DNA from: Thelephora terrestris
Taxonomy: Eukaryota > Basidiomycota > Agaricomycetes > Thelephorales > Thelephoraceae
DNA length: 64,000 nucleotides
Direction: 5' to 3'
Assembly: GCA_015956445.1 (NCBI GenBank)
Contig: WIUZ02000002.1
Location: 2,108,001 to 2,172,000, forward strand
Shown here: positions 1-64,000 of the stretch, piece by piece
How the letters are laid out: each line of letters starts with the position of its first letter
How positions within the stretch are numbered: position 1 is the first letter of the stretch
Program-made: the position numbers and the translations under genes
The notes under the pieces: generated by a model
The model's input: the letters and a program-made list of their open reading frames with translations, nothing else
What the model was told of the DNA's origin: nothing
Databases searched by the model: none

Positions 1-243
1 TACGACCTGTATGATATGGCCGTCCGGGCGGAGTATCTAGGCATCGGGATATACGGAAACAAGAACGCTGCACCAGACTTCGAAGCGGTCGAGTTTGGAA
101 CGGCGGTGGCGAGACTGGTATTGCCAGGGAAGGAGTTGGAAGAGTTCAGGACGCGAGCGAAGGTGGTCGCAGAGGCGTGTCGAAAGGCTGGGGGGAAGCG
201 GACTGCGGTGGACAAGCTGATAGAGATCGTTGACTGCAAGTAG
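1..243 (+). CDS. UDP-glycosyltransferase copy 1, last exon only (5' end outside window)
   Basis: This is the C-terminal exon of a family GT1 UDP-glycosyltransferase whose upstream exons lie before the window. It reads from the conserved YDLYDMA stretch to the TAG at 241-243. It differs at only a couple of positions from the last exon of the next gene (2555-2797), although the third gene in the cluster is clearly more diverged. The same near identity continues about 57 bp past the stop codon, which points to a recent tandem duplication or gene conversion rather than selection on the protein. The family moves a sugar from a UDP-sugar onto a small lipophilic acceptor. The acceptor cannot be read from this exon. 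Confidence 0.85.
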   Translation, partial: YDLYDMAVRAEYLGIGIYGNKNAAPDFEAVEFGTAVARLVLPGKELEEFRTRAKVVAEACRKAGGKRTAVDKLIEIVDCK

Positions 244-300
244 GTTACACACACCCATGGCAGCTCATCGATCCTTTACGGGCCAGCCAGTGGAAGTGGC
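1..300 (+). repeat. Direct repeat shared with 2555-2854 (UGT 3' exon and flank)
   Basis: Positions 1-300 match 2555-2854 with an offset of 2554 and only a few mismatches. The match ends abruptly after TGGAAGTGGC. It covers the last UGT exon and the start of the 3' flank. Confidence 0.85.
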
Positions 301-1185
301 AGAGGTTTCCGTTTATGCAGTTCGTGCACCTGTTCGTCGGTTTGGATGACGCAACGCGTCCTTGTTGTCGCAGACCTAAGTTAAGTATCTGGATCCAGGC
401 AAGAGAGAGCAGCGCGGCACAAGCCGATCACCGGGCCGGTTGTTGCCGGCAACGCTCACGGCTACCCGGTTCTTCACGATCGCCGAACCGCAGCGAACCG
501 GTGGCCTCTGCCAATGGCAACGATCCAATGCAAAACGGTGGCATGCCGTGCCGTTTGGTCTCGCTAGGCTAATGGGTCCATTGGTGGGTCCAAGCGGTCT
601 ATAAGTCTGAGGGCCTTGCGAAGCCACACAGACTGTTCAATTGAATGAGAGCGATAAGGTTTCATGTTGTTCATTTCCGGTTCACGGTATCTTACCCCGC
701 CCCTCAGGCCTCAGAGTCTAATTTTGCTGAGCGAATCCATACTTAGTGACATCGGTCGCCGGACAGTCGACTGATTTCCTGAAGTTCTCCCGACAATCAC
801 CCTCGGCAAGGGCCACAACGTCGATAGCCGACTCTGCTGCCGATGCCAGCCTGTCAAACTCCTCCAAGTGACCTCATCCGTTCCAGACAAGCCGAATGAT
901 TCATGGACCCCATTGGTGCGGGAAGTACTTACCATCAGGCAACACCGGACGGGTTCGCCGGAATTCCACCATTTGGCGTTTTGTTATTGCCATCGAGAGC
1001 CCAAAACCGAGTGTTCGCGCCCTCAAGGCGTCCATTGATCACGTTTTGGAGGCGGAAGTCCGCCAGCGTGAAACCAGACTTGCGGCGGCGGGGCCGAGGA
1101 TCCCACGATCCCGCAGAACATTCATAGAGCGCTCGAAGTCCACGTAGCACCAGAACCCTTTCCCTCGAACCACACATCCCAGACT
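244..1185. other. Intergenic, no gene recognised
   Basis: This is the spacer between UGT copies 1 and 2. Short open frames occur on both strands, but none has an intron-exon pattern or recognisable motif. The promoter of the next gene must lie in the right part; no convincing TATA box is seen. Confidence 0.5.
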
Positions 1186-2797
1186 ATGGCTACCAGCAAC
1201 GGGCACGCTGACACTCGAACCAAGAAAATCTTGTTCATAACGCACACGGAGAATGGCCAAGCGAACACAATTTTGGCCATGGCTCTTGAGGCCTCGATGC
1301 GCCCTTACGTAGAAGTACACATCGCTTCCTTCCCGGTCCTCAAAGGGCGCGTCGAGAGGCTCAGTCCGAAGCTCCACTATCATCAAATAGACGGAAAGGA
1401 CATGACCGAGATCTATGCGTCGCACGGATTGTCAGAGCAGGATGTCCCCCACCCCCCGACGACCAAAAGTTTCAAAGCCTACGGCAGGGGGATGGCGTTC
1501 GCGCTCGCGACTTGGGACGGAGAGTGTGCGTGTTCCCTCTTCGCTGGCGTGTGACACCTGACAGTGCCCCTTTCGTCTCAGCCCACGTGCGGATATGCGA
1601 CAGCATCAAAAAAGTGATTGAAGAATTAGACCCGGGTATCGTGGTTGTGGACAGCCTCTTCAATCTCGGGTTGGATGCGTGCTACTCCTTGGGCCGGAGG
1701 TTCGTGTTAAATAGTCCAAACACTCCGTTGGACGTGACAAGAGCGCACCAACCGTGGTTGAAAGGGTTTTGGTATTACCCATTGTTCGTCCGTTCATTAA
1801 CCGGACCACACTCGCACTGAAATTTGCCTTCGCCTTGATCAGCACCGGTACAGGGATATCGTTCCCGATCTCATTCATAGATATCTTCTACAACATAATG
1901 GCCGCCATCGCGCTCATTTGGATGACGGAAACCTCACCGGAGGTTACCGAGCTCAATAAGTACCGTAACGCTCATGGTCTCTCAGGGCGTCTACCCATGG
2001 AGTCGGCTGCCACCCGTGCAGTCCACGTCATCTGCCCCGGTGTTCGCGAGACCGACTTTCCTCTTGTTATACCAGACTACCTTGGTCTCTACGGCCCAAT
2101 CGTCTTGGACACGACTCCCGTCGATATTTCCGACCCGGAACTCAATATATGGTTAAACAGAGGCGAGACTGTTCTGATGTGCATGGGGTCTCATTTCTGC
2201 TACACTGAGTCTCAAGTCAAGGCCGTCATCAATGGCTTTCTCAGTGCAGTACCCCACAACTCAAATATCCAGTTCCTTTGGAAACTTCCAAAAACATCAG
2301 ATTTCAAGGATCTGCTTGAGGAGACTTTGAAGGACCCCAGGGATAAGGACAGATTCAGAGTCGTCGAGTGGCTGCAAGCTGACCCTGCTTCCATCATGAA
2401 GCACCCTAACGTAGTTGTTTGGATCCACCACGGCGGGGCGAACTCGTATTTCGAAGGTACCCTGTGAGTAAATCACACAGATGTTCCCCTCTTCATGGAG
2501 TCTGATGGGCGGCGTTTCAGTGCCGGATTACCGCAGATCATACTTGCTCAGTGGTACGACCTGTATGATATGGCCGTCCGGGCGGAGTATCTAGGTATCG
2601 GGATATACGGAAACAAGAACACTGCACCAGACTTCGAAGCGGTCGAGTTTGGAACGGCGGTGGCGAGACTGGTATTGCCAGGGAAGGAGTTGGAAGAGTT
2701 CAGGACGCGAGCGAAGGTGGTCGCAGAGGCGTGTCGAAAGGCTGGGGGGAAGCGGACTGCGGTGGACAAGCTGATAGAGATCGTTGACTGCAAGTAG
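1186..2797 (+). CDS. UDP-glycosyltransferase copy 2 (4 exons, 479 aa)
   Basis: Exons are 1186-1525, 1582-1783, 1843-2463 and 2521-2797, with GT-AG introns of 56-59 bp. They join to 480 codons including the stop, and the boundaries match those of the third copy exactly. The N-terminus (KKILFITHTENGQANTILAM) is a GT1 acceptor-domain start without a signal peptide, so the enzyme is probably cytosolic. The donor site near residues 380-400 contains the HHGGANSYFEG motif, the fungal form of the UGT signature, followed by AGLPQIILAQWYDLY across the last intron. Family members glycosylate sterols, fatty acids or secondary metabolites; the substrate here cannot be inferred. The tandem cluster suggests paralogues specialised for related acceptors. 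Confidence 0.9.
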
Positions 2798-2854
2798 GTT
2801 ACACACCCCCAGGGCAGCTCATCGATCCTTTACGGGCCAGCCAGTGGAAGTGGC

Positions 2855-3351
2855 ATGTATTCCTATGATCCATGCACTGGCTCCGTGGTGGTACTGAGTA
2901 GACATAGAAAACGGTTGGGCGATCGAGCTTTTTCGCGTTCACTCCAGCCTGTCGCATGACCGCGATTTCATGGACAAACTCATGACTGACAATTCTCGCC
3001 AACGCGTTCTACGGCTATTACGATGCATCTTCAGCCTGATCTGATCAGGAATTTCTCTCCTTTGCTTACCCTCGGACCTTCTTCCGGAATGTTGCGCGAC
3101 GGCTCGCGACGGCTACAACAACAGACTTCTCATCCAGTTCTGACACTAGCGCAGACATTTCGAATTGCGAAGTCCTTTAGAGTCCTTTGTCCGGTCATCG
3201 GGGGCGAGAATGACGAGAATTGGGGGTGGAACGACTTTCTGCGCGGAATCGTTAAGATCACCAGATGGCCGCCCTTACGCGACCAAACATTCCCAACCTC
3301 CATCGTGCGTAAACTTTTGACTTGAAACTGCCCAGTCCGCCCAGAGCGATG
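2855..3351. other. Intergenic between UGT copies 2 and 3
   Basis: No gene is recognised. The stretch should hold the promoter of copy 3. It is not visibly homologous to the spacer before copy 2. Confidence 0.45.
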
Positions 3352-4967
3352 ATGAACACCAACAATGGCCACGCTGCCACTCGGACAAGGAAGATACTGT
3401 TCGTCACGAACCCAGAAAGCGGCCAAGCTAACACAATCTTGGCGATGGCCCATGAGGCCTCCACACGCCCGCACATCGAGGTGCATATCGCTTCTTTCGC
3501 AATCTTCGAACGGCGCGTCAAGAGCCTGAGTCCGAGACTCAATTTCCATCTATTAGAGGGCAAGGACATGGTACAAGTGCTCACGGCGCAGGGATTCTCA
3601 GAGCGAGAACTTCCCCACCCTCCTACAACCAAAAGTTTTGCGGCCTATGGCAAGATCCTGTGGTCCATGTTGACGGCGTGGGATGGAGAATGTACGTCCT
3701 GTGTCTCCTCTTGATGTTGGTGGTATAATGATGGTGCTATCATTTCGGTCTAGCATACATGCGGATACACGAGAGCATCAAAAAGGTTATCGAAGAGTTG
3801 GATCCGGGCGTGGTGGTCGTTGATCACCTCTTGAATGCTGGAATCGACGCCTGTGACTCTTTGAAGCGAGAATTCGTGATCAACAGTCCAAACACTCTGC
3901 TGGATCTTTCGAGGGCTCTTCAACCGTGGTTGAAAGGATTTTGGTACTATCCAGCGTTCGTTCTCTCCTTCTGCCCTGATCCAAAACTCTGAACGAGATT
4001 TTTCTTTTAATCAGGACAGGTGCTGGAGTACCATTTCCGATCCCGTGGAGAAGTTTCCTCCCGAACATCATGGCAAGCATCGTACTGATATGGAGGATGG
4101 TCATGTCACCAGAGATCACCAAACTCATTGAATACCGTAACATACACGGACTTCCAGGTCGGCTACCGATGGAGTCAGCTCCTGTCCGCGCAGTTCACGT
4201 CATCTGCCCCAGCATCCGCGAGACCGAATTTCCACTGGTAGTGCCTGACAACATTGGTCTGTACGGACCGATCGTCTTAGACACAACTCCCATCGAGGAT
4301 TCGGACCCGGACTTGAATCAATGGTTGAACAGAGGGGAGACGGTGCTGATGTGCATGGGGACTCATTTCTACTATTCCGAGTCTCAAGTCAAGGCGGTCC
4401 TCGATGGCTTCCTCAATGCAGTTCCCCATGGCTCGGACACTCAATTCCTCTGGAAGCTTTCAGAAAAATCCAGGTTTGAAGACTTGATCAGGGAGACGTT
4501 GAAGGACCCAAGGGACGAGAACAGGTTCAAGATCGTCGAGTGGCTTGAAGCTGACCCAGCCTCCATCATGAAACACCCTAACGTCGTTGCCTGGATCCAT
4601 CACGGTGGGGCGAACTCGTATTTCGAAGGTGCCATGTGAGTAGATCCCATCAACGCCCCCCGTTTCATCCAATCTGACTCACGCTTCGTGAAGTGCGGGT
4701 TTACCGCAGGTCATCCTGGCGCAGTGGTACGACCTGTATGAAATGGCCACCCGAGTGGAGTATCTGGGTATCGGTATATACGGAAACAAGAAAGTTGCAC
4801 CAAATATTGAGGCGGTTGAGTTTGGAACGGCAGTGGCGAGGCTGATGCGGCAAGGAAAGGAGTCGGAAGGGTTCAGGATGCGAGCAAAGGCTGTCGCAGA
4901 AGCATGTCGAAAGGCTGGGGGAAAGAGGACTGCGGTGGACAAGTTGATAAAGATCATTGATGGCTAG
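3352..4967 (+). CDS. UDP-glycosyltransferase copy 3 (4 exons, 478 aa)
   Basis: Exons are 3352-3691, 3754-3955, 4015-4635 and 4694-4967. The first three have exactly the lengths of copy 2 (340, 202 and 621 bp); the last is one codon shorter. Introns are 58-62 bp and begin GTACGT, GTTCGT and GTGAGT. The start at 3352 matches the start of copy 2; an extra ATG at 3349 would add one residue. The HHGGANSYFEG donor motif and PQVILAQWYDLYEMA are present. The whole protein is alignable with copy 2 but with many substitutions, so this paralogue is older than the copy 1/copy 2 pair. It appears intact. Function is known only at family level: UDP-sugar transfer to a small hydrophobic acceptor. Confidence 0.9.
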
Positions 4968-5565
4968 TGAAAATTAGGATGAGGACAACTTGTTGATTGT
5001 ATTCTAGTGCCGTGACAGTCTTTTGAATGCCCGTTTTTGGTTTTACCTCTTCCTTCCATGACTGTGGCCCAGTTTTAAAGTCAGCATCAACTTTGCCTCA
5101 GACATGGGTCACAGTGACGAGTCTGAATATGACATCGCCCAGGACCTGAGGTCTTTGTGTGAGGGGTGAACACAACAAGAGTGCAATTCCATTGTTATTT
5201 CATAGAAGTATGTATTTCCATGGCAAACTCAAATCCCTCACTTGGGAGGCCATGAGAAGCAATGGATGCTTCTCTAGGGAAGGAGGAATGAAACTGTTCA
5301 GGTCCAACACTCTAGGGAACTATTTTGGTACATTCCCTTTTATGGTCGCAATGGAATGTTCCATCAGAAAAAAAAGCATGAGGCTGTGCTGAGTGAATTG
5401 GGATCATTTCTCACAGCCCCACATCAATCACATGGGAGTGCACACACTGATGGCACAGCATGAGTCATGCTGACTAAGCACAATGCAAGGGTATATATAT
5501 ACCAGTTGTGGGACAGAATCCCCCAGAAACAACTGGGCTCCTACTCTCATCAATACAACAGCAAC
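4968..5565. other. Intergenic; composition drops to AT-rich
   Basis: No gene is recognised. Base composition changes sharply from the GC-richer UGT cluster to an AT-rich tract that runs to about 6650. The right end carries the TATA box of the next gene. Confidence 0.5.
5491..5503 (+). promoter_or_regulatory. TATA box of the Clr2-like gene
   Basis: A run GTATATATATACC lies 63-75 bp before the ATG at 5566. A start of transcription about 30 bp downstream makes that ATG the first in the message, which is why it is preferred over the in-frame ATG at 5467. Confidence 0.5.
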
Positions 5566-6337
5566 ATGGAATCACCACCCCTTCCCATGAATATAACCCT
5601 CAACCAGGAGGGCAATGGAGCAATTCTTCATATCAATTGTCAAAGTGATGGAACCAAAACAAGATGGGTCAACAATAGGGAGGAAGCAAGCACACAGGCT
5701 GAGAAAGTGTGGTTGGGGAAGCTAGGATGCCTACTCAAGCTTCATGGAAACATAGAATGTAAACCAATTTATCCCTCAATGGAAACTGCCAAAAACCTCA
5801 TACTTCATCTAGATATATTCATTGATGCATGGGCGTACAGAATATCCAGCTTTCCAAAGGGCTACAAGCTATTTTCTGTGGAGAGGAAGATCCAGGGGAG
5901 TGATCTTTCAAGAAAGGATCACTACTTATATGGCATGTTTGCTTTTCTCCTACATGTGACGCACTGCTGATGACTTTTGTTCAGGTGGGAAGCACAATTA
6001 CAGATCCCCACAAGAATTCTACCCTCATCTGCACTGGTTACTTGAAAATGCTCAAGGGACAAAAAAACCATGCATATGCCAGTATTGCGATCATGACAGG
6101 TCACAAGAAGAAATCAATGAAATTTTCCCTCTCCCACCTCACAAGAAAAGCTCTCAAGGCTCAAGAGGACCCAGGAACAACAAAACAAAGAAGAAACAGG
6201 GCCCTAGGGGTGTTACCACCAGGAGGGGGATGATTTTCAATCGGAACTCCATCACCACTGGCCCAGTAACTGCCCTGAGAAATGGTTGGAGGGAGGATAA
6301 ATTCGTTGGTTATAGGACCAGTCACCCTTTCCGGTGA
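5566..6337 (+). CDS. Clr2-like protein (cryptic loci regulator 2, N-terminal region), 2 exons, 239 aa
   Basis: Exon 1 is 5566-5932 and exon 2 is 5985-6337. The intron (5933-5984, 52 bp) has a GC donor (GCATGT) and a CAG acceptor; this is the only join that restores the family frame. Around it the protein reads RKDHYLYG then YRSPQEFYPHLHWLLENA, followed by the cysteine cluster CICQYC. This pattern (DHYLYG, RSPxEFxPHLxWL, CxCxxC) is typical of basidiomycete proteins with the Clr2 transcription-silencing domain. In fission yeast Clr2 is a SHREC subunit that acts in heterochromatic silencing. The protein is short compared with full-length relatives and ends in a basic tail with no C-terminal Clr2 domain. 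It may be a truncated paralogue. The assignment is from memory of family motifs. Confidence 0.6.
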
Positions 6338-6729
6338 TAGTTCTTTTCATGGTATTTCAAGTTTGTTTCACCTTCTGAAGACTCATGATATGTTTTTCTT
6401 GATTTTGTTTCCATGTGTTATTTTTAACTCTCATATTTCTGTTCTTATGGTGTCCCCTTTCTTTATGTGTTTATGGCCCTTTGTTTCCATCCTATTGTCA
6501 GCGTGCTGAATTTTTATCCCTTTTTAAAAACCTTTATACACCCAACTTTCGCCCACATTCCTTACCCCCCATTTCCTTCTTATCTTATCTACTCCCTTAT
6601 CATGACTCACACGTCATAGGAAGGACAAACACACAATAACGATATTGACAACGACGAAGGACATGAGATGACTAGTTGGCGGAGTTGAATCCGCACAAAC
6701 GCTACAGACGGACTACTATGCGTACGGAC
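6338..6729. other. Intergenic, AT-rich then mixed
   Basis: T-rich 3' flank of the Clr2-like gene and, from about 6640, the 3' flank of the minus-strand gene A. No gene is seen. Confidence 0.4.
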
Positions 6730-7625
6730 TTATCCTTGGAACTCTCCCCAGTAGGCTTCGTCAACAGAAAAAGTTCCCTCCACCTCCTCCAAGGCATTTT
6801 TGCCGGTTCCCTCGTCGACCATCGCGACAACCCGAGCCGCTTCCAGATGATGAGCGACGACCAGACGAAGTTCGGTGCGAAGGCGGTCTCTCGCTAAATC
6901 GAGAGAGGCTTGAGCCCAAGTCCGATTCTGCTCCGCTGTCCACTCGGCCATCCTGTCGCTCAAACTGGTCACCAATGTCAAGGCGACCTCGGCACGCCAG
7001 ACCGACGAGAGCGTAAGGGCAGTCAAGTCGTTCACGTCGACGGACTCCACCGGAATCAGTTCCCCGCGATCGAGGCGACACTGGAGCAGGGTCGCGTCCT
7101 GATACGACGGCGGGCTCATGGAAGTCACCTCCGAAGAGGACATTGGGATCAACAGTCTGCATCCCACGCACTGGACGACGACGACCGTTATAAGGAACCC
7201 AACGGCGAGCACGAGTAGAGCGCTGTCCACGTACCGGAGACACAGATGGAGGCGGGACGGGAATAGCCACCTGGTCCTCCTCCTCGTACTCCAACTCCGG
7301 AGAGCTGCTGGTAGGATTAACGGCCGTCTCTTCAGACGTCTCCTGCACAACCTCTTTGCCAGCTTCATCAGTGCGCACAGGAGTGTGGTACGATTCCTCC
7401 GACGCAGGCAACACCATTCAATTGGGAATCTGTTCATCCTCAGATTCATCGCAGATCCCAGCCGACGACCTGGCATGACAGTGGCACAGACGATCGCTCA
7501 TGGAATCCACGCACGCCCCCAACATCGGCAAGGCATCATCCAACAAGTCAACCTAAAAGGCACGAGTCAATCACCATCGCACATGGAGATATGATCAGCG
7601 CCAACCTGGGTGTGAAGATTGTTAA

Positions 7626-8578
7626 CACTGGGGACAAGGGGTCAAATACCCAGTGGGTACATGCTGAACACATTGTGATCACAGTCAACAAGTGATCACA
7701 ATGTGCCCAGTGGGGGAAATTTGAATACATTCAAAATGTGCCTGGCCATGTGGGTCCAATGTGCCCAGTAGGCACATTTTGATTGTGATCACAATGTACC
7801 CATCAATGTGATCTCAATGTGCCCACTGGGGACATTTTGATTGCGATCACAATGTACACATCAATGTGATCTCAATGTGCCTGCTGTGCACATTTTAATT
7901 TCTTTCACAATGTTCCCATCAATGTGTTCTCAATGTACTCAGCTCATTACATAATAGTTTCTTTCACAATGTTGTCCACAATGTGTCCAGCATGTGGCTG
8001 AGCCACTCATTCAAACTTCTTTCACAAAGTATCCAGTGATGTGTCTAGAATGTGTACAGCCATACACATAGTGATTTCTTTGAAAGTTCATGATGAAATT
8101 GAACAATATTGTGATTACATTGTGATTACTTCAAAAAGAACCCCCTGGGGACATTATGGACACATCACTGGATAATCTTTGAAAGAATTTTGAATGAGTG
8201 GCTCAGCCACATGCTGGACACATTGTGGACAACATTGTGAAAGAAACTATAATGTAATGAGCTGAGTACATCGAGAACACATTGATGGGAACATTGTGAA
8301 AGAAATTAAAATGTGCACAGCAGGCACATTGAGTTCACATTGATGTGTACATTGTGATTGCAATTAAAATGTCCCCAGTGGGCACATTGAGATCACATTG
8401 ATGGGTACATTGTGATCACAATCAAAATGTGCCTACCGGGCACATTGGACTCACATGGCCAGGCACATTTTGAATGTATTCAAATTTCCCCCACTGGGCA
8501 CATTATGATCACTTGTTGACTGTGATCACAATGTGTTCAGCATGTACCCACCAGGTATTTGACCCCTTGCCCCCAGTG
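7626..8578. mobile_element. Foldback element E1 (953 bp, CACTGGGG ends, TSD TAA)
   Basis: The element is almost one long palindrome centred near 8102, built of short motifs such as CACATTGTGATCAC. It begins CACTGGGGACAAGGGGTCAA and ends with the complementary TTGACCCC...CCCCAGTG. The 3 bp TAA at 7623-7625 is repeated at 8579-8581. It encodes nothing. Same length and nearly the same sequence as E3. It interrupts exon 3 of gene A. CACTR-type ends with a 3 bp duplication suggest mobilisation by a CACTA/EnSpm-related (CMC or Plavaka-like) transposase; that is inference. Confidence 0.9.
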
Positions 8579-9250
8579 TAATCTCCCTTCGGTGACGGTT
8601 CAACCTTCGATCAGCCTCCTGGAAATCCCGAGCGACATCATCATCCTTTTCCTTGATGGTCGCCACCAGCCGATGGTGTTCTTCGCGCATCTGGAGCATC
8701 TCGCTCTCGAAGGTCGTCCTCAGTGTGTCGGTAATCAAACAAAACATCCGGTTGTTCTCCAATTGCTCCTGAACCAAGTGACGGATATTGGCCTTGGTTT
8801 CCTGCACTTCACGGCGAAGACGATCATTCTACTAGCCAATCAGTGTTATTCCTTAAACGGGATATGCACAGATCGACTCACCGCTTTCTGTTCCGCCCTC
8901 AAAAGGAACCAGAGACGGTGGGCTACGGAAGCCGTGAAATGTTGAGACCTAGTACTCCCTGGCCATTTCCCCTCGTTGTCAGCAAGGTCGTAGATCCCCA
9001 GCTGGAGGAGACACCACAAGGACGCTGCCACAGGAGTCTCGTCGGGCCGATGCATCTCAATGTCGAAGTTCACTCCAAACGTCGCTCCCTGCAGTTTGTC
9101 GTCGATCAAACCATGGAACCACAGTTCGTCATCCAAGGTGAGATATCGAGGCGGCTCTGGGATGGTCCCCTCCAAGTCACTAGCCTCCGTTCTATTGGCT
9201 ATCGCTGCAATCTAAAGCGCTGTCAGTAATCGTCAACATCGACGACGCGT

Positions 9251-9893
9251 TGTCGTGACCGTATTTCGAACACTATCCGGAATCGCGACCTTCTCTCGAC
9301 TATCGACAACCGCTGCGCGAGGTCTGGATGACTTCCCTCAGCATTCTCGACTGTCCCGACGAGGATTCGCCTGTCCCTTCACTTCGCCACATGTCCCTCT
9401 CTCCCTATTCTCCCTCGCGACCTCCCGACGTTTTCCCTTTCGACCTGCGACTTAGACCTGCGACCTGCGCCCTTCGACCTTAGACCTGCGACCTGCGTTC
9501 CCCAGTAGATAGTTTCCCTCAGACTCTTCTTCCCTCACACCTTGTCCCGATTACGTCCCGACCAGTCCCGATTGTGTCCCGACCATTTCCCGACTCTCCA
9601 CCACATCTTGTTTCTTTAGTTTACATTTCCCTATCTCCATTCCCTGCGTCCCGATCACGTCTCAATCGATCGCTCCGCTCTCGACTCTAGGCCTCCCTCT
9701 GGTTCACTTTCCAACCACATTCCCTTCCTTCGCTGTTTCCTTTGATCCCTCGCCTTCCCTATGTCATAGATGTGTCATTAGGTCTTTTGACATCATTTTG
9801 GTTCGTTCCCTTTGGTTCCTTCGTTCTCAGAGTCCCCAGTAGTGTATATAAAGACTCCTGTACTCGATAGACAAAGAAATCATTCAGCAGCGT

Positions 9894-9929
<36 letters not shown>

Positions 9930-10269
9930 GAGGCCTAGCAGCGTTGCTACGGTCCTCCCTTCGGTTCCCTCGTCGTCTCGCCCTCGTTCTCGTCGTCCCT
10001 CTGGTCTCTCGTGTCCCGCTGGTGTCCCGATTTCTGACTATCTCGTCCCGACGTTTCCCGACGTTTCCCTTAGTTGACTATTGGTAGTTTCGTGCCCTGG
10101 CTTTCCTATTGCCTTCTGCCCCGTTCTCCCGTTCTCTTCCCGACTTTCTCTCTCACCTTTCGTTAGCTTCCCGCAGATTTCCTAGAGGCTCGCGCCTCTA
10201 AACCGAGGACCCGACCTTCTAACTGCCATCTCTGCCCTCTCGGACTCCGAAGGCTTTGTGGCTAGTTCA
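9251..10269 (+). mobile_element. Solo LTR, copy 1 (1019 bp, TSD GCGT)
   Basis: It begins TGTCGTGACC and ends GGCTAGTTCA, with GCGT at 9247-9250 repeated at 10270-10273. It matches the LTR at 57811-58844 over its whole length. It contains a TATA-like GTATATAAAG near 9845 and a long CT microsatellite near 9900-9925, as expected for an LTR promoter. No internal retrotransposon sequence adjoins it, so it is a solo LTR. It sits in intron 1 of gene A. Confidence 0.85.
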
Positions 10270-10298
10270 GCGTGACGACGCGACCTGATGGTAGCTGG

Positions 10299-11241
10299 CA
10301 CTGGGGACAAGCCCCCACTTATTGACCAGGTACTTTTTGAACACATTGTAGTTCCATGTCTAATGTACCAACACTTTGCTGGGCAAGAACAAGTTGAGTT
10401 CTTTCAGAATGTACTGAACAATGTAACTACTACTTCCCAGCTCAGGACATTGTGGAAACATTCAAAAGGTACTGAATCATGTGACCACAATGTCTCTGAT
10501 CAGTAATTGCTCAGTACTTTTTGATTGTCCCAAAGAAAGTGATCAACAAGTACCTGCACTGCACATTGTGGTTTCAATCAAAATTTACTGGGTCATGTGA
10601 CCACAAAGTACCAAATCAGTGAATGCTGAGTACTTCTAGAATGTCCTGAGCCCATGTGTCCCAATTTTACCTGAGTGGCTCAAAGAAAATGTGATCACAA
10701 AGTACTGAGACTGGGTAAATCCTGAACACTTTTTGAAAGAAACCAAAATATATTGAATCCTTTAAAAAGTACTGTGCAACGATTCAGTATATTTTGGTTT
10801 CTTTCAAAAAGTGTTCAGGATTTACCCAGTCTCAGTACTTTGTGATCACATTTTCTTTGAGCCACTCAGGTAAAATTGGGACACATGGGCTCAGGACATT
10901 CTAGAAGTACTCAGCATTCACTGATTTGGTACTTTGTGGTCACATGACCCAGTAAATTTTGATTGAAACCACAATGTGCAGTGCAGGTACTTGTTGATCA
11001 CTTTCTTTGGGACAATCAAAAAGTACTGAGCAATTACTGATCAGAGACATTGTGGTCACATGATTCAGTACCTTTTGAATGTTTCCACAATGTCCTGAGC
11101 TGGGAAGTAGTAGTTACATTGTTCAGTACATTCTGAAAGAACTCAACTTGTTCTTGCCCAGCAAAGTGTTGGTACATTAGACATGGAACTACAATGTGTT
11201 CAAAAAGTACCTGGTCAGTAAGTAGGGACTTGCCCCCAGTG
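10299..11241. mobile_element. Foldback element E2 (943 bp, CACTGGGG ends, TSD TGG)
   Basis: Near-perfect palindrome centred near 10770. It begins CACTGGGGACAAGCCCCC and ends GGGACTTGCCCCCAGTG. TGG at 10296-10298 is repeated at 11242-11244. The internal sequence differs from E1/E3 but has the same style (FTx ACTTTGTGATCACA-type motifs) and the same outer 11 bp. Inserted in exon 1 of gene A. Non-coding. Confidence 0.9.
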
Positions 11242-11614
11242 TGGGGTACACCGCAGTGTCAGTTGGGAGGAAGTACCGCTTGTACTGAGGACTGCGGGCA
11301 TCCATCGGAGAGATTGTGGATGTAGTATGACCACTTCGGAAGACACGTTCATTGATCATAGGCATAGTGGGAAGTGTTGTTGGTTGGTGGTGATGAGGAT
11401 GAGTTGATGGGTCTAACGGCCAGTGCGCGTTCACCCTTTATCCAATCCTCGACTGGCTCGCACCCTATTTGCCATTGGACCGCATCACCTTTACTCCAGT
11501 CTAGGTCCCTCCTAATGATGACGACTCCGCAGTCCCTCTATTGCCCCACTCGGCCCTTCCTTGTCCCGACCAAACGAGCTGACGCGTCGTCTCCTGATTG
11601 GTCTGTTCCTCGCA

Positions 11615-12281
11615 TGTGATATTGTTCTTTGTCATTCCTTTCCCACACGACGTCATGACCCCTATTCTTTTCCATTAACCATTTAGTCATTCATTGTCAT
11701 CTGTTTCTCACACTCCGGACCGCTTACTATTCTTGCTTACCCCCGGCTCTTCTATGCTCCGAGTTATTATTAGATAGGGTTATCTCTGTCCTGGCCACTC
11801 TCCTATATAGGTACCAGTAGAGTAGCTGAGGATTCCCCATCTTTGATATCTCGGGAAGTCCTCTTCTCCTTGTAGCATCGGTGTATTTGCTGCAGGCCAC
11901 TGAAGAGCTTGTCGAGTAACTCCTTGAATCGTTCGCTCTCCTCTCTCACTCAGTCTTATTCTTTAACCGGTGTTTGAAGCTAGCTTGGACGCGACATCGG
12001 GTTACGCACTGCTCTTTAGGATAAGTCAACAGTTTGAGTCGCCATCCTCGGGCTCTTGTTACCGCCCTCAGAAGACGATAGGGGTTAACCTGATAGAGGC
12101 TCGGTATCACTGTTGTGAATTCGGACAACCTACCGGAGAACACTCGTCCATCGCGCTTGGACCATGTATTATTTGGGTGGATATTGGGAAGTCGTTCCCC
12201 CATTGCCCCATTTAGTCTTGTTGGCTGGAGTGTTACTCGCCAACAGCACTGGTGTCTGACGGGCGAAGAGTGGCCCTGACA
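11615..12281 (+). repeat. LTR-like region upstream of gene A
   Basis: This tract has a TATA-like CCTATATAG near 11812 and ends AGAGTGGCCCTGACA at 12281. The LTR at 37453-38009 has the same ending. The 5' limit (a TG at 11615) is a guess, and no target duplication was found. It may be a diverged LTR or only a shared promoter region. Confidence 0.3.
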
Positions 12282-12806
12282 CCTATGACATTCTTCTGAT
12301 TTTTGATGTGTTTCACCAGTATGTTTGTAAAACTTTGCTTCATTTTGTGATGATTTCGCCGTTTACCCCCTTTATTTCCTTCATTTAAAGCCTCATCACC
12401 ACTAAGTCAGTTGGTGCCCTGCCCTAAACACGGCGGTAAACTGTTTATTATGCAATATGCCCTATGTTTAACGACTCAAAGTCCAATACGTGGAACGTGC
12501 TACTAGTCAAGATACCCCAGAAGACCCGAGGTATAATACGTGAACATGTACCGGCGGACCTTCATACGAAGATCCCCCCTACCTGGCCCTCTGTTGCCCC
12601 TGGACGACTAGTAGATATTCAGGCTAACGACAACAAGGGATGTATTAATAAGTGTCGTGCGCTGACCTCTCGCAGAAGTCAACCGGCTTATTAATCTGAC
12701 CCTTGGATTGGACTTATGAAAACCATTATGTTTTACGACTCATGGATCATGCACAAAAGACAAGAAAGAAGATTAATTCCAGGAGCAACAGTACAAAGAA
12801 AGTTAT

Positions 12807-14007
12807 CTAATCAAGATCCCTACGGATCCTTTGTACTGCCTCCAAGGCGGCCCTCACCAACTCCTCGTTCGCCCAATTCTCCTGCCTAATCTCGTTCGGA
12901 TCCACGTCCGATAGGTTCCCGTAATCTGGAAGTTCAGTATCAGAGTTTGGTTCTGAATCAGGAACAAACTCGGCATACAGATCGAACTCCAGAGCTGGCC
13001 ATTGGTTCCTCGGCAAGGTTGTATCCGTAACCGTGATCAGGGGATTCATCCTTCTACGAGGAATAGGAGTATCCCTACGGACAACTCCGACATTCCTGTA
13101 GAATTCCTCCTCCTGGATCTCGACGACCTCATCATCAATAGGAACCAACCTATTCTCATACTGGACCACCAAACGAGCAGGCGGAGATTCGGCCCGCTCT
13201 GAAACCTCCAACTCTTCTTCCTCAACTCGGACCTCCGGCTCATTGCACCTCCTCTGAAGGTCACAGACTTCTCCGGTCAACTCGGAGATACGACGAGTAA
13301 GGCGAACCTAAAAGGATAGGGTTAGAAGATGTCAAAGACCTTCAACCCCTACCCCTTACCTTGTCATCCTCCAATTCTCCGGTCTTAGTAACCAGAGCCT
13401 GGACCAAGTCCTTGAGAGTGGTCAACTCTCCCTTCAACAAATTGATGTTGGTGCCCTGCCGAACAATGCTATCCTCCTGTCCATGAATAACGCCTTGCAT
13501 ATCTTCCTTCCAATTCTCCAGAGATTCTATCTCCTCACAACGACCATCGATGCGCTCGTTGACGTGAGCCACTTCATCCATCAACATGGACCCAACGTTC
13601 CCCGTATGAAGAACACTGGCCTCCAATACAGAGTTGAAGGTCTCGTTGGCCTCAGTCGTAAACTCGACACCCCTATTAAGGAGTTCGTTCGCATATGGGT
13701 TAGTCTCGATACACACCAACTTGCGCCGAGACACCCTACGAGCGGCCTGGAGAAAATCCCTGAAACCTAAAAGGAGTTAGTTTGCTTTCCTAAACTGGAA
13801 TGCGCAACCAGACCCCCCACCTAAGTCAGAGAACCCTTCCTTAGGATTGGCAGTGGCAGTACGGTCCATAACAGCTCCCAAGGTGGGATAGGGACAAGAC
13901 GGATCACGACGAGCATGGGAGAAACGGTCGATGTTGAAGTTACTCTCCTGGACGGGAGAGTAAGAGGAAGAGCGACAGGTGGGAATATGAGTAGAGGCAC
14001 GAGGCAT
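12807..14007 (-). CDS. Coiled-coil protein of unknown function (gene B), 3 exons, 364 aa
   Basis: Exons on the minus strand are 14007-13821, 13766-13360 and 13307-12807. They join to 365 codons including the stop, with 52-54 bp introns whose acceptors both read CCTTTTAG. The N-terminal part is Ser/Pro/Arg-rich. Exon 2 (ERIDGRCEEIESLENWKEDM and onward to TGELEDDK) is a long charged helix, predicted coiled coil. Exon 3 is acidic, with EEEELEVSE, DEVVEIQEEE and a C-terminal helix. There is no signal peptide or membrane segment. The exon plan, acceptor sequence and promoter context resemble genes A, C and D, so it may be a distant member of that family, but I find no clear shared domain. It is the only undamaged gene of this type here. 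Confidence 0.7.
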
Positions 14008-14219
14008 GTTGGCAGTGTAACAAAGGTGGGTTTGTTGAGAGACCCAGTCATCCAACCCCCTTTGTTTATATACCAAATGCCACGCCCCTTCCACGACTCA
14101 GGAGTTGAGTCATCCTTTCTATTGTTTACTGCGCATGACCCACATGACATCATATGCCCCTATTCTTAGTCATATGCTCCCCTTTTGCTATTGGCTGTTA
14201 GTCAGCCATACCCACATTC

Positions 14220-14700
14220 CTTCCGAACATTCTCAGGATACATCATGCTTTATAACTGCTTTGTAATGCTCTCAAATTGCTATAGGCCGCCACACTTTCT
14301 TTTATCAGCTGATAATTTGTAGCATTAGTCACCACATAACGCACAGACCATGCAGTGCTGTGCATGGACCATGTTTGTCTGTGTTTGTATCATTAGAGTA
14401 GTTACTTGTCACTGTCACGTCACAAATCTAAGTAGTATATATACTCAGAGTAGTTTAGCTTGTACTCTTTAGATTTGTTATCATCAGACTCTCCGTGACC
14501 TCTACTGCTGTGTGCTAAGAGCAAGAGTATCTGAAGAACCTTGTCTCCTTCTTTCTCCTCCTCTCTAATCTAAGTCTGCGAAGAGACTTCCGATATCCCT
14601 GGGTTTGCAATAGGGTTATAACTGTGTGTTTGACCCCTACGTGTGATAGGTTTGGATAACAAGAGTGTTATTGAACTGTAGAGGCCGCGTCGGCCTGACA
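14220..14700 (+). repeat. LTR-like region upstream of gene B
   Basis: It contains a TATA-like AGTATATATACTC near 14435 and ends GTCGGCCTGACA at 14700, similar to the LTR end at 38009. The left limit is not defined and no target duplication was found. Confidence 0.3.
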
Positions 14701-15981
14701 CATTTAACCAATAACTTTTTCAAGCTATGTATCATCATAGGTGCTACTTTTGATGTACAAATTCACAACCCTGCGATGTTTGAGGACTGTGGACAAGCCT
14801 TCTGGTGGAAGACAGATATATACACATTCTTGATGACTCTGGTCACTTATAAAACCCCTGGGAGATTCCACTCGATGTTGATGATCTGTGGACAATAGGG
14901 TTGTTGATGGTGGGGTGCCAGGATCCCCAAACTTTCTTGGATCACAACTCAAACAACCCCCCAGGAAGCTTGGAGCTGAGTTGAGGTGATGATATGACAC
15001 CACAACAGGAATCACCTTTGAGCCAAGAATCCTGACTGGAGATTTTAACATCCTGAAATAAGGTGTGTGCCAGTTGCTTGATGCTGAGCTCACTGCTGGG
15101 GATAAGCATGAGATGGTGGTGAGTATGTAAAGAGGTTCTTTGGTGTTCAATCAAGTTGAAAGAGTGTTTGCAGACACTGCTCTGCACACGGTGCAGATTT
15201 ACTTCCTTGAGCAGGCAAAACTCTTTTATTGATACATCTAGAAGCTCATTCAGGCTGGACTTAAGTGCAGAGCATGGACTAAGCACAATAAAGCTTTTAT
15301 CATGTCAAATGCGAGAAATCCACCAACCAGCTTTGTGGATGAAAGCAATGGTTCATCGCACAAGAGATGGTAGTCAACCATTGTGCAATGTTACTTGCAG
15401 TTCGTTGACAGGATGGTCAGAACGGAATAGACAATGTGATTGAATAGCCTATTATTGAATCACATCTCCCCACTCTTACATCAGTTGGATCTATTGGGGT
15501 CACAACCGGAATATATCCAGAAACAGGTTCAAAGGGTTGGGTTAGACGCGAGCGTCAAATTACAGTCAACATTGGCACTTTGCGGAGTCAAAACCTTGGC
15601 CCCCGGTGTGATGAGTATACGAGGGTACTCGACACCCGCAAAACTTCATTGAGGTCCAATTGGTGCCAGGTCTTCAGTTTAACAAGACATTACCCTTTCT
15701 GAAGCCCTGACTCGACGGGTTTCCTTAACGATAACAATACAGACGAGTGACATGCGATTGTAAATGTGCTTACTTTGTGTATGGAGCACCTAGATCAACG
15801 ACTTGAAGTAGTAGAAATGCTACACTGGGTTCACTGCCAGGGTACCTGTATGACGTGGGGCGAAAAGATCCCCCAAGACAACTCTGAAGGAGTGCCGGTC
15901 AGATTTAGCCATCAATCCATCACGTGTCAGCATTTTGAGCTTTTGACTTGCTCACGCGTCAGTCCGCCCCTTGCTGGGGAG
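14701..15981. other. Intergenic, no gene recognised
   Basis: Short open frames on both strands lack recognisable motifs or codon structure. The tract lies between the LTR-like region and the next gene. Confidence 0.45.
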
Positions 15982-18437
15982 ATGACTCTGGCCGACCTCG
16001 TTGGAGACTCTGAAGACGAGGACTATCTCTTTCGCTCAAAAGGTGCGCTCTTTTTAGTTTGACTCCCACCTTCTCTACTCGATCTCAGTTAACACCATCC
16101 GCCACCCTCGTAGACCTCCTGCAGCCAAGGAAGACCACGAATCCGCCACGATCCGATCCTCCCACGACAGCACCCATCATGACCGACAATGCCGTTGCGT
16201 CGACATCGAGAGGCGGGGAACGCGTAGAACCGGAGGTAACGACAAAGAAGCCCCGACCGAAACCTAGGAAGAAGGTCCCGACCGGGTCAATCAATATCGC
16301 ACCGTCCGCTCCACCGTCCGACGTTGTTTCTACTACGACTCTTGTTCCACAGAATGCCGCGACTACAACGTTTCCGGAATCGATCTTACCTGCTGAATCA
16401 CGACCGCAAGATATACCACTTACTATTGCAGACCGAGCCAAATCTCGTGTCCGAAACGCAAAGTCCAAGCCCGTTGCCCAAGATATCATAGAGATTCCCT
16501 CCGACGAAGACGAAGACGAACGATTGCTTCGACTGTCCCCTCACCGTCCCAAACAGAAAGATGTTCGAGGAACCAAGACTCGCCCTATCCCTGACCTTCC
16601 CCCTCCTTCAATCCACCCTTCTCAAGAATCTCTTGTCACCCCAACGTCGGATTTTCAACCCGTCCTTGCAGTCAGCTCTCAACTTCCTCCCTCAGATCCG
16701 CCTTCTAGCACCCTACCTTTACCAACTTCGACCCCAGAATCGGCCAAGAAACGCAGGCGAGTGCTTGATGCTGGCCATCACAACGAGTCTCCATTGAATC
16801 CGTCAAGGAAGCGGAAGCGTCAGGATGTGATCATGGACGACGAAGGCGTTGGTCAAAGACATATATCTCCACCTCCAGCCATCGCGACGGCCGACCAACC
16901 TCCTCCAAACTTCTTTGCCTCTTCGTCGTCATCCCTCCCTCCACCACCTGCTCCCTTAGTCCAAGGAGAATCAAGAGGGAAGAAACCCGTGAAACGAGCT
17001 CAGCTCACTGACGATGTACCCCCTCCTCAGGCTCTCGTTCCCAATCCTCCGAAAGAAAAGAAGAGCCGACCCAAGCCTAAGAAGAAGCTTGCTGCACACC
17101 TTGAGCCAAACGAGGCTGGACAGTCATCTTCGATCTCTGCATCTACGTCCAGACTCAAGTCCAAAGCCAAGGAACCCGCATACAAGAGCGCAGAAATCAT
17201 CAATGACTCCGACGAAGAGGCGGAATCGCTCGCTCTACCTCCTCCCCCTCCACCTCTTCGACACGAGTCCCAATCACCACTTTCGGATCTCTCTGAAACA
17301 ACTGACTTCCAAGCACCGAAACCTATCACTTCACCCCGCGATCGTGGGCGCCTTGTTCCGGAGGTGGTGATTACTACTGTGCCGAGGAAACGGAGCAGTT
17401 CTCTGATCCGAGACGCCGAGGAGGAGAGAGGTGTCGAGAAGGATGGGGCGAGCGGGAGCCCGAAGGGGAAGAAGAGGCAAAAGAAGGCCGCTGAGGAGGA
17501 TTATCTCGACGGCCTCGACGAAGTCGAAGTTTCTCCCAAGAAGGACTCTAGGCGCAAAGGCAAGGGCAAGAGAAAAGCGGCGCCGAAGGGTAAAGGAATG
17601 GAGAAACAGAAACCTCAACCCAGGGGAGTAGCAGACGATGAAGAATTCGAAGGGGACCTTGTTGACGATGTCACCGAGACAAGTAGGAAGGCGAAGACCA
17701 AGCCAAAGACTAAGGCGACCACGAAGACGAAGTCCAGTAAATCTGCCAAGTCTCGTATCGTGGGTCCAGACGATGAGGTAGTTGTGGATGCCACGATGGA
17801 GGATACTGAAGTGGTACCAGTGGATAACGATCAAGCGGGCGACCCCTCGACGGCTCAGCAAAACTTGAGAAGGATGGAAACTCCACCGCCTCGGGATTCA
17901 AGGGTGAATTTGAGTTCAGTTATCGGGTTTGAAAGCTTCCTGACCTTCGGTTTCCAGGAGGACCAAGAAAACACGCCACCGCCTCCCAACCACGTCAAAT
18001 CCAAACCCAACGCAACCACAACTCCATCCTCTGTCTCTATGAAAACCCCTGCTCCTACTTCCGCATCTTCATTTTCACGACTTAACTACGGTCACTCCCT
18101 TGCGAACGACGAAAAGCCCATGACCATGGCGGAGATCATCAGGAAAGCGAACTCCGCCACAGGAACGCCATCTAGGGTCAAATCTTATTCATCGTTCGCG
18201 AAGGGCTCACGCTCGGCCCTCAGAAAGATCGCACCCCTGCATGCGCGTAGGAAGACACCTCCACCGCTCCCGCCCAAACCTCCTCCGCCGAAGAAGACGA
18301 AGAAGCAGCTGGAGCTGGAGGAAAAGTGGGAGGAGCAGTTGGAGGAGACCATCGAGGGTTGGGCCGCGCTGTCCAGTCAGGAGAGGGAGTTGTTGAGGAA
18401 GCAGAAGAGGGATATGGAGATGGGTTATGAGGATTGA
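15982..18437 (+). CDS. Large disordered, basic and acidic-patch protein, probably nuclear (794 aa)
   Basis: Exon 1 is 15982-16042 (MTLADLVGDSEDEDYLFRSK) and exon 2 is 16114-18437. The 71 bp intron (GTGCGC to CTCGTAG) joins to 795 codons including the stop. An alternative acceptor after CTCAG at 16088 would break the frame. The protein is almost wholly low complexity: Pro/Ser-rich stretches, Lys/Arg tracts such as KKPRPKPRKK and KAKTKPKTKA, and acidic patches IIEIPSDEDEDE and IINDSDEEAE that look like SUMO-interacting or CK2 sites. Only the last 70 residues seem ordered: PPLPPKPPPPKK followed by a helical LELEEKWEEQLEETIEGW. This suggests a nuclear or chromatin-linked scaffold. No family is recognised. 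GC-rich and intact, it looks like a host gene. Confidence 0.75.
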
Positions 18438-19650
18438 CGGCCCTCTCCTTTCGTTGCTGTCGCGCTGTATCTCTCTCATCATCCTTTTGCTATGGTTGCA
18501 TCGTGTCTCAGATTCGCTGCGGACGAGCGATCCCTTTCTCCGTTGATGTGTGGCAACATTATGAAAGTCTTTTGATGTCGAGCACCGCGACCTTTGTTCC
18601 TGGCACCCCGCCCTGGGTTTCAGTGAGTTGTTCGGTATTCTCTCGTATATCAGGGCACCTGAAATTCGTGAAACCATAGATTTCATGGTATCACGAGTGC
18701 TCACAAGCGCACGAGCTGAAACATTCCTCAGGACTAGGCTGTATGTACACCAAAGCTTGGAACATTTTCAATTATTCACACATTTACTATTGACTAGAAC
18801 GGGGAAACCGTACCCTGGGTTAAGTCATACTCGAATGAAGTGTCCGCATGAATCGCTCCCTGCTGCTTCATGCAAGCAAAAGGCAGTCTCCCCTTGCTGT
18901 CGCTGTTGTGGTGGAACACTCCAGCCCAGGTCTGATCGTCTAGCTCAGCGAATAGGAGATATGTTCAATCAGGCTCGAAGATAGAAGGGTTTTGCCCGCT
19001 CTTAATGACCCAATACCTGATCCTCCTGGACCGCGCTCTCCACGTACTCAACGGACTCCAGCCCACCTCGCTGAATCTGCTTACATCTGAAATATCCACA
19101 CAAACTCCTAACCACGTTTGGCCCGCCCCAATTTTCAACCTAGCTACCTCGCCACGCGGATCGCCACCTACCTGCTCACTATGAGCCTCGAAAGCGCAGT
19201 TTCCTTGGCTCTGATCCCCCACACCCTCGAAGTCCCCGCCCTCCCAACGTGGTGGGGAGCAGACTTGGCCGATAAAAAACGACATCCAGCACCTCAGGTT
19301 GTCAACAAAATTCGGCCGAAGTAGTGCACAAAATCTGCGGGCAATTTGGCTCGCTGTCACAAGGGGTGGATGGGTGTGATATTATGTTTACGGAAATTTC
19401 GCTGGGAAACCCAAAGGTCCGCGAAAACGTCTAAAGTTCGCACTTATCGTGTGAATAGTGTATGTAGCTCGTACAACCACACCACATCATGTTCGCGTTC
19501 CAAATTTGAACATTATATCAATAAGCAGTGGCCACAAGTTCTACAGAGAGTGTGAACGGATCGGCTTCATCGACACGGATGTGACAGAAAGAAAAAATAT
19601 GACAACCGATAACATGTAAAGGAAGAGTGTATGAAGAACACCGGATGATG
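18438..19650. other. Intergenic, no gene recognised
   Basis: 3' flank of the disordered-protein gene and beyond. Short frames of 60-130 codons occur, but none is supported by motif or splice structure. Confidence 0.45.
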
Positions 19651-20329
19651 TCAGTGCCGGATAAGAGTAAAGTACTCATCAAGGAAGAGCTTCCCTCGGG
19701 ACGCATTCACCTGGTTAAATTCGCCGCCTTGGATGGACCTTGTTAAAGTTCTAGGTGGCGCAAGATCGGAAGAAACATCGCAAGAACATGGCTGGTGAAA
19801 TATGAACCGGCTGAGGGAAGTCATTGATTCATATGTCCGCTTGTTGAGTACGGGGCGGCATGCTCGAGGCCGAATGAAGCGGTGGAAACGAACTGGGTCC
19901 TGTGAGATGCGTCGGGTGGCGGTCTCAAGCGAAATGAGATGCCTATTGAGCTGGGTTGTTCGCCACGAATCGTCGAGTTCGCCCGCTTCACCTTCAAGGA
20001 GCTTAGTCACCCCATGGATCGTTTGGGCAGTGACAACCTCAGCGACCACAGGCACTCTGCGCATTCCTCCCGAAGGAACGGTACGTGCTTCACGCCTACG
20101 ATTGCACCGTACGAAACGTGAAGACCGCCAACAGAGTGGTTGTATCCTTCGCAAGGTCCGCCTTCGTGAAAACGTGAGCTTCGGCCTCGCGGTAGGGATG
20201 TGGTGGGATGGATATTGTTCCCCGAACGGGACTAACTTCGGTTGTGGGTGACCGTGGCAATAAGCGTTCCGCAGGTACCTCCATGGGGCAAGGGATTGAC
20301 TCTGGCCCTGGTTCGACAATCAATTGCAA
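19651..20329 (-). CDS. Possible hypothetical protein, partial model
   Basis: Two minus-strand open segments (20329-20121 and 20060-19651) can be joined in frame by a 60 bp GT-AG intron (GTTTCG to GCGCAG). The second reads VPVVAEVVTAQTIHGVTKLL and continues with a helical, arginine-rich region. No ATG lies at the start of the first segment, so a 5' exon would be missing. I do not recognise the protein. The opposite strand is also open here, so this could be chance. Confidence 0.25.
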
Positions 20330-20795
20330 GTAGGTCGGAAAGGTGGTTGAGTTGCCGTAGTGAGTGGCCCTAGCGAAGCGCAGTGATTAAATGAAACGAT
20401 AAGTGGTAGCAGCTTGCAGGAGAAACTGTTAGCCTCTGTCAACGAGGGCTTGGGTATATGTCACCGGCGGCGCGGTTGGCGCGAAGTCTCGGTTTCGCTT
20501 CGGAGGGGTCACCGGAGATGGTGATTGTGTGGGAAACGTGGCATTACCCTAGCCGATTCAGACGCATGGTACTCATACTGGCCCATCGTCCTCAAGTTCG
20601 GTGGCTCGAGCTCGAACAAAATGACCGCAAGGATTACTCAAATGGCCAAACGTGGAACGTGCAAAATCACTTGTAATTTACATGAATACTCGAACCGATA
20701 CATTCAAGATCGAGGGAGAAATTCAGAGAGGGTTGTACAAAACTTTCGTTTGGTGGGATACAATTAGTGTTCGTTGACCTAACGGTTGGCCGGAT
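20330..20795. other. Intergenic, 3' of the HSP20 gene
   Basis: No gene is recognised on either strand. Confidence 0.4.
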
Positions 20796-21377
20796 TCAAT
20801 CAATAGCGATGCGTTGGGGCTCTTGGCCGGCGGTGGCCTTGGGGTATGTCACCGTCAAGACTCCGTTTTCCATCGAGGCCTTGATATCCTGAGGCTATAC
20901 AATCCACATCAGCTCATAGTCCTCGTTGAGAGTGTGAGTACAAGCAACCGCGCTTACCTTGGTACCCTCAGGGAGACCAACGCTTCTGGAGAACCTCCCG
21001 GTCCTCCTCTCACGAACAGCGTATCCATGCTCGTTTTTTTCGGTCGACTCGGAGACCTCCCCGGAGATGATGAGATTCCCAGCGTGCATGTCGATGTTGA
21101 CCTTATCCTTGGTCAGCCCGGGAAGCTCGAACGTGGCCGTTACGAGGTTTTTTTCTGGGTCCTCATGTAGGTCCATCCTATAACGGTTCTCCATCAGTAT
21201 CTGGAGAAAAAGTCGGGTGCTCTGGTGCCGGATGATTTCTTACCTCGGCTTCAACAAACGGGGGACTTGTTGCTCATCGTAGGAAGCAGAGGGACCACTG
21301 CGACCGCCGCGGGGGCGAAGCGTGTCGTCGATGATCTGGTCCAGGTCAAAGAAGGGGTAGAAGCGGCTGATAGACAT
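20796..21377 (-). CDS. Small heat-shock protein (HSP20/alpha-crystallin), 3 exons, 148 aa
   Basis: Exons on the minus strand are 21377-21244, 21177-20958 and 20888-20796, joining to 149 codons including the stop. The short N-terminal arm contains SISRFYPFFDLDQIIDD. The alpha-crystallin domain runs from RMDLHEDPEKNLVTATFELPG at the first splice junction through NLIISGEV and YAVRERRTGRFSRSVGLPEG to ENGVLTVTYPK at the end. All usual landmarks are present: the GxL motif (GVL), FELPG and the GRFSR strand. The protein is a cytosolic ATP-independent holdase that binds unfolding proteins under stress and forms oligomers. The start is fixed by a TATA box about 85 bp upstream, since the first ATG after it is 21377. 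Heat-shock elements lie further upstream. Confidence 0.92.
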
Positions 21378-21462
21378 CGCGAGTGGAAGAGAGCAGCGGG
21401 TTTGAGAGACTGCGTTGAGTTGTGAGTTGTTGGGGAGAAGCAAGTGGATCCAGCGAGAGCGG

Positions 21463-21470
21463 TTATATAC
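21463..21470 (-). promoter_or_regulatory. TATA box of the HSP20 gene
   Basis: GTATATAA on the minus strand, about 86-93 bp before the ATG at 21377. This spacing fits a 5' leader of roughly 55-60 bp. Confidence 0.6.
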
Positions 21471-21531
21471 CCCAGGGGGGCAGATGTGTGGGATGCAAAA
21501 TTAGTGGCTCCAGAGCAGGATGGAATTTCTT

Positions 21532-21546
21532 AGAATTTTCCAGAAC
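21532..21546 (-). promoter_or_regulatory. Heat-shock element (three perfect 5 bp units)
   Basis: The plus strand reads AGAAT TTTCC AGAAC, three contiguous alternating nGAAn/nTTCn units. A degenerate GGAAT/TTCTT pair lies directly beside it. It is about 62 bp upstream of the TATA box, the usual place for Hsf1 binding. Confidence 0.75.
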
Positions 21547-22086
21547 TCGACATGCCCCACCAGATCCGCACAAATTGGGTGGGATTCAGCTCCACCTCAG
21601 GTGCGTGACGCAAGTGCTGCGGCTGCGCTCACGGTATGCACCATAATAGAATGCTCCAGAGTCTCCTGGTCAAGTCTGGAGGCCATCCCGCTTAGTAGAG
21701 GCTTTGGATTCTGTTGGAAATCCACAGAAGCCAGGAAACCCCTAGAACGATCGAGACGTCCGCATCGATCTGCATCGGCTCTCGATCCGACAAACGTTGG
21801 CCCCCAACGAATTCAAGGGACTGTTCTCAGAGACACACAGCGCGTACAAGATGAGTATCGCTACTGAAGGCTGTTCTGGAAACGTCGTATGCTCTGTCAC
21901 CGCTCGGAGCCGAAACCATAGCACCACATGTACCACAGCTTTTGGTCGGAAAGTGATGATTCTCTCACACCGCTGGCAGAAGTTTTTTTGGTGTCTGGCG
22001 CCCAAGCGTCCTCGTGACTTCGGCGTCTCAACCTTGCCAACAACGACAAACCCGGTTTCAAGCCATCCCGCAGACGACTCTCGAAT
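21547..22086. other. Intergenic between HSP20 and the NLR gene
   Basis: Shared divergent promoter region of the minus-strand HSP20 gene and the plus-strand NLR gene. Nothing else is recognised. Confidence 0.45.
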
Positions 22087-25000
22087 ATGTCCACAGTTCT
22101 GAAAAAACGGCGCCCTACGGTCAGCGGAGTAGAATCTGAACCGAGTAAGTGTAAGAGGGGACTGTCGCCACGCTCGTCAGCTCACGACTCTTGTAGCGAA
22201 GAAACACCGGTTCAACGATGCAATGAGGATCCTACTTAGCCTTGCGACTGACTCTGCTGATGCTTGTCCGCCCCTCAAATCATGCCTGGGAGGCATCACT
22301 GCACTCATAAAACTCTACGATGTGTGTTCAGATTGGATCCCGCCACAGTTTTCCTTACAAGTTTACCCTAGGAAACCAAAGACGTCGAAGATAAGGTCGG
22401 CGACCTCATCCCTTGGCTCAATAAATTGAAGAACAATATGACAACGGCAAGCGCCAGCGGCACCAATGAAGAGACAGAGAGACGCGAACAGTTGACGCGG
22501 TTCGTGCTACATCTCCATCGCCTTTCCTACCCGAGCTTATCGTCCGTAGATCTTTGGAAGATATCGAAAAACGGTCTCAGGAGTTGCTGGGGAAAGGGAA
22601 GGCAGCCCGGATCCTTGACAAGGCACGAGATTCTGGAATAATCGTCAAGCTAGTCGAAGAGCTTCGGCAAGCGATCCTCATCTACCAGGTCGGCATCGTT
22701 GAGAAACAATCGACAGAGATCGGATCGGTTGACGTTTCTGAGATAGTTATCGCAACAACGGTCCATTGACGACCAGGTCGCACAGCTGGCTGTAAGTTAT
22801 TTCCATCGCCTCTGCCGTTAGCAGTGCTGATAAGCGATTAATTGGATGCAGCGTTCGTTTGGTGCCTTTCTAGAACTTCGTGAGGTAGGGTGATGTACGG
22901 GACCGCGAGACGCCGACTGACCCGTTAACAGAAAACGACGGAGGCGAAGGGAAAGATAGACTCTACACTTGCACGGTTGGATAGGCTCAAGATAGGGAAC
23001 AGCATTGCCGGAGATGAAGGTGAATTCAAGCGGCAAAAGATTCTGTTTGAGTGCGTATACTGGGAACGCCGCGTATGATTCTACGTCCTAATCCCGTCTC
23101 AGAGCCCTTGAAGGAATCAAGTACGAGTCGCATTGCATATCCGAACGCTCCAGTGCGGCTGGTTACAAAGAAAGCGACGTGGACACACAAGCAGTATGTG
23201 AACTCGCGGAAAGCGTTAGGGACGCCGTCATCGAGTATCAGGTTAGTCCTGATCGCTTGAATTCCCTCAGGGTACGTTGTTGATTCTGCCCACAGTTTTC
23301 CCAACAGAAAGCGTTGTATGAGCAGAATTGTAAATTGATCGTGAGTCACAAGCTACTTTACTTAGCTGTACATCGGATGCTAACTGCCGATTACAGGGTG
23401 CAGGTTGGGCAAAATCTCTTTCGCTTTGACAATCGCTGACAAATCGATAGCTGAGGCCCTAGTGTTGAATGCCTGTCGTCGTGCTCACGGGGCTGGGTAT
23501 CAGCATGGGAACCGAGGCGGTTGCCTGAGAGGGACACGGGAGAGTGTGTTAAGCAAGATTGAGCACTGGGCCGAGGATCCCGAGGGGTTTCCTGTCTTCT
23601 GGCTCAATGGGGTCGCCGGGACAGGAAAGTCCACAATCGCACAAACGGTCGCGGAGAGGATATTTGCGGATGGCCGCTTGGGTGCCTCGTTCTTCTGTTC
23701 AAGATCTTTCGAAGATCGTAGCAATCTCAAGCTCATCTTCCCCACGCTGGCATTTCAGCTTGCGCAGTGATACCCAGAATTCCGAGCTTCGCTCATTCCT
23801 CTCCTCCAATCTGATCCAGACGTCGTGCATGAGTCACTTCTAAGCCAAATGCAGAAGTTTCTCGTTGGCCCACTCCGATCTGCAAAAATCTCGACCGTGA
23901 TCATTGTCGACGCTCTCGATGAGTGCAAGGATGATGATCCGGAATCCGCTATCCTCCTTGTGCTGGGAGAGTCAATCTCAGAGATTCCTGGGGTCAAGTT
24001 CTTCGTCACCAGCAGGCCGGAGACACACATTATGTCTGGATTCCGTGGTCCACGGTTGAAGCACGTGACTGATGTCTTTGTTCTCCACGAGATCGAACGC
24101 TCCACGGTGGACGACGACATTTGCACCTTCTTCAAACACGAGTTATCTGGACTCGCACGTCGACATGGTCGGACCGACGGCTGGCCGACAGATGAAAACC
24201 TATCCTTGCTGTCACTGGGGGCAAGGGGTCAAATACTCGGTGGGTACATGCTGAACACATTGTGATTACAGTCAACAAGTGATCACAATGTGCCCAGTGG
24301 GGGAAATTTGAATGCATTCAAAATGTGCCTGGCCATGTGAGTCCAATGTGCCCAGTAGGCACATTTTGATTGCAATCACAATGTACCCATCAATGTGATC
24401 TCAATGTGCCCACTGGGGACATTTTGATTGCGATCACAATGTACACATCAATGTGATCTCAATGTGCCTGCTGTGCACATTTTAATTTATTTCACAATGT
24501 TCCCATCAATGTGTTCCCAATGTACCCAGCTCATTACATAATAGTTTCTTTCACAATGTTGTCCACAATGTGTCCAGCATGTGGCTAAGCCACTCATTTA
24601 AAATTCTTTCACAAAGTATCCAGTGATGTGTCTAGAATGTGTACAGCCATACACATAGTGATTTCTTTGAAAGTTCATGGTGAAATTGAACAATATTGAG
24701 ATTGCATTGTGATTACTTCAAAAAGAACCCCCTGGGGACATTATGGACACATCACTGGATAATCTTTGAAAGAATTTTGAATGAGTGGCTCAGCCACATG
24801 CTGGACACATTGTGGACAACATTGTGAAAGAAACTATTATGTAATGAGCTGGGTACATTGGGAACACATTGATGGGAACATTGTGAAATAAATTAAAATG
24901 TGCACAGCAGGCACATTGAGATCACATTGATGTGTACATTGTGATCGCAATCAAAATGTCCCCAGTGGGCACATTGAGATCACATTGATGGGTACATTGT

Positions 25001-27970
25001 GATTGCAATCAAAATGTGCCTACTGGGCACATTGGACTCACATGGCCAGGCACATTTTGAATGTATTCAAATTTCCCCCACTGGGCACATTGTGATCACT
25101 TGTTGACTGTAATCACAATGTGTTCAGCATGTACCCACCGGGTATTTGACCCCTTGCCCCCAGTGTGTGTCGGAGGGCAGGTGGTCTGTTTGTATATGCT
25201 GTCGCCACAGTCAAATTCTTGAACCATGGGTTCAAAAGTCCATGGGACCGACTAGATCTGATCGCCAAATTCCCAGACTGCACAACCTACGAAGGGAAGG
25301 CAAAACTGGAAGCATATAGAAGCCTCGACCACCTGTACATGTCAATCTTCCAGGAGGCCTTCCCTGAGGACGAAAATGATATCGACGACAGCGCGATGAT
25401 CCGTTCTGCTCTCAGCGCTGTGGTCCTACTCTCAAACCCACTTTCACCATCTTTGATCGCAAAACTCATGTGTTTCTGGCACGGGGATGTCCAGCGCCTC
25501 CTCGAGAAAGTCCAGTCACTTTTGATATTGGGGAGTTCCAGTGGACTTGTTCAACCCTTTCACAAGTCTCTCTCGGACTTCATCACAGACCCTGCCCGCT
25601 GCACCATCCCACACTTCTACATATCCCCAGATTACCACATAGAACTAGCATTCAACTGCCTCCAGCTCATGAACAACTCACTGTGGAGGAACATGTGCTC
25701 ACTCCCCAACTACGCCCTCAATTCAGACGTGGGCGATTTGCAGCAGAGGATTCAAGACTCTGGTGTTCATGGTGCAGTTGAGTATGCGTGCAGATCATGG
25801 TATAAGCACCTTGTTGTGACAAAGCATCAGTCATTGGACCTACTATTGTCAGCCTTGCATGTTTTACTGGAGGAGAAATTCACCTTTTGGTTGGAGGTGT
25901 TGAGCGTTTTGGGTGCTGTGGGTGAAGCTGTGCCTGCATTAACCACAACCATACAATGGTTGAACCAGGTATGTTGAAATCAACTGTTTGAAAGTGGCAG
26001 GTTTTTGACTTGCTCTTCAAACACAGATCCAGATCTCCAGTGACTCAGGCTCTCTCCTGGATACTATCAAAGACTGCCTCCGCTTTGTAACTGAATTCTT
26101 TGAGGTTATCAGCCAATCTGCACCCCACATCTACCATTCCGCACTCCAGTTCACACCCCAGTCATCAATAGTTCAAAAACTATATTTCCAGCAAACCTTT
26201 TCCTTGAAGGCAAGGGTGGTAACTGGGGTGCCAGTATCATGGGATTCATGCACAGCAAGCATTGGAGAGTCAGGGAAAGCTCGTCCTCGTATAGCTTGGT
26301 CACCGTGTAGCAAGTATATTGCAGCTACACGTGAAGGAAAGGTAGAAGTCTGGGATTCAACTACTCTTGAGAGGTTATCTATCATTAAAGGCCTCAGGGA
26401 TATGCCAGTGGGTCTTGGACTGCCAACTTTCTCACCTAATGGGCAACTGTTGGCCTGTATCACCCTGTAAGAGAACCAATTTTTTTCATGATTTTTAATG
26501 TCCATACTTATATCCATTAATAGATCAGACACACAGCCCACACTTGTTATCTGGGATATTCAGACAGGAGTTGCTATCATTGAAGTCAAAATCTCACAGG
26601 GGTGTCGGAAAGTTGTCTTCCATGCAGACCAAAGAAACATTTCAACCATCTCAGGCTCATCATTCCACACATATGATACATTCAGTGGCAGGCAAGTGTG
26701 CCAAGATTCATTGCCACCTTCAGCGGTTTTTCGCTTCGAAAACTGCTGGATCCATGAGAACACTCTCAATTATGCCACAAATTTTGGATCCCTTGGAAAA
26801 AATGTAGTCAATGTCTATGAGGTTCAGCCAACCTCATCTCCCTCATTTCTTCTAAACTCCTCATTTCCTGTGCCATCTGACTCTGGCCCATGCCTCTCCT
26901 TCTGTCCAACTTCCTTTCATATGTCATATGCCATTGCAACAGGATTTGTTGTGTTGGATCTCCAAAACTCTTGTGAAATGTTGCAGGCAGAAGTGACTGT
27001 TGGTTCGCTAAAGTTTTCTCCTGACGGGCACTTTTTGGCATGTAATATTTCAAACAATGAGATCTTTGTTTGGGAGAAACAACCCAATGGCTATGTGCCC
27101 TGGAGTAGCCTCAGATCCCGACTGGGGGTTTCTGACTTCTTTTGGTCACCCAATTCAGCCTCTATCTCATGCATAAGTAGTCAGGGAGGAATAGAATTAT
27201 TACACCCAGAGAAGCACCCTGGTCTTATGTTACTTGATGAATTCAGGCGTCATTGTCAACCAAAAACCCATTTGGTTGCATTTTCTTCAGTTGGAACATA
27301 TATTGCAACTGCAGAAAAGTGGTGTGGTATGGTCACAGTCATTGACTGTTCTTTGGGTTCTACACAACAATATAAGACAAATATGCCAATTCAGGATATC
27401 AAGATCATTAACAACACTGTTTTCGTGGCAGATACCCACAAAATTGCTAGTTGGGATCTCAAGGCAGCAGTGATTGATACCTATTGGGCTGAGACAATGA
27501 CCACCAACCAAATTTTTGCTACTGATCCTGATGTGGCCCATGTGACTTTATCCCATGATTGCTCCCAGATTGCTTTCACTAGGGGAAATGAGATTTTTCT
27601 CCATAACCCAATGACCCAGAAAACAATCTCTCAAGTCATTGTTCAGGCCCCTTCAAGTATTTGTTTCTCCCCTGATGGGTCTCATTTGTGGGCCATTAGG
27701 TCTCAACAGTGGTTGATGAGGTTGAATATCCTGAAATCTTGGAAATATGTGGAGGTTCCTGTAGAAGAAACAAAGGAGACTGAACTATTCAACTCTCCTC
27801 CTCATGGATATTATATTGGAGACTCTATGTGGATTACAGATTCTAAAGGCAGTAAACTCTTATGGTTACCTCCCAATTTGAGAAAGGTAAAAACATGTTG
27901 GGATGAAAAATTTGTAGCCTTTCTTCACAGTGATCACCCAGAGCCCATTGTCATAGCTTTTCAGCAGTAA
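22087..27970 (+). pseudogene. NLR-type gene: NACHT ATPase with C-terminal WD40-like region, broken by a TGA and element E3
   Basis: Early exons are 22087-22144, 22197-22321 and from 22372; they give an N-terminal helical domain (LLSLATDSADACPPLKSCLGG). Several small exons follow. The NACHT domain has Walker A GVAGTGKST at 23609-23635 and Walker B VIIVDALDE near 23897-23923, then TSRPETHI. A TGA at 23768-23770 replaces an expected arginine in FQLAQ-YPEFR. Element E3 (24213-25165) interrupts the gene; without it and one TGT the frame continues LLCRRAGGLFVYAVATV. Introns 25969-26026 and 26467-26523 lead to FFEVISQSAPHIYHSALQF and a WD40-like beta-propeller region ending at 27970. Fungal NLRs of this type act in non-self recognition and regulated cell death. 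Exon joins between 22,500 and 23,450 are not resolved. Confidence 0.85.
24213..25165. mobile_element. Foldback element E3 (953 bp, CACTGGGG ends, TSD TGT)
   Basis: Same length as E1 and nearly identical in sequence; palindrome centred near 24689. It begins CACTGGGGGCAAGGGGTCAA and ends TTGACCCCTTGCCCCCAGTG. TGT at 24210-24212 is repeated at 25166-25168. Inserted in coding sequence of the NLR gene just after the NACHT core. Non-coding. Confidence 0.92.
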
Positions 27971-28537
27971 CTTCTTCCCCCTCCATATATGTCCAATTTT
28001 TCTGGCAAGCCCATACATCATATCTTTTTTATCCATTATGCAATTTATTTCTCTGTCTGTCTCTGTATGTATCTTCATTTGAAATGAAACAAACAATTTT
28101 TTGCCTGAGTCAGTAATCCCACTGAACCTTTACAGAATCTCTCAATTGTAAGGTTCTCAGATGGAGCTTATCACAATCCTGGATCTTTTGTTGTATTTTT
28201 CACCCATTTTTCAATCTCACTCAATATTATTGTTCTAATCTAATCTTATCTTCCCCCATATCACACTCATTTATCAGACCAGCAGGAAAACCAAACACGC
28301 AAAGCCAAGTCAAAGTCCAAAATTGTAGCCAGTCACACTGTTACCCATGTCATGAGTCCCCTCCTGGTTATCATACCAACCTCTGTTTTGGACCAATTGT
28401 CACTCTTCCCTGTTCCCACTGGAAACCAGTGATGATGTCAAAAATCCTAGCATCTCTAGACTTTGATTGGTGATTGCTTGCATGTTGTCAGCTATTCTTC
28501 CTTCACTCAAGTACCAGGCTCTCCTAGTCCCTAATTG
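27971..28537. other. Intergenic, convergent 3' ends
   Basis: 3' flanks of the NLR gene (plus strand) and of the ETR1-like gene (minus strand). AT-rich, no gene seen. Confidence 0.5.
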
Positions 28538-29754
28538 TTACATATCTTCATAGCATTTTGATAGCTGGACTGGATTCACCTGGAGCAAGAACTTCTTGCC
28601 ACCAGATCAGTGTGCTACCTTACTTACCGCATCCCTTATAATTGTTGTAGCTTCCTGGTCACTGATTTTCCCATTAATTTTGACAATTTCGTGATTCAGC
28701 TCTTTGAACTATCCAGTTCTTAGCGCACACAGCCAAGATAGAGCAAATGACATACAACATACCTTGCCCGTAGCCATATATTTGACAAGTTCCCTGATTA
28801 TCTGTGTGCTTTCCTGCTGGCTCTTCTGTTTGAACCATTCCATCTGCCAGAATCCCTGTGCAGTAATGTTGTTGAAGTTGAACACAGAAGGCGGGAAACT
28901 AAGTGCTTCCTCAGCCATTGCACCATATGTGACAAAGTGGGCATTCTTCCCAGCCAAGCAAAGCATCTGCGTTGTGGCCTTTCCACCAACGCAATTCAAA
29001 AGCAGCTGGATGTCCTGCAAGAAGATTAACAGACGAAATTATGGAACCATGCCAATCCCTACTTTGCCACCAGTCAATTCCTTCACTTGTTCGGAGATGG
29101 TCTTGTCTTCAAGATCATTGTAAGTCATGACATGGGTGGCTCCGAGACTCTCCGAGACTCTTGAGATACGCTTGAATGTTGGAGAGGTCCTCTCTGCAAG
29201 AATGTGGATTGGCAAGGGTTCATTGTGATCAAAGTCTTGTACACCCTGTTTCCAGATGAAGTTGATCATGTGCAATCCTCGTAGTCACGTGAGCATAATT
29301 ACAGCTTGTCCCACCTGTTTTGGCTAAGCCCACACAGCCCCTCATGCTTTGGGGCTATTGTACCGCACTGTTGGTGCTGTTCTGGACAATCCAATCTCCT
29401 GGTTGCAGGTCCACAAAGTCGAATAGCATGTTATACACTGTGAATGAGCTCACCTTTGTAGTCTGGCAATTAACGGGGCCACCTTAGACCAACATAGAGT
29501 TTTGGTGGAGAACGCACCACAAGAGTTGCGGTGTTCACAGCGGATATCCCACTTTCTCTGTCAACCTTGATCATATCTTTCTCCTCGAGAATCTGGCCAC
29601 TTGACCATGTTCCGGACTGCTTCTTCCCAAACACAACCCAGTCGCCTTTCTTGAGATCCTTCATGGCTTTCCCCATGCCTGTGACCTCGCCAAGACCCTT
29701 GTTTCTGGGAATACAATGTCCGCTCTCACCTGCCGACATCAAGTCGCCTTGGTT
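28538..29754 (-). pseudogene. ETR1-like mitochondrial 2-enoyl thioester reductase, 5'-truncated
   Basis: Read on the minus strand from 29754. Segments in order are NKGLGEVTGMG, LKKGDWVVFGKKQSGTW, DRESGISAVNTATL, YNMLFDFVDLQPGDWIVQN, SLGATHVMTYNDLEDKTI, NCVGGKATTQML, FVTYGAMAEEALSFPPSVF and a C-terminal GKKFLLQVNP with a stop at 28538-28540. These are the landmarks of the MDR-family enoyl reductase of mitochondrial fatty acid synthesis (yeast Etr1), which reduces 2-enoyl thioesters with NADPH and supports respiration. They are spread over several short exons. The gene is cut at 29755 by an LTR, so the start and mitochondrial presequence are missing. The enzyme is normally needed for respiration, so an intact copy probably exists elsewhere. 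Confidence 0.75.
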
Positions 29755-30090
29755 TGTCAGGGCCACTCTACCCCAACAACTACCAGTGCACTGAGCCGAC
29801 TCCACAGAGTACTCACTAGTCCAACTAGCTGTGAGAGAAAGATCACTTCTCTATTCTTCTGGTAGGTTGTCCGAGGTCACTACAAGTCAGGTCGAAATCC
29901 TAAAGAGAAACCCAACCTAAACCGTACTTCGTTCGGTTTAACAAGCAAGGGTTTATCTCTACAACAGGATTGATGACTCCACCAGGTGATCGACTGGATG
30001 CTTGAGGTTTTCTATAATATGAACGCTGGGGTTCTATAGTTACAAGGTGCAGTTGACGTGCAGAGCGGGAGGGAGAGCAGATGGGGGTGT
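29755..30090 (-). mobile_element. Truncated LTR (copy a), 336 bp
   Basis: It starts TGTCAGGGCCACTCTACC and matches the first part of 52507-53058 and the complement of 37453-38009. Homology stops near 30090 after GCAGATGGGGGTGT, so the LTR 5' part is missing. Its end marks the break in the ETR1-like gene. Confidence 0.75.
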
Positions 30091-30815
30091 TAGGAACATG
30101 GTATTTTTAAACTTTTTATAACACACTCTTTCTTCGAACTCTTCTTACCATTTCTTATGTTTTGAATGCTTCACACTCTTTATCCTTCACACCCATCATT
30201 CAAAACACACAAACGCGCATACATTCACGGCAACACGGAACAACATGGCTATACTAATGCTTATACAACATCCTCAAAAGTCGACTCTATCTACGGCAGG
30301 CCTAAAGGTCATCAACTGTCCATCCTGGAGATCATAGTGCTGGCCCCTCCTCGCAAGGACCTCCCCGAACATGGCGTCACCATCTTCGGCGCTCAGCTGA
30401 ACGACTAGTTCAAGCCGATAGGAAGAGATGCCTTCGAGCAGACCGATCAGCCTCCCAGATGTGACCGAACTCTGGAACACCTGGTCCCACATCTCCATCA
30501 CCGGGTGACTGCTCGGCAGCACTATCGACGTAGTTGACGAGCGACCCTCTGTCTCCCTCGTCGGACCCCTGGGTGGGATCCTGTCTTGCGAGTTGAAGCT
30601 GGTGGCGAAGCTGGATCTCCGACTCGACCTGTTGGTAGGGACGGTTGACCCGGTAGCGGAAGGATCGTCCCTCATCTCGACCAGACTGGTCACCATCCGA
30701 CTCAACTGGTCAAGGGTACAGGTTAGCAGAAGGCGCCATGCGATGAGCAACGTGGCGTCGAGAGCATTTACAACGCTGCCCTGCTGTCACCGGACGTACC
30801 TCCATGGCCCTCGGA

Positions 30816-33800
30816 CAGTAGTCCTTATTAGATGTAGATGCACATTACCACGGTATCTCGTATTTGTGCAATCTAGCATGCGGTAGTTTGTGCAATGCTA
30901 TAGGCATTGCAATTGGGCCTGCAGGTTGTGCAATGCCGACGATATGGTACTACTGGGTGACTGGGTCAGCTTATATAAGCCAGTCATGTGATTTTCCCAA
31001 AAAGGAAATTTTTATGGCTGACATAAGCAGGTCATGTGACTGAAAAAAGTGGATGTTGCTTATATAATCAGATCATGTGACCGACCAAAAAAGGAAAGTT
31101 TTGATGGCTTACATAAGCAACTCAAAAATGATTTTGGCATCAAAATTTCCTTTTTAGGAAATTTTGATGGCTGACATAATCAGGTCATGTGACTGAAAAA
31201 AGTGGGTGTTGCTTATGTAATCAGGTCATGTGACCGACCAAAAAAGGAAAGTTTTGATGGCTTACATAAGCGTCTCAAAAATGCTTTTGGAGGGGTCTTT
31301 CCTAAAAAGGAAATTCCTTTTTAGGAAATATTTGATGGATTACCAAAAAAGGAAAATTTGATGGCTTACATAAGCAACTCAGAAATGCATTTGGCAAAAA
31401 TTACCAAAAAAAGAAAGTTCCTTTTTAGGAAATACTTTCCAAAAAAGGAAATTTTGATGGCTTACATAAGCAACTCAGAAATGCTTTTGAAAAAAATTCC
31501 AAAAAAGGAAATTTCCTAAAAAGGAAATTATATGCTAGAAAACTCGGAAAAATGCCAGAAAAATCCTAAAAAATACCGAAAAAATTCCCACGGGTCTGGA
31601 AAGTGCTCAAAATTGCAAATAAATACCAGAAATATTCAAATAAATCATTTTTCTGGCTGGATAAATCCTGGAAAAATCCGGAAAAATTACCAGAAATTCC
31701 AGAATATGTATAAATATTTTATAAAAATTATTCTGATTTTTTTTGTTCATTAAATAGCTTGTAATTTTGATATTAATGTATTTTCTGCTCCAAAAAATTA
31801 ATAAAAGTTGATAATTACAAATATATTCATAGTCTTCATTATATCATAAAATACAGACCTGTTTGTGGTCATAAACTACCCCTATAACTGGTCCTAGACC
31901 TAACCTAACCTAACCCTAACTCTAACCCTAAACCTAAACTTCAACCTGCCCTAAACCTAAACCTAAACCTAAACCTAACCTAACCTAAACCTAGCCTAAC
32001 CTAAACCTAACCTAGTACAAAACCTAAACCTAAACCTAACCTGCCCTACACCTAACCTGGCCTAGTTTGGCCTTATCTTATCTTATCTTATCTTATCTTA
32101 TCTTATCTTATCTTATCTTATCATGTCTTACCTAGCCTAAACCTAACCTAACCCAGCCTAGCCTAACCTGACATAGTCCACTTAACCTAGTCCACCACAG
32201 ATCACCCAACCTAACCTGACCTAAAGTGGTCCACCTGACCCAGCCTGATGCAACTTGACTTGATCTTATCTAATCAGCTGTCATCTTATCTGCCCCTGAT
32301 CTAAATACCTTAGCTGACCAACGTTTAACCCAACCTCACCCAGCTCACCAGCACATGACTGGGCCACAGGAACACACTATGAGCTGTACCATCCCATACC
32401 CTGTATCCAACTGTCACTCAAGCACAACAACTGTGGTGGACCTACAAGCCCACAGACCCACAACTTTAGACTGCTCACTCAGTGGAGACATCTGTTATCC
32501 AACCTCACCCATGTACTGCTCTCATCCTGTGTTCTGTGCCGGACCCCAACTTCACCACAACTCAAGATCAGCCGGGTGGCTGAACCTACAAGCCAGATTG
32601 ATATAGACCACCAGTTGTGCATCCCTGGATTGGTAGGCCTGAGAGCACATGGTCCAGCCAGGTGGCTGAACTTGAGTTGTGGTGAAGTTGGGGTCCGGCA
32701 CAGAACACAGGATGAGAGCAGTACATGGGTGAGGTTGGATAACAGATGTCTCCACTGAGTGAGCAGTCTAAAGTTGTGGGTCTGTGGGCTTGTAGGTCCA
32801 CCACAGTTGTTGTGCTTGAGTGACAGTTGGATACAGGGTATGGGATGGTACAGCTCATAGTGTGTTCCTGTGGCCCAGTCATGTGCTGGTGAGCTGGGTG
32901 AGGTTGGGTTAAACGTTGGTCAGCTAAGGTATTTAGATCAGGGGCAGATAAGATGACAGCTGATTAGATAAGATCAAGTCAAGTTGCATCAGGCTGGGTC
33001 AGGTGGACCACTTTAGGTCAGGTTAGGTTGGGTGATCTGTGGTGGACTAGGTTAAGTGGACTATGTCAGGTTAGGCTAGGCTGGGTTAGGTTAGGTTTAG
33101 GCTAGGTAAGACATGATAAGATAAGATAAGATAAGATAAGATAAGATAAGATAAGATAAGATAAGGCCAAACTAGGCCAGGTTAGGTGTAGGGCAGGTTA
33201 GGTTTAGGTTTAGGTTTTGTACTAGGTTAGGTTTAGGTTAGGCTAGGTTTAGGTTAGGTTAGGTTTAGGTTTAGGTTTAGGTTTAGGGCAGGTTGAAGTT
33301 TAGGTTTAGGGTTAGAGTTAGGGTTAGGTTAGGTTAGGTCTAGGACCAGTTATAGGGGTAGTTTATGACCACAAACAGGTCTGTATTTTATGATATAATG
33401 AAGACTATGAATATATTTGTAATTATCAACTTTTATTAATTTTTTGGAGCAGAAAATACATTAATATCAAAATTACAAGCTATTTAATGAACAAAAAAAA
33501 TCAGAATAATTTTTATAAAATATTTATACATATTCTGGAATTTCTGGTAATTTTTCCGGATTTTTCCAGGATTTATCCAGCCAGAAAAATGATTTATTTG
33601 AATATTTCTGGTATTTATTTGCAATTTTGAGCACTTTCCAGACCCGTGGGAATTTTTTCGGTATTTTTTAGGATTTTTCTGGCATTTTTCCGAGTTTTCT
33701 AGCATATAATTTCCTTTTTAGGAAATTTCCTTTTTTGGAATTTTTTTCAAAAGCATTTCTGAGTTGCTTATGTAAGCCATCAAAATTTCCTTTTTTGGAA

Positions 33801-34421
33801 AGTATTTCCTAAAAAGGAACTTTCTTTTTTTGGTAATTTTTGCCAAATGCATTTCTGAGTTGCTTATGTAAGCCATCAAATTTTCCTTTTTTGGTAATCC
33901 ATCAAATATTTCCTAAAAAGGAATTTCCTTTTTAGGAAAGACCCCTCCAAAAGCATTTTTGAGACGCTTATGTAAGCCATCAAAACTTTCCTTTTTTGGT
34001 CGGTCACATGACCTGATTACATAAGCAACACCCACTTTTTTCAGTCACATGACCTGATTATGTCAGCCATCAAAATTTCCTAAAAAGGAAATTTTGATGC
34101 CAAAATCATTTTTGAGTTGCTTATGTAAGCCATCAAAACTTTCCTTTTTTGGTCGGTCACATGATCTGATTATATAAGCAACATCCACTTTTTTCAGTCA
34201 CATGACCTGCTTATGTCAGCCATAAAAATTTCCTTTTTGGGAAAATCACATGACTGGCTTATATAAGCTGACCCAGTCACCCAGTAGTACCATATCGTCG
34301 GCATTGCACAACCTGCAGGCCCAATTGCAATGCCTATAGCATTGCACAAACTACCGCATGCTAGATTGCACAAATACGAGATACCGTGGTAATGTGCATC
34401 TACATCTAATAAGGACTACTG
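30816..34421. mobile_element. Giant foldback element E7 (3606 bp, TSD CCTCGGA)
   Basis: The two halves are near-perfect inverted copies meeting near 32619. The ends are CAGTAGTCCTTATTAGATG and its complement. The 7 bp CCTCGGA at 30809-30815 is repeated at 34422-34428. Each arm holds, from outside in, an A/T-rich zone of repeated GATGGCTTACATAAGCAACT and CCTAAAAAGGAAATTT motifs, a CCTAA/CCTAAA tract (about 31890-32060), a CTTAT microsatellite (about 32070-32120) and a GC-richer core. No transposase gene. Open frames in the arms occur twice as mirror images and are not genes. It interrupts exon 4 of gene C. Confidence 0.9.
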
Positions 34422-34767
34422 CCTCGGAGCATCTTCGGCCCGGTCGACTTCCATGACCTCATCCTCGATCTTGACCAGCTGACTGATCGGCTGCAACGGG
34501 CAGCGCCGACAGTTCTCCTTGTCGGACTCGGCCAACGTAGAAGCCGGAGCCAGAGTCGGAACGGGAACCGCGTTCTCAATCGGGGGTGTCGCATAGGACG
34601 ACGGGTTAGGCGATGGGAGTACCACCTTGTCGGCGTACTCCAGCTCGAACGGAACGTCGGCAGTCCCCTGACCAACCAACACTGGGCCCTCCTTGCAGTT
34701 GCAGGTCTTATCCTGCAAGGACACGACCTGCGCAGTCAACACGGCCACCACGTCTTCGAGCTGTTCA

Positions 34768-35268
34768 CACTGGGGGCAGGGGCACCTGGAATCAGTGATT
34801 ACATCTTGATTACATGGTGAGTTCATGTGCACTTTTCAATGATTGTAATTGCCGATTCCAGGTTGATTACATTTCAAATGTTACCTTGACATGTAATCCA
34901 GCCAACGTCCACCAATTCCATTTGAAATGTTCTCAACAAATGTTTCTGGGATGTTTTTTACCTGTTGGCAAAAATGATACTACAATGTAGTCAACATGTT
35001 CTTCAATCGTCTGGGATGTAATCTAAATGCGCTCAAAAACATGAGATGTTTTCACAATGTGCCCAGTGGGCACATTCAGGAAACATTGCTTGGAAACATT
35101 TTAAGGAAATTTCAAATGGAGTTGGTGGGCACAGTTGAATTACATGTCAAGGTAACATTTGAAATGTAATCAACCTAGAATCGGCGATTACAATTATTGA
35201 AAAGTGCACATGAACTCACTATGTAATCAAGATGTAATCACCGATTCCAGGTGCCCCTGCCCCCAGTG
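34768..35268. mobile_element. Foldback element E4 (501 bp, CACTGGGG ends, TSD TCA)
   Basis: Begins CACTGGGGGCAGGGGCACCT and ends AGGTGCCCCTGCCCCCAGTG. TCA at 34765-34767 is repeated at 35269-35271. Palindrome centred near 35018, with repeated GATTACA and ACATTTGAAATG motifs. Same length as E5 and closely similar. It lies 5 bp inside exon 4 of gene C. Gene D lacks it, which confirms the empty site. Confidence 0.92.
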
Positions 35269-36128
35269 TCAGTCTAAAGGAAGTCTCTCAGTCATTGCAT
35301 AAACCTGCAAAGGCTGAAAGCACCTTTTCATCCCTCCTGGCCAAAGCCCCCTTAATGTTGTTGTCCCGAACCTCCAGTCCGGCGATCAACTCTTGATGGT
35401 TGGCAACCATCGCCTCCAACACCTCATTCGTCCCCTGCTGAAAGGTGGCCAGAGTCTCCTTCATCAGAAGACCCTCCGCCAACAGACGAAGGACGTCTGC
35501 CTTTGCCTCCTTCACCTCGCGCTCCAAACGTTCAACCTAGGCAGTTTGATTAGTCAAGAGTCATACTCGAATATTCAAACGGAGAACCTACCCGGCTCTC
35601 CCCCTCTCGAACGAGCGACCACAACAGCGTCGTGGAAACGGTGGCATGGCGGACGGCCCGAGGAACGGTCGCCCCGTGTTCCAACAGGTCCTGATCGTAG
35701 ATCCCCCTCTGCAGGGTGTACCAGAGCTCCTTCTTGATTGGATGCTCCAACTCCCCGAACCTACCCCGCATCTGGAAGATCATCTTCTCAGCGATCATTG
35801 ACCGGACCCAGAGCTCATCGTCCCAGGTCAACCCCATCAAATGAGGGATCGTCTCCCTGAGACGTTTGGCGTCCACCTTCTGGACAACCTCCAAGATCTA
35901 GAAGCCGTTAGTTTGACATCAACGCCCTAAAGAACGGACCTCTACCTAGAGGAAGGCGTTAGTGCAAACACACAAAGCTCTAGACCTCCCCCATACCTGG
36001 TCATCCGTGGTATAGGGAGTCCCTGCCTCACTGGCGTAGGTCTTGCGGTTGGCAGCACGGCGGTCGATACGGGAGATGGTGGAGATACCGTTGGCGACTT
36101 TGTAGGTGTGGTTGTTTGGGAAAGACAT

Positions 36129-36913
36129 GTTGGTAAGATGATGGGGAAGTTGCTGGTGTTGCTGATCAAGGATGGCTCCAAGAAGACGTCCTTCTTATAG
36201 CCTAGATTGGTGATCCTTCACGTGACCTACCTCGACGAACCTCATTGGTCCGGGTCACATCAACTTCCACCCCTGTACCATCATTGTTGGCTTACTACAT
36301 CAAGCTGACACCTCGGCCCGCGGGACGGCCTTGGAAGAACTTCGTTCCGGAACGCCTAGAACGCGCGTGCACTAAAAATAGGTCTCAAGACCCTGATGAC
36401 CCCTTTATGACATCACGAACCCCTTTTACGACCCCTCATGACTTTACGATTACGATCAACCCTGGACCCTGATCACACACGTGGACAGTCACATCACAGT
36501 CTCCTAACCGGAGGAAAGAATCGCCGTTATTCGGAAGGAGTGCTTTAGACTCCTTTTGTTTAGCCCAGTGATTGTGGAGTAGCCGTTAGCGTGAAACACC
36601 GGCGAATCTGTAATCCCTCATGTCCCATGAGTCTAGGCCCGACCTCCTCATGTTTGGATGTACGTTGAGGTTGCCACTAGTCCGTGATGCTGTTACCGCC
36701 TACAGACAACAAGGGATGTTGTATGGCTCTACTCACGAATCCAGCTGGCAAAGCCAAGTAAAGGGAGATTGCCACCTAACCCTTGGGTGTGATCCCCAGG
36801 TACGAACTTTAATGACCCCATGCCCCTCTTTCTTTTAGGACTAGTGTTATCTATACCCCTATGTTTCATGCGGACATTCGTTATCTTTTATGCAATCCTT
36901 CACACGCTAGTAA
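36129..36913. other. 5' region of gene C, no separate gene
   Basis: Upstream region of gene C. It mirrors 38121-38933 in front of gene D. Short open frames here have mirrored counterparts and look non-coding. Confidence 0.55.
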
Positions 36914-37414
36914 CACTGGGGGCAGGGGCACCTGGAATCAGTGATTACATCTTGATTACATGGTGAGTTCATGTGCACTTTTCAATGATTGTAATCGCCG
37001 ATTCCAGGTTGATTACATTTCAAATGTTACCTTGACATGTAATCCAACTGTTGCCACCAACTCCATTTGAAATTTCCTCAAGATGTTCCCAAGCAATGTT
37101 TCCTGAATGTGCCCAGTGGGTACATTGTGAAAACATCTCATGTTTTTGAGCGCATTTAGATTACATCTCAGACGATTGAAGAACATGCTGATTACATTGC
37201 AGTATCATTTTTGCTGACAGGTAGAAAGCATCCCAGAAACATTTGGTGAGAACATTTTAAATGGAATTGGTGGACATTGGTTGGATTACATGTCAAGGTA
37301 ACATTTGAAATGTAATCAACCTGGAATCGGTGATTACAATCATTGAAAAGTGCACATGAACTCACCATGTAATCAAGATGTAATCACTGATTCCAGGTGC
37401 CCCTGCCCCCAGTG
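36914..37414. mobile_element. Foldback element E5 (501 bp, CACTGGGG ends, TSD TAA)
   Basis: Same ends, length and internal style as E4. TAA at 36911-36913 is repeated at 37415-37417. The mirrored D side near 38150 has the joined sequence GGGCCTTACTAGCATGTG without the element, a direct empty site. E5 therefore arrived after the inverted duplication. Confidence 0.93.
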
Positions 37415-37452
37415 TAAGGCCCTTTGTCCTTTATTCTCCCACGCATCATATT

Positions 37453-38009
37453 TGTTCGCTTCCCTTACTTAGCGTTCTCACACTCCTTATCTCCCTTTGT
37501 TCGGACTTGATAAGGGTATATTAGGGTATTGACGTCATGGCCACTCCTTTAGTATAAGTAGCAACTGTGGCTGTATTGTAGTACCTTAGTTTTGTTACCT
37601 CAGGAAATCCTCTGCCCTTCTCAGCCCAGTTGCAGTTAAGGACAAGTCAGAGTTTCTTGTTTGATCCAAGACACCCCCCCATCTGCTCTCCCTCCTGCTC
37701 TGCGCATCGGCTGCGCCTCGTAACTATAGAACCTCAGCGTTCACCTTATAGAACACCTCGAGCGTCCAGTCAATCACCTGGTGGAGTCATCAATCCTGTT
37801 GTAGAGATAAACCCTTGCGTGTTAAACCGAACAAAGTACGGTTTAGGTTGGGTTTCTCTTTAGGATTTCGACCTGACTTGTAGTGACCTCGGACAACCTA
37901 CCAGAAGAATAGAGATGTGATCGTTCTCTCACAAGCTAGTTGGACTAGTGAGTACTCTGCGGAGTCGGCTCAGTGCACTGGTAGTTGTTGGGGTAGAGTG
38001 GCCCTGACA
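37453..38009 (+). mobile_element. LTR copy c (557 bp) in the spacer between genes C and D
   Basis: Begins TGTTCGCTTCCC and ends GAGTGGCCCTGACA. Matches 53058-52507 on the other strand. Contains TATTAGGGTATTGACGTCA (CRE-like TGACGTCA) and a TATA-like AGTATAAGTAG, consistent with an LTR promoter. No target duplication is seen, because the right side runs straight into an inverted LTR piece. Confidence 0.75.
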
Positions 38010-38120
38010 GGGGGATGCCTTGTGTTCAAACAGAAAACTCTGACTTGTCCTTAACTGCAACTGGGCTGAGAAGGGCAGAGGATTTCCTGAGGTAACAAAA
38101 CTAAGGTACTACAATATGAT
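38010..38120 (-). mobile_element. Inverted LTR fragment
   Basis: Starts with a diverged GGGGGATGCCTTG and continues through CTCTGACTTGTCCTTAACTG to GGTACTACAATA, matching internal LTR sequence on the opposite strand. It forms the D-side partner of the LTR at 37453. Confidence 0.7.
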
Positions 38121-38933
38121 GTGTGGGAGAATAAAGGACAAAGGGCCTTACTAGCATGTGAAGGATTGCATAAAAGATAACGAATGTCCGCATGAAACAA
38201 AGGGGTAAAGATAACACTAGTCCAAAAAGAAATAGGGGCATGGGGTCATGAAAGTTCGTACCTGGGGATCACACCCAAGGGTCAGGTGAGAATCTTCTTG
38301 AATACTTCTTTTAGAGCGGCTAAAGATAGAAGCCATTCATCATCCCTTGTTGTCTGTAGGCGGTAACAGCATCACGGACTAGTGGCAACCTCAACATACG
38401 TCCGAACATGAGGAGGTCGGGCCTAGACTCATGGGACATGAGGGATTACATGCTTCGCTGGTGTTTCACGCTAACAGCTACTTCCACATTCACTTGGCTA
38501 ACCAAAAGGAGTCTAAGGCACTCCTTCCGAATAACGGTGATTCCTTCCTCCGGTTAGGAGACTGTGATGTGACTGTTCACATGTGTGATCAGGGTCCAGG
38601 GTTGGTCATTATCGTGATGTCATAAATGAGTCATCAGGGTCGTAAAGGGGTTCATAAAGGGGTTGTCAAGGTCATGAGACCTATTTTTAGTGCGCGCGTG
38701 TTCTAGGCGTTCCGGAACGAAGTTCTTCCAAGGCCGTCCCGCGGGCCGAGGTGTCAGCTTGATGTAGTAAGCCAACGATGATGATACAGTGGCGGAAGTT
38801 GATGTGACTCGGACCAATGAGGTGCGTCGAGGTAGGTCACGTGAAAGATCACCGATCTAGGCTATAAGAAGGATGTCTTTTTGGAGCCATCCTTGATTAG
38901 CAACACCAGCAACTTCCCCATCATCTCACCAAA
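38121..38933. other. 5' region of gene D, no separate gene
   Basis: Mirror image of the region upstream of gene C, without element E5. No independent gene is seen. Confidence 0.55.
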
Positions 38934-41175
38934 ATGTCTTTCCCCAACAACTATACCTACAAAGTCGCTCAAGGGATCTCCACCATCTCCCGCATCGACT
39001 GCCGTGCCGCCAACTGCAAGACCTACACCAATGAGGCGGGGGTTCCCTACACCACTGATGACCAGGTGGGGGGGGAGCTAGAACTTTGGTTGTATTAGTT
39101 CTAACTTCATCCTTAGATCTTGGAGATTGTCAAGCAGGTGGACGCCGAACGTCTCAGGGAGACAATCCCACACTTGATGGGGTTAACCTGGGATGACGAG
39201 CTCTGGGTCCGGTCCATGATCACCGAGAAGACAATCCATCAAATGAGGGGTAGGTTTGGGGAGTTGGAGCATCCAATCAAGAAGGAGCTCTGGTACACCC
39301 TCGTGTGAGGGATCTACGATCAGGACCTGTTGGAACACGGGGCTACTGTTCCTCGGGCCGTCCGCCACGCCACCACTTCCACCACGTTGTTGTGGTCACT
39401 CGTTCGAGAGGGGGAAAGCCGGGTAAGTTTTCTGTTTGGATATTCAAGTATGATTCTCAACTAACCAAACTGCCTAGGTTGAACATTTAGAGCGTGAGGT
39501 GAAGGAGGCGAAGGCAGACGTCCTTTGTCTGTCCGCCAAGGGTCTCTTGATGAAGGAGACCATGGCTGAGTTCCAGAAGAAGACGAACGAGGCGTTGGAG
39601 GCGATGGTGGCTAACCATCAGGAGCTAGTTGCTGGCTTGAAGGTTCGGGACAACAACATTAGAGGTGCCTTGGATACAAGGAACGATTGCCTGGATAGGC
39701 ATTCAAAGAAGATAGGGGATGAGAGCGTCAAGGTAGACACCTTTCAGCCTTTGCGATTTAGCAATGACTGAAAGATGTCTTTCTAGGTCGAGGAACTTGA
39801 GGACCTGGTGTCCATGTTGACGGCGCGGGTCAAATCCCTTCAGGATAAGACCTGCAACTGCAAGGAAGGTCTGGTCTTGGTTGGACAGGGTACAGCCAAT
39901 GTTCCCTTTGAGCTGGAGTATGCCGATGAGCGAGCCCCTTCAGCTATCTTTTCTCCATGGGTCATGGACCATACATCGTGAAAATTCTCCATGGGTCATG
40001 GGCCATGCAACGTTGTACAACGTGTTGTACAACCCATGACCCATGGAGAAAAGATACCATTATACAACCCATGACCTATGGGTAATGGAATAGTATCCGT
40101 TGCCCATGCCCCATGGGTTGTACAATGGTATCTGTTGCCCATGCCCCATGGGTTGTACAACACTATCCCTTCCCCATGCCTCATGGGTTGTACAATGCTA
40201 TCCTTTCCCCATGGGGCATGGGTTGTACAACACTATCCAATTCCCATGCCCCATGGGTTGTACAACGCTATCCTTTCTCCATGGGGCATGGCCTGTACAA
40301 CGCTATCCGTTCCCCATGGGTCATGGGTTGTACAACGCTATCCGTTGTCTATGGGGCATGGGTTGTACAACGCTATCCTTTCTCCATGGGGCATGGGTTG
40401 TACAACACTATCTATTTCCAATGCCCCATGGGTTTTACAATGCTATCCAATTCCCATGCCCCATGGGCTGTACAACAGCATCTTGTGCCCATGGGGCATC
40501 AGTTGCAGAATGGTGTCCTTTCTCCATGTCCCATGGATTATATCACTATTCCAGGAAAGGAGATCATAATATACAAATGACGGATGACTACGAATCTAAC
40601 CGATGATTGGCCCGCTTAAGTCGGTCGACCATTGGCTCGGAGCTCCGGGACAGCCGAAAACGGCAAAGCGGGTGGGGCCGACGATAGACACGCGTTGCGC
40701 GCGACTCGACGGTTGACGTCACGACTTTGACCGCCGCTCAGTCGTCGTCCACAACGTATCCCCCGCGAACCTGGGTGAGAACAGGCCTGTTTGGATGTCA
40801 CAGGCATGAGCTGGCCTGGCTCTCAAGCCTTTGGCCCAGGCTTGTGCCCAGAAGGACTCCCCTCAAACAGCGATGAAGGGGTGTCCCCCAAAACCCCTGT
40901 GCACCCAGCAGGGGTGGGATGACTCAGCGCAGTACCATCAGGCACAAGGAGACGTAGACCAGTAATACATGTAATTTACAACCTCCCTCTCATGCCTCGA
41001 GCCGAATCTCACGGCCAACGTTGACGACACTCCCGCCTCAGAGATGAGCCCGAGAGCGTCAACGTTCCTCGGTGGCGCCGAGTGGCGGTAAGTGTGGCTC
41101 TCGCCCCTGGTTAGCAGCAGGGTCAACAAAGACTGACCTCCACCCCAGCTTCATGAAGAGGATGGCCAGTCTGGA

Positions 41176-44100
41176 CAGCAGCTGCTGTCCAGTCAATATA
41201 AAAGTGGAGGTCAGATAACTGAGGAGCTATTACAATAGTGCAGGTCTGTATCTACCAATGCAAAAGTGGCTTTGCCCCCAGAACCACCCAGACGGCACCT
41301 CAGCCGAATGGAGAAATACCGAAATGTTGGGTCTGATGGCCCATCAGCAAGTATTCCCAATTAGGCAAGTACCGGAGGAGTGGATCACCCATGTGGCTGG
41401 GTATGCTTACATAATAAAAATATTTAAATGTTGAAAAATGCAAAAAAAAACAAAAAAAAACAAAAAAATTAATAGAAAATTCCCACGGGTGTCAGGGAGA
41501 GCAGAAAATGAAAAATGAACTGTGGGAATTTTGATAGCTGACATAAGCAGGTCATGTGACTGACCAAAAAAAGAAAGTTTTGATGGCCTACATAAGCAAC
41601 TCAAAAATGATTTTGACAAAAAATCCCAAAAAGGAAATTTCCCTTTTAGGAAAGACTTTCCAAAAAAAGGCAATTTGATGGCTTATGTAAGTAACTTGAA
41701 AATGCTTTTGGCAAAAATTACTAAAAAAGGAAATTTTCTAAAAAGGAAATTATATGCTAGAAAAATCGGAAAAATGCCAGAAAAATCCTAAAAAATACCA
41801 AAAAAATTCCCACGGATCTAGAAAGTACCCAAAATGGTTAATTAATTCCAAAAATATCGAAAAAATGGGTTTTCTGGTTGGATAAATCCAGAAAAATTCC
41901 GAAAAATTACCAAAAATTCCAGAATATGTATAAATATTTTATAAAAATTATCCCAATTTTTTTTGTCCATTAAATAGCCCACAATTTCGATATTAATGTA
42001 TTTTCTGCCCCTAAAAATCCAGAAAAATCTCCAAAATTTAATTAAAAATTAAAAATTACATATATATCCATAATCTTTGCTATATCATAAAATACAGACC
42101 CATTTGTGGTCATAAACTAGCCCTAGACCTAAACCTAGTCCTAGACCTGACCTAACCTAACCTGAACCTAAACCTAAACCTGAACCTAAACCTGAACCTA
42201 AACCTAAACCTGAACCTAAACCTGAACCTGCCCTAAATCTAAACATAAACCTAAACCTAAACCTAACCCTAAACCTAAGCATAACCTAACCTAACCTAAC
42301 CTAACCTAACCTAACCCTAACCCTAAACCTGAACCTAACCTCACCTAGTTTGGCCTTATCTTATCTTATCTTGAACCTGCTCTAAACCTAAACCTGAATC
42401 TAAACCTAACCTCAACCTCAACCTATCCTAACCTAACTCAACCTACCCCTAACCTAATCTGCCCTAAACCTAGCCTGCCCTAAACCTAGCCTGCCCTAAA
42501 CCTAACCTAGCACTAAACCTAACCTAGCACAGAACCTAGCCTAGGACCAAACCTAAACCTAAACCTAACCTGCCCTAAGCCTAACCCAATTCTAACCTCA
42601 CCTAGTCCTAACCCTGACCTGGCCTTGTTTGGCCTTATCTTATTTTATCTCATCTTATCTTATCTTACCTTATCTTGTCTTACCTAGCCTAAACCTAACC
42701 TAACCCAGCCTAACCTAACCTGACATAGTCCACTTAACCTAATCCACCACAAAGATCACCCAACCTAACCTAACCTAGGGTGGTCCACCTGACCTAGCCT
42801 GATGCAACTTGACTTGATCTCATCTAATCAGCTGTTATCTTATCTAACCTTAATTTAAATACCCTAGCTAACCAACATCTGACTCAACCTCACCTGGCTC
42901 ACTAGCACATAACTGGGCTATGGGAACATGCTGTGAGCTGCACCATCCCATGTCCCATATCCAACTGTCAACCAAGCACAACAACTGTGGTGGACCTACA
43001 AGTTAGTGGACCTATAAGCCCACAGACCCCCACAACTATAGACTGTTCACTCAGTTGTTCACTCAGTAGAGACATCCATTATCCGGCCTCACCATGTACC
43101 ACCCCCACCCTGTATTCTGTGCCAGACCACAACTTCACCACAACTCAAGTTTAATCACCTGGCTGAACCTGCAAGCCAGATAGATATAGACTACCACTTA
43201 CGCATCCATGGATTTGTAAGCCTGAGAGTACATGTTTCAGCCAGGTGCCTGAACTTGAGTTGTGGTGAAGTTGTGGTCTGGCACAGAACACAGGGTGAGG
43301 GTGGTATATGGGTGAGGTTGGATAACAGGTGTCTCCACTGAGTGAACAGTCTACAGTTGTGGGTCTGTGGGCTGGTAGGCCCACTAACTTGTAGGTCCAC
43401 CATGGTTGTTGCGCTTGAGTGACAGTTGGATACAGGATATGGGATGGTACAGCTGATAGTGTGTTCCTATAGCCCAGTCATGTGCTGGTGAGCTGGGTGA
43501 AGTTGGGTTAGATGTTGGTCAGCTAAGGTGTTTAGATTAAGTGCAGATAAGATGACAGCTGATTAGATAAGATCAAGTCAAGTTGCATTGGGCTGGGCAG
43601 GTGAACCACTTTGGGTTAGGTTAGGTTGGGTGATCTGTGGTGGACTAGGTTAAGTGGGCTGTGTCCAGTTAGGCTAGGGTAGGTTAGGTTAGGTTTAGGG
43701 CAGGCAAGATAGGATAAGATAAGATAAGGCCAAACTAGGTGAGGTTAGATTCAGGTTTAGGGTTAGGTTAGGTTAGGTTAGGTTAGGTTAGGTTATGCTT
43801 AGGTTTAGGGTTAGGTTTAGGATTAGGTTTATGCTTAGGTTTAGGTTTAGGTTTAGGTTCAGGTTTAGGTTTAGGTTCAGGTTTAGGTTCAGGTTTAGGT
43901 TTAGGTTCAGGTTAGGTTAGGTCAGGTCTAGGACTAGGTTTAGGTCTAGGGCTAGTTTATGACCACAAATGGGTCTGTATTTTATGATATAGCAAAGATT
44001 ATGGATATATATGTAATTTTTAATTTTTAATTAAATTTTGGAGATTTTTCTGGATTTTTAGGGGCAGAAAATACATTAATATCGAAATTGTGGGCTATTT

Positions 44101-45000
44101 AATGGACAAAAAAAATTGGGATAATTTTTATAAAATATTTATACATATTCTGGAATTTTTGGTAATTTTTCGGAATTTTTCTGGATTTATCCAACCAGAA
44201 AACCCATTTTTTCGATATTTTTGGAATTAATTAACCATTTTGGGTACTTTCTAGATCCGTGGGAATTTTTTTGGTATTTTTTAGGATTTTTCTGGCATTT
44301 TTCCGATTTTTCTAGCATATAATTTCCTTTTTAGAAAATTTCCTTTTTTAGTAATTTTTGCCAAAAGCATTTTCAAGTTACTTACATAAGCCATCAAATT
44401 GCCTTTTTTTGGAAAGTCTTTCCTAAAAAGGAAATTTCCTTTTTGGGATTTTTTGTCAAAATCATTTTTGAGTTGCTTATGTAAGCCATCAAAATTTCCT
44501 TTTTTGGCAATCCATCAAATATTTCCTAAAAAGGAATTTCCTTTTTGGGAAAGTCCCCTCCAAAAGCATTTTTGAGACACTTATGTAGGCCATCAAAACT
44601 TTCCTTTTTTGGTCAGTCACATGACCTGCTTATGTCAGCTATCAAAATTCCCACAGTTCATTTTTCATTTTCTGCTCTCCCTGACACCCGTGGGAATTTT
44701 CTATTAATTTTTTTGTTTTTTTTGTTTTTTTTTTGCATTTTTTAACATTTAAATATTTTTATTATGTAAGCATACCCAGCCACATGGGTGATCCACTCCT
44801 CCGGTACTTGCCTAATTGGGAATACTTGCTGATGGGCCATCAGACCCAACATTTCGGTATTTCTCCATTCGGCTGAGGTGCCGTCTGGGTGGTTCTGGGG
44901 GCAAAGCCACTTTTGCATTGGTAGATACGGACCTGCACTATTGTAATAGCTCTTCAGTTATCTGACCTCCACTTTTGTATTGACTGGGCAGCAGCTATTG
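41176..45000. mobile_element. Giant foldback element E8 (3825 bp, TSD GTCTGGA)
   Basis: Inverted halves meet near 43088. Ends are CAGCAGCTGCTGTCCAG on the left and the complement of CAATAGCTGCTGCCCAG on the right. GTCTGGA at 41169-41175 is repeated at 45001-45007. Arm plan as in E7: GATGGCTTACATAAGCAAC and AAAAAGGAAATTT motifs, then CCTAA/CCTAAA tracts, a short CTTAT run, and a core with ACTGGGCTATGGGAACA. The arms are more diverged from each other than in E7. No coding capacity. It lies upstream of the RepHel gene within the Helitron. Confidence 0.88.
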
Positions 45001-45060
45001 GTCTGGATCCAGGCTCAGGCCCCTGGCACCACATCACAGCGAACAAAACACACCCGGGGT

Positions 45061-48000
45061 ATGTCGTTCACTGTCTCCACCTCCCAGCCGTCGTTCACCA
45101 AGAACCAACAGGGTTCAACTCGCCAACGAGGCCAATCAGCACTAACGACCCAGCCTCGCTCGCGGCAGCCACGAGAGGAAAGCTCAGGCCGCCCTGCTCG
45201 GCGCCGAGGACAACAACAAGGCACACGTGCACACGACTCTGTAGGGAAAGGCGGCGGCGCCGGAAGTGGTGAGTCCTGTCGCTTCGAACGACACACACAC
45301 CCCGCGCTGACGTTCGTTTGCTTTCTCAGTGGTCCAACGCGTTCGTGGCAGGGTCCTGGTTGCTCGAGGGTTGTACGTTGAACCCATCGACCGACACGAC
45401 CTTGGGAGAATGGATCGGACATGCCCCAAGTGCAGAGCCTTACACTGGCTCAGTGAACGTGTCCAGAAGGCCGGGAGCACTGACCTCTACCCACTGTTTG
45501 GCATCTGCTGCAGTGATGGCAGCATCCAGTTACCCGCACCCCCTCCCCCACCCGACCTGCTTGAACGGTTATTCACGGCGTCGACGGTCGAAGCACGACA
45601 GTTTCGTGAACACATCTGCCAATATAACTCAGCCTTCGCCTTCACATCTCTCACTGGGGGCAAGGGGTCACTTACCCAGCAGATACATTGTGATTACATT
45701 GTGATTTTTTAGACAATGTGTCCAGCCTGTGGCCAGGAGGTACATGCTGAGTGCTTTTACAAAGTACCCATCAATGCAACCACAATGTGGCCAGTGGGTC
45801 CATCTTGATCACTTTTACAAAGTGCCCATCAATTCGATCACAATGTGCCCTGTGGGTCCATGCAGGATACATTGTAAAAGTATCCATCAAAGTGGCCACT
45901 GGGCACTTTGTGAAAGAAACCCCTGGGTTCTTTCACAATTTTGTTCACAATGTATCCTACTGAGTGCCTGAGCCACTCATTGAGAGTTCTTTCAAGAAGT
46001 ACCCAACAATGCAACCACAATGTCCCCAGGGGGTTCTCCCCAATGTTTTCATAATGAACTCTCAATGTGGTTGGATTTCACAACAAACTCCCAAAGAAAC
46101 CATTGAGTATCTGGTTGAATACTTTATAGACACATTGCTGGATATTTTCTGAAAGAACTCTCAATGAGTGGCTCAGGTGTATGCTGGACACTTTGTGAAA
46201 AAATTTGTGAAAGAACTCAGGGGTTTCTTTCACAAAGTGCCCAGTGGCCACTTTGATGGATACTTTTACAATGTATCCTGCATGGACCCACAGGGCACAT
46301 TGTGATCGAATTGATGGGCACTTTGTAAAAGTGATCAAGATGGACCCACTGGCCACATTGTGGTTGCATTGATGGGTACTTTGTAAAAGAACTCAGCATG
46401 TACCTCCTGGCCACAGGCTGGACACATTGTCTAAAAAATCACAATGTAATCACAATGTATCTGCTGGGTAAGTGACCCCTTGCCCCCAGTGTCTTGGAGC
46501 CCAGGTTGACAACAGCGTCAACCAAGGCAGTGGGCCCCCGGTGTTCAAAATTCACGGCGAACTCCATCACCGAATCGGTTCTCTCCTCCCTGCTGAAGGA
46601 CGATCGCCCATCTACGCTCAGCTCTACATCCTTGATCCTCACGAGGCCTCAAACCATTGCATGCAAAGAAACAGCGAGCTCGACCCCGATTTAATGTATT
46701 GCCTCGGTTGCCTCATCTCTGACAACCACCGCTGGGCCCGCATCTTCAAACAGGCGCATGAAGTCTTCCAGGCGTCGAATGCTGACCATGTCTCCCTCCG
46801 ACTCACAGTCAATTGAAACCAGGACCGTCGGCAATACAACCTCCCCACATCTGATGAAATCGCCACAATCATCCCTGGCGACGGTACTCAGACTTCCAGT
46901 ACCCGTGACATCGTCCTTCACCAACAAGAAGGATCCCTCAAACGGTTGAACGAGGGGTCTCCGACATACGAATGCTTGCAATACCCACTCTTCTTCATCT
47001 ATGGTGAAGATGGCTACCACTACGATCTCTCCATGTCCCCCACCAACCCGAGACGGCTTTCTCGAAGCGACTACACTGCATATCACGTCCAACAACGTGA
47101 AGGGGAATTCTCACTACTCCTCCGTGGCGGGCGTCCTTTCCAGCAGTATTTGGTGGATATGTGGGCAGCTGCTGACCAAAACCGCCTGAGCTTTCTTCAC
47201 TTTAATCAAGCGGAGCTTCGCTCCTCCCTCTATCAGGGCCTCAGTGACGCCATTGAACATGACGTCGACCTCCATGAGGTTGGCCAGCGAACCGTGCTTC
47301 CGTCGTCATACACCGGTGGTCCTCGGTACATGAAACAATGCCTGCAGGATGCGCTCACCTTGGCACGCTTTCACAAGAAGATCGACCTCTTCATCACCAT
47401 CACCTGCAATCCAAGTTGGCCGGAGATTACGCGAGAGCTTCTTCCTGGCCAGACTGCTGCCGACTGTCCCGATCTTTGTGCCAGGGTATTCAAGATGAAG
47501 AAGGACGCCATCATCGACAACATCTACAAACGCGGAATCTTCGGCAAAGCAGTCGCCCACATCCACACCATTGAGTTCCAGAAACAAGGCTTACCTCACA
47601 CGCACCTACTCATCTTCCTCGAGCAAGATGACAAGATTCTGACCCCTGATCAGGTTGACAGCACGGTATGGGCACGCTGGCCTGACCCACAAACCCAACC
47701 TGCTCTCTTCGAAACCGTGAAGCGATGCATGATCCACTCATGCGGTAACCGGAGCCTGGAAGATGGGAAGTGCTCCAAAAGTTATCCAAAGCCATTCCAG
47801 TCACACACCTCTGTCAACAATGAAGGCTATCCCCTGTACACTCGCCCCGACGACGGTCGGTCTTACGAGGTCCGAGGAACGATGACCAGCAACCAATGGG
47901 TTGTTCCATATAACCCCTGGCTCTCTGCAAAGTACGATTGTCACATCAACGTAGAATGCCTTGCCTCCTTTGCCACCCTCAAATATGTCAACAAATACAT

Positions 48001-50366
48001 TCACAAGGGATCTGACCGCACGACTCTTGAGGTGACTAAATTCCCAATCACATCCTGAAGTCCTTCTGTTAGCTAAACATTTGACACACCAGGTCTCGAA
48101 TGAGAACGACGAGATTCAGCGCCATCTTGACTCGAGATTTGTGGGTGCTGCCAAAAGCACCTGGCGAATTTTCCAATTTTCCATCCACGAACAAGTACCA
48201 AACGTTGTTCGCCTCCAAATCCACCTTCCCGGCCGCCACTTAGTCACGTTCAACCCCGATGAGCCTCCCGAACGCATCAACGCTCGTGCGGCCGAGGAAA
48301 AGACAACGCTTACTGCCTTCTTCCGCGCCAACGCCGATCCTGCCATGGCGCCAACCGCTCGGGAGTTAACGTACCAAGAGTTCCCCCAAAAGTTTGTCTA
48401 CGAGCCAAAACCGAGAGCCTGGCACGTTCGCAAACAAGGTTTTGCCCTCGGGAGAATGTATTTTATCCCACTGAAATCTGGCGACGAACTCTTCTACCTC
48501 CGCACTTTGCTCACTGTCGCCAAGGGTCCAACGTCGTTTGAAGACCTGCGTCGATTCAACGACACTACCTACCCCACGTTCTACGAGGCATGTCTTGCGA
48601 GAGGACTTCTTGAGGACGACGGCAAATGGAGGCAGTGTCTCCTCAAAGCGTCATACATGCAGACGGGAGAGCAGCTGAGACATCTGTTTGCCCTCCTCCT
48701 CATGTCCTGTACCCCCACTCGGCCAGAACAGCTGTGGAACGACTTCCGTCAGCACATCTGTGATGACCTACGTGCTCGGTTGCAGTCCTCTGGTTGGGAG
48801 ATCCCACAAGATGACAATGTGTACGACTACGGACTTTGGCTCCTCAACACAATCCTCCTGAGGCATGGAAAAGACCTCGCAACAACCCAGATGCCCCTCC
48901 CGAGCCGTGATTGGAGCGCCCAGGCCGGAAACATTCTCATCAGTGGACAGCTGAACTACGATCGTGACCGGGAACGCGTTGCGGCTGAAGAACATGTCCC
49001 TCGGCTCAACATCGAACAACGGCACATGCACGACAGAGTCGTTTCCTCCGTTGAGGCACATGCAGGTCAAGTCTTCTTCCTCAGTGGCCCCGGCGGTACT
49101 GGCAAGACGTTCGTCTACAACACCATTTGCAACACCGTCCGCAGCAGAGGGTCCATTGTGCTCTGTGTTGCATCCTCTGGCATAGCCTCACTGCTCCTCC
49201 ATGGTGGTCGCACCGCTCACTCCATGTTTAAAATCCCCCTAAAACCCGACAACACCAGCTACTGCTCCATCTCGAAGCAAGGGCACCTTGCAGATCTCAT
49301 CCGAGCCACCAAACTCATCATCTGGGACGAAATCACGATGCAACATCGATTTGCGGCCAAGACTGTCGATCGCACGTGTCGCGACCTTCTCAACACCCCG
49401 GACCGCCCGTTCGGTGGGACCACCATCGTCTTTGGCGGAGACTTCCAGCAAATCCTACCGGTTGTCCGTAACGGCTCTAGAGCAGACATTGTGTTTGCTT
49501 CGCTTCTACGGTCAACGCTGTGGAGCGGAATCGAGGTCTTGAAGCTCACCCGAAACATGCGCCTGCTGAATGACCTGGATGCTCAAGAGTTCGCTTCCTG
49601 GCTGCTCAATGTCGGCCATGGACGCGAATGCGGTGAAGACAGGACCATCCCCTTACCTCGACACATGGTCTCTCAAGATCTCGACACTTTTGTTACCGAG
49701 ATCTACCCCGGAATCGGGTCAAACCCTCCTCTACCTGCCGAGTACTTCCTCGATCAGATGATCCTCGCACCTCACAACAATGACGTTGATCAGATGAACG
49801 ACAAGCTTCTCAGCATGATGTCTGGTGAGGAGCAGGTCTTTCACAGTGCTGACTTGGTTGTTCGGGAGGCAGGCGCTGACAACGAAACCTCGGACGTCAA
49901 CACGTTCCCGGTTGAGTTTCTCCACTTGCTCACTGTGTCGGGACTTCCCCCGGGTGAACTGCACCTCAAGCGCAACTGCCCCCTCATCCTCCTCCGAAAC
50001 CTGTCTCCTGCACGAGGCCTTTGCAATGGCACACGCTTGATTCTAACCCGAATGTCGACCAGAGTCTTGGAGGTCAAAATCATCGGGGGTGACTACCATG
50101 GCAAAACTGAATTCATTCCGCGCATCACACTCACGCCAACCGAAGATGAGGCCAACTTTTCGTTCCAACTAAAACGACGCCAGTTCCCCGTTCGCCTCGC
50201 ATTCTCGATCACGATCAACAAGGCCCAGGGTCAATCTGTCGGATGTGTTGGCATTGACCTTCGGGTCCCGGTCTTCTCTCACGGACAGCTCTACGTTGCG
50301 CTCTCTCGAGCAACCTCCAGCCAAAACATCAAGGTTCTCCTGCCTGATGACCAAGAGGACACCTGA
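45061..50366 (+). pseudogene. Helitron RepHel: HUH/Rep nuclease fused to Pif1-like helicase, broken by E6 and a TGA
   Basis: Exons are 45061-45268, 45330-48031 (interrupted by E6 at 45652-46491) and 48093-50366, with two 61 bp GT-AG introns. The N-terminus has the Helitron zinc-finger block MDRTCPKCRALHWLSE and ICCSDGSIQLP. Removing E6 and one TCT restores AFAFTSLGAQVDNSVN. The Rep domain has the HUH motif QGLPHTHLLIF near 47588-47614 and the tyrosine region KYVNKYIHKG at 47981-48010. The Pif1 part has Walker A GPGGTGKT at 49086-49109, Walker B IIWDEI, GGDFQQILPV, and near the end ITINKAQGQS and LYVALSRATS. The protein nicks and unwinds DNA in rolling-circle transposition. A TGA at 46814-46816 stops translation before the Rep core, so this copy should be non-autonomous. 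Confidence 0.9.
45652..46491. mobile_element. Foldback element E6 (840 bp, CACTGGGG ends, TSD TCT)
   Basis: Begins CACTGGGGGCAAGGGGTCAC and ends GTGACCCCTTGCCCCCAGTG. TCT at 45649-45651 is repeated at 46492-46494. Palindrome centred near 46072, with internal CACTTTGTGAAAGAA motifs distinct from E1-E5. It splits the RepHel coding sequence in frame. Confidence 0.92.
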
Positions 50367-50623
50367 ACAACGAATATCGTGTATCCAGAAGTTTTGGCCG
50401 AGGTAAGTACAATGATTCCGGTAATCGCACAATCTCATCTTAGCTTTGTTCCTCAGGCGGCATAAGCAGGTGTAGCACATATTATATCCAGTTTCATTGT
50501 TAATAGTGAGATACAATTTGTTGTTATGCAGTATCTAGCGTTGTATCCTCCAAACCATATTTACTGATGATTTCGTGAGATTGGACATGTCGTTGCCAGG
50601 AAGTCTGTGTAACCCGCTTCACT

Positions 50624-50650
50624 GGGGCCGGGGCCGCAGGTCCCGGCCCC
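50624..50650 (+). other. Helitron 3' subterminal hairpin
   Basis: Stem GGGGCCGGGGCC (50624-50635), loop GCA, stem GGTCCCGGCCCC (50639-50650), with a single G-T pair. It lies 41 bp before the CTAG end. Helitron hairpins usually lie nearer (about 10 bp), so the spacing is long for the family. Confidence 0.65.
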
Positions 50651-52506
50651 GTTCTTCTAAAAAAGGGGGGACTGTTGCAGGCCGATACTAGTACTTTATA
50701 AATCAACCATTAGCTGTGTGAATTTGAAAAAAATAGACTCTGTTTGTATGCATGATAGACCATATATCAGTTTGTGGCTCTAACCTAATGGAAACTAAAC
50801 TTAACCTGATAATAGCCACAACCTAATCCTCAATCTGACCTGAGCCAATGTAAACTTGACCCATGAACCTAAGCCTAACCTAATCCTAAACCTGGTCTAA
50901 TCCCAAATCTAACCCTAACCTAACCTAACCTAACCTAACCTAACCTAACCTTATCTGACCTGAGCCTACACCTAACCTAACCTAACCTAACCTAACCTAA
51001 CCTAACCTATACCTAAACTAACCTATACCTATACTAACCTATACCTAACCTAACCTGGTATGGGCAAACCTAACCTACCTATCATGACCTGTTTCAGCCT
51101 AATGTCATGTATGCCAGCCAAGACTAACTTCACCCAGTTGCAAACATATGACTTGGGTCACAGGACCATAAAGCAAACTGCAGTCCCCTCACTCTGTGCC
51201 CAACCATCCCATAAGCCCACAGATGCACATATATCATCAGCAACCCAGCATCATGCTTATCACCCATGTTCAACCACAAACCACTCTCACCCTTTGTTCT
51301 GTGCTATCTCAAAGCTTAACCATAACTCTAGCTCACCCACCCATATCAATCATTGTGTGGAATATGTTATAAGTCTATAAACCATATGTTTGTAGGCCAC
51401 TTGCTTGTGGGCCCAAGGAGGTGGATGAACTTGAGTTGTGGTTTGTCTGTGAGATGGCACAGAACAAAGGGTGAGGGTGGTTTGTGGTTGAACATGGGTG
51501 ATAAGCATGATGCTGGGTTGCTGATGATATATATGTGCATCTGTGGGCTTATGGGATGGTTGGGCACAGAGTGAGGGGACTGCAGTTTGCTTTATGGTCC
51601 TGTGACCCAAGTCATATGTTTGCAACTGGGTGAAGTTAGTCTTGGCTGGCATACATGACATTAGGCTGAAACAGGTCATGATAGGTAGGTTAGGTTTGCC
51701 CATACCAGGTTAGGTTAGGTATAGGTTAGTATAGGTATAGGTTAGTTTAGGTATAGGTTAGGTTAGGTTAGGTTAGGTTAGGTTAGGTTAGGTGTAGGCT
51801 CAGGTCAGATAAGGTTAGGTTAGGTTAGGTTAGGTCAGGTCAGGTTAGGTTAGGTCAGGTCAGGTTAGGGTTAGATTTGGGATTAGACCAGGTTTAGGAT
51901 TAGGTTAGGCTTAGGTTCATGGGTCAAGTTTACATTGGCTCGGGTTTGATTGAGGATTAGGTTGTGGCTATTATCAGGTTAAGTTTAGTTTCCATTAGGT
52001 TAGAGCCACAAACTGATATATGGTCTATCATGCATACAAACAGAGTCTAATTTTTTCAAATTCACACAGCTAATGGTTGATTTATAAAGTATCTCCTTTC
52101 CTGGAATAGTGATATAATCCATGGGACATGGAGAAAGGACACCATTCTGCAACTGATGCCCCATGGGCACCAGATGCTGTTGTACAACCCATGAGGCATG
52201 GGGAAGGGATAGTGTTGTACAACCCATGGGGCATGGGCAACAGATACCATTGTACAACCCATGGGGCATGGGCAACGGATACTATTCCATTACCCATGGG
52301 TCATGGGTTGTACAATGGTATCTTTTCTCCATGGGTCATGGGTTGTACAACACGTTGTACAACATTGCATGGCCCATGACCCATGGAGAAAAGATACCTG
52401 AACCCTGTGGACGAGGTGGTACTCCCATCGCCTAACCCGTTGTCTTACGCCATGCCTCCGGTAGAGAACGAGGCTCCTATCCCAACTCCGGCTCCGGCTT
52501 CCACTC

Positions 52507-53058
52507 TGTCAGGGCCACTCTACCCCAACAACTACCAGTGCACTGAGCCGACTCCGCAGAGTACTCACTAGTCCAACTAGCTTGTGAGAGAACGATCACA
52601 TCTCTATTCTTCTGGTAGGTTGTCCGAGGTCACTACAAGTCAGGTTGAAATCCTAAAGAGAAACCCAACCTAAACCGTACTTCGTTCGGTTTAACAGACA
52701 AGGGTTTATCCCTACAGCAGGATTGATGACTCCACCAGGTGATCGACCGGACGCTCGAGGTGTTCTAATGTGAACGCTGGGGTTCTATAGTTACAAGGCG
52801 CAGGCAACGCGCAGAGCGGGGGGGAGAGCAGATGGGGTGTCTTGGATCAAACAAGAAACTCTGACTTGTCCTTAACTGCAACTGGGCTGAGAAGGGCAGA
52901 GGATTTCCTGAGGTAACAAAACTAAGGTACTACGATACAGCCACAGTTGCTACTTATACTAAAGGAGTGGCCATGACGTCAATACCCTAATATACCCTTA
53001 TCAAGTCCAAACAAAGGGAGATAAGGAGTGTGTGAACACTAAGTAAGGGAAGCGAACA
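52507..53058 (-). mobile_element. LTR copy b (552 bp)
   Basis: Starts TGTCAGGGCCACTC and ends GGGAAGCGAACA, the inverted full-length counterpart of the LTR at 37453-38009. No matching target duplication at its ends, so the flank has been rearranged. It cuts gene D. Confidence 0.75.
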
Positions 53059-53083
53059 AAGATGACGCGTGCAGCTGTGGAGA

Positions 53084-56000
53084 CAACCATTTATGTAAAA
53101 AGTGTGGCAAGGGTGCCATTTTATGACAGTTAATCAGTGGGAAGGATTTGACAGTAAATGTGTGGGAAGCACAAAGGGGTGGTCAAGTAGCATTGGGGGC
53201 CTAATCGGGATATATTTGGACCTAATGGGGGTATATGACAGGGGCATTGGTGGGTCCGTGATGGATTGTGTGAGAAGGTCATGTGACATGGCCAGGAAAG
53301 GGAATTCCAAAAGGGGAAGTTTTTATGGCTTATATAAGCAATGATGGAGAGGTGTTGTGAGGGAATATTCCAAATGGAGATATTTTGATGGCCAACATAA
53401 GCTGGTCATGTGATATATGAGTGAGAGAGGATTATCTAAGCAAGTCATGTGACTGACCAAAAAAAGAAATTTTTGATGGCTTACATAAGCAACTCAAAAA
53501 TGATTTTGGCATTGAATTTCCTTTTTGGGAAATTTTGATAGCTGACATAAGCAGATCATGTGACCGACCAGAAAGGGAAAGTTTTGATGGCTTACATAAG
53601 TGTCTCAAAAATGCTTTTGGAGGGTTCTTTTCCAAAAAGAAAATTCCTTTTTAGGAAATATTTGATAGATTACCAAAAAAAGAATTTTTGATTGCTTACA
53701 TAAGCAACTAAAAATGAGATTTCCCAAACAGGAAATTTCCTTTTTAGGAAAGACTTTCTAAAATAGGCAATTTTGATGGCTTACATAAGCGATTCAAAAA
53801 TGGTACTGGAAACAATTACCAAAAAAGGAAATTATATGTTAGAAAATTCGGAAAAATGCCAGAAAAATCCTAAAATATACTGAAAAAATTCCCACAGATC
53901 TAGAGAGTCCCAAAAATGCAAATAAATCCCACAAATATCCAAATAAATTGTTTTTTTGGCTGGAAAAATCAGGAAAAAATCCGAAATAATTTCCAAAAAA
54001 TCCAGAATATAGATAAATATTTTATGGAAATTATTTCGATTTTTTTTGTTCATTAAATAGCCTATAATCTTGATATTAATGTATTTTCTGCCCAAAAAAT
54101 TCATAGAAATCCTAAAAAGGTAATCGAAAATTAAAAATGACAATTATATCTAAAATATTCATTATATCATAAAGTTCAGATCTGTTTGTAGCCATAAACT
54201 AACCCTAAATCTAAACCTAGTGCTAGACATAACCTAACCTAACCCTAAACCTGTCCCTAACCCTAAACCTAAACCTGCCCTAAACCTAAACCTGCCCTAA
54301 ACCTAAACCTGCCCTAAACCTAAACCTACCCTAAATCTCAATCTAATGCTAAACCTAACCTGCCCTAAACCTAACTTGCCCTAAACCTAAACTTAAACCT
54401 AACCTAACCTCAACATAACCTAAACCTAAACCTAAACCTAACCACCCTAAACCTAACCCATCTCAAACCTAACCTGCCCTAATCCTAGCCTGCCCTAAAC
54501 CTAACCTAACCTAATATAACCTAAACCTAAACCTAAACCCAACCTGCTCTAAACCTAACCCAATTCTAACCTCACCTAGTCCTAACCCTGACCTGGCCTA
54601 GTTTGGCCTTATCTTATCTTATCTTATCTTATCTTATCTTATCTTATCTTATCTTATCTTATCTTATCTTATCTTATCTTATCTTATCTTATTCTATTTA
54701 CCTAACCTTAATCTAAATACCCTAGCTAACCAACATCTAACCCAACCTCACCTGGCTCACCAGCACATGACTGGGTTACAGGAACACACTGTGAGCTGCA
54801 CCATCCAATCCTATATCCATCTGTCACCCAAGCACAACAACTGTGGTGGACCTACAAGTTAGTGGACCCACAAGCCCACAGACCCACACCCACAGACTGC
54901 TCACTCAGTGGTGACATCTGTTATCCAATCTCGCCCACATACCACCCTCACCCTGTGTGTTCTGTGCCAGACTGCAACTTCACCACAACTCAAGTCCAAC
55001 CACCTGGCTGAACTTGCAAGCCAGACTGATATAGGCTACAAGTTATGCATCCATGGATTTGTAGACCTGAGAATACATGGTTTCAGCCAGGTGGCTGGCA
55101 CAGAACACAGGGTGAGGGTGGTACGTGGGTGAGGTTGAATAATAGATGTCTCTACTGAGTGAGCAGTCTACAGTTATGGGTCTGTGGGCTTGTAGGTCTA
55201 CTAACTTGTAGGTCCACCACAGTTGTTGTGCTTGGGTGACAGATGGATATAGGATTGGATGGTGCAGCTCACAGTGTGTTCCTGTAACCCAGTCATGTGC
55301 TGGTGAGCCAGGTGAGGTTGGGTTAGATGTTGGTTAGCTAGGGTATTTAGATTAAGGTTAGGTAAATAGAATAAGATAAGATAAGATAAGATAAGATAAG
55401 ATAAGATAAGATAAGATAAGATAAGGCCAAACTAGGCCAGGTCAGGGTTAGGACTAGGTGAGGTTAGAATTGGGTTAGGTTTAGAGCAGGTTGGGTTTAG
55501 GTTTAGGTTTAGGTTATATTAGGTTAGGTTAGGTTTAGGGCAGGCTAGGATTAGGGCAGGTTAGGTTTGAGATGGGTTAGGTTTAGGGTGGTTAGGTTTA
55601 GGTTTAGGTTTAGGTTATGTTGAGGTTAGGTTAGGTTTAAGTTTAGGTTTAGGGCAAGTTAGGTTTAGGGCAGGTTAGGTTTAGCATTAGATTGAGATTT
55701 AGGGTAGGTTTAGGTTTAGGGCAGGTTTAGGTTTAGGGCAGGTTTAGGTTTAGGGCAGGTTTAGGTTTAGGGCAGGTTTAGGTTTAGGGCAGGTTTAGGT
55801 TTAGGGCAGGTTTAGGTTTAGGGTTAGGGACAGGTTTAGGGTTAGGTTAGGTTATGTCTAGCACTAGGTTTAGATTTAGGGTTAGTTTATGGCTACAAAC
55901 AGATCTGAACTTTATGATATAATGAATATTTTAGATATAATTGTCATTTTTAATTTTCGATTACCTTTTTAGGATTTCTATGAATTTTTTGGGCAGAAAA

Positions 56001-57162
56001 TACATTAATATCAAGATTATAGGCTATTTAATGAACAAAAAAAATCGAAATAATTTCCATAAAATATTTATCTATATTCTGGATTTTTTGGAAATTATTT
56101 CGGATTTTTTCCTGATTTTTCCAGCCAAAAAAACAATTTATTTGGATATTTGTGGGATTTATTTGCATTTTTGGGACTCTCTAGATCTGTGGGAATTTTT
56201 TCAGTATATTTTAGGATTTTTCTGGCATTTTTCCGAATTTTCTAACATATAATTTCCTTTTTTGGTAATTGTTTCCAGTACCATTTTTGAATCGCTTATG
56301 TAAGCCATCAAAATTGCCTATTTTAGAAAGTCTTTCCTAAAAAGGAAATTTCCTGTTTGGGAAATCTCATTTTTAGTTGCTTATGTAAGCAATCAAAAAT
56401 TCTTTTTTTGGTAATCTATCAAATATTTCCTAAAAAGGAATTTTCTTTTTGGAAAAGAACCCTCCAAAAGCATTTTTGAGACACTTATGTAAGCCATCAA
56501 AACTTTCCCTTTCTGGTCGGTCACATGATCTGCTTATGTCAGCTATCAAAATTTCCCAAAAAGGAAATTCAATGCCAAAATCATTTTTGAGTTGCTTATG
56601 TAAGCCATCAAAAATTTCTTTTTTTGGTCAGTCACATGACTTGCTTAGATAATCCTCTCTCACTCATATATCACATGACCAGCTTATGTTGGCCATCAAA
56701 ATATCTCCATTTGGAATATTCCCTCACAACACCTCTCCATCATTGCTTATATAAGCCATAAAAACTTCCCCTTTTGGAATTCCCTTTCCTGGCCATGTCA
56801 CATGACCTTCTCACACAATCCATCACGGACCCACCAATGCCCCTGTCATATACCCCCATTAGGTCCAAATATATCCCGATTAGGCCCCCAATGCTACTTG
56901 ACCACCCCTTTGTGCTTCCCACAGATTTAACGTCAAAACCCCGTCTGCCAACATCGTCTGGTCACATGACCCCCTCACACGACCAATTCCGTTCCTACTG
57001 ATGCTTCTGTTATGTAATCCCATCAGGCCCATATGTCCCGATTAGGCCCCAAACGCTACTTGACCACCCCTTTGTGCTTCCCACACATTTACTGTCAAAT
57101 CCTTCCCACTGATTGACTGTCATAAAATGGCACCCTTGCCACACTTTGTATGTAAATCCCTG
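53084..57162. mobile_element. Giant foldback element E9 (about 4.1 kb)
   Basis: Inverted halves meet near 55060. The outer ends share AAAGTGTGGCAAGGGTGCCA and continue inward as inverted copies. The arm plan is that of E7 and E8: GATGGCTTACATAAGC and AAAAAGGAAATT motifs, CCTAAA tracts with CCTGCCCTAAA periods, a long CTTAT microsatellite (54607-54692 and mirrored near 55370-55425) and a core with CATGACTGGGTTACAGGAACA. The right arm contains an extra partial tandem copy (about 56860-57060). No clear target duplication was found, so the exact ends are approximate. Confidence 0.8.
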
Positions 57163-57810
57163 GTAACCACTAATGGTGGATGAGACGGAAGCGGGGTTCC
57201 CGTTCAATTTGTTAGACAATGGCTCTGGTGGCCATAGTGGTGAGCAACCTTTTCCAGGAGAACACCTGGGGTTTAGGAAGTTGTAGCATTTTGGTTCTTG
57301 GATTTATGCTCTCTGCTCGAGGGAATGTGAAGAGGTGATGATGTAATTACAACACTTTCAAGGTGATTGAGTTGAGGCACGGTTGCTTCCTGATCATTGT
57401 GATTCCCAGACTCTTTCCTGGTTGCTATCTTGTCGACTCAAGGAACCTCGGTTCCATATCCTGCTGTAACTTGCAATCGACCCAGAGCATGCATGTACAC
57501 GAGCCTGCGACCACTTGCAAGTGACTGGTTGTAATCAATGGAGTCGGTTAGACTAGAACCCTGCCTGGAGACCCTTTGTACTGCCTTCAAGGCTCAGGAT
57601 TTCTCACTGTAACCACAATGTCGGTGGTAAAGATGCCCACTTCCTCTTTGACAGGTGATTTTCCAAGGCCATCTCTCACCATTTACCCAATACTGAGCAG
57701 TCCACCCTGCTCCAGTGTACAAACTGTTCACCAGCAGGCTTTGGCACTGAACAAGAGTCAAGATAAAGTGGTTGTTTCACAGAGCTACCTCAAAGGCGTC
57801 CACCACACGT
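57163..57810. other. No gene recognised before the second solo LTR
   Basis: Holds a short open frame near 57600-57810, in front of the LTR, without recognisable motifs. It may contain the lost 5' exon of the F-box gene, but no join is convincing. Confidence 0.35.
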
Positions 57811-58844
57811 TGTCGTGACCGTATTTCGGACAGTATCCGGAATCACGATCCTCTCTCGACTATTGGCAACCGCTGCTCGAGGTCTATAAGACGTCCCTCA
57901 GCATTCCCAACTGTCCTGATGAGGTCTCGCCTGTCCCTTTGCTTCGCTACATTTCCCTCTCTCCTTATGCCCCTTCGCGACATCGCGACATCCCGATGTT
58001 TTTCCTTGCGATGTCCCGATGTTTTCCCCTTTCGACCTGCAACCTGCGACTTACACCTGCAACCTGCACCCTTCAACCCGCGACCTGCGACCTGCGTTCT
58101 CCAGTATTTAGTATCCCTCAGACTTTGTTTCCCTCACGTCCCGATCAGTCCTGATCGTGTCCCGACTGTTTGGTATGTTTTGTATCTTTAGCTTTTGTCT
58201 TCCTATCTCCATTCCCTGCGTCCCAATCACGTCTTGATTGATCGCCCCGCTTGCAACTCCAGACCTCCCTCTGGTTTGTTTCTCAACCACATTCCTTTCC
58301 TTTGTTGTTCCCTTTGATCTCCTGCCTTCCCTATGTCATAGACTTGTCATTAGGTCTCTTGACATCATTTTGGTTCGTTCCCTTTGGTTCCCTTCATTCT
58401 CAGAGTCCCCAGCATGTTGTACAAAGACTCCTGTATTCGATAGACCAGACAATCAATCAGCAGTGTTCTCCCTCTCTCTTTCTCTCTCTCCCTCTCTCTC
58501 TCTGAGGCCTAGCAGCGTTGCTACGGTCCTCCCTTCGGTTTCCTCGTCATCTCAATCTCGTCTTTGTCGTCCCTCTGGTCTCTTGTGTCCCGCTGGTGTC
58601 CCGCTTTTAGGCCTTGTTATCCTGATGTTTCCCAATGTTTCCCTTAGTCTGTTATTGGTAGTTTTGTTCCTTGGCTTTCCTATTGTCTTCCGCTTTGTCC
58701 TCCCGACTTTCATCACGACTTTCCCTCTCATCGTTTATTCCCTTCCTGCAGATCCCCTAGAGGCTTGCGCCTCTAAACCAAGGACCCGACCTTCTGACTG
58801 CCATCTCTGCCCTCTCGGACTCTGAAGGCTTTGTGGCTAGTTCA
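57811..58844 (+). mobile_element. Solo LTR, copy 2 (1034 bp, TSD ACGT)
   Basis: Begins TGTCGTGACC and ends GGCTAGTTCA like the LTR at 9251-10269. ACGT at 57807-57810 is repeated at 58845-58848. The CT microsatellite is shorter and the TATA-like site of copy 1 is here changed to TGTACAAAG. No internal region. It lies immediately in front of the F-box sequence. Confidence 0.85.
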
Positions 58845-60154
58845 ACGTCCATCCCCGATTACCAAATTACCCCAAGACCTGGTGGAGGAAATCATCTCCT
58901 ACTTCATTTACAACACGTACACTCTTCTAGCATGCTTGATGACTTGCTACTTGTGGGACATTGCTTCTGTCCCCCATTGTCATCACTCCCTCACAACCTA
59001 CAACTCGGACTGGGAGTACGCATGGCCCAAACTACTTCAAAAATCATACGAGCTTGGTCTACTCCCACTCGTCAAGCGGTTCCAGATCTGTGCGCACATC
59101 AGCAAGTTCGCTCCCAAACACCTCAACAGATTCACTCTACGTTACTTTTCCACACTGACGAACCTCCAGGAACTTGTAATAGATCATCTTCAGGTCTCCA
59201 CATCTATGCCAATCGTTCAACAGTGCTTTGGACACTTATCGCCAAACCTTTTATTCCTCGCACTCAAAGAGCCAAAGGGCACCTGTTGTCAACTTGTATA
59301 TTTCATTGGACTTTTTCCAAACCTCCAAGACCTTAAGCTATACTGCCACAGGCCCTGGCTGACGCAATGCTCATCCCCCTCTCCACACTCCCACTGTGAG
59401 GGTGGTTAAGGCTCATTTGTTTTAAGAAGGATGAACTTGTAAAGGAAATGGTCACCCTTTTGGGGGGACTTCGGTTTTGTTACCTGGACCTCGCTGAGGT
59501 GAGTTGCGCACAGCTCCTTCTATACAAGTGTGCAGGCACCCTGGAGACTTTGAGATTGTACTCAACTGGTGCTTCACCCGGTAAGACATTTATTGTCAGG
59601 AAAAGAGGATGGACTCAAGGGAATGATTTGTAGTGGAACACTGTCCCCGGAAATATTTGGATTTGTCACACCAGAACAAGTCCCTTCGTACACTCGAGAC
59701 CACTGCAGGTTTGATGGAATTCTCAAGTCTCAGGACGTTGAACATCCCTAAACCTACACCCTCTTCCATCACATCTCCTGCACCTCTTGATGCTGTTATC
59801 ATCTTTTGGGACTGTGAATTCAGTGGTGGAGGACTCTGTATGTCTAACCAAACAGTTTATGCTATCCGGGGTGAGGATTTCTCACAGAGCATAAAGTTGG
59901 AATTCAGGGTGTTGCACAAGATGCACAATGTGCAAGAATTCTGATTGGTTTTTTGCGTGGATGTGTCTGATGATATACTGCAGCATGCCTTGAGAGAACT
60001 GGAGGTCATGATTCAGAGGGGAGAGGAAAGGAGAGCATTTGATTACCTCCGCTCCAGGCCAATCATAATTTTTGAGAGGTGGATGCTTAGCATTCGTTCT
60101 GCAGGTAGTGTCAGTGGTTCATGGTTGGAGACTCTTGTTGGAAGTGCGCTGTAG
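58845..60154 (+). pseudogene. F-box/LRR-like protein, degraded
   Basis: After the LTR the frame reads ITKLPQDLVEEIISYFIY then TLLACLMTCYLWDIAS, an F-box of the agaric type. Leucine-rich segments follow, such as LTNLQELVIDHL and LFPNLQDLKLY, then LLGGLRFCYLDLAEVSCAQL, LETLRLYSTG, YLDLSHQNKSLRTLETT and a C-terminal ILQHALRELEVMIQRGEERR with YLRSRPIIIFE. In intact relatives these form one protein that presents substrates to an SCF ubiquitin ligase. Here the ATG is separated by the LTR, the frame shifts near 59630, and a TGA at 59942-59944 splits HNVQEF from LVFCVDVS. The damage makes it a probable pseudogene. One of many F-box paralogues expected in such genomes. Confidence 0.7.
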
Positions 60155-60968
60155 CATAACTCTAGGATATGCTAATATGTATGTTGGCAGTGATGGTGAT
60201 GAAAATGTGTGGCATCCACCAAGAACAAAAGCAGGGGTTGTGGATGAGAAGCAGTTGTTGTAGAAAAAACCCACTGGGTCCAGAACAAGACAAAATTTTT
60301 GGGATTATTGCAAGCAATGTTCAGAATTGGATCAAGATGGGAAGATTGTCTCATTAAAAAAGATGTTCTGACTGTATTCTGAAAACATGGTATTCACATG
60401 CCATGCCTGTGGCAAACTCTGCTAGGGGTTAATTGGCATATACAAACCTGTAGAATGTGGGTAGAATATTTTTCTGAATGGTCTGAAAAATGGTACTGTA
60501 TTGACATTGTAGTGGGTGTGTTCTGGGCAGGTGGCTCATTCATTTGATTCCCTTGCATAAACTTGAGATGTTCTGTACTGGAAAACCACCCTTTCCCTCT
60601 GGTAAGATTATTGGCTGCATGGAATGGAGCACAGAAATGGGTTTTTAGTTTTCATGTACCATGACAAGAGTGTTCTGGTTATGACTTGTGTCACAAAAGA
60701 TTTTCTGAGAAGTGGTAAATTCCAGGATGAGGGGAAGAAATGGGATTGGAAAGTGGTTGAACAATGAGATGAGATAATGAAGTTGAGAAGAGATTAGGAT
60801 CATAAGAACATTCGAAGATGCCATATTCTTGAAAGGTGGGGAAATTGCATGTAAGGGTAAGTGTATAGGTGTGCTGCTGTTTACAGTTGTGTAACGACCA
60901 TAGAGAACGCCAGGTCCTCAGTTAGAGGGTTGAGGGTAAAAAGCATTCAGAGGAAGGTGGCCAAAAAT
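60155..60968. other. AT-rich intergenic, no gene recognised
   Basis: 3' flank of the F-box pseudogene. No supported coding or repeat structure. Confidence 0.45.
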
Positions 60969-61034
60969 GGCACCTGTAGGATTCGAACCTATGCCCTCAC
61001 AGGGTAGAAGATTTCAAGTCTACACCCCACATCA
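60969..61034 (-). tRNA. tRNA-Ser(UGA)-like 3' part, probable relic
   Basis: On the minus strand the anticodon arm AGACTTGAAATCT (anticodon TGA at 61016-61014), a variable arm CTACCCTGTGAGGG, a perfect T arm TAGGTTCGAATCCTA and the acceptor strand CAGGTGCC are all present. The matching 5' acceptor strand (GGCACCTG) and a clear D arm are not found upstream. It is therefore a 3' tRNA piece, or the tRNA part of a retroposed sequence, rather than a working gene. Confidence 0.55.
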
Positions 61035-61069
61035 TCAGAAAATTTACAAATCTGCTGATTGTGCTGAAC

Positions 61070-61260
61070 TCAGCATGAATTAGCATGAATTAGCATAAAT
61101 TAGCACAGATCAGCATGTTAAGCATCAACATGAAAAGCATAGAGCCCTTTTGTTCAGCATCATCTTCAAAATTTCTATTTTGTGCTTACTGATGCTGGTC
61201 AGTGCTTAACAATGCTGATCAGTGCTTAATGAAGCTGATCAGTGCTTGGCCAAGCACTGT
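61070..61260. repeat. Degenerate short tandem repeats
   Basis: First several copies of TTAGCATGAA-type units, then about four units of the form GATGCTGATCAGTGCTTAA with variation. They follow the tRNA relic directly and could belong to the same retroposed unit. Confidence 0.5.
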
Positions 61261-63560
61261 TCATCATGAGGAAGAATTGAGATTCCCACCATCCAGTTTC
61301 CATGCAAGGTAAAAAACAACATCACTTGCTCAAAATTCAAGATGACATAAACCATATACAAGAAAAAGCAACAATCACTGGCCCTGGGTTTTACGTTGTT
61401 GATCAAATCTCACCCCCTGAAACTAGGCCAGGCAGTTTCTACTCACACACCTGACAGTCCTCCTGCTGACTCAGGAGCCCTTGTATGCTTGTTTTCATTT
61501 TGCCTTGACATGGCTGTTGCTTCATGCAGCTTGCATGGACTGAGCTCTTGACTTTCTCTCAGTATCTTCCAACATTCCCAAAGATTCATGGGCCTGGCCA
61601 GGTTTCTCATATTCCTGCCAAGGCCATTCTTGCTTCAGCTACAGCTGAGCAACTCTCTACAATTCAGGTATACCCAAAAGGCTACGAGGAAGTGCTACAC
61701 TATCTCTGCCCAAACAATCTACAAGGACAAATATATTGAACTAACCAGATTGTCCCCCAATAGATATCTGGTCTAGTATCCTTGTACAACACAGAAAAGA
61801 GAGGTTAGGCTTCTCTCTGATGTCTCACAGAATAGCCTCTTGCTTGGCCTCAAGGTCACTCGCAACACACTCAGGCAGAGAGGTTAACCTGCAATAGTAA
61901 GCCTGTTCTGTACAGAAGGAAATACAGTACTTTAGATACTGTCAAAATGGTGGCAGCTTCAGCAGCAACTCAAGGCTTCCACCAATTACCAAAAATAGCT
62001 GTGTGTTGTGACACATCCACATGGGTTATGGATGGAAAGGCATCTTCGAGTAGCACAGATCCCCCCCTTCACCTCGTCCCATATCACACATTCACATTAG
62101 ACACGTATATAATTCCTGTATTACACATGAGAATGCAGTTTCGGTTTCCCCCCCTTCGTCGAGTCGAGTCGAGTCAAGTCAAGTCAGTTTAAGTCTCAAG
62201 TCCAGCGGTTTCCACACTCAGTTCTCACTCTCAATAGTCGCTCGTCCCTACGGCAAAGTCATTGACACGCCCTCAGAACTCTCGCATTTCGAGCCGGTCC
62301 TCTGCCTACCCTTTTCCCCACTCCCCCGATACCGGCTCTTCAGTGTATGCACAGAAGATTTCTAACATCTCAACCTAGAGCACTATGAAAGGTAACAGCA
62401 ACTGGGCAAGGGCATGCCAAATGTCCACAGTGACTTTCTGAGGGACAGGACCACACTCAGTTGTTGGATGTGGATCTGGAGGAGGTTCAACAGGAGGGCT
62501 GGAGGATTAAGGAGCTGTTGTGAGAATTCAGGAGTTGATCCAGAGCATGCACCAGGGGCTTGAATGGATGGTTCTTGTCATTAACATGTGACACGTTGAA
62601 AAAGATCACTCAAGTCATACAAGAAATTTGCTCCATTTGCAGTAATAACACAAAACAAGCACGCACTTCACATGAACAACACTGTGTCATCAGACAACAA
62701 TGAGCAAAATGGAAAGGATTATACACACTCTGAGAACATAAACACCTTCTCAATGTTGGATTTACCCAGCAGTCCTCACATCCCAAGCCATCCTGAAACA
62801 CCCCTTCATGCATCTCTGTCACCACCTCACTCAACCCTTCACTCATTAAGTCAAACCATACTTCTCCTGGAGTTTCCCTACTTCCAGCTTCAACCTCGTC
62901 CTTACTTGACGCACCTTGTTTGACGAATGACACCACTGTCAAGAAAGACTCATTGGACTCTTGCAGCTCTTTTTCAAAGTCTTCTCCATCTTAGGAATTG
63001 GAACTGGATGATAAAATGTGCAATCACTAAGCATGTAGAGGATTGGGTATATAAGGAGGAGGGATGAATGGCTCTCTTCTTTTGACCACCACTTCCCCCT
63101 CCGGCACCTAATTTGTTTGTCCCACCAGACACAAACACCATCGACTATTTTGAATGAATCGTTATCAGACCTCTTCAAATAAACCTCAGTAATCTAGAGC
63201 TAGCTTTTCAACATGTAGATGAGGAAGATGACCCAATCCAAAAACAATCCAGACAACACTACTACACCTCCCACATCCTTGAAATTTTCAATGACGATTC
63301 TTCCCAATCCATTTGGCCCATCCTTTACCCCTCCTCCAGATTTGAAGAAAATCTCCTCAGACGACTCCAATCTGTTTAAACAGGAGTAGAGAACCTCAAC
63401 ACCAACAACAGCCCTACCATACCACAACCTTCCTCCCAACCTGCCTCAGATGTCATTCCGATGTTGGTGGCAATGGAGGCAAACATTACAGATCTACAAG
63501 TGGAGACTCCAGCCTCCCTTTAAAGCCATGCTGACACCACTAAAGTGTCTGCTCCCATAA
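61261..63560. other. No gene recognised
   Basis: AT-rich to mixed sequence with short open frames but no recognisable domains. It contains a (GAGTC)n-like microsatellite near 62158-62190. A TATA-like GTATATAATTCC lies near 62104 without a clear gene after it. Confidence 0.4.
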
Positions 63561-64000
63561 CCCCCCCCCTCCCCCACCCCCTCCATCAAAGCTCCCACAG
63601 CCAATACCTCCCCTGAAAGGAACCTCCTTCCAAAAGCAGTGATTTCAACTAAAGGCAACACAGATCCCAAGAGCCTCCCCTCCTTTGTTGACCTGTTCAC
63701 CACCCTTAACAAATCCCTCCACAAACATCCCAAACACTTGCACGTCCGTGTGGTTGGTGTGAAGTGGACTGCAGCATCAAACCTGGTGGTTTGCGCCCAG
63801 ACACCCTCCCCCTCTGCCCTCGTTAATGCCCTCAAGGCTGTTCAGGCATCAATTACATCCAATCTACTGTATATCAAGAACATCATCCCCAACACAAGAT
63901 GGTCCTGTGTGACCCTGTCACACAAGTTCACCAGCAAGGAACCCTTAACCCAAATATACTTCGCTCATCATCAGACAGTACCCCTCATGGATGAGAAACC
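63561..64000 (+). CDS. LINE ORF1-like (gag-like) fragment, runs off the window
   Basis: One plus-strand frame is open from the TAA at 63558-63560 to the window end. It has a Pro-rich start and then LFTTLNKSLHKHPKHLHVRV, VKWTAASNLVVCAQTPS and NALKAVQASITSNL. This resembles the ORF1 domain of basidiomycete non-LTR retrotransposons, where a short RNA-binding-like fold contains a KWTxxGNLVV motif. There is no ATG near the start, and earlier frames contain stops, so the 5' end is spliced or degraded. The RT part, if present, would lie beyond the window. Confidence 0.4.

Follow-up and report, generated by a model that had tools for sequence, protein, structure and literature searches.

Galileo, a foldback-like element of the P superfamily in Drosophila, is described in the accessible text of PMC3573991 as having long, repetitive inverted arms that are 98–100% identical within a copy and whose length changes by tandem repeats. 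Its target duplications are 7 bp long, chimeric copies carry non-matching 7-bp flanks, and the authors propose that the length of the arms invites recombination and conversion. That system thus already unites extended repetitive arms with 7-bp duplications and with the idea that arms exchange sequence. For fungi, 7-bp hAT and 3-bp EnSpm elements (PMC12730594) and basidiomycete Helitrons (PMC4289320) are also in print, as far as the accessible parts of these sources go.

A literature survey covering titles and the openings of abstracts, with subscription papers mostly outside it, yielded no description of a fungal foldback transposon, nor of a foldback family whose two tips differ and whose centre inverts, which is weak evidence of absence in both cases. 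Nested transposons have long been known. The nest described here is ordinary in this respect, and the flipping palindrome F within it is the interesting part.

Layers of the nest and their boundaries

The window, i.e., the whole stretch of 64,000 nucleotides that was analyzed, lies on contig C12 of a genome of 40.6 Mb that is assembled into 60 contigs. The presence of introns and a Helitron, together with the size of the genome, is consistent with a fungus. An earlier note had read from it a four-level nest, in which a gene, D, is interrupted by a foldback, F, the latter by a Helitron, and the Helitron by two further foldbacks (ins1 and ins2). This nest is real: its boundaries were set (Table 1), and empty sites were found elsewhere in the same genome, namely at 27 of the 29 D loci examined, in all 39 F arms of the 20 fetched loci and in the Helitron copy L064. 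As the note had stated, taking out each insert restores the sequence beneath it, which was seen from uninterrupted copies elsewhere in the genome. The further statement that each is removed with one target duplication is correct for F (7 bp), ins1 (7 bp) and ins2 (3 bp) and wrong for the Helitron, which has no target duplication. The nest was judged from exact ends and empty sites; since exact canonical ends flank every insert on both sides, a chance origin is implausible.

Table 1. Coordinates of the nested features in the window
Feature	Position	Strand	Basis
5′ fragment of element D (TGTCAGGGCCACTCTACCCC end), cut by C	29755..30087	+	92–96% match to 5′ part of D copies
Element C, second D-family copy, in D	30088..38009	-	5-bp duplication GGGGG (30083-30087, 38010-38014)
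Element D resumed: leader and gene D up to F	38010..39931	+	27/29 other D loci uninterrupted at F site
Left target duplication of F, GATGAGC	39925..39931	+	Comparison with other D loci
F left arm, outer part: GAGCCCC tip, 35-bp repeat array	39932..40563	+	Same tips in other copies
Helitron in left arm of F, between A and T	40564..50691	+	5′ TC, hairpin 50624-50650, 3′ CTAG
ins1	41176..45000		7-bp duplication GTCTGGA at 41169-41175 and 45001-45007, 7/7; L064 has GTCTGGA once
ins2, 840 bp, CACTG...CAGTG ends	45652..46491		3-bp duplication TCT, 3/3; L064 has TCT once
Rep and helicase open frames	46817-48058, 48036-50366	+	Pfam
F remainder: rest of left arm, spacer 51335-51425, right arm, CCCTGTG tip	50692..52409	+	Continuous with outer arm in 39/39 F arms
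Element D after F	52410..52506	+	First 7 bases are the right target duplication GACGAGG
5′ part of third D-family copy X	52507..53071	+	Truncates gene D

The base layer is not the ordinary gene for which it had been taken, as gene D lies within a mobile repeat of 3.3 kb that starts with TGTCAGGGCCACTCTACCCC and finishes with ...CCTGACA. The exact 5′ end occurs 376 times in the genome, while the reversed control gave 0. For comparison we employed 29 other loci (L015–L043), obtained from 40 scored among 474 candidates, of which 30 were cut out, including the window’s own. Both ends were present in 12 of the 29 loci, with a length of 3.22–3.35 kb except for L033 and L041 (3.84 kb), and exact 5-bp duplications were observed at 10 of these 12, L030 and L041 being the exceptions. 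D therefore shows the TG...CA ends (TGTCAGG...CCTGACA) and 5-bp duplication of LTR retrotransposons. That D is flanked by long terminal repeats was nevertheless rejected, as gene-bearing units of 3.2–3.85 kb directly abut the 5-bp duplications at those 10 of 12 loci; the whole D unit may itself be a solo LTR.

The four exons of gene D gave dN/dS values of 0.14, 0.12, 0.18 and 0.15, calculated from gap-free alignments only (29, 28, 26 and 23 of the 29 loci, respectively, the others being dropped), and 0, 1, 2 and 2 copies among the same loci contained stops. These values may favour intact copies, because the loci used are the best-matching ones. The spliced product had no Pfam match above the cut-off and no PDB relative in a sequence search, and an AlphaFold model of exon 2 (mean pLDDT 53) was too low in confidence for use. 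This base layer is worth study in itself: the repeat is mobile, abundant and intron-bearing, and its protein, although it matches no Pfam family, shows purifying selection.

Within the window, gene D starts at the ATG at 38934 (read by eye), contains a stop codon in frame within exon 2 and ends prematurely at 52506, where X truncates it. Ends of D and X were not found within the window, and a further insert begins at about 53076. Element C was inserted backwards in D and carries a palindrome (30816-34421) of 3.6 kb, whose arms are 99.7% identical over 1771 bp and which has CAGTAGTCC ends and a 7-bp duplication, CCTCGGA. It also carries two foldbacks (34767-35269 and 36913-37415) with CACTGGGGGC ends, of the same type as those of ins2, and 3-bp duplications (TCA and TAA). 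Two more foldbacks are present in the window at 7625-8579 and 24213-25166.

F as a whole extends over 39932-52409, i.e., 39932-40563 plus 50692-52409 around the Helitron. Its site in D (...GCCGACGAGGTGG...) is uninterrupted in 27 of the 29 comparison loci; the other two, L016 and L017, diverge at or before the site, where they are broken by other sequence. The F duplication (GATGAGC/GACGAGG) is mismatched at two of seven positions, one of the changes being C to T at a CpG. The claim that F splits gene D in frame was borne out insofar as both halves share a frame if a single 7-bp duplication is kept, in a gene that also carries the exon 2 stop and the truncation mentioned above.

The position of the Helitron in the left arm of F was likewise confirmed, since F sequence runs through that point in all 39 arms from the 20 loci. 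We had also considered the Helitron to lie at the dyad centre of F, with 50692-52091 as a separate foldback; this was rejected because other F copies read through the site. As the 39 arms are continuous across the Helitron site, this CCTAA-rich foldback is the inner part of F itself. TA target duplications for F and for the 50692-52091 foldback were also discarded, comparison with other copies giving 7 bp. The inner arms of F hold CCTAA/TTAGG arrays (50851-51057 and 51707-51932) that resemble telomere-type repeats, and other foldbacks of the window, at 42113-42650 and 54195-54600, match these arrays. The 35-bp array (40075-40606) is stop-free in the three forward frames, which gives three overlapping, probably spurious ORFs of 164–170 codons.

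The termini of the Helitron (TCATAATATAC at 40564 and GATACTAG at 50691) provide the 5′ TC and 3′ CTRR ends, A|T site and lack of target duplication that are expected of such elements. The 5′ end recurs after A in two other copies (L064 and L066) and the 3′ end before T in three (L010, which is the same copy as L064, L012 and L013), whereas L011 is without the end. Pfam matches to Helitron_like_N (PF14214; E 5.1e-56), PIF1 (PF05970; E 1.9e-76) and Pif1_2B were detected, i.e., a Rep domain together with a PIF1-type helicase. Copy L064 (C12:2830900-2836800) matches the window Helitron at 97.5–97.9% in three blocks and is without both foldbacks. The 127 differences in 5452 positions include 118 transitions, and 101 of the 127 involve a CpG, which resembles the signature of methylation or RIP.

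The two foldbacks that the earlier note had placed in the Helitron do lie there: both ins1 (presumably its E8) and ins2 (presumably its E6) are absent from L064. They belong to different families, which corrects that note. Among 40 relatives of ins1 scored of 138 candidates, matches of at least 95% were found only on contigs C7, C20, C23 and C56; one relative, L065, has the same ends and a 7-bp duplication, GGTGAGT. The ins2 family consists of uniform 840-bp elements, with 40 full-length copies at 94–100% (window included) scored of 423 candidates, and 3-bp duplications were observed in all six copies read (window, L067–L069, L027 and L034).

ins2 breaks an open frame (...NSAFAFTSL/GAQVDNSV...) that runs on, in phase, into the Rep domain, with a single TGA between the two in both the window and L064. 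This frame, which had no Pfam match, we take to be the N-terminal region of the Helitron protein. The earlier note had placed E6 inside the RepHel gene; ins2 does lie in a frame leading into Rep, and it is probable that this frame is part of that gene. Together with its duplication, ins2 comprises 843 bases (3 × 281), with in-frame stops inside.

Nesting does not provide the complete order of arrival that had been read from it, given that it orders neither ins1 relative to ins2 nor F relative to C. Strictly, nesting orders insertions into one another rather than arrivals at the window site, and an outer element could have brought its passenger along. In such a case, for example, F and the Helitron jumped into D as a unit, and the nesting records the order of building rather than that of arrival. 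Cut-and-paste elements leave no donor copy, so that such a jump is compatible with the lack of another F with a Helitron, and the distance between exact F tips reaches 10.6 kb, which suggests that F may be mobile even at such lengths. We nevertheless regard such a joint jump as quite unlikely, as the Helitron is in none of the 39 other F arms examined and the duplication of F has decayed at two of seven positions while those of ins1 and ins2 are perfect, which hints that the insertion of F is the older event.

Tips, centre and arms of the F family

As expected of a foldback, F has a short centre between long inverted arms that contain tandem repeats. Eleven of the 20 fetched F loci were complete, and their 7-bp duplication was exact in nine, had one mismatch in L049 and did not match in L051; the other nine were incomplete within the fetched stretch and hence outside this count. 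A pattern covering both F tips retrieved 109 exact ends in the genome (53 on the plus and 56 on the minus strand), against 0 for the control. Among 100 F ends listed, 84 formed 42 facing pairs within 12 kb, and the other 16 were single or repeated tips. All 42 exact pairs were dimorphic, with one GAGCCCC and one CACAGGG tip, 24 in one direction and 18 in the other, and they spanned 459 to 10,582 bp. L051 (319-5020) is an F copy with two CAC-type tips, one of them decayed, and no matching target duplication; it is possibly the product of an exchange between F copies.

The orientation of the centre was determined with the 91-bp spacer of F, for which 40 of 52 candidates were scored. In the 29 of 42 pairs with exactly one spacer match, the centre was oriented as in the window in 18 and reversed in 11. 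The remaining 13 pairs were without a scored match, although two of them (L053 and L060) hold a weaker spacer, one in each orientation. In L047 and L050, two common one-arm variants keep their tip side and swap their spacer side, while one variant near the spacer keeps its spacer side; therefore, the exchange was placed between about 50766 and 51325 (window coordinates). Derived variants common to each pair were also found in L045/L048 and in L053/L060, again with opposite centres. That sister copies differ by an inversion of the centre suggests recombination between the arms.

The two orientations might also represent two old subfamilies that were amplified separately, with no continuing recombination. 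The 18:11 split needs a single ancient flip if both forms bred true, whereas the three pairs with common derived variants hold opposite orientations, so that the orientation must have changed three times or more if these pairs are true sisters (their kinship being derived from common variants, not from a tree). We therefore consider two separate subfamilies unlikely. Even less probable, and in our view very unlikely, is that faulty assembly of long inverted repeats produced the layers of the nest or the seeming flips of the F centre. Assembling palindromes is difficult, and the nest is read from the assembly; however, canonical tips bound each insert, together with a duplication of its own or, in the case of the Helitron, an A|T site, which a misjoin would not give. 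Moreover, 36 of the 42 exact F tip pairs are shorter than 7 kb, and L047 and L050, which occupy separate sites and have unlike duplications, are only one clean exchange apart.

Besides differing in the orientation of their centre, F copies have arms that seem to have been partly evened out. In a 172-column segment adjoining the Helitron site, arms differed on average by 0.47 within copies (17 copies) versus 2.54 between copies, and 18 variants were present in both arms of a copy versus 12 in one arm only. The window copy had four one-arm changes and no both-arm change in this segment, where the other 17 copies showed 0–2 one-arm changes. This excess gave a one-sided Fisher p of 0.018, or 0.010 with the inner segment added, and concerns a single copy; these tests on F arms are indicative only, because a variant that several related copies inherited enters the count repeatedly. 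The inner segment had 16 both-arm and 20 one-arm variants. In the outer segment (nine copies), 4 both-arm variants contrasted with 53 one-arm variants, 46 of which were in L049, L051 and the window, where most one-arm changes come with a gap or a changed end in one arm. Evening-out is thus clear only in the mid segment.

Inversion and partial evening-out are best explained by recombination between the arms of F; a switch of template at a hairpin in the course of transposition would have the same effect. Taking these observations together, we tentatively propose that F may be a self-isomerising foldback, in which recombination between the arms flips the centre again and again and makes the arms more alike, in which only copies with two different tips stay mobile, and in which the Helitron stopped the evening-out in the window copy. 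If this is true, the 10-kb Helitron in one arm of the window F is a natural experiment, and the split copy suggests a test of whether arm recombination needs uninterrupted arms. With at least 42 dispersed palindromes, marked tips and a mostly marked centre, the F family is a ready system for measuring inverted-repeat recombination.

Arm divergence and the age of the layers

Foldback arms are tempting as clocks, and the earlier note had called for dating the layers by the divergence between them. This approach failed, as divergence here, judged against other copies of the elements in the genome, can oppose a physically certain nesting order. Naive values were 4.7% for ins2 (17/360 mismatches), 3.1% for ins1 (11/359) and 2.2–3.5% for F (7/322 in the mid plus outer stretches, 17/603 with the inner stretch and 29/844 by blastn); hence, ins2 exceeded F, against the nesting order, and ins1 was not below F. 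Arm divergences that contradict the nesting had been named as grounds for abandoning the nest. Such a contradiction is indeed present in ins2, and it does not refute the nest, because many of the arm differences are inherited.

Regarding ins2, 20 columns differed between the window arms; 18 of them also differed in one or more of the five other copies, and 13 differed throughout the six. Similarly, the two arms of F are told apart by eight columns near the centre; five of these hold in every one of the 16 copies compared, the other three in at least 14. These shared columns indicate that the arms start out different. In ins1, the inherited share of the arm differences is small: the outer 359 columns contained 11 differences, compared to 2 of 359 in its relative L065, although ins1 lies in the youngest layer, and this excess speaks against ins1 being young. 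The F arms are not usable for dating either, because the centre of the family faces either way in different copies. Divergence can thus oppose nesting because arm differences are inherited and because arms seem to exchange sequence.

Changes private to the window are a better guide than the arms. They amounted to 54/997 (5.4%) in gene D, 10/1205 (0.8%, summed over six segments) in F and 4/840 (0.5%) in ins2, while the Helitron provided a pairwise value only (the 127/5452 differences from L064), from which an upper bound of about 1.2% per copy was derived. These values put D as oldest and ins2 as youngest and do not separate F from the Helitron; F (0.8%) and the Helitron (up to 1.2%, as an upper bound) do not resolve into the order expected.

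Proposed history and comparison with known systems

We hold with high confidence that the locus is a stack of ordinary transposon insertions, in which the arms of F probably recombine, so that the divergence of foldback arms is no insertion clock here. The 3.3-kb mobile repeat D, which bears introns, was entered by F, with a target duplication of 7 bp; the Helitron went into the left arm of F between A and T, with no duplication; and the Helitron in turn received two unrelated foldbacks, ins1 with a 7-bp and ins2 with a 3-bp duplication, ins2 in the frame that continues into Rep. These steps are documented by ends, duplications and empty sites, whereas the enzymes are those we infer. F and ins1 may have been moved in trans by a transposase cutting with a 7-bp stagger (hAT7- or P/Galileo-like), ins2 by a transposase of the CACTA/EnSpm type, and the Helitron by its own Rep-helicase. 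The near-identical arms of F would recombine, so that the centre inverts and the arms are partly evened out, while the two different tips stay.

No transposase for F, ins1 or ins2 was found, a search of the genome giving only three matches to the hAT dimerisation domain. A partner transposase would be marked by 7-bp duplications with CACAGGG or CAGCAGCTGCTG ends.

Among described elements, the hAT7 families of rust fungi share 7-bp target duplications with F, ins1 (GTCTGGA in the window, GGTGAGT in L065) and the palindrome at 30816-34421 (CCTCGGA); in the accessible text of PMC12730594, these families are defined by a hAT transposase, and our elements are likened to them by duplication length. 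The CAC...GTG ends and 3-bp duplications of ins2 (six of six copies read) and of the foldbacks at 34767 and 36913 are like those of fungal EnSpm/CACTA elements as given in the same source, from which ins2 differs in being an 840-bp foldback, too short for a transposase gene. The window Helitron agrees with those of Pleurotus ostreatus in its A|T site, 5′ TC, subterminal hairpin, 3′ CT[A/T]G and Rep and helicase domains; its hairpin ends 41 bases from the 3′ end, in contrast with about 12 given for P. ostreatus in the accessible part of PMC4289320.

With respect to the accessible description of Galileo (PMC3573991), F is alike in its long, internally repetitive and near-identical arms, in the change of their length by tandem repeats and in its 7-bp duplications, which are those of Galileo and the P superfamily, and the F copy L051 resembles the chimeric Galileo copies with non-matching flanks. 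F is likened to Galileo on arms and duplications, and it differs in that its own two tips are unlike each other in their outermost 7 bp. Inversion of the centre is a feature of F that the accessible text of PMC3573991 does not describe for Galileo, and F is an unusual foldback family.
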